NCBI GenBank assembly: GCA_015523565.1
Contig: WAKA01000020.1
Location: forward strand, 1 to 32,836
Reading direction: 5' to 3'
DNA length: 32,836 nucleotides
Source: Candidatus Heimdallarchaeota archaeon
GTDB taxonomy: Archaea > Asgardarchaeota > Heimdallarchaeia > Heimdallarchaeales > Kariarchaeaceae
Below, one piece after another: positions 1 to 32,836 of this stretch. Within the stretch, counting starts at the first letter, position 1, and every line of letters starts with the position of its first letter. Below the pieces are notes generated by a model that was given only the letters and a program-made list of their open reading frames with translations, was not told where the DNA came from and did no database searches. A program made the translations under genes and the position numbers.

Positions 1-95
1 TATTTGCGATAGGTGGTGAAAAGAACACCTCCTGCAATAAGATATGCAATTATGTATATTACAAGTATTGAAAGTGCGAAAGAACTAATTTCCAT
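1..95 (-). CDS. Partial CDS running off the left edge; N-terminus MEISSFALSILVIYIIAYLIAGGVLFTTYRK, membrane protein
   Basis: Open reading on the minus strand from ATG (revcomp of cat at 93-95) to the window edge without a stop; the N-terminus is a hydrophobic helix. Confidence 0.5.
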   Translation of the reverse strand, partial: MEISSFALSILVIYIIAYLIAGGVLFTTYRK

Positions 96-224
96 CAAAT
101 CACATCGTATCATTTAAAGAATAGATACATATTGTTTATTCACATAAAATAATTTTTTGTAATCCAAGGTAATTTTGTTATGGATGTATTGAAAACATAT
201 TGTAAAGAAAAAAGACATGAAAAT

Positions 225-1133
225 CTATTTTTTCCCCAATTGCCTTTCTAACTCTTCAATCCTTTTCAAAGCTTCTTCTTTTTCTTTCTTTTCACGATCC
301 GCCCTTTCTCGTTCGCGTTCTGCCCGTTCGCGTTCACGGTTCGCCCGTTCCCGTTCTTGCTCGGCTCGTTCCCGTTCACGATCCGCCCGTTCCCGTTCAC
401 GATCCGCCCGTTCTCGTTCTTGCTCAGCCTTAGTTTTTAGACGGGTTCCAGTTTTTCGATCAATAAAGATGAGTTGGTATAAGTCATAGAGTTTTCCTTT
501 TCTTCTATATTTATCATTTAACTTCATGATGCCGAACTTGAAGGGGATAAGTTGGGGCAAAATGTCAATTGTCTTTTCAAGATCTATTTCTTCATCACCT
601 TCAACGCAACAATAATCTTTAAGGGTCTCAATACTGTATTTATTATTTTCCTTATAATATATTTCAAGGTGGGGTGCTTTTACTGCCTCCGGTTTTGGAA
701 GGTGATCACTAAAGGCAACATAAACGGGAATTCCCAACATCATGCAATTATTTGCAGTCAGTCCGATGTCATTGGTGTATGTGGATTTTGACAGAATATT
801 GATGGTCATGGTTGGACGCCTTAAGTCAAACTCAAGTTCGTTATAGGAAGACAATTGTTCTTTCAATGGAAAATTCTTGAAATATGAAATGTCAAACTGA
901 ATGTCCAATTTGACCTCCCCAAGTACAAAATAATGGTGGAGATCCCAAAATATCCTGTCGTTTGGGAAATTTGTTGAAAGTACATCATGAATATAATTGA
1001 TTTTATGTGAATGAGGTTCGCTTTCTCTTCTCCCTAGTCGTGGTGCAGTTTTTTGGGTTTTTTCATTTTCCATTCTAAGTGCAGCATCCCTATGTCTAGT
1101 ATTAAGGAAACCAGCGCATTCTGTTTTTGACAT
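225..1133 (-). CDS. Uma2-like (PD-(D/E)XK superfamily) protein with C-terminal ER-rich heptad-repeat helix
   Basis: 302 aa ORF. The core 'PTMTINILSKSTYTNDIGLTANNCMMLGIPVYVAF' resembles the Uma2 'PDLVVEVLSPST...K...Y...GVPEYWLVD' region. C-terminal (A-[DEN]-[RQ]-E-R-E-R)n repeats as in many Uma2 proteins. True start may be the internal MENEK. Confidence 0.55.
   Translation of the reverse strand: MSKTECAGFLNTRHRDAALRMENEKTQKTAPRLGRRESEPHSHKINYIHDVLSTNFPNDRIFWDLHHYFVLGEVKLDIQFDISYFKNFPLKEQLSSYNELEFDLRRPTMTINILSKSTYTNDIGLTANNCMMLGIPVYVAFSDHLPKPEAVKAPHLEIYYKENNKYSIETLKDYCCVEGDEEIDLEKTIDILPQLIPFKFGIMKLNDKYRRKGKLYDLYQLIFIDRKTGTRLKTKAEQERERADRERERADRERERAEQERERANRERERAERERERADREKKEKEEALKRIEELERQLGKK
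293..430 (-). repeat. 21-bp tandem repeat encoding heptads (A-D/E/N-R/Q-E-R-E-R), about 6 good copies
   Basis: Visible direct repeats, e.g. cacgatccgcccgttcccgtt / cacgatccgcccgttctcgtt; translation AEQERER-ADRERER-ADRERER-AEQERER-ANRERER-AERERER-ADRE. Confidence 0.9.
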
Positions 1134-1314
1134 CTAAAAAAAAATGGTTTGAAAGGATATAAGGTTTTGCGATGGAGACTTGTTTACAAATGAACTTAAA
1201 GAAAATTGTTCATTTGGATATGAACAATTAAATTAATGCAATCATAATAAATAATTTTCAGAAAATTACTGGGGACACGATAAGTTAATTAATTCAGCGA
1301 AATCAGGGGATACA

Positions 1315-1941
1315 ATGGAACAGATGACCCACTACCCAGAACGGTTTTTGCGGATTATGCAAATAGGCATCATAGTTCTTTTGGCGTCGATGCTTGGTGT
1401 TCATTTTATTTTGAATGATGAGCTCAACACAGCAGTTATTGTGATTATGCTTTTTCAATTATTGTTGATTGGCAGTGTCATGCTGACTGGAGTTTATTAT
1501 GCCTATAAGATGAGCAAGGATTCTTTTGTTGGTTGGCTATTGTTGCTGACGGGGGCAACATTCGCCTTTCTCAAGATCTATATTGCACCTTTTGTTTATG
1601 ACTTTTTGAATATTGCAGGATTGTTGTTTTTTGTTTTTGTGCCTGCCCCAATCATGGTCATAGGTCTAAATAAGATTGCGAGACCTGGAAAGATTGGAGT
1701 TTATGTATTTGCGGCTTTTGCAGTAATCAAGGTCTCTTTGGAGTTCTGGTGGTTTACAGTCTTCAGGAAATTTGCAGAGGGTGCATCGGAGCTGAAAGCA
1801 ACGTTGGACTTGAATTATTCCATTATTTTGGTTCTGGATTCGTTGTTTGCCGTCTTTCTGGTTGTTGGTATTCCATCTGCATTAGGGGAAGGCGGATCAT
1901 TGGAGACATATTTGCAACAGTCAACAAGCAAAGGAGACTGA
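1315..1941 (+). CDS. Polytopic membrane protein of unknown function (about 6 TM)
   Basis: 208 aa ORF, alternating hydrophobic stretches, no recognised domain. Confidence 0.65.
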   Translation: MEQMTHYPERFLRIMQIGIIVLLASMLGVHFILNDELNTAVIVIMLFQLLLIGSVMLTGVYYAYKMSKDSFVGWLLLLTGATFAFLKIYIAPFVYDFLNIAGLLFFVFVPAPIMVIGLNKIARPGKIGVYVFAAFAVIKVSLEFWWFTVFRKFAEGASELKATLDLNYSIILVLDSLFAVFLVVGIPSALGEGGSLETYLQQSTSKGD

Positions 1942-2035
1942 GAAGAAATCAATAAACTAATTGGTAGGGCGTACAACCAGCAATATTGAATACTTGATTT
2001 AAAATTGACAAACGTATGCGGAAAAGCGAGAATGG

Positions 2036-2043
2036 TATAAATA
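2036..2043 (+). promoter_or_regulatory. Candidate archaeal TATA box (TATAAATA) for the had gene
   Basis: TATAAATA centred about 25 nt upstream of the ATG at 2065, compatible with a leaderless or short-leader transcript. An AGGAG at 2056-2060 is an alternative SD. Confidence 0.45.
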
Positions 2044-2064
2044 GTATCGTAACATAGGAGCCCT

Positions 2065-3099
2065 ATGCCATTGAAAATGAAAGCTGCAATTTACACAGGG
2101 GATCCAAAATTGGAGATTAGGGAGGTCGATGTGCCAAAAGTGGCATCAAACGAGATACTGGTTAAAATAGCCGCATGTGGGGTATGCCATACTGATGAAG
2201 GATATCTTGAAGGGGTTCCAACATTCAAGAAGCCACCTATCATCCTAGGTCACGAACCGAGCGGTCAGGTAGTCGAGGTTGGAAAGGGAGTAAAGACTTT
2301 CCAAGAGGGAGACACTGTCCTGATACCACCAGTTCTTACATGTGGGACATGCTTTTATTGTCGAAATGGTAGGGAGACCCTTTGCAGGAATCAGTTGATG
2401 TTGGGAAACCATATTGATGGGGCATTTGCAGAATACATCGCCGTACCTTCAAAAGACATTGTGAAATTGCCGAAGGGTCTTCCCCTCATAGAATCTGCCA
2501 TTATATCGGATGCAGTGGCCACCCCATACCATGCGGTTTTCAACCGTGCAAAAGCCAAGCCAGGGGACATTGCGGTTGTCATTGGATGTGGTGGGGTGGG
2601 GATAAATGTTGTGCAAATGCTAAAAGCGGCGGGAGCCACAATAATTGCAATAGATTTACAGGAAGCAAAACTACAGCTTGCAAAGGAATTGGGTGCACAT
2701 GTGACCATCAACCCGAAAGACGAGGATCCAAAGAAAATTTTGAAGTCAACGTTTCCAAGAGTGGATCTCGTTTTTGAAGTTGTCGGAAATCCGAAGACGC
2801 AACAGATGGGGTTCAACCTTCTTTCGCCTGGTGGGAAGCTTGTTTTGGTGGGCTATTCACCGAAAAAGTGGGATGGGGTTTTCTCTGGCAAGGTGATGTT
2901 TCGGGAGTTGGAGATCATTGGAAGTCTTGGATGTCCACCAAGTGACTTTGAGAGGGTCATCCATTTGGTGAAGGAAGGGAAAATCAGCTTAAAACCATTG
3001 GTGACAGCCCGTTTTCCGCTAGATAGGATAAATGATGCTTTTGATGAATTAAGAAATGGAAAAGGCATTCGAACGGTTATTACGATTAATGGGGATTAG
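2065..3099 (+). CDS. had: Zn-dependent alcohol dehydrogenase, probable 6-hydroxycyclohex-1-ene-1-carbonyl-CoA dehydrogenase
   Basis: MDR signatures: CGVCHTD, GHE, CGTCFYCRNGRETLC, GCGGVG. 'CRNQLMLGNHIDGAFAEY...SDAVATPYHAV...PGDIAVVIGCGGVG' closely resembles the remembered Thauera Had 'CRDQVMPGNDIQGGFAS...ADAVTTPYQAV...PGDVAVVIGVGGVG'. Next to bcr genes. Start may be M5 (MKAAIYTG). Confidence 0.75.
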   Translation: MPLKMKAAIYTGDPKLEIREVDVPKVASNEILVKIAACGVCHTDEGYLEGVPTFKKPPIILGHEPSGQVVEVGKGVKTFQEGDTVLIPPVLTCGTCFYCRNGRETLCRNQLMLGNHIDGAFAEYIAVPSKDIVKLPKGLPLIESAIISDAVATPYHAVFNRAKAKPGDIAVVIGCGGVGINVVQMLKAAGATIIAIDLQEAKLQLAKELGAHVTINPKDEDPKKILKSTFPRVDLVFEVVGNPKTQQMGFNLLSPGGKLVLVGYSPKKWDGVFSGKVMFRELEIIGSLGCPPSDFERVIHLVKEGKISLKPLVTARFPLDRINDAFDELRNGKGIRTVITINGD

Positions 3100-3159
3100 A
3101 CAAAAAAAGTTCATCCCCTCTCAAAAACTATAATAAGCATATGTATTTAATTGTAATCT

Positions 3160-4326
3160 GTGACCTCTGCCACTTCGTCGGATCTTATTCCACTGTTGAC
3201 CAATTTACAGGAAATTACCTATGATATAGATTTTGAACAGGTTCATAAATGGAAAAGGGAGCATCCCGGCAAAAAAGCAATTGCCACTTTTCCAGTCTAT
3301 GTACCCCATGAATTGATCTATGCATATGGGCATTTGCCAGTGAATATTTACGGAGGAGGAGAGGAGATTTCAATCAGTCATGCAGATGCAATACTTGGAT
3401 CATTCATCTGTAGCATATCAAAATCTACAACGGAACTGCTATTAAGCCACCAACCTTTCAGAGATGCATTTGATGGATTTGTTTTTCCATTCATCTGTGA
3501 TGTGGCAAGAAACCTTTCAGGAATATTCGGAAGGCGGATCTCCCAACCGGTTTATATGCTCCATCTTGCACAGAATGTCCAGTCAGAGCATTCAATCCCT
3601 TACTTGAAAAATGAATTTATGCGGATGGTCAGCACCCTTTTTCCGGATGAGCAATTGGATCTGGAAAAGCTAAGGGATGCAATTTCCAAATACAATGAAA
3701 ATCGTGCATTATACAAGAAAATCTATGAATTAAGATCGGAAACACCATGGAAGGTTCCACTTGATGATTTGTACATGACAATAAGGGTTGGTTCAAATCT
3801 GGATGTAGTTAAGCATAATGAATTATTGAAATCAAAGCTTTCTGAATATGAAAAAAATGAAAGACCAAAGAAAGATGCCATAAGGGTTGTTGTAACTGGA
3901 AATTTCTGTGAACAGCCCCCTTTGGACATTATCAGACTGATTGAACAGGTAGGATGCTATGTGATCGACGATGACTTCATGATTGGCAGAAGGTTTTATC
4001 AAACACCTGTTTCTGAGGAAGGAGACCCCATCGAAGCATTGGCAAGACACTATTTGCATGAAGGGGCCAAAACGGCAACTCGTTTCCATGAGGGGGAGAA
4101 AGGAGAAGTCATTTTGGAACGGGTCAAGAATGCAAATGCGGAGGGAGTGATTTTCCTGACTGCCAAATTCTGTGAGCCTGCATTGGATGATTTGGTACTG
4201 CAACAGCAGGCATTGCAAGAAAACGGCATTCCCAGTGTGCATATAGAATTTGAGGAACGGGGATCTGGATACGAGAACATTCGGCTTTCATTGGAAACAT
4301 TTGTAGAATCGTTGTTGTTTGACTAA
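3160..4326 (+). CDS. bcrC: Benzoyl-CoA reductase / 2-hydroxyglutaryl-CoA dehydratase family subunit (BcrC-like)
   Basis: 388 aa, GTG start; HgdB/BcrBC-type features ('FPVYVPHELIYAYGHLPVNIYGGG', 'DGFVFPFICDVARNLSGIF', 'VTGNFCEQPPLDIIRLIEQVGCYVIDDDFMIGRRF', 'VIFLTAKFCEPALDD'). Confidence 0.85.
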   Translation: MTSATSSDLIPLLTNLQEITYDIDFEQVHKWKREHPGKKAIATFPVYVPHELIYAYGHLPVNIYGGGEEISISHADAILGSFICSISKSTTELLLSHQPFRDAFDGFVFPFICDVARNLSGIFGRRISQPVYMLHLAQNVQSEHSIPYLKNEFMRMVSTLFPDEQLDLEKLRDAISKYNENRALYKKIYELRSETPWKVPLDDLYMTIRVGSNLDVVKHNELLKSKLSEYEKNERPKKDAIRVVVTGNFCEQPPLDIIRLIEQVGCYVIDDDFMIGRRFYQTPVSEEGDPIEALARHYLHEGAKTATRFHEGEKGEVILERVKNANAEGVIFLTAKFCEPALDDLVLQQQALQENGIPSVHIEFEERGSGYENIRLSLETFVESLLFD

Positions 4327-4474
4327 TCCAACTGATTCTTACTGCATGTTAAAAGAAGCAAAAAAAGGGTGCAGACATCGGAAATTGGGGAAATGGAAAA
4401 AAGTTATTTAGGTATAGTAAATTCCGATACACGATACACTAAGAAGTTAAATAGTACGATTTCAAGAATAAGCT

Positions 4475-5725
4475 ATGGAAAATATAGTTGCTGTAAAAGA
4501 GGAAGATCTCCAATATGCCGGTGCAGCAAGAAAGATGCAAAGGCAGTTGGTCAGGGATTTTTATAGGCAAGATGTCACGAAACCAGTTGTCTATCTGTTT
4601 GTAGGTGGAAATCCAGCAGAATTATTGCGGGCATTGGGCTTTCAAGTTTACATGCCAGAAATTACCGCTTTGACGATGGCAATCCGTCATCAGTCATTGC
4701 AATATATTCTGAAAGCAGAATCAATTGGCTATGGATTGGATGTATGTGGTTATGTAAAGACAGACATCGGGCTGACGCATTTGTCAGGGGGCGAAACAGA
4801 TATGGGGAAAATCCCCCGACCTGACTTGCTGGTATGCAATTATTCTGGATGCTCAGTCTATGCGAAATGGTGGGAGGCATTGGCGGAATTCTACAAGGTT
4901 CCCCTGATAATGCTGGACATTCCCTATCATAGGTTCAATGATCCGCAAAAGGAAGATTTGGAGTACATAATCGGACAACTTCGGGAAATGGTTGAGAAAA
5001 TCGAGAAGCTTTTTGATCTAACTTTTGACATGAACAGGTTAAAGGATGTGCTTGCATATTCAAGGAAAGCAGAAGATGGGTGGGGGAGGAGTTTTGAAAT
5101 GGCAAAGCATGTGCCTTCTCCAATAGATGCCTACTTTGAATCAATATTCTACATGTTTCCGATAAATGCCTTGAGGGGAACAAAAGAAGCTGCGGAATTC
5201 TATGACCTCTTGAACAGGGAACTTGATGAGAGGGTTAAGCATGGCATTGGTCCCGTAGAAAACGAGGAATTCCGAACCGTCATTGAGGGAGTCCCACCAT
5301 ATCCCGGTTACAGGTCATTCTGGAATATGTTCAAGAAATGGAATGCCGTGTCTGTTGCGGCGACATACCCAAAGGTTGGGGGAATGTTTGATATCCCTGA
5401 GTTAAGGCATGATCCTGCCAAACCTTGGGAAAGTATTGCAAGATACAGTATTTTCAGTTACTGCAATCTTTCTTGGGATTTCCGAAGAGAAACAATCAAG
5501 CGTTATTTGGAGGATTTCAAGGCGGATGCATTGGTGATACATGGCATCAAAAGCTGTAGAAGCTTTACCGCAGGACAGGGAGATCTTAGGGATTATGTGA
5601 TCAATGAATTGGGATATCCCGCCTTATATGTGGAATCAGACCATCAAGACCCACGGTATTGGGCAGAGGCCCAGATTTTGAACAGGGTGGATGCCTTCTT
5701 TGAGGCATTGAGAATGAAGAGGTGA
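4475..5725 (+). CDS. bcrB: Benzoyl-CoA reductase / 2-hydroxyglutaryl-CoA dehydratase family subunit (BcrB-like)
   Basis: 416 aa; 'ALGFQVYMPEITALTMA', 'GYGLDVCGYVKTDIG', 'PDLLVCNYSGCSVYAKWWEALAEFYKVPLIMLDIP', 'SCRSFTAGQGDLRDYV...LGYPALYVESDHQDPRYW'. Confidence 0.85.
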   Translation: MENIVAVKEEDLQYAGAARKMQRQLVRDFYRQDVTKPVVYLFVGGNPAELLRALGFQVYMPEITALTMAIRHQSLQYILKAESIGYGLDVCGYVKTDIGLTHLSGGETDMGKIPRPDLLVCNYSGCSVYAKWWEALAEFYKVPLIMLDIPYHRFNDPQKEDLEYIIGQLREMVEKIEKLFDLTFDMNRLKDVLAYSRKAEDGWGRSFEMAKHVPSPIDAYFESIFYMFPINALRGTKEAAEFYDLLNRELDERVKHGIGPVENEEFRTVIEGVPPYPGYRSFWNMFKKWNAVSVAATYPKVGGMFDIPELRHDPAKPWESIARYSIFSYCNLSWDFRRETIKRYLEDFKADALVIHGIKSCRSFTAGQGDLRDYVINELGYPALYVESDHQDPRYWAEAQILNRVDAFFEALRMKR

Positions 5726-5731
5726 AAAGAA

Positions 5732-6559
5732 ATGCAAGAGAAATATGTAGCAGGCGTGGATGTGGGAAGCACCACAGCAAAGGCAATTATATTGGACATG
5801 GACAGGAACATAGTTGGCAAGTCATTGCAAAATGTTTCTCCAAAGGTTGCAGAAGATGCAGAGACTGCATTTCTCAAGGCATGCCAAGATGCAGGCATAG
5901 ATCGAGAAAAGGTTGTATTGATCACAGGGACAGGTTATGGAAGATTAAAAGTCAGGTTCGGTCAACTCATCGTAACAGAAATCTCCTGCCATGCAAAAGG
6001 GGCACAATTTATTTTTCCGAAGACAAGGCTGACATTGGATATAGGGGGGCAAGATACAAAAGCAATCAGGCTTGGAGAAAATGGAGAGATAATCGATTTT
6101 AGTATGAACGACAAATGTTCTGCAGGAACTGGACGGTTCTTGGACGTTTGTGCAGATGCTTTAGGATTTTCTGTTTCAGATCTTGGCCCAATTTCTGAAA
6201 AATCCAGAAGACCAGTCAAAATTACAAGCACATGCACTGTTTTTGCCGAAACAGAGGTTTCCAACCAATTGGCAAGGGGCAGAAAACCAGAAGACATTGT
6301 CAATGGTCTCCATTACTCAATTGCGGAAAGATCCATTTCATTGATGCGAAGAGTCGGGATTGTTGATGAAATCACATTTACCGGCGGGGTGTCTCGAAAT
6401 ACTGGAATGGTGCGAGCCCTTGAAGACAAGCTTGGGAGAAAGATCAATGTTTCGCCGTTATCCCAATGGTTTGGAGCAATCGGGGCAGCATTGTTTGCAT
6501 TGGAAGAACTTGAGAAAGGGAGTGATCCAAAATTCATGCCAATGGAGGTGAAACAATGA
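5732..6559 (+). CDS. bcrD: Benzoyl-CoA reductase ATPase subunit (BcrA/BcrD/BadF/HgdC ASKHA family)
   Basis: 'GVDVGSTTAKAIILD', 'TGYGR', 'LTLDIGGQDTKAI', [4Fe-4S] ligand motifs 'NDKCSAGTGRFLD' and 'CTVFAETEVSNQLARG', 'TGGVSRNTGMVRALE'. A versus D assignment is tentative. Confidence 0.85.
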   Translation: MQEKYVAGVDVGSTTAKAIILDMDRNIVGKSLQNVSPKVAEDAETAFLKACQDAGIDREKVVLITGTGYGRLKVRFGQLIVTEISCHAKGAQFIFPKTRLTLDIGGQDTKAIRLGENGEIIDFSMNDKCSAGTGRFLDVCADALGFSVSDLGPISEKSRRPVKITSTCTVFAETEVSNQLARGRKPEDIVNGLHYSIAERSISLMRRVGIVDEITFTGGVSRNTGMVRALEDKLGRKINVSPLSQWFGAIGAALFALEELEKGSDPKFMPMEVKQ

Positions 6560-7350
6560 TTACAGCAGGCATTGACATAGGCACAGGATCTACAAAAGGA
6601 GTGTTGCTTGAAGACAATGAAAAAATAATTGCAAGAGCCATAAAACCCACAAAAGGTTCCCCCGGAAAGATGGCCACTGAAATTTTCAATGAATTGCTGG
6701 AAACGTCCAAACTTGACAAAGGCGAGGTTGATTATATCGCATCAACGGGATATGGTCGTTATATGATGGAAGAACGCCAAATCCAGATCAGCGATTTGAC
6801 AACCACGGGGAGAGGTGCAAAATTCATCTATAGGGACAAGAATCCCAGCCTTATTCTGGATATAGGGACACAATCCTCTAGAGCCATAAGAGTAGATGAA
6901 CGAGGCAAGATCATCCAGTTCAAGATGAATGAAAGATGCGCCGCGGGAAGTGGAAGATTTATTGAGAGATGTTCACGTTACCTAGTTGTTCCAATGGAAA
7001 AGATTTCTGAGACAGCCATGAAAAGCACAGATCCACAAAAGATTTCCAGTGTCTGTGCAGTGCTTTCAGAAACAGAGATAATTAACCATGTCTCACAAGG
7101 GATTCCCGTTGAGGATATCTTGATGGGGGTTTTCATGAGCATCGCAGACAGGGCAGGAACTCTTTTGAAAAGGGTAAAGCTTGATGCCCCTGTCTTTCTT
7201 GCTGGAGGGCTGGTCCATATGCCTGCAATGAAAAAGGCATTGGACGAGGTACTTGACCAAGAGGTCATATCTGTGCCAGAGGCACATTTTTCAGCGGCAA
7301 TTGGTGCCGCAAGGCTTGGTTATCAAAGACTTCAAAAAATCAAGAAATAG
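6556..7350 (+). CDS. bcrA: Benzoyl-CoA reductase second ATPase subunit (BcrA/BcrD/BadF/HgdC family)
   Basis: 'GIDIGTGSTKGVLLED', 'STGYGRYMM', 'LILDIGTQSSRAI', 'NERCAAGSGRFIE', 'CAVLSETEIINHVSQG', 'LAGGLVHMPAMKKALD'. Start overlaps the upstream stop by 4 bp (ATGA). Confidence 0.85.
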   Translation: MITAGIDIGTGSTKGVLLEDNEKIIARAIKPTKGSPGKMATEIFNELLETSKLDKGEVDYIASTGYGRYMMEERQIQISDLTTTGRGAKFIYRDKNPSLILDIGTQSSRAIRVDERGKIIQFKMNERCAAGSGRFIERCSRYLVVPMEKISETAMKSTDPQKISSVCAVLSETEIINHVSQGIPVEDILMGVFMSIADRAGTLLKRVKLDAPVFLAGGLVHMPAMKKALDEVLDQEVISVPEAHFSAAIGAARLGYQRLQKIKK

Positions 7351-7371
7351 AGAAAAGGGGACAAAAACAAC

Positions 7372-8349
7372 ATGAGTGAATACGGATTCAAAGAAAAATT
7401 CAAACCAAAAGATGCTGAGGAATACGATTTCAAGGAAATCATATATGAAAAAGACAGGGACAAGTTTGTCGCCAAGGTCACAATCAATCGCCCACATGTA
7501 TATAATGCATATTCCACAGAAACATTGAGAGAAATGTCACAGGCATTCCTTGATGCCATGTGGGATGATGGGGTCGCCGTTGTGGTGCTTACAGGGGCAG
7601 GTGACAAGGCGTTTTGTACAGGAGGTGATGTGAAAGAATACCAGAGCATCTTCACACAAAAACCAAGAGATTATTACAAATGGATGTCACTATTTGTCGA
7701 GGCACATGACAGGTTCAGGAACATTGGTAAGCCAACAATCGCGAGAATCAACGGAATCGTTGCGGGTGGAGGAAATGAATGGAATATGGCATGCGATCTG
7801 GCTATTGCGGCAGAACATGCCACAATCCGACAAGTAGGGACAAGAGTCGGGTCTGTTGCGGCAGGAGGAGCCACCCAATGGCTCCCCATAATTGTAGGGG
7901 ACAGAAGGGCAAGAGAGATACTGTTTCTCAATGAGCCAATCCCTGCAAGAAAAGCGATGGAATGGGGTCTTGTCAACCAAGTTGTACCTTATGAGAAATT
8001 GGATGAGGCAGTGGATGCAATGGTCGAGAAATTGGTCGAAAAGTTTCCAGAATGCAGCAGATATACAAAAGAACAGGTAAACTTCTGGAAAAATTTTGCT
8101 TGGTATCAAACCATAAATCATGCAAAGGAATGGTTAACGCTTCATTATGCAAACTGGGAACCTTACGAGGGGATGACTGCATTCGTTGAAAAAAGACCGC
8201 CCAATTATAGGATGATTCGGGAAATTGCAAGAGACGGTGGATCCTCTGAGCTTATGTGGGGACCACCATCAAAGACATGCTCTGCATGCGGTGCAAAAGG
8301 ACTCCCCAAGAATTTCAAGCATTGTGGCGTTTGTGGAAAAGAACTATAG
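7372..8349 (+). CDS. Crotonase-superfamily ring hydrolase, 6-oxocyclohex-1-ene-1-carbonyl-CoA hydrolase (Oah/BamA)-like, with C-terminal zinc ribbon
   Basis: 'VYNAYSTETL', 'GAGDKAFCTGGDVKEY', 'KPTIARINGIVAGGGNEWNMACDLAIA', 'VGSVAAGGATQWLPIIVG' resemble Oah 'YNSYTTEM', 'GAGDKAFCTGGNTKEY', 'HGSAAIGGATDFLPLMIG'. C-terminal CSACGAKGLPKNFKHCGVCGKEL (CxxC-x11-CxxC). Confidence 0.7.
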   Translation: MSEYGFKEKFKPKDAEEYDFKEIIYEKDRDKFVAKVTINRPHVYNAYSTETLREMSQAFLDAMWDDGVAVVVLTGAGDKAFCTGGDVKEYQSIFTQKPRDYYKWMSLFVEAHDRFRNIGKPTIARINGIVAGGGNEWNMACDLAIAAEHATIRQVGTRVGSVAAGGATQWLPIIVGDRRAREILFLNEPIPARKAMEWGLVNQVVPYEKLDEAVDAMVEKLVEKFPECSRYTKEQVNFWKNFAWYQTINHAKEWLTLHYANWEPYEGMTAFVEKRPPNYRMIREIARDGGSSELMWGPPSKTCSACGAKGLPKNFKHCGVCGKEL

Positions 8350-8361
8350 GTGTAAACAACA

Positions 8362-9942
8362 ATGGCAACCATACTCACCATTGACCAAGTTACAAAAGAC
8401 CTCATCCCAGATGGATCATTCATTGCGATAGGAGGGGTTCATTCACATAATGCTCCAATGGCACTGATCAGGCAGATCATAAGGGAGGGGGTAAAAGACC
8501 TTACAGTATTGGGATCCATCTCAACAGGATTGCCGATTGATTTGCTTGTGGCAACTAAATCAGTCAAAAAAATTCTGGCACCATACGTAGGCATGGAAAT
8601 GTGGGGACTTGCACCCAATTACAGAAAAGCTGTTGAACAGGGAGAGGTGGTGGCTCCTGATGTATGCGAGGCATTCCCAATTTATGGATTAAGAGCCTCG
8701 ATAAATGGCATTCCCTTCCATCCATTCCCGCCCAATGTGCATAAGTCATCAGACATCCCTTCACAATCAGAATATTACAAGAAAGTAACTGACCCGTTTT
8801 CTGGTGAAGAAACCTATGCGATTGCCGCCATACATCCTGACATTGCATTGATCCATGTACAGAATGCAACGGTTTCAGGAGATTGTGAGCATCTTGGATC
8901 TGTTGTATTGGATCGGCTTATGGCAGAAGCATCCAAACTTACGATTGTGACCTGTGACAATTTGGTGAACACAATCGATACAAGAAATGTGACCATTCCA
9001 GGATTTTTGGTCGATTATATCGTCCCCCTCAAGGGTGCGGCTTTCCCAACCTCATCACATGGAATGTATGTCTATGATGAGACCACAATCAAAGGATACT
9101 TGAAAGCTTCAAAAAATCAAGAGGAACTACAAAGGTGGATAGATGGATTCAAAAATTCAAATGAGGAAGAGTACTTGTCCAAGCAGACCCTGACCACGGA
9201 ATTGAGAGGAAAACCAAATACAGGAGAATATACAATTTCAGAGCTTATTGCAACGGTATTTAGTAGGGACATCAAGGATGGAGAATTGGGGATCTGTGGA
9301 GCTGTTGCTGAAATTCCCATGGCCGCCATGAGGTTGGCTGAAAGATTGCATGCCCCCAATTTAAGGTGGATTTCAGGAGGATCTGGTTATATCAATCCAA
9401 GAGGAGTGCTATATCCATCCTCGACGGATTTTGAAATGTCAAGGAATGCCAATGCAAGACTTTCCATGAATGAGGTAATCGCCATGGAAATGACAAAAAT
9501 TGACTTTTTCTTTGCTGGAGGATTACAGATTGATGCAAGAGGCAGTACAAATTTGGGAGGAATACCGTCGGAAAGCGGTTGGAAACTGCGTGGACCAGGA
9601 AGTGTAGGCCTTCCATTCCTGCCTCAAGCTGGAAGAGTGTATCTTTATACCCTTTCACATAACAAGAGGTCACTTGTTGAAAAGGTGGCATATGTTTCAG
9701 GACCAGGAGCCATTGGAGAGGGCGGATCAAAACCGTCACTATTGGTTACAAACCTTTGTGTCTTTAGATGGAAGGGCAGATGGACATTGGAATCCTTGCA
9801 TCCCGGAGTAACCCTTGAAGATGTGGTTGAGAACACAGGATTTGAGTTTGATATTCCAGAAACCGTACAAACAACAAAACCACCAACACAAGAAGAATTA
9901 ACTATTCTTCGAGAAATAGATAAGTTAGGTGTCCTGAAATGA
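8362..9942 (+). CDS. Fused two-domain class I CoA-transferase-fold protein (GctA-GctB / IpdA-IpdB-like), possible CoA-thioester ring hydrolase
   Basis: Residues about 1-270 look like GctA/IpdA ('LAPNYRKAVEQG', 'GLRASINGIPFHPF', 'PDIALIHVQNATVSGDCEH'). Residues about 288-526 look like GctB/IpdB ('FFFAGGLQIDARGSTNL', 'RSLVEKVAYVSGPG', 'LVTNLCVFRW', 'SLHPGVTLEDVVENTGFEFD'). Confidence 0.75.
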   Translation: MATILTIDQVTKDLIPDGSFIAIGGVHSHNAPMALIRQIIREGVKDLTVLGSISTGLPIDLLVATKSVKKILAPYVGMEMWGLAPNYRKAVEQGEVVAPDVCEAFPIYGLRASINGIPFHPFPPNVHKSSDIPSQSEYYKKVTDPFSGEETYAIAAIHPDIALIHVQNATVSGDCEHLGSVVLDRLMAEASKLTIVTCDNLVNTIDTRNVTIPGFLVDYIVPLKGAAFPTSSHGMYVYDETTIKGYLKASKNQEELQRWIDGFKNSNEEEYLSKQTLTTELRGKPNTGEYTISELIATVFSRDIKDGELGICGAVAEIPMAAMRLAERLHAPNLRWISGGSGYINPRGVLYPSSTDFEMSRNANARLSMNEVIAMEMTKIDFFFAGGLQIDARGSTNLGGIPSESGWKLRGPGSVGLPFLPQAGRVYLYTLSHNKRSLVEKVAYVSGPGAIGEGGSKPSLLVTNLCVFRWKGRWTLESLHPGVTLEDVVENTGFEFDIPETVQTTKPPTQEELTILREIDKLGVLK

Positions 9943-10628
9943 ATGTATTGGTCATTGGTGCATTGGGGGGAATTGGTAAGGCAACTGTAAAAAGACTCCA
10001 GCAGTCAGGATATGAAGTAATCTCAGCAGATATACCTGTAATTGAGGATAAAAATTATATTGCAGTTGATGTTGCTGATTACAACTCAGTTAATCGGCTG
10101 TTTGGGGAATTGGAACATAAGGGGATCAAAATATCAGGGATTGTGAATTTGGCAGGGATTACAAGAGACAGGACATTGTTGAAAATGAACCATGAGGAAT
10201 GGGAAAACGTAATTTCAGTCAACCTTACAGGAAGTTTCAATGTACTTAAGCGGGGGGCGGAACACATGAAGATGCATGGAAAAGGTTCCATTGTCCTGAT
10301 TGGATCCACTGCCGCGTTGAATGGCAATTTTGGACAGACAAACTACAGTGCCTCAAAAGCAGGGATACAAGGTCTTGTGAGATCCGCGAGTAGGGAACTT
10401 GCACGGAATGGCATACGTGTCAATTGTGTCATTCCAGGGTTAATAGAAACGCCAATGTCCGCAAAGATACCAAAGGAAAGATGGGAAACCATTCTTAAGA
10501 TAATTCCGCTTGGAAGGGCAGGCAAACCTGAAGAGGTTGCAAATCTCATCAATTTTTTAATTTCCGACGAATCCTCATATATTACTGGTTCCTCGATGCT
10601 TGTCGACGGCGGATTAAGAATGTCCTGA
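9939..10628 (+). CDS. Short-chain dehydrogenase/reductase (FabG/3-hydroxyacyl-CoA dehydrogenase-like)
   Basis: 'VIGALGGIGKATVKRL', 'NLAGITRD', 'GSIVLIGSTAALNGNFGQTNYSASKAGIQGL' (YxxxK), 'VNCVIPGLIETPM', 'SSYITGSSMLVDGG'. 4-bp overlap with the upstream gene. Confidence 0.85.
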   Translation: MNVLVIGALGGIGKATVKRLQQSGYEVISADIPVIEDKNYIAVDVADYNSVNRLFGELEHKGIKISGIVNLAGITRDRTLLKMNHEEWENVISVNLTGSFNVLKRGAEHMKMHGKGSIVLIGSTAALNGNFGQTNYSASKAGIQGLVRSASRELARNGIRVNCVIPGLIETPMSAKIPKERWETILKIIPLGRAGKPEEVANLINFLISDESSYITGSSMLVDGGLRMS

Positions 10629-12488
10629 TCATTCATAAAAATCATTGACACCGTTTTTTCGAGCGTAGTGAATGACAGGTAATAGAAGGGTAAAAGGATA
10701 AAACATTTCAAGAGTTTTGTAGAGGTAGCCATCGACAGTTTCCCTAATTTGAAAGAATATTATGAAATCATCGGGATTCAAGCTTGAAGAATTGAAGACA
10801 CTTAAGCCACTGAAAATCAGGAGAACCTGGGTGGTTGAAAAGAATGTGCGATATTGGACAGGAATGGAATAGAATTGATGAACGTCATTCCATCCTGCGT
10901 AGATTAATTTCTCCTCCCCATTTATTGAAAGAATGACGTCAAGACGCCAATTCACGGAAAGCGGTTGATCTAAGGGCAAGACATTTTCGGGGTCACTGAC
11001 ATATTTTACATCGACAATGGAGATTTTGTCATCGTTGAATTGGATGACATCACCAACTTTCCCGTCAACATCTGTAACTTTTGTGGAGTAATGGGAAGCA
11101 AGCATTCCAAGAATAAGAAATAAAAGGAAAAGATGAGGCATGATTCTCATTGTTTTTCGAAAGGTGATTTTTTTGGGGATCGGCGGTACATTCCTCCCAT
11201 GGAACAAAAATCCCAAGAAGACAAGAAAAATGAAATAATAATAACCAAGTTTTGGAGGAGAGACCATAAGTGGGATTCCCACAAAAATGACGAGAACAGA
11301 GAACAAAACCAAGGAATTTTGTGAGAAAGAAAGAGCCAATGTATCTTTCAGGTCACGAAACAATGTCAAGGACAAGGGGAACAATAACAAGGTCAGAACA
11401 ATGAAGTGGTAAAACCCTTTGTTTGGGCTTAACTTTTTCCCAATTACAAAACCATACACTGTTAATGAAAATATGCCTGTTGAGAGAATGATAATGATCA
11501 AAAAGTTGGCCATGAGCCAAACTGAGGCACCCCTATCCTTAAAGGAAAGATCAATGTGATATGTTTTTGGCATATCCAAAAATATTATTGGGATTATTGA
11601 AAAGAGAAAGAGAGTAAGGAATATCCACATTTGAGATGAAGTTGCATAGCTATGCGGATCACGGAGTATTCCGCTTCTGATTATGGCGGTAGAAAGCAGG
11701 ATGGCAGGAAAGGTGAATTGCATTGATTTCAATTGGGTTTGCCATGAATAGCTGGCAAAATGGAATGGCAATATGGAACACATGAATATAAATAGAGTGA
11801 GAATTTCAACAGGGTCCCAAGTCCAATGTCCGCCCCAAAGGACTTCGTAAGACCAAAATGCACCAGATACGATGGCAGACGCGAAAAGAAAGACCATAAA
11901 GGCATTCATGATTTTCAGATTCTTGAATTGGGAATAGGAAACCTCCCTGCCAAAAATCGAATATGAATATAAGAAAAATGCAATAGAATAACCAAAAAAA
12001 GACAATGGCGGATGAATGTCAATATAGAAAGAACGAAGGCTTGGCGGAATGCCCAATCCCATCTCGTATCCAAGAGTCGAATACTCAAAAGGATTCTGAA
12101 AATAAAGCCCAAAAGCGATCATTAAGACAAAGGAAGAGAACAAAAGTTGAGATTTCCGAATTTGTGCCCAAAGGGATTGGATGAATTGAAATGAGACAAG
12201 GATGGTGAACCAAAGGAAAAGACTGCCCGTTGCATTTGACCAGCTTGCAAAAAGTCTTTCAGAACTATCCATTCCCCTTGAAAGAGTATGGGCAACAATT
12301 GCGTATCGAGTGTCTGAATGGATGAACAGGAAAATGAATCCAACAAACAATGACCATGAAAGGAGAGTCAAAAAACCAGATAGCAGAACTGAGAGCCTTT
12401 GATTTATTTTAAGCAACAGGCCAACGATATACAATGCCTGGAATGACAGGATTAAATAGAAAAAAACCATGAGATGCAAAGTTCTCAC
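10629..12488 (-). CDS. ccmF: Cytochrome c maturation heme lyase CcmF-like protein
   Basis: 619 aa polytopic; WWD-type motif 'FWSYEVLWGGHWTWDPVEILTL', 'DIHPPLSFFGYS', 'FASWSNATGSLFLW'. GTG start. Confidence 0.85.
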   Translation of the reverse strand: MRTLHLMVFFYLILSFQALYIVGLLLKINQRLSVLLSGFLTLLSWSLFVGFIFLFIHSDTRYAIVAHTLSRGMDSSERLFASWSNATGSLFLWFTILVSFQFIQSLWAQIRKSQLLFSSFVLMIAFGLYFQNPFEYSTLGYEMGLGIPPSLRSFYIDIHPPLSFFGYSIAFFLYSYSIFGREVSYSQFKNLKIMNAFMVFLFASAIVSGAFWSYEVLWGGHWTWDPVEILTLFIFMCSILPFHFASYSWQTQLKSMQFTFPAILLSTAIIRSGILRDPHSYATSSQMWIFLTLFLFSIIPIIFLDMPKTYHIDLSFKDRGASVWLMANFLIIIILSTGIFSLTVYGFVIGKKLSPNKGFYHFIVLTLLLFPLSLTLFRDLKDTLALSFSQNSLVLFSVLVIFVGIPLMVSPPKLGYYYFIFLVFLGFLFHGRNVPPIPKKITFRKTMRIMPHLFLLFLILGMLASHYSTKVTDVDGKVGDVIQFNDDKISIVDVKYVSDPENVLPLDQPLSVNWRLDVILSINGEEKLIYAGWNDVHQFYSIPVQYRTFFSTTQVLLIFSGLSVFNSSSLNPDDFIIFFQIRETVDGYLYKTLEMFYPFTLLLPVIHYARKNGVNDFYE

Positions 12489-13947
12489 CCAAGCTTTTCA
12501 ACTGTTTCAATTATTTTCTTTCGCATTTCTTCTGTACTCAGCGGGTCATAAAATTCAAATTTTTCAAAAATCATGTTTGTGCCACGTGGCATGATTATCA
12601 ATTCATTTACGGAGTACGTATCAAATTCAAATGTGAGAATTGCCTCATATTTATCTCCAAGAATACGGAGTGACCCCATCTGTGGGTTTTCATGAGGAAT
12701 AAGAACCAAATCCGTTATTGGAACCCCTAAAACGTCCTCAAATTCTTCTTTCTTGGAAATTGGATCTTGAATTAATTCTGGAAGTAGAGCAGATAGCTTT
12801 CCATCAAAATAAAGCAGGTCATCTTCTTTTCTGATGGCATAGATGTTTACCGAGAAGGCGAGAATCAAACCGATAAAGAGTATGGATGAGATAATCTCAA
12901 ATGTTTCTTCAAGCCAGACGGGAATGAATTTGGTATCCAAAATTGAGAGACTTGAAATTTGGTTGAGTGCCAAGAGGGCATCGTGAATTGTATCCAATCC
13001 TGATTCTTCAGATGAGCTACTCTCTACTAAGGCACGATTGATTTTAGAGCCCAATTCTTGAATGGCAGGACCATACAAATCAGTAATTTCTTGAGCTGTC
13101 AAACCCAATCGTTTAAGGGAGATTATTGCATATGCAGTGGCTTCCATCGTAGGTTGTGAAACAGCATTTGGTTTAAAGCCTTTTTCACCAGTATATTGTG
13201 AATCAATCCATGAAACCAATGCATTTTTGTTGAACCCATAACTTTCATAAAGAGTGATACTTGTATTCAACTTAAAAATAATGGAAGAGACAAAATAAGC
13301 ATTTTTCATGGTTGGCAATGAGCCTTCACCAAGCTCAATGATCCCACCATCAGAGTTTTGCATGGAATTGATGGCAATTGCGATTTTGGTGCGGTTGATC
13401 CCCAAGAAAAATTGAGTGGTGTTTGTGTAAAGCTTTTCAAGTGAAGAGATGCCGTAGAAACTCTCCTCTAGTTCACCGATATATTGATGGAATGCATCTG
13501 TTTCCCCATATTCCCTAAAAAGGCTATCACTGGTTTGCAATGAAAGTATTGCGGAAATTATTTTGTGCGGTTATATTGATCAATTGCATTGAATTTGGAC
13601 AAAAGAGCCAATGCCGCCCATGTTGTATGAAGAGACGGTTCACCATCCCTATCCAAGAAAAGATTTGTTTGATTGTCGTATCTGGATTTAATGAAATTTA
13701 AAATAGGGGCAGAATTAAAGCCAGAAAGCCTATTGAGGATGTCCAATGAACTGACAGCATAAAAAGAGCTCAAAATTGAAGGAGTGGAGGATCCTTTGTG
13801 AGTAACAAAAACACCATTTTGGTTAAATGAGTTTATCTCATCGACAATGACATCTTGCTTGCTTGGTTCAAATGATATTATGAGACCATAAGCTAAAATG
13901 TCAAGGATTGTCAAGGCAACAAACATATATTTATACACAATCGCCAT
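12485..13947 (-). pseudogene. Frameshifted gene: membrane-anchored alpha/alpha-barrel (terpene cyclase/prenyltransferase-like repeat) protein; two ORFs 13558..13947 and 12485..13540
   Basis: The ORF1 end (..NAIDQYNRTK*) joins smoothly to the upstream extension of ORF2 (..IISAILSLQTSDSLFREYGE..) by one -1 frame shift at AAAA (minus strand; + coords 13561-13564). Repeat-like segments 'HTTWAALALLSKF', 'IAIAINSMQNSDGGI', 'MEATAYAIISLKRLG'. Could be a sequencing error rather than a real lesion. Confidence 0.55.
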
Positions 13948-13982
13948 TTAATACAGGCTGTATTTGATGAATTATTTTTTCA

Positions 13983-16784
13983 TCAATCAGATTTCTCTTC
14001 CCAAGTCATTTCTGCAATACTCTGGTAGTTAAATGGTGAAGAATCCCGAGGCATAGATTGTGGCAGGAAATGACCAGGTTCACTTTCTTTTTTCTCCAAT
14101 TTATTCAGGAGATGATGACGAGCCCTTAGAATGTCGTCAGCCTGTACAACAGCAATGTCATTGATTTCAAGCCATTCATACAGGGCAGTTATGGCATCTA
14201 GTTCAGTCTGATCACCAAAAAACATTACAATTGCGTCAGGATGCACCCCATTTTCAACAAGAACGGTTGCCAAGATTTTCGGGACTTCACCAGGTTCCCT
14301 GCCTCTCCTATTCCAATCCTCCTTAAGGAAATACCGGTCATAATGTCCAGCCACGATTTCCGCGGCATGCTTGATGGTGCTGTCAGGTCTATCACCAGGC
14401 ATTCCAAAGACGATTGCCTTACGTCCGATTCCATGCTGATCCTTGTGAAATCCTTCAACAAGCATTATCTGAGATTTTAGGGCGTCTGGGTTGTGGCCAT
14501 AGTCGATAATGACTCTGGCACCCTTTACAAATTCAATATTCATCCTTCCAGGGGTTAGTGAATAATTTGTGGTGAATGAAGAGAGTCCAGCCCGAATATC
14601 CTCTATCGAGACAAAAGGTATTGTTGCAGCCACAACAAACATGGCATTGACAATGTTGAAGACTGCATGACCGTTATGGCAGGCAGGGATTGACTTCACA
14701 TGCAAAATAGAGGTCTGGGACTTATTCTGGATCAATTGAATCATGCCGTTTGGTGTAATTGTAACGGCGTCACCACCAGATGCAACATGATCCAGTAATT
14801 TTGGGTTTTTATAGTTCAAGGAGACCAAGACGGGCTTGCCACGAATTCTGTCGATCTGATCCATGACAAGGGGATCGTCGGCATTTATGACACCATATCC
14901 GACATCTTTTTTGACTTGATCCAAAACAACCCCCTTGACTTCTGCGAGATCCTCCAATGTTTCAACACCCCCCAATCCCAAGTGATCCTCAGAAATATTC
15001 AGCAAGCAACCGACATCACAATAGTCCCATCCCAACCCCTCCCTGAGAATGCCACCACGAGCAGTTTCCAATACTGCAAAATCAACAGTCGGATCTTTCA
15101 GCACTGCCTTTGCACTCCATGGACCCGTACAATCCCCGACGTATTGCAATTCACCATCAATGTAAATCCCGTCTGTGGTGGTAAGCCCTACTTTTCGACC
15201 AGAAAGTTTCAGCACATGTGCAATCCACCTTGACACTGTTGTTTTGCCATTTGTGCCAGTTACCGCGATCAGGGGGATGCGACCGTCATTCCCATCAGGG
15301 AACAGCATGTCTACGATCGGTTTTGCCACATTTCTGTTGGTTCCTTCAGTGGGCTCCAAATGCATTCTCAAACCAGGTGCCGCGTTTACCTCTATGATAA
15401 CACCCCGTTGCGAAAGGATTGGAATAGAAATGTCTTCTGCGATGATATCAACACCTGCGATATCCAATCCGATTGTTTTGACGGCTCGTTCAGCCAATCG
15501 GATGTTGTCATAGTGAATGATATCGGATACATCAACTGCAGTCCCACCAGTTGAAAGATTGGCAGTTGCCTTTAGTTGCACAAAACGACCTTTTTCAGGC
15601 ACATCATCAAGGGTCAATCCTTGACTTTCCAGCAGGTCAAGGGAAGATTGATCCAACGTAATCCTTGTAAGTACCTTTTCATGACCAATTCCACGTCTAG
15701 GGTCTTCATTCACGATCCTCACCAACTCATCAACAGTGTGGATGCCATCACCCACAACATGGGCAGGAATTCGTTGAGCCGCAGCAATAAATTGCCCATT
15801 CACAACCAAGACACGATAATCATTGCCTTGGACATACTGTTCCACAATTACATAGCGAGAATACTCTTTAGCCTTTTCAAACCCTTTCCTTAGATCATTC
15901 TCGTCTTCTATGTTAAGTGTCACCCCCCTCCCATGAGAAACATCAGAGGGTTTGGTCACCACAGGATAGCCAATCCGGTTCGCCTCTTCCAATGCCCCCT
16001 CAAAAGTTGTGACCTCTGCACCGCGTGGAACCGGAATGCCGACATCATATAGCATTTGAAGGGTCAGTTCCTTCTCTTGAGCGATTTCAGTTGCAATATA
16101 GGATGTCAAGCTACTAGTGGATGCCCAAATGCGTTTTTGTTTGTATCCCCATCCAAATTGCACCAAGCTCCATTTCTTCTTAAGCCGAATCGAGGGGATT
16201 CCCCGGTTTTCAGCCTCCCGTACAATTGCACCAGTGGTTGGTCCATAGGCATATTCTTCCGCAATACGGATAACTTTTGCCAAGGAAAGTCCCCAATCAA
16301 ATTCAGGGTATCGGGTTGGATCAATGCAATAATTTACAACCTGTTGAGCCAAATCAGTGGAAGCAAGTGCAGTCTCCTCATTCTTGTATTCGTAAACCAC
16401 GTTATACACACTTTCTTTACCTGTTCTGCCCAATCGATTGCGGATCTGCCTTGTTTTGCCGAATGAAACGGCAATTCCAGCAAGATTCTGTATCTCTATG
16501 GCAACATGCTCAAAAATATGCCCCATCCATGTCCCCTCATCCTCTGTGAGCCTACGGACAAAACCTCCCTTGACCCCTAAACTACAGGTATGTTCTGCCA
16601 ATGTGGGGACAAGATCTAAAAGCCGTTCATTGAAGCCATCTAGTTTCATGGAAGGATAGTCTTCCAAATCACCAATGTCAACGACCACATGCATTGCTTT
16701 TCTGTAATGGTAGATATTGGGACCGCGATAGACCCGTTTCGACACAATCTCCAAATAAAGGTCGGGTTGCATTGTATTCATCAA
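13983..16784 (-). CDS. cphA: Cyanophycin synthetase
   Basis: 933 aa; N-terminal 'GGFVRRLTEDEGTWMGHIFEHVAIEIQNLAGIAVSFGKTR', ATP-grasp 'GYPVVTKPSDVSHGRGVTL', Mur-ligase 'VTGTNGKTTVSRWIAHVL', 'LETARGGILREGLGWDYCDVGCLLNISEDHLG', 'IDYGHNPDAL'. Confidence 0.95.
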   Translation of the reverse strand: MMNTMQPDLYLEIVSKRVYRGPNIYHYRKAMHVVVDIGDLEDYPSMKLDGFNERLLDLVPTLAEHTCSLGVKGGFVRRLTEDEGTWMGHIFEHVAIEIQNLAGIAVSFGKTRQIRNRLGRTGKESVYNVVYEYKNEETALASTDLAQQVVNYCIDPTRYPEFDWGLSLAKVIRIAEEYAYGPTTGAIVREAENRGIPSIRLKKKWSLVQFGWGYKQKRIWASTSSLTSYIATEIAQEKELTLQMLYDVGIPVPRGAEVTTFEGALEEANRIGYPVVTKPSDVSHGRGVTLNIEDENDLRKGFEKAKEYSRYVIVEQYVQGNDYRVLVVNGQFIAAAQRIPAHVVGDGIHTVDELVRIVNEDPRRGIGHEKVLTRITLDQSSLDLLESQGLTLDDVPEKGRFVQLKATANLSTGGTAVDVSDIIHYDNIRLAERAVKTIGLDIAGVDIIAEDISIPILSQRGVIIEVNAAPGLRMHLEPTEGTNRNVAKPIVDMLFPDGNDGRIPLIAVTGTNGKTTVSRWIAHVLKLSGRKVGLTTTDGIYIDGELQYVGDCTGPWSAKAVLKDPTVDFAVLETARGGILREGLGWDYCDVGCLLNISEDHLGLGGVETLEDLAEVKGVVLDQVKKDVGYGVINADDPLVMDQIDRIRGKPVLVSLNYKNPKLLDHVASGGDAVTITPNGMIQLIQNKSQTSILHVKSIPACHNGHAVFNIVNAMFVVAATIPFVSIEDIRAGLSSFTTNYSLTPGRMNIEFVKGARVIIDYGHNPDALKSQIMLVEGFHKDQHGIGRKAIVFGMPGDRPDSTIKHAAEIVAGHYDRYFLKEDWNRRGREPGEVPKILATVLVENGVHPDAIVMFFGDQTELDAITALYEWLEINDIAVVQADDILRARHHLLNKLEKKESEPGHFLPQSMPRDSSPFNYQSIAEMTWEEKSD

Positions 16785-17117
16785 AATTAGAAATGTTAAA
16801 ACCTTTTAACATAGAAAATGGCGAAATGTAAAGAGAAGGTCAAAATCGAGGAGGGGGAATCATTCTTGTTTATAGGATGAGATTTTATTGGATCAAATGC
16901 CAAACAGAAAAAAATGGATAGTATCAAGAATGGAAATATGAAAAAATGAGATTCAACCAATTCTTTTGATAGCTATTTTATTTCACTGTCGGATGCACCA
17001 TCCAGTTTTTGTGCAAAAACGATTTAGTCACTAAAATTGAATAGTTTTAGATTTTTGACGAGACAGTTTCACGATTCCCCATGGTTCAACCAGTATTTGA
17101 TTGGCAGTTCCATATCA

Positions 17118-18038
17118 TTATCTTATCCACATGGAAATTGCCACACCCATATACATCCAGAGATATGCTATTGCCATAAACATTGAAGCGAACTTGAAAA
17201 GTTTGAAAGTTGTTATATGATTGGGGTTTTGGAAGTTTTGCACTGAAAGTCGGATCAATACAATGCCGAACAGGATCAGCGGAAGTTGAGCCAACATATG
17301 GAGCCTTAAGGCATATCCTGTGGCAATGAGAAGAAAACCATCCAAGAATGATGCAATGGTCACAACATATCTTGTCTCCCTGATACCTGCGACAACAGGC
17401 CACATTGGCACCCCTGCATTTCGATAACCCTCCAGATTTTCAGGGAGGGTTGCAAGAGTCAAAATGTGGAGAGGGATCCATAAAAGGATGAAAAGGAGAA
17501 ACAAGACTGCCACCAAGTCGATTTTTCCGATGACCGCAGTCCTTCCCGCCATTGCAGGCAATCCGCCAGCGATTCCTCCAAATACAATAGACCATTTAGT
17601 CCTTCTTTTTAGCCACAATGAGTAGACAACAACATCAAAAAACAATCCTAGGGCAATAATGACTGCGGTCAGCATATTCAGGAAGTATGCAGCTCCAAAT
17701 ACACCACTAACGGAAAAGATGAAACCATGGTTCCGAACAGTGCTTGCACTTATCTTGCCAGAGGGTAAAGGGCGGTTCTGTGTCCTAGGCATTATTGCAT
17801 CGATATCCCTGTCGATGTACATGTTCAGAAGAGTGGATCCAGACACGGCAAAAAACATAGATATGGTGAGCAGGATCAAGTCTTTCAAAACAGGATAAGG
17901 ATGAGCGCTGATAAGATATGCAAAAACGGTTGTGTAGATAAGTAAAGAGGTTTGCTTTCCCTTTATCAATTCGCCATACATAGAAAAGGGAATAAAATTT
18001 GGATGCCGGTCTGCAGTTGTTAAACCATGTTCACTCAT
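17118..18038 (-). CDS. ctaB: Protoheme IX farnesyltransferase (heme O synthase)
   Basis: 'STLLNMYIDRDIDAIMPRTQNRPLPSGKIS', 'YSLWLKRRTKWSIVFGGIAGGLPAMAGR', 'LWIPLHILTLA...AGVPMWPVVAGIRETR'. ATG at 18038; the ORF track begins at an upstream TTG (18044). Confidence 0.88.
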   Translation of the reverse strand: MSEHGLTTADRHPNFIPFSMYGELIKGKQTSLLIYTTVFAYLISAHPYPVLKDLILLTISMFFAVSGSTLLNMYIDRDIDAIMPRTQNRPLPSGKISASTVRNHGFIFSVSGVFGAAYFLNMLTAVIIALGLFFDVVVYSLWLKRRTKWSIVFGGIAGGLPAMAGRTAVIGKIDLVAVLFLLFILLWIPLHILTLATLPENLEGYRNAGVPMWPVVAGIRETRYVVTIASFLDGFLLIATGYALRLHMLAQLPLILFGIVLIRLSVQNFQNPNHITTFKLFKFASMFMAIAYLWMYMGVAISMWIR

Positions 18039-19470
18039 TTCCAACTACTCCTGTTTCAAATTCATCTGTAAGGAAATGCTTGATAAGATAATATATGCCA
18101 AAGATACCTGTAGCCATGAACATGAACATGACTCCAATATCAATGAGCAAAAACAAGGTCAACCCTTTGTCATCTGGGGAACGCAACATGTAAAGCGTTG
18201 CAAAACCGAAACCCAGGATTGACCCTATCAGGGATGACCAACCAATGAAATCGTGTATTTTTCCTTTGATATCCAAGTATTTGACAGCAAGCATCAGAAC
18301 CATAATTGCACAGATTGTAGAAATGACATGCCAATGTCCAGTATTGAAAGTCCGTTCAATTTCAGTGTATTCATCCGTACGGAATTTTTCAAGGTGTATT
18401 GCAACGTATACGCCAGGAAAAGTGCTGGTCACATTGACCCAAATAAGTTGGAAATACAAGGTGAAATCAACAGGATCCTTGAAAACAGCCATGATTTTGC
18501 TCAACAAAGGACTGGAATCATAAGAAACCCCAAGTTTCCTACGGGAAATGTTGACAATGCCATAGATGGCAGTAATCATCCCTACAAGAAGAAGAAACAT
18601 TGCCCCTACATTTATAACGACGTGGGCCTTTTCCCATGGGGTAATCACCAACCATGCGCCTATACTTATGATAACAACCCCAATATTGTAGAGTATATGG
18701 CACACTTTCAGCAATTTCCCCTTCATTCCAGAGTATTTCAGGGTAAGCAAAAGAACTGCCGCGGCCAAAAGGGCAACCATGATATGCAGATGTGATACCA
18801 CCATTTCCTTGAGAGAATATCCAACATTACCACCAGGCGCCCTGACAACATCTTCAGCAAGAACGACTTCGAAATTGGTTCCAATGTTTGACCCCACCCA
18901 TGCACCAATAATAGAAGATATCAATATCGCAAGTATTGTCAAAGACATGGAAAAGTATTCCAAATTATATTGCCTCCAATATGGTGCATCCTTTTTTTTT
19001 GTGGGAAAGGTCGTGCTCGGCCAGATCCCGATAAGCAAGAGTATTGCCCCATAAAAACTTAGGGAAAGCCCAAAAATAAAGACCCCATGAGGCACTTGGG
19101 AATCAATTGGAGAATACCCATAAACCATTCCAAAAAAGCCAGTGAGCAAAGCCCCAATTGTGATTGCCCATTTTGCCTGTATTTCTAAAGTGCCGCGGAT
19201 TTCATACCAATCAAGAACAAAATAAGAGACAGCCGCAAGAAATGGGACTGCCAATGAATGATAAAGCATGATGATCCGTCCAGCCCTTGTTCTAGGCGAA
19301 TTGTCAAGATCAACAGGAATCAACGGTTTGCCGAATATTTCGACTACAGGTTTTGAAAAAGTACTCAAAAACACTATAATTGCAAGCTCAAAAAGGATAA
19401 TCAAAGCGATTAGTCCCCTATAACTAGTAAAAAACTGCTTTATTTTCCCAATGAAAGTTATTGTAATCAC
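18031..19470 (-). CDS. Divergent heme-copper-oxidase-superfamily-like 12-TM protein with three internal repeats
   Basis: About 480 aa, roughly 12 TM; helix motifs YHSLA (TM2-like), SHLHIM (TM6-like), GHWHV (TM10-like), adjacent to heme O synthase. The canonical HPEVY and HH CuB motifs are not seen. The ORF track starts at 19515; a GTG near 19470, just after the upstream stop, is a plausible start. Confidence 0.6.
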   Translation of the reverse strand: MITITFIGKIKQFFTSYRGLIALIILFELAIIVFLSTFSKPVVEIFGKPLIPVDLDNSPRTRAGRIIMLYHSLAVPFLAAVSYFVLDWYEIRGTLEIQAKWAITIGALLTGFFGMVYGYSPIDSQVPHGVFIFGLSLSFYGAILLLIGIWPSTTFPTKKKDAPYWRQYNLEYFSMSLTILAILISSIIGAWVGSNIGTNFEVVLAEDVVRAPGGNVGYSLKEMVVSHLHIMVALLAAAVLLLTLKYSGMKGKLLKVCHILYNIGVVIISIGAWLVITPWEKAHVVINVGAMFLLLVGMITAIYGIVNISRRKLGVSYDSSPLLSKIMAVFKDPVDFTLYFQLIWVNVTSTFPGVYVAIHLEKFRTDEYTEIERTFNTGHWHVISTICAIMVLMLAVKYLDIKGKIHDFIGWSSLIGSILGFGFATLYMLRSPDDKGLTLFLLIDIGVMFMFMATGIFGIYYLIKHFLTDEFETGVVGNE

Positions 19471-19480
19471 CTCTTGCCTC

Positions 19481-20137
19481 TTATTTGACCAGCATGTCCG
19501 AAATGAAAGGCACATTTATTCTCCATTTTTCAGGGAATACAATTCCAAGAGTGAAGAAAGCACCTACAATGAGCAATAGCGGGGGAAGCACAAGAAAGAT
19601 CTGTCCTTCAGTCAAGATGGGACTTCCGATGGCTACAAAAGCCAAAAGTGCACCTCCAAAACTAATCAGGACCCCACCTATGCTCATAAAGTATGCGTTG
19701 GCTTCTTTTGAAACAATGGGAAGAAGGATAATCAAAATGCCTGAGGGGATGTGCATAGCCATGATAAGTCCAGAGGTCGAGGTGTCACCAGCCAGTCTTA
19801 CCCATGCAGTGATAACCATCATTATAAGTTCATACAGCAAGAACACCCACCCATATAATGGGTTGTCTTCAAACACCGCAAAAAGAAGCCCAACAGCCAT
19901 GCCGATAGGGATTAATGCGGCAACGACCGGCACAAGCTCTGTTTTAAGGATATCGAAGTCAAAAAGGATTATCAGTACACCCGAAACAAAGAGCACAATG
20001 TATGAAATGCCCCAAAACAGGTGATACTTGTTCTTCGAGGCAACATATTCCTTTAAAAGGAAAATGCCCACATAGACGGCTACAATGCCCGTCAGCAACA
20101 GGAATATGATTGAAACTAAGTTGTCCAACATGGTCAT
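19481..20137 (-). CDS. Polytopic membrane protein of unknown function, upstream of the HCO-like gene
   Basis: 218 aa, about 7 hydrophobic segments, same operon orientation; TATA-like element about 25 nt upstream of the ATG. Confidence 0.7.
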   Translation of the reverse strand: MTMLDNLVSIIFLLLTGIVAVYVGIFLLKEYVASKNKYHLFWGISYIVLFVSGVLIILFDFDILKTELVPVVAALIPIGMAVGLLFAVFEDNPLYGWVFLLYELIMMVITAWVRLAGDTSTSGLIMAMHIPSGILIILLPIVSKEANAYFMSIGGVLISFGGALLAFVAIGSPILTEGQIFLVLPPLLLIVGAFFTLGIVFPEKWRINVPFISDMLVK

Positions 20138-20157
20138 AATAAATATAGATTGTAAAA

Positions 20158-20166
20158 TATTTATAG
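20158..20166 (-). promoter_or_regulatory. Candidate TATA box for the 19481-20137 gene
   Basis: Minus strand ..CCTATAAATATTT.. about 25 nt upstream of the ATG at 20137. Confidence 0.45.
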
Positions 20167-20171
20167 GTTAG

Positions 20172-20187
20172 GTGAGCAATTGCTCAC
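20172..20187. promoter_or_regulatory. Perfect 16-bp palindrome GTGAGCAATTGCTCAC immediately upstream of the BRE/TATA region
   Basis: Self-complementary by direct reading; lies next to the TATA-like element. Confidence 0.6.
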
Positions 20188-20356
20188 AAAAAATCGAAAA
20201 TTAATAGATAAATGACAAACAATATCTGTATTGCCATGTGAAGAAGCAGTGTCTTTAGAACAAGTGCATTGACCGACAATGTCCCTTCAGAGGATTATTG
20301 GGAAAAGCACACCAGATTCCTCATGCATTCTGGATTAAAAATTGCAGGAAGAAATT

Positions 20357-20791
20357 TCAATCCTTTTTGATTTCCAAATCAACAAAATCAAGGCAATTAT
20401 GTATGCAACTTTTGTTTTTGCAATTTTCAAAGCTTGTATTCCCATAATTGATGGCCCAAGTCTTCATGGCCTCCAACACATCCTTGAGAGCAATACCCCG
20501 GTCTGTCAATGCATAACCAACCCGTTCATTATCAAGTCGGATACGTGCAACCAAATCATTTTTTTCAAGTTCGTTCAGCTTGTCCTTGAGCACCCTTGAA
20601 GAAATTTCAGTTGAATAGTTCCCAGAGAGCTTTCGTTTAAGATCTGTGAATGTTAGGTACGGTTTCGCCAGTAATTCAGCAAAAATAAAAACATTCCATT
20701 TTTTCCCAAGCACCTCAAGTGTATGGACAACACTGCATTTAAAGTCCACGGCACCCATCAAGCACAGATTTAAACTATACTTTTTAAACAT
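20357..20791 (-). CDS. HxlR-family winged-helix transcriptional regulator
   Basis: 'CSVVHTLEVLGKKWNVFIFAELL', 'FTDLKRKL...ISSRVLKDKLNELEKNDLVARI...VGYALTDRGIALKDVLEAMKTWAINYG'. Confidence 0.85.
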   Translation of the reverse strand: MFKKYSLNLCLMGAVDFKCSVVHTLEVLGKKWNVFIFAELLAKPYLTFTDLKRKLSGNYSTEISSRVLKDKLNELEKNDLVARIRLDNERVGYALTDRGIALKDVLEAMKTWAINYGNTSFENCKNKSCIHNCLDFVDLEIKKD

Positions 20792-20971
20792 TTTCGAGGG
20801 AATTTTCAGTCATCCTTACCAAATAAATGAAAGAAACAATGAACATTGCTGAAAAAGCACATGAATTTGTCAACGTGAAATTGCAACAAATGGATTGAAT
20901 ACCCCATTATTATAATTCGGGGATTTTCACCTCTAAATATAAGAAGGATGGATACCGTAAGGGGTTAGAGG

Positions 20972-21859
20972 ATGGTCGGGCACACATCATATTTGGCCAT
21001 AGGAGGGGCAATGAGACTCCATGAAAAAAACCCCTTGGTAAGAACCTTCATAGACGGGGCTGGCGGAAAGGAAAGCGTGATCACAATATTGCCTACTGCG
21101 TCAGATTTTGCTGAGGAAGTGGGATCACTTTATTATAAGCTGTTCTGCAAGCTTTCAGATGATGTGGAGTATTTCATCATTGACCATAGGCATCAGGCAG
21201 AAGACCCCAAACTGTTGGAAAGAATAGACAGGACAACAGGGCTGTTTTTTACTGGAGGAAACCAACTTCGCATAACCAGCCTGCTGGGCGGATCAAAACT
21301 CCAGTACAGGATAAACAGTGCGAGAAAGAGAGGGGTGTTTATCGCAGGAACCTCTGCCGGCGCATCCGCCATGAGCTCCACAATGATCGCAGGAGGCAAA
21401 TCAGATGCCATGTTCAAGGGGAGTGTGGAATTGAGTCCGGGATTGGGTTTCGTTGACAACGCAGTCATTGATTCACACTTCATCAAACGGGGCAGGATAA
21501 CCCGGTTGCTGAATGTAGTCAGCCTCAATCCAGGAATATTGGGATTGGGACTGTCTGAAGACACAGGGATCTTGATGAAAGAGGGGAGCTCCATGATGCG
21601 TGTGATAGGGAGCAGGCAAATTGTCATAGTAGATGGCAGAAGTATATCCCATACGAACATAGCGTCAATTGAGGACCATAAGCCCTTTAGTGTGACAGAT
21701 GTCAGAGTCCATGTCCTCAGCCACGACTATGGCTACGATCTGCAAACCCATGAACTGTTCATTCCAGACATCATTCCCGAACTACCGGATTTCAAGGAAG
21801 AGGAAATAGCAGACCTCCCGTATTTTCCGCTTAAGAAACTTGAAAATAGAGATTGGTAA
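20972..21859 (+). CDS. cphB: Cyanophycinase (peptidase family S51)
   Basis: 'LAIGGAMRLHEKN', 'TGGNQLRITSLLGGS', nucleophile region 'GVFIAGTSAGASAMSSTMIAGG', 'LSPGLGFVDNAVIDSHFIKRGRITRLL', 'LGLGLSEDTGILMKEG'. Confidence 0.9.
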   Translation: MVGHTSYLAIGGAMRLHEKNPLVRTFIDGAGGKESVITILPTASDFAEEVGSLYYKLFCKLSDDVEYFIIDHRHQAEDPKLLERIDRTTGLFFTGGNQLRITSLLGGSKLQYRINSARKRGVFIAGTSAGASAMSSTMIAGGKSDAMFKGSVELSPGLGFVDNAVIDSHFIKRGRITRLLNVVSLNPGILGLGLSEDTGILMKEGSSMMRVIGSRQIVIVDGRSISHTNIASIEDHKPFSVTDVRVHVLSHDYGYDLQTHELFIPDIIPELPDFKEEEIADLPYFPLKKLENRDW

Positions 21860-21873
21860 TGGGGAACAGAGAG

Positions 21874-22293
21874 TTAGGAGTTGCCCAATTCCTTGACTTT
21901 TTCAAAAATCCCAGAGTCAAATGGTATCCCCAAACCCATAATGACCTTGCTGCATTCGTCCCACATATTGGAAGGGTCATAGTCACTATAGTCCTGATCC
22001 AAAGCATCCTCCATTATGGTCTCCCATTTTTGAAAATCAAAGTGTGAGTCAATGTCACCATTTTCCTTTAGGATTTTGACCAATTCATGCTCATCGTATA
22101 TTTCCTTTTGGTAATTCTTGAGTACATACCACTGCATGGCATAGGACAAGGCATCATAGAGTACAGAAATGCCATGGGAAATCTCACCCCTGTCAAGGAT
22201 GTCTTTCGCTTCAACCAGATGAAGGGCAGACCTGAAATACCTTTCATCCAACGGATCTAGTTTTTTGTCTTTAAGGAACATGAAATGCGGCAT
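21874..22293 (-). CDS. Small helical protein, HEPN-like
   Basis: From MPHFMFLKDKK: 'DERYFRSALHLVEAKDILDRGEISHGISVLYDALSYAMQWYVLKN', a helix pair reminiscent of HEPN. The track ORF extends to 22407 but the extra N-terminus looks spurious. Confidence 0.5.
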   Translation of the reverse strand: MPHFMFLKDKKLDPLDERYFRSALHLVEAKDILDRGEISHGISVLYDALSYAMQWYVLKNYQKEIYDEHELVKILKENGDIDSHFDFQKWETIMEDALDQDYSDYDPSNMWDECSKVIMGLGIPFDSGIFEKVKELGNS

Positions 22294-22521
22294 ACCTATT
22301 TTTTGGAGAGGGGATAAATAGGGATTATCATTCCAAATGCAAAAAATATTGAAAAACACGGCAATTATTGGGAAAGAAACTGGAAGAACAATTTTACGAA
22401 CTACCATATACGAGGATCGGAAAACAAAAAGGTATTTTATTACGCAACAGAGATTGTTTGAAACATCAATCGAAATATTTTTAAATTAACTTATTTTTAT
22501 GTCAATTAATTGGTGAAGTTT

Positions 22522-23595
22522 ATGAAAAAACTGCTAGGATTTACAATCATATTCATGTTTGCCCTCTCAACAGTCTCATTGGCGATTGCGGCAAACATTG
22601 ATGTCATACCCAGAGTAGAATTGCTGAAAGGGAAGCCCCCTGGCAAAGGAGGCGGTGGTGGCTCTACAACCCAAACAGCCGATTGGGGATATGTGAGGAT
22701 AGGGGCCGCAGAGGCAAGAAGCAGAACCACAGGTGTTGTGCAAGTTGCAGTGCTTGACACAGGCGTTGATTTCAATCATCCTGACCTTGCAGGTGTTGTG
22801 ACATGGTGCTATTCCGCTATCAAAAGAACCACAGGATGTGACAGGAATACCGCAGATGATGATGGTCATGGTACACATGTTGCAGGGATCATTGCGGCAC
22901 TTGACAACAGTCAAGACACAGTAGGTGCAGCCGCAGGGCATGTTGAGATTTATAACATCAAAGTCCTTTCAAAGAGGGGAGGAGATTGGAATGATTTGGC
23001 TCATGCAATCAGGGTTGCCGCAGAAGGACCAGATGGAGTGCTTGGAACTTCTGACGATGCAGAAGTGATTTCAATGAGCTTGGGTGGGGACATTAGCTCA
23101 TTCCCCGACATTCAACAGATGTTGCAGGATGCAATAGATTATGCGAGATCTGGTGGTTCTGCTGTCGTTGCGGCGGCAGGAAATGAAGGGACATGTCAAG
23201 CGGGAGATGTCCAACACTCTTGGCCAGCAGAAAACAATGGTGTCATCACGGTCGGTGCTACAGGGATATATGCGAATGGTGCATTCCAAAGGGAATACAC
23301 AGGAACCGAACAGGACGTAATGCCATGCTTCTCTAACGAGATGCCTCCAGGTGTCGTGGATGTTTCCGCTCCAGGGGTTTACATCACTTCCTTGAAGAAA
23401 GGTGGCGGTGTAACTGAGATGAGTGGAACATCCATGGCCACACCATACACATCCGCAATTGTTGCACTTCTTATGGCAAATGGTTTTTCAGCAGATCAGG
23501 CATTGAACAGGTTGAAACAGACCGCAATTGACATGGGCTATCCCTCAACCCTTCAGGGTGCCGGTCTTATTGATGCGGCTGCGGCAGTTCAGTGA
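22522..23595 (+). CDS. Secreted S8-family subtilisin-like serine peptidase
   Basis: Signal peptide MKKLLGFTIIFMFALSTVSLAIA; catalytic motifs 'AVLDTGVDFNHPD', 'DGHGTHVAGIIAA', 'SGTSMATP'. ATG at 22522 preceded by GGTGA; the track start at 22510 is a TTG. Confidence 0.92.
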   Translation: MKKLLGFTIIFMFALSTVSLAIAANIDVIPRVELLKGKPPGKGGGGGSTTQTADWGYVRIGAAEARSRTTGVVQVAVLDTGVDFNHPDLAGVVTWCYSAIKRTTGCDRNTADDDGHGTHVAGIIAALDNSQDTVGAAAGHVEIYNIKVLSKRGGDWNDLAHAIRVAAEGPDGVLGTSDDAEVISMSLGGDISSFPDIQQMLQDAIDYARSGGSAVVAAAGNEGTCQAGDVQHSWPAENNGVITVGATGIYANGAFQREYTGTEQDVMPCFSNEMPPGVVDVSAPGVYITSLKKGGGVTEMSGTSMATPYTSAIVALLMANGFSADQALNRLKQTAIDMGYPSTLQGAGLIDAAAAVQ

Positions 23596-23721
23596 AAAGT
23601 TGAGGATTTGACAATTTAATTAGAATTTATCATAGAAAAAATCGGAACATTCCAAGTTTTATTTCAAAGGTTCCAACATGCCATTTAGGGATTTCAATTT
23701 ATAATCAGAAATTTTGACAGG

Positions 23722-24291
23722 TCATTTCAGGGATTCCAACAAAGCAACTGATTTTTCGGCAACTTGTATTATTTCTTCCAATACGAGTCTCGTTATGCCA
23801 GGCACTTGAAATTCAGGAGATTCACGCAATTTTTGGATAAATTCGTCATGTGGCAGTGAACGGAAAGAATTCATGATTTTGTAAGTTTTTGTGGGACGTT
23901 CAAACCACCGGGCAATTTCATAGTTTTCTGAGTTCAGGAAAAGCAGGAGGGGAATCTTCCTTTTGCCAGCAGTGGTGAAGAATTGTGTGAATAGATCCTC
24001 ATTTTCATCCTTTGAAAATATTTTGAAGTTCCAGTTGGGGCATTCTTCGGCAAGTCTTGCAATGACAGGAACTGCATTGGCACAGTCACCGCACCAATTT
24101 TCGGCAAACAGGATGACATTCATGGGTTTGTTGATATATTCAAGCTTGTCTTGGAATTCCTTGAGCAGTTCACTGGTCGCCTCATATCCTGCCTTCATTT
24201 TTCCTTGCTTTTGAGAGCTTCGGTTGAGATATTCTTGGTAAGTGTATTGCTTGTTCTTAAGGATTTGCTCGATTGCCTCTTTCCTTTTCAT
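23722..24291 (-). CDS. Thioredoxin-family protein
   Basis: 'VILFAENWCGDCANAVPVIARLAEE...KRKIPLLLFLN' with the CxxC motif WCGDC and a downstream Pro loop. Confidence 0.8.
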   Translation of the reverse strand: MKRKEAIEQILKNKQYTYQEYLNRSSQKQGKMKAGYEATSELLKEFQDKLEYINKPMNVILFAENWCGDCANAVPVIARLAEECPNWNFKIFSKDENEDLFTQFFTTAGKRKIPLLLFLNSENYEIARWFERPTKTYKIMNSFRSLPHDEFIQKLRESPEFQVPGITRLVLEEIIQVAEKSVALLESLK

Positions 24292-24389
24292 CAGTTGACA
24301 ATGCCTTTGATTGAATATAAACCTCAGGTTATGACAACATTATTTGTTGGGAGAACGCTCAAGGGAAGATGATTTTTTTGGGGGGGGAG

Positions 24390-24863
24390 TCATTGCCAAC
24401 GATGATAGGCGGGGTGACCTTTTGGGACAGATACGAAGACGCCTGTGCAGGTTGCTGTGACCTTGCCGTTCGCATACATTTCAGCTTCCACAGTTACCTT
24501 GTTCCCATCTACCTTGACGGGTCGAGCCTTGATGAGAAGCTCAGTACCATAAGGGGTGGGTCTTCTGAGTTTTACATGGAATTCAGAAGTGACCGTGGAA
24601 GGAAACTCCTCGTCAGGGTTCCTGCGGTGAAGCTCTGTTGCGGCACACCAATTGCAATGGCAATCAAACAATGTTCCAATGATCCCTCCATTGACCACAC
24701 CCTTAAATGCCTGATGTTCTTCTCTTGGGGTGAATCTTAGGACAAAGTCATCACCTTCCCAGAAGCTTTTGATCCGTAATCCCTTGGGATTTGCGGGACC
24801 ACAACCAAAGCAGATCCCAGTCGGGCCATATTTGTCTTGAACAGCTATTTTTTCTTCTGCCAT
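24390..24863 (-). CDS. Hotdog-fold (PaaI-like) acyl-CoA thioesterase
   Basis: 'PREEHQAFKGVVNGGIIGTLFDCHCNWCA', 'SEFHVKLRRPTPYGTELLIKARPVKVDGNKVTVEAEMYANGKVTATCTGVFVSV'. Confidence 0.75.
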   Translation of the reverse strand: MAEEKIAVQDKYGPTGICFGCGPANPKGLRIKSFWEGDDFVLRFTPREEHQAFKGVVNGGIIGTLFDCHCNWCAATELHRRNPDEEFPSTVTSEFHVKLRRPTPYGTELLIKARPVKVDGNKVTVEAEMYANGKVTATCTGVFVSVPKGHPAYHRWQ

Positions 24864-24996
24864 GCAATGCCATTGGATGCTTTTAAAAAATAGTCTCCCA
24901 TAGGGCCAAAGAACAATTCACATTATTTCTGAATTACTTGCACCAAAAATTAGGTCATTTGAGAAGCTTTTAGTTATTTGGACAATTAAGAAAAAT

Positions 24997-26187
24997 ATGG
25001 TTGCCCTTAAGCAATTTTACTCAGCCATTGCATCACTCAAGAATTTGGGTGAACGGATCATGTTTGCATTCGTCCAACTATATGCTGATAGAAATGGGGC
25101 GTCTGCCACAGAGCAAGGTTGGCTTCTTTCTTTTCGAAATATTTTGAGTTTCGGAGGGCAACAGGTATTTGGTCGGGGGTCTGACAAGTATGGCCGTATA
25201 GCAATTCTTGCATTCGGCTTTGTCATGGCAAGCATTGCGTCATTTTGGTTGACAGGAATTCATTCCCCAATTATGATAATTCTGGTATATGCCATGTACA
25301 GCATAGGATTTTCAGCAGTTCAACCTGCATTCAGCGCTTTGATTGGAGACACCTACAGCCATGAGCAACAGACAGAGATGTTGGGTCACATAACATCGAT
25401 AGGTAGTCTAATAGGGGGATTCGGTTTCCTTTTGGTTGGACTGACCAGTGATTATTTGGAAAATCCCTACCCATACCTCTTCATGATTTCAGGGGCTAGT
25501 TTTTTCAGTGCGGCACTTGCCGCAATTCTATTGAATTTAAGTAAAAGAGCACCAACCCAGCCAATAGACCATTCATCAGGATTTTCATTGTTTGAGCCAT
25601 TAAAGGTGAAAACATTTAGGAGATATGTGCTTGCAGATGCAGCATTTGGTTTTGCAATGTCTACTTCATGGCCTCTTTTTCCAAAGGTTACAAATCAATT
25701 GGCAACGACAGCGCAAGTGACAGTGATGTGGGCAATTACATTTTTGGGCTTCAGCATCTCTGCCAAGTTCACACCCTATTTAAAAAAGAGATTCAAGCAG
25801 TACAATAAATCATTCTTCTATTCACGATTTCTTTTATGGACAGTGCCAGTCTCGTTTGCCTTTGCAACTGATTGGACACACCTGCTTTTGGCAAGAGCAA
25901 TTGCAGGCTTGACATTTGGTTTTTATACAACCCTGCAGAAAGATTATGCCTTGGAAACAGCCAGAGAGAGTGGAAATATCGAGAAACGGGGTTGGTTTTT
26001 GGGAACTCACGCATTTTTGTTTGGAATCTCCACATTTTTGGGGTCACTCCTGTTTGGCTATGTGGTTGACCTGATGCTTTCAGCAACCAATTATGGTTAT
26101 GCGGAGATGTTTCTGGTTTCAGCAACAATTAGATTTACATTTGCTTTTGGTTTCCTTTTGGTTCCGCAACCTGCAAAAGGAACATGA
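24997..26187 (+). CDS. Major facilitator superfamily transporter
   Basis: 396 aa, about 12 TM; 'GRGSDKYGRIAILAFGF', 'GLTSDYLENPYPYLFMISGASFF'. Confidence 0.8.
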   Translation: MVALKQFYSAIASLKNLGERIMFAFVQLYADRNGASATEQGWLLSFRNILSFGGQQVFGRGSDKYGRIAILAFGFVMASIASFWLTGIHSPIMIILVYAMYSIGFSAVQPAFSALIGDTYSHEQQTEMLGHITSIGSLIGGFGFLLVGLTSDYLENPYPYLFMISGASFFSAALAAILLNLSKRAPTQPIDHSSGFSLFEPLKVKTFRRYVLADAAFGFAMSTSWPLFPKVTNQLATTAQVTVMWAITFLGFSISAKFTPYLKKRFKQYNKSFFYSRFLLWTVPVSFAFATDWTHLLLARAIAGLTFGFYTTLQKDYALETARESGNIEKRGWFLGTHAFLFGISTFLGSLLFGYVVDLMLSATNYGYAEMFLVSATIRFTFAFGFLLVPQPAKGT

Positions 26188-26283
26188 AACGAAAGAAAAA
26201 ATGAAATATACAATCTCCGAACAAAAAATACTTGTTTTGCACCACGTGAAAAAATATAAATAAGATATTAAAACAAGAAATTT

Positions 26284-27360
26284 ATGTTAAGAGAAGAACT
26301 GGAGATAAACAGGTTCATACCCCATAAGGAAAGCCAAAAGAGACTGGAAAGCTATATTGATTTTTATGTCAAGTATAGGAAGAAATACTTTCCACTGAAC
26401 ATAATAGAGCCACGAGATCGATTAAGGCAATCATTAAGATTACCGCCGTCAAAGCAATGGAAAAACATCAGATATGTTGTGGAAGACGGTGACAAGATTA
26501 TAGCAACAGGATTTGTGGGATATTCCATAGGAGAAATCAACACAAATCCCGATTTTGCGGAAATCCACATTACAGTTGATCCCGAATATACTGGAAGAGG
26601 AATTGCAAAGGGATTATTGGGTGTTTTGGTTGATAAGGCAAAAGAATTGGGAAAGACAAAATACCATACATACATCAATACCCAAGACAGTTCAGGGATA
26701 GGGAGAATGTGGCTTGAGAAAGTCAAGGCAAAGAAAACGATTGAGGAATGCGACAACAGATTGATGAGGGAAAACATCAATTGGGAATATATTAGGGAGT
26801 CTATAGACAAGCTTGAGGAAAAGCTCTCAATGTATCAATTCATAAGAATGGGAAAGGACGAATATCTGGACAGGGTTGAAAAGGACGACAATTTTGCAAG
26901 GGAATTGGCAGATTATTTGACAGAGGTACAAAACCTGATACCAAGAGGCGAATCAAGTTGGAATGATACTGTAGTCACAATCAATGATTTACGAAGTGAC
27001 ATTGAAAAAAGCAGAAAGGTAAATTGGGATGCGGTGAAAATTTATGTTTTTGACAACAAAAAAATCATAGCCCATACGGAAACATACCATTGGAAGGAAG
27101 AGAAGGTTCCATTTGCAGAGACAGGAATGACTGCGGTAAGGAAGGAATATCAGAGAAAAGGCATAGCAACGTTTCTTAAGGCAAAGATTACAAGTCATTT
27201 GTTTTCCACCTATCCTGAAATGAAATTTATCGAGACGGAAAATGCGGAGACAAACAATGCAATGCTAAAGATCAATTGGAAACTGGGATACAGGGAAATA
27301 GCCAGATGGATTGAATATGAGGGAAAGGTAGAGGATCTGTACAGGTATTTGCAATCATGA
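26284..27360 (+). CDS. Tandem-domain GNAT N-acetyltransferase
   Basis: Two acetyl-CoA binding motifs: 'AEIHITVDPEYTGRGIAKGLLGVLVDKA' and 'AETGMTAVRKEYQRKGIATFLKAKIT', the latter with '...ETENAETNNAMLKINWKLGY'. Confidence 0.85.
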   Translation: MLREELEINRFIPHKESQKRLESYIDFYVKYRKKYFPLNIIEPRDRLRQSLRLPPSKQWKNIRYVVEDGDKIIATGFVGYSIGEINTNPDFAEIHITVDPEYTGRGIAKGLLGVLVDKAKELGKTKYHTYINTQDSSGIGRMWLEKVKAKKTIEECDNRLMRENINWEYIRESIDKLEEKLSMYQFIRMGKDEYLDRVEKDDNFARELADYLTEVQNLIPRGESSWNDTVVTINDLRSDIEKSRKVNWDAVKIYVFDNKKIIAHTETYHWKEEKVPFAETGMTAVRKEYQRKGIATFLKAKITSHLFSTYPEMKFIETENAETNNAMLKINWKLGYREIARWIEYEGKVEDLYRYLQS

Positions 27361-27384
27361 GGATTATGACATTTTGCATTTCAA

Positions 27385-27401
27385 GACACTGATAGAGTGT
27401 C
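27385..27401. terminator. Small perfect hairpin GACACT-GATAG-AGTGTC between convergent genes; possible bidirectional terminator
   Basis: 6-bp stem, 5-nt loop, between the ends of 26284-27360 (+) and 27420-28064 (-). No clear U-tract. Confidence 0.3.
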
Positions 27402-27419
27402 GTGACATATCCAGAAAAT

Positions 27420-28064
27420 TTACAACCTTATTTCTTTGGCTTCAGGAAACAGCAGGGAATCGTCTTTCAGGGCAGTATTTGTATTCAAGGGGCGGCGAAA
27501 GATTGAATTCAACCGCGTCGCCCATAATACAACAGCCCAAAACAAGATATTGATCCAAGAGAAGACAGGAAGGGTTGTATCCAATGCAGACTCCTCCGAA
27601 AATAAAAGCAGAACCCATAGAAGACTTATTGACAGCACCAATGAAAGCAAAAGAGCCAAGACTTGTATTTTCCTGCTAAAATAAAATAGGAAACTGGCAG
27701 AAAATGTAACCAATAGGGGGTAAAAGGATGCCAATAAGAATAACACAGGGGAGTCACTGAAAGTAACATGCGTATTGGAAAATAATATGTTGTACATGAC
27801 AAGAAAAGGAGACATCCAACTAATTAAATGAATTAACCATAGTATCTGTCTTGAAGAAGGGGTGGTTTTCCGGAGTTTCAGATAGGAGATGATGGTGAAA
27901 GAAATGCCACCTGCCGGAGTGAAAATGCCAAAAAGAAACAAAAATAGATTAAAGCCAGAGGATAAGCTAAGAACACTAAAAAAAATGGAAAAGACGGAAA
28001 AAGCCTGGATAATACCAATAATACCCTCAGGAACCAATTCATATGATGGTGATGACATAAACAC
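27420..28064 (-). CDS. Polytopic membrane protein of unknown function
   Basis: 214 aa, about 6-7 TM; no recognised motif. Confidence 0.6.
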   Translation of the reverse strand: MFMSSPSYELVPEGIIGIIQAFSVFSIFFSVLSLSSGFNLFLFLFGIFTPAGGISFTIISYLKLRKTTPSSRQILWLIHLISWMSPFLVMYNILFSNTHVTFSDSPVLFLLASFYPLLVTFSASFLFYFSRKIQVLALLLSLVLSISLLWVLLLFSEESALDTTLPVFSWINILFWAVVLWATRLNSIFRRPLNTNTALKDDSLLFPEAKEIRL

Positions 28065-28087
28065 ATAATGGGTTGGGGTAAATAAAA

Positions 28088-28831
28088 CTATTTCACATCG
28101 CCCGTGAACAAAAAGAAAACTTGACCGCCAGGAGCCTTAAGTGCGGCATCGATTGCCTTTTTCCCGTTTAATTCATAAGTGGTTTCCTCTTCGAAGGAAA
28201 AGCCTTGTGTCTTGAGTTTGCGGATCACTTTTGCCATATCGGGATGAAAATAGGTCAAGGCTGTTTTGACGCCCATTTCATGAGCATGGAGCCCCAAAAT
28301 AAGCAGTCCGTCTGACAGGATGGCAAATTCCCATTTGTCATCCCTTAACAGGACATCAAAGCCCAATTTTTTCCAATAGCCAATAGAGTCATCAAGATCA
28401 CCCACATGGATTGAATATTCTCCAAAATACCCATAAGGGACTGCCGTTTCTCCAAAAGGATCGGAAGATGCAATGCCATTCCCCTGCACAATATTAACAG
28501 GAATACCGTCCTTCGTTATGAAAAAGGCAGAGACGTTATTTCTTTTGTCCTCTTGGATCGTGACATGGATACCTGCCGCCTCCAATTTTTCAACAACATC
28601 CACAATATCGGGAGTAAAATAGATTATCCCAGAATAATCAAATTCTTCAGACTCATTCAACAGTATTTGAGCACGACCATCAGAATAGATTGCATATTTT
28701 TCATCTATGGATGTCGTTCCCTCTTTCACTTTCACAAATCCCAACCTTTCCATAAAGTTTTTCGTTTCGGAGAATACAGTACTCCCTATTACAAATTGTG
28801 CAGAGACACCTAATTTCATTTTTTCCACCAA
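28088..28831 (-). CDS. Two-domain VOC (glyoxalase/bleomycin-resistance/extradiol-fold) protein
   Basis: Two VOC-like repeats: 'FVIGSTVFSETKNFMERLGFVKVKEG...' and 'YSIHVGDLDDSIGYWKKLGFDVLLRDDKWEFAILSDG...'. Start may be the internal MKLGVSAQ. Confidence 0.8.
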   Translation of the reverse strand: MVEKMKLGVSAQFVIGSTVFSETKNFMERLGFVKVKEGTTSIDEKYAIYSDGRAQILLNESEEFDYSGIIYFTPDIVDVVEKLEAAGIHVTIQEDKRNNVSAFFITKDGIPVNIVQGNGIASSDPFGETAVPYGYFGEYSIHVGDLDDSIGYWKKLGFDVLLRDDKWEFAILSDGLLILGLHAHEMGVKTALTYFHPDMAKVIRKLKTQGFSFEEETTYELNGKKAIDAALKAPGGQVFFLFTGDVK

Positions 28832-28896
28832 GATTGGTTAATTTCAATAAAGTTTGAGAGTTAAAAACATATTGCCCCCCGTCAAGTGCTGAGCCT

Positions 28897-29469
28897 TTAA
28901 ATTGAGGAATTTTCTTCAGGAAATAGATCAACAAGTACCTCTGTTTTTAGTTCCAATCCCTTGAAAAATTTGGCAAACACAATCCAAGAAATGCCACTGC
29001 CGAACAATAAAGAAAGGAGAATTTCATTGAAGAGGTCAGGGGAAGGAAGCAGAAAGAATATCTTTTGCACCATGAAGTCCAAGGGCATGAAGAAAGAATT
29101 TAGGATAAGCAAGGGGTGATTTTTATTTAGAATTGCAAAACCAGTAACAAAGCAGATCAAACTAAGGGATACTACAACCTGAAAGGGAATGGATCCAATT
29201 GAAATGATGCCCAATGAAAAAATGATTAAAAGCAATCCAACTTTTGATTTTGCCCTTAACTTGGAGAATTTCGATAAGAAAAAGAAAAACAAGGAAAGCA
29301 GGAGAATATAGCGTTTAAATTGAACCCAAATCAAAATTATGATGAAAACCACAAAACCAAGGGTTCCACCATTCTGAAGAGAAAGGAATACCATAATCCC
29401 AAAAAATAGGGACACAATGCCTACGACCCATGCGAAAATTTCAGCGGAGTCATTCCAAGACAATGACAT
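28897..29469 (-). CDS. Polytopic membrane protein of unknown function
   Basis: 190 aa, strongly hydrophobic; no recognised motif. Confidence 0.6.
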   Translation of the reverse strand: MSLSWNDSAEIFAWVVGIVSLFFGIMVFLSLQNGGTLGFVVFIIILIWVQFKRYILLLSLFFFFLSKFSKLRAKSKVGLLLIIFSLGIISIGSIPFQVVVSLSLICFVTGFAILNKNHPLLILNSFFMPLDFMVQKIFFLLPSPDLFNEILLSLLFGSGISWIVFAKFFKGLELKTEVLVDLFPEENSSI

Positions 29470-29564
29470 ATAATCAGCTTATGAACGGAAGTTTTAGGTT
29501 TTTCTAAACGGGAACAAGAAATTTGAACTAACAATTGAAGTCAAGGGCAATTGAGAAGGAAAAC

Positions 29565-31151
29565 CTAGTTAATGGATTGAATGATGGTTTTCACAAGATT
29601 CAGATAATCATAGACTTCGGAGTTCCTGAGCTGCTCGCCCAAGTCAGTATTATCAAAAGTTTTCAGGAAAAGCTCATATGCCTTTGCCTTTTGAACCACA
29701 TGGGTCTTTTCCTCTTCAACCATCTCAGTAAGCTTTTCCACATTCCATTCCTTGGCAAGTTTTTCTGCATGTTCAATTTCCTTCATGGCCGCAGAGACGT
29801 CATTTAAAATGATTAGGAAACGAGCTTTGAGCAGGGAAATTTGAAGGCGGAGGATTCTAGAGGGATATGATTCCGTAAGTTTCACCAAGAATTGAAATGT
29901 CTGATTTATCTCATCCAGCACAGCCTCATTGAAATAAAATGAGAGTTCAATGAAAAGGGTTTGGAGATACAAGTAATTTGCATAGACTTTCAACCTGAAT
30001 TGCAGGTCATCATCAGTCTTGACTTTCCGAAGAATCCTCTGTGCCTTGACGAGACTTTCTGCACGGGGAATGGAAAGGTAATGGAAAACCTTTCCAAGGG
30101 ATATGAATTGACTGACATAACGTGAAGAAGCAGTTTCATGGATGACGGTAAGTGCATCCAGATATTTTTTTATGATTTCGGGTCGTTTTGCAGAAAATGC
30201 AACCTCTATGAAATTGAAGTAGACTTTGGCCAATTCAATGGGATTTGAAACGTCATTGGCAAAGTCCAAAGCCTTTTCAAGAGCTTTGAAGGCTTGGTCA
30301 TGATTTCCAAGAACGCTTTGGGCAATGCCCACATTGCGGTACAGAAAAGTTTTCACAAGGTTTTTTCCTTGAATGTTCTCCACCGTCTTGACAGCCATGC
30401 CAAAATGTTTCAGAAGATCATTAAAATTGCCTAAGTCACGATTGATGCGACCAAGTCTGACGTAGACGTTAACCAGATACGTGCTCTCCCTGATGGGGGA
30501 AAGCAAATCTTTTGCTTTTTCAAGTGCATTCAAGGCGTTGGGGTATTTCCCCCTGACATACTCCCATTCCGCATCAGTGGCATAGAATATCCCCTCATAA
30601 AGGAAATTAATTGAATGCTGTTCAATCAATGAAATGAAAATTTGGCGATAAGAGGGATAGCTTTCAAAATCGCTTTCCAATGCCAGTTCCATAAGGGAAA
30701 GGACAATATCCAAGTAATTGAAATTCCATTGGTTGTGCTTAGCCCATCCCAACGTCCGTTCATAATATTCCTTTGCCTTTGAAAAGTTCCCAATGGAATG
30801 ATAGCAGAATGCAATGGTTATTATGAGATGGGAATACCAGAATTGCAGGTACTTGTCATTGTCATCCAAATTGGTTTGTGACAGGAGTTTTTTTGCCTTA
30901 TGGGCAATGGTTTCAAATCCATCGGTACCCCTATAGATACGCCGCAATTCCGCACATTCCAAGGCGAATCGTGAATTTTGGGAAAGATCAGGAGAGATTT
31001 CAATAGGTGTATCAAACCTTTCGAAAATCTCGTCGACCAAAAACAGGTATGCGTCTTTTTCAGGAATTGAAGATTCTTTCATGAGTGAATGTGCCTCGTT
31101 GAAACGACCCTCCCACATCAGTTGGAAAAAGACAGGTCGTACATCGGACAT
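29565..31151 (-). CDS. TPR-repeat protein
   Basis: 528 aa helical repeat protein; e.g. 'AFCYHSIGNFSKAKEYYERTLGWA', 'VYVRLGRINRDLGNFNDLLKHFGMAV', 'RNVGIAQSVLGNHDQAFKALEKALDFA'. Confidence 0.8.
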   Translation of the reverse strand: MSDVRPVFFQLMWEGRFNEAHSLMKESSIPEKDAYLFLVDEIFERFDTPIEISPDLSQNSRFALECAELRRIYRGTDGFETIAHKAKKLLSQTNLDDNDKYLQFWYSHLIITIAFCYHSIGNFSKAKEYYERTLGWAKHNQWNFNYLDIVLSLMELALESDFESYPSYRQIFISLIEQHSINFLYEGIFYATDAEWEYVRGKYPNALNALEKAKDLLSPIRESTYLVNVYVRLGRINRDLGNFNDLLKHFGMAVKTVENIQGKNLVKTFLYRNVGIAQSVLGNHDQAFKALEKALDFANDVSNPIELAKVYFNFIEVAFSAKRPEIIKKYLDALTVIHETASSRYVSQFISLGKVFHYLSIPRAESLVKAQRILRKVKTDDDLQFRLKVYANYLYLQTLFIELSFYFNEAVLDEINQTFQFLVKLTESYPSRILRLQISLLKARFLIILNDVSAAMKEIEHAEKLAKEWNVEKLTEMVEEEKTHVVQKAKAYELFLKTFDNTDLGEQLRNSEVYDYLNLVKTIIQSIN

Positions 31152-31230
31152 ATGTTCATGATTGTTATGACTTTCCCATTTAACAACTTATCTATCGAAA
31201 GTTTACCTAGACAATCATCGGAAAGCATAT

Positions 31231-31602
31231 TTGAAATATTTGAATCGGCACTGCGTTAGACTTTTCAAACGAATGCATCTAAAAAAATTGATGACTGTTT
31301 CTTTTTTCCAATGCTCTTGGACAGACAAAGGGATTGTCCTCACCCAAAGCAATGCTGGTAAGGAGACCATTGAGATACCATGGAAGGACATCACAAAAAT
31401 ATGCTTTGAAGCGACAGATATCTATTCTACAGATAATATGCACATATATTTCAACAACTCCAAGGAAAAGGTGGTCATTCCATTAGATTCCGAAGGAGGC
31501 CATGCACTCTGGGACGAAATAGTCATCCGTAAATTGTTTGATGAGATTAAGGCAAATGAGTTGAGGTTTGCAGAGGACAGAACAATTTGCCACCCAGAAT
31601 AA
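31231..31602 (+). CDS. Small hypothetical protein, possibly PH/GRAM-like beta fold
   Basis: Reading frame with beta-rich pattern 'GIVLTQSNAGKETIEIPWKDITKICFE...MHIYFNNSKEKVVIPLD'. Start uncertain (possibly 31291). Confidence 0.4.
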   Translation: MKYLNRHCVRLFKRMHLKKLMTVSFFQCSWTDKGIVLTQSNAGKETIEIPWKDITKICFEATDIYSTDNMHIYFNNSKEKVVIPLDSEGGHALWDEIVIRKLFDEIKANELRFAEDRTICHPE

Positions 31603-31790
31603 CAATGATGATCACAAGAATATATTTCATTACAAACAAATAACCATTCAGAAGGTTAGATTAAAATGAATATCTGCCGAAAAAACATTATTATTGGCAA
31701 TTTCCTTAAGTCAAACCAAATAGGTTTGAACTTTGAGACGTTTTTGAACCAAAACTATAATATTCAATAAAACCAAAAAGAATTAGAATC

Positions 31791-32219
31791 ATGAATATTG
31801 CGGACTTAGTAAAAGTAATGGTGGCCGCAGATGGAAAAATCATTGGAAAGACGAAAATCATGAAGATTCTTTTCCTATTGGTAGATCGATATTTTCCAGA
31901 ACTAAAGGAAAGGGTGGATTTTTTCCCATACCAATTTGGACCATACAGTACAGAGATTGCCAAAACAATAAATGCAATGATAAAAAACGGGGTTCTAATT
32001 CCTGAGAAAAAAGGAAATATTTGGGAAATCCGACTATCCGACCAAGCCCTAGAAGAAGGAAAAAAACTCCTTGACCAATTGGAATTCAAAGAAGACATTG
32101 TCAACCTTGTAAAGGAAAGCAATAACGAAAGCTTAAGAACCCTATTAGCAAAAATTTATACATACTATCCAGAATACGCATACAATTCAAGAATATTAGC
32201 TCACGTAGTCGAGGAGTGA
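31791..32219 (+). CDS. YwgA/SocA(Panacea)-like winged-helix-containing protein
   Basis: 'GKTKIMKILFLLVDRYFPELKERVDFFPYQFGPYSTEIAKTINAMIKNGVLI'. The 'FxPYxFGPYS' segment resembles YwgA/SocA-type domains. TATA-like element upstream. Confidence 0.5.
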   Translation: MNIADLVKVMVAADGKIIGKTKIMKILFLLVDRYFPELKERVDFFPYQFGPYSTEIAKTINAMIKNGVLIPEKKGNIWEIRLSDQALEEGKKLLDQLEFKEDIVNLVKESNNESLRTLLAKIYTYYPEYAYNSRILAHVVEE

Positions 32220-32737
32220 AATATTTGGAAACAGATATTCTTACATTGATTGCCTTGGTGACAGGATGGCTCACAGCCGTTGTCTCCAACATTCTTGAAT
32301 CAGTAGACAAAAAATATCGGGAGGTAGACAAAACACTCAAGTCTGAAATAGCTGAAAAAAAGCAGAAAGTTGCAGAGGAACTAACGGTTTTTTTCAAGTC
32401 ATTCTATACTACATTAAAGGAAAATGAGGGGCAACAGGGTTTTTTTGAAGAAATCATCCAGAATTACTCCGCGGAATTCAGGGAAATGAATGATCTTCTC
32501 AAGAAATGGTATAGGATAGATCAATTGAGAAAAAATTATACTGCCATCAAAAACAAGCTTACTGTTCTTATTTGGATACTCATAGCAATTGCATTATTGT
32601 TAGCCATGATCTATTATTACATCCCAAATCCAGGACTTCTGTTTTTGGAAATGTTTCTCGTGGGAATCATATTCTTAATACCCCCAATTTACAGGTTATG
32701 GTTGGAACGTACAGAACAATGGGTCATAAACCTGTAA
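32216..32737 (+). CDS. Membrane coiled-coil protein (N-terminal hydrophobic segment, charged helix, two C-terminal TMs)
   Basis: 173 aa, GTG start overlapping the upstream stop by 4 bp (GTGA), suggesting a coupled operon. Confidence 0.6.
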   Translation: MKYLETDILTLIALVTGWLTAVVSNILESVDKKYREVDKTLKSEIAEKKQKVAEELTVFFKSFYTTLKENEGQQGFFEEIIQNYSAEFREMNDLLKKWYRIDQLRKNYTAIKNKLTVLIWILIAIALLLAMIYYYIPNPGLLFLEMFLVGIIFLIPPIYRLWLERTEQWVINL

Positions 32738-32766
32738 ACCACATTAGATGTTAATTGTCATGCTTA

Positions 32767-32836
32767 TCATAAAATCCAGACTTTTATTTCTGTTTGCCGA
32801 TATACGATATACAAATCTCCACCACTTTTAAGGAAA
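32767..32836 (-). CDS. Possible C-terminal end of a CDS entering from the right edge (..FLKSGGDLYIVYRQTEIKVWIL*)
   Basis: Open minus-strand frame from the window edge to TGA at 32767-32769. Only about 22 codons. Confidence 0.25.
   Translation of the reverse strand, partial: FLKSGGDLYIVYRQTEIKVWIL

What the first reader, a model, noticed from the sequence alone, without database searches (positions are those of the whole stretch)
18031..19470. Divergent heme-copper-oxidase-like protein with its three-fold repeat visible in the primary sequence
Seen directly: three segments align by eye: (1) YHSLAVPFLAAVSYFVLDWYEIRGTLEIQAKWAITIGALL, (2) SHLHIMVALLAAAVLLLTLKYSGMKGKLLKVCHILYNIGVVIISIGAWL, (3) GHWHVISTICAIMVLMLAVKYLDIKGKIHDFIGWSSLIGSILGFGFATL. 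Each is followed by a similar TM helix (PHGVFIFGLSLSFYGAILLLIGIW / KAHVVINVGAMFLLLVGMITAIYGI / DKGLTLFLLIDIGVMFMFMATGIFGI). Approximate nt spans are 19293-19021, 18813-18547 and 18354-18082. Established knowledge: HCO subunit I has 12 TMs in pseudo-three-fold symmetry, with heme ligands in TM2 and TM10. Here the HPEVY and HH CuB motifs are absent, while TM6 carries a duplicated HxH. Inference: a CuB-less or alternative-site relative of HCOs that uses heme O or A (ctaB is the next gene). It may inform HCO origins or be a new quinol/NO/electron-transfer enzyme.
Basis: partly seen in the sequence, partly recalled or inferred. Interest (0 to 1): 0.75.

Follow-up and report, generated by a model that had tools for sequence, protein, structure and literature searches.

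The report
Unclassified heme-copper-oxidase-like membrane family
An Asgard archaeon carries an undescribed membrane protein shaped like the oxygen-reducing core of respiration but with its metal-binding histidines rearranged; relatives occur across Asgard archaea and in Chloroflexota, almost always with the enzyme that makes heme O, even in species with no ordinary oxidase, so it is probably a new branch of heme-based oxygen- or nitric-oxide-handling proteins.

Summary
Window 18031-19515(-) encodes a 12-TM protein with no Pfam, NCBIfam or PDB sequence match. The three-fold repeat is real: HMM-HMM probability 96.7% (repeats 2-3), 90.4% (1-3), weak but in register for 1-2. A confident AlphaFold2 model (pLDDT 91.5, pTM 0.92) finds heme-copper oxidase/NO reductase subunit I as its only significant solved relatives. 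It is a conserved family in Asgard archaea, Anaerolineae and Bacteroidales, with seven near-invariant histidines: TM2, TM4, TM6 HxH, TM8, TM10 HxH. The HPEVY and HH CuB motifs are absent, but 'CuB-less' is not shown: H244 and H298 align near CuB ligands and were lost together in a paralogue. In Asgard genomes without canonical oxidases, 31 of 33 carriers have heme O synthase against 4 of 183 non-carriers, mostly next to the gene. So it very probably uses heme O itself. Best guess: a terminal reductase or scavenger of O2 or NO with a rearranged active site; substrate unknown. I do not file it as a heme-copper oxidase: two defining CuB motifs were tested and not met.

The parts
18031..19515 (-). 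12-TM HCO-like protein (HCOL), 494 aa from ATG; likely real start GTG at 19470 (479 aa). Residue numbers in this report follow the 494-aa ORF.
19006..19425 (-). Repeat 1 (TM1-4): H86 (nt 19258-19260, TM2), H143 (nt 19087-19089, start of TM4)
18508..18978 (-). Repeat 2 (TM5-8): H242/H244 (nt 18784-18792, TM6 HLH), H298 (nt 18622-18624, start of TM8)
18058..18492 (-). Repeat 3 (TM9-12): H394/H396 (nt 18328-18336, TM10 HWH), aligned with the HFH heme ligands of HCO TM10
19481..20137 (-). Partner: 218-aa membrane protein, 7 predicted helices, one invariant His (H129); recurrent operon neighbour; no known family
17118..18044 (-). Heme O synthase CtaB, overlapping the HCOL gene by 14 nt; recurrent downstream gene
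20357..20791 (-). HxlR-family (RrpB-like redox) transcription regulator; recurrent in Asgard loci
20172..20187 (.). Perfect 16-bp palindrome GTGAGCAATTGCTCAC just upstream of a TATA-like sequence (about 20158-20166) ahead of the operon; possible operator (inference)

Best explanation
A previously unclassified family with the heme-copper-oxidase subunit I fold, loaded with heme O made by its operon neighbour CtaB, that acts in the membrane as a terminal reductase or scavenger for a small oxidant (O2 or NO). Shown: the family, seven near-invariant histidines, internal triplication, HCO-like predicted fold, operon with ctaB, ctaB tracking the family where canonical oxidases are absent. Inferred: H86 (TM2) and H396 (TM10) hold a low-spin heme; H394 holds the active-site heme; H244 (TM6) and H298 (TM8) lie opposite it, as a rearranged metal site or as a distal ligand pair; H143 and H242 form a further site in the third pore. 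Also inferred: electrons come through the 7-TM partner or, in Lokiarchaea, from a GlcD/GlcF-like flavin and iron-sulfur dehydrogenase encoded in the same cluster.
For: Fold: of 350,542 PDB chains, all six hits at E<=1e-3 and essentially all credible hits are HCO/NOR subunit I (A, ba3, cbb3, cNOR, qNOR; TM-scores about 0.4-0.6), from a model of pLDDT 91.5. Profile alignment to 37 HCO superfamily members: probability 85.7%, E 5.5e-6, collinear over 362 columns, score 57.2 against at most 51.6 in 60 block-shuffled controls and 20.1 reversed; the TM2 and TM10 heme-ligand positions match. Conservation: seven histidines in every covering row of 55 members except one paralogue, a very divergent member included. 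Heme O: HCO-less Asgard carriers 31/33 with ctaB against 4/183 non-carriers (p 9e-31; genus level 9/11 against 1/43, p 1e-7); 24 of 24 bacterial carriers have ctaB, 10 of them with no PF00115 gene. Site pairing: two orthologous Loki paralogues lost exactly H244 (to R) and H298 (to N) and kept the other five. Redox context: HxlR/RrpB-like or CRP/FNR-type regulators, GlcD/GlcF-like genes.
Against: No conserved Tyr or Glu at the HCO/NOR positions after the TM6 histidine. No CuA- or cytochrome c-bearing subunit seen next door. The register of H86 and of the TM6 histidines is ambiguous by two residues between alignments. The profile score exceeds shuffled controls only modestly. No substrate evidence of any kind.
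Confidence: 0.55

Rival explanations
1. Specifically a nitric oxide reductase or NO-scavenging protein: an HCO-fold enzyme that, like NOR and NnrS, lacks the oxidase tyrosine and protects anaerobes from NO.
For: No conserved Tyr after the TM6 histidine; CRP/FNR-type regulators next to the Chloroflexota copies; Foldseek also finds cNOR and qNOR; a hemerythrin/DUF438/PAS gene lies by a second ctaB-partner cluster of one carrier.
Against: Known NORs, to my knowledge, use heme b only, so a near-obligate ctaB is odd; the NOR Glu ligands are absent; no similarity to NnrS (probability 0.1%).
Confidence: 0.25
2. An electron-transfer cytochrome (two or three bis-histidine hemes) without catalysis, passing electrons between a dehydrogenase or quinol and another acceptor.
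For: Histidines on TM2, 4, 6, 8 and 10 could make bis-His pairs; flavin and iron-sulfur dehydrogenase genes lie beside it in Lokiarchaea.
Against: Heme O, to my knowledge, is known only from terminal oxidases; the fold is that of oxidases; HCO-less carriers show no other obvious acceptor beside it.
Confidence: 0.2
3. A heme O-processing enzyme or chaperone, analogous to heme A synthase (CtaA), which also carries His in TM2/4/6/8 and is linked to ctaB.
For: Similar layout of histidines (CtaA layout per PMC12808453) and ctaB adjacency.
Against: No profile similarity to Asgard CtaA (probability 0.3% or less); HCO-less carriers have no canonical heme A enzyme to supply and lack CtaA; top folds are HCO, not CtaA.
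Confidence: 0.05

Closest known systems
Heme-copper oxidase / NO reductase subunit I superfamily (PF00115)
   Same: 12-TM pseudo-three-fold fold by AF2 and Foldseek; single His in TM2 and HxH in TM10; heme O synthase in the operon
   Different: No HPxxY or H-x3-E in TM6, no HH in TM7; HxH in TM6 and conserved His at the starts of TM4 and TM8 instead; no PF00115 match; no CuA or cytochrome c subunit seen next door; a 7-TM partner instead
NnrS (PF05940), membrane heme protein of the NO response (function from my own knowledge)
   Same: Another non-canonical membrane family with HxH motifs; here HCO and NnrS-like profiles align with probability 82%
   Different: No detectable similarity to the new family (0.1%)
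Heme A synthase CtaA/Cox15 (PF02628)
   Same: 4-TM units with His on the second and fourth helices; genetic link to ctaB (PMC12808453)
   Different: 8 (or 4) TM; E-x-x-H-R motif absent here; no profile similarity; absent from HCO-less carriers tested

Membership tests
Heme-copper oxidase / NOR subunit I | 12-TM HCO fold | tested here: met
   AF2 pLDDT 91.5; only significant PDB matches are HCO/NOR subunit I
Heme-copper oxidase / NOR subunit I | TM2 His and TM10 HxH heme ligands | tested here: met
   H86 and H394/H396 invariant and aligned with the HCO ligands
Heme-copper oxidase / NOR subunit I | TM6 His of HPxxY (or H-x3-E in NOR) | tested here: not met
   HLHIM in its place
Heme-copper oxidase / NOR subunit I | TM7 HH pair of the CuB/FeB site | tested here: not met
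   No HH; a single invariant His (H298) at the start of TM8 aligns with its first His
Heme-copper oxidase / NOR subunit I | Match to PF00115 | tested here: not met
Heme-copper oxidase / NOR subunit I | High-spin heme plus CuB/FeB, O2 or NO reduction | not testable with these tools
   needs purified protein or cofactor placement
NnrS | Match to the NnrS family | tested here: not met
   No PF05940 hit; profile-profile probability 0.1%
Heme A synthase CtaA | PF02628 match, E-x-x-H-R motif in TM2 | tested here: not met
   No Pfam hit, TM2 reads LYHSLA, profile-profile probability 0.3% or less

The most novel reading that the evidence does not exclude
An HCO-fold enzyme with cofactors in all three pores of the pseudo-three-fold structure: low-spin heme (H86/H396), active-site heme opposite a moved ligand set (H394 with H244/H298), and a third heme or metal (H143/H242), using heme O and reducing O2 or NO; a branch of the superfamily outside the oxidases and NO reductases described so far.
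Probability: 0.3. Interest if true: 0.9.

Novelty: new variant of a known kind. Interest (0 to 1): 0.74.

Why it matters
Every described HCO superfamily enzyme I know of keeps the TM6 and TM7 histidines of the binuclear site. A widespread family that keeps the fold and the TM2/TM10 heme ligands but redistributes the rest would show how the site can be rewired, with its internal triplication still readable in the sequence. It would also give many Asgard lineages without canonical oxidases a candidate way to deal with O2 or NO, which bears on the oxygen relations of the archaeal relatives of eukaryotes.

Tried and rejected
First genome-contig scan with the single protein found nothing; the alignment A1 worked. 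PDB sequence searches for the family and the partner found only chance hits or none. The partner's fold search gave no significant match, only 7-TM look-alikes. NnrS and CtaA were tested as closer homes and rejected. A desulfoferrodoxin reading of the Lokiarchaeal secreted neighbour was not confirmed: one of 12 members, below the cut-off, and no PDB match. Subset HCO profiles (A-type, NOR and others alone) give weak scores; only the pooled profile is convincing. A smaller comparison (A2 against A3) was near its best block-shuffled control (42.4 against 40.4). No paper describing the family was found in the held library, which does not cover preprints or most subscription journals.

Full report
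What is there. Window 18031-19515(-) is a 494-aa ORF, probably starting at GTG 19470. Upstream lie a 218-aa membrane protein (19481-20137) and an HxlR-type regulator (20357-20791); downstream, overlapping by 14 nt, is a heme O synthase above its NCBIfam cut-off. Neither the ORF nor the 218-aa protein matches any Pfam or NCBIfam model, and the ORF has no sequence relative in the PDB. For 35 diverse relatives only scattered weak hits to unrelated models appear.

The family. Homologues were found in 43 of 232 Asgard genomes (one of these, G158, is a spurious short match and G016 a 64-aa fragment), in named Heimdallarchaeota, Hodarchaeota, Thorarchaeota, Anaerolineae and Bacteroidales MAGs, and in 15 of 301 genomes sampled from the phylum of an Anaerolineales carrier, two of them marginal. 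In a tree of 52 members the bacterial copies form one supported group that, with midpoint rooting, nests among Asgard copies, so one inter-domain transfer is likely; its direction depends on the root.

Conserved residues. Across 55 members, H86, H143, H242, H244, H298, H394 and H396 are conserved in every row that covers them except one paralogue; R80, Y85, Y134, R379 and E387 are also invariant where covered in that set and E221 nearly so (a second copy in G138 added later departs at R80). The AF2 helices place the histidines on TM2 (H86), start of TM4 (H143), TM6 (H242, H244), start of TM8 (H298) and TM10 (H394, H396).

The repeat. Profiles of TM1-4, TM5-8 and TM9-12 match each other (R2-R3 96.7%, R1-R3 90.4%, R1-R2 9.6% but in register).

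Relation to heme-copper oxidases. The AF2 model (35 sequences, no templates, pLDDT 91.5, pTM 0.92) finds HCO subunit I of A, ba3 and cbb3 types and cNOR/qNOR as its only credible PDB relatives, with E down to 1e-4 and TM-scores mostly 0.5 to 0.6. Profile alignment to 37 HCO superfamily sequences gathered here gives 85.7% probability, E 5.5e-6, above all 60 block-shuffled controls (best 51.6 against 57.2, or 53.8 on match columns only) and the reversed control (20.1). An earlier smaller comparison was near its controls, so sequence evidence alone is moderate. In both alignments H86 meets the TM2 heme ligand, HWH meets HFH of TM10, and H298 meets the first His of the CuB HH pair; the HPxxY His meets H244 in one alignment and H242 in the other.

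A natural experiment. Two Lokiarchaeal-type genomes (G149, G138) carry a second, divergent copy in the same cluster. In both, H244 has become R and H298 N, while the other five histidines remain. This is what one expects if H244 and H298 belong to one site. Combined with the textbook HCO architecture (established knowledge, not tested here: pore B lined by TM6-TM10, pore C by TM10-TM2, pore A by TM2-TM6), H394, H244 and H298 fall together in the active-site pore, and H143 with H242 in the pore that is empty in oxidases. Whether H86 faces pore C (as in HCOs) or pore A (as the internal repeat register suggests) cannot be settled without coordinates.

Heme O. ctaB is the adjacent or near-adjacent downstream gene in 34 of 55 loci surveyed, several of the rest being cut by contig ends (L061 and L090 are the same locus). 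Over 232 Asgard genomes without regard to adjacency, among those with no canonical HCO, 31 of 33 carriers have a strong ctaB and only 4 of 183 non-carriers do (p 9e-31; genus level p 1e-7). The two carriers without ctaB are the fragment and the spurious match; three of the four non-carriers belong to the genus of G172, which has a divergent member. All 24 bacterial carriers have ctaB, and 10 of them lack any PF00115 gene. Heme A synthase was found in only 3 of 30 genomes tested, all of which have canonical HCOs. So heme O in the HCO-less carriers has no other visible user. MAG incompleteness weakens single cases, not the pattern; one such carrier is a single 4.9-Mb contig at 96% completeness (G055).

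Neighbours. A 7-helix partner with one invariant His recurs in 27 loci. Asgard loci add an HxlR regulator, bacterial ones a CRP/FNR-type regulator and an FGE/SUMF1-domain lipoprotein. Lokiarchaeal clusters add GlcD-like flavin and GlcF/TfrB-like iron-sulfur proteins and a secreted, membrane-anchored protein with four invariant His and one Cys, weakly desulfoferrodoxin-like in one member.

Reading. Shown: a real family, predicted fold, conserved histidines, triplication, heme O link. Inferred: which histidines hold which heme, presence of copper or iron at H244/H298, O2 or NO as substrate, electron source. An electron-transfer cytochrome and a NOR-like enzyme remain open; a CtaA-like enzyme is unlikely.

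Noticed in passing
window 2065-10628: Apparent class I (ATP-dependent) benzoyl-CoA reductase operon: two HGD-D subunits, two BcrAD ATPase subunits, zinc alcohol dehydrogenase, enoyl-CoA hydratase, CoA transferase and SDR; suggests anaerobic aromatic degradation in an Asgard archaeon.
   Followed up: partly
window 13983-16784 and 20972-21859: Cyanophycin synthetase (1073 bits, above cut-off) and cyanophycinase flank the HCOL operon; nitrogen-storage polymer metabolism in an Asgard archaeon.
   Followed up: partly
window 10629-12488: CcmF/NrfE-like cytochrome c assembly protein beside short prenyltransferase-toroid-like ORFs.
   Followed up: no
window 20158-20187: Perfect 16-bp palindrome, unique in the window, just upstream of a TATA-like box before the partner gene; not found in the other fetched loci.
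   Followed up: partly
L001, L002, L003 (own genome): The host genome also has three canonical PF00115 oxidases with HPxVY, HH and HFH motifs.
   Followed up: partly
L134, L135, L136, L143, L144, L202-L207: Lokiarchaeal-type clusters carry a secreted, membrane-anchored protein with invariant H38, H60, H68, H101 and C124 (L134 numbering), a candidate metal site of unknown kind.
   Followed up: partly
L136 11473-12888 and L202 9615-11021: Degenerate second copy of the family in the same cluster as the intact one, lacking H244 and H298; could be a partner subunit.
   Followed up: partly
L130 (G055): A second ctaB-partner-HxlR cluster without the 12-TM gene, with a NapH-like iron-sulfur membrane protein and a DUF438/hemerythrin/PAS protein.
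   Followed up: no
L175-L193: Chloroflexota NnrS-like proteins align with the HCO superfamily profile at 82% probability, suggesting NnrS is itself an HCO relative; no shuffled control was run for this comparison.
   Followed up: partly
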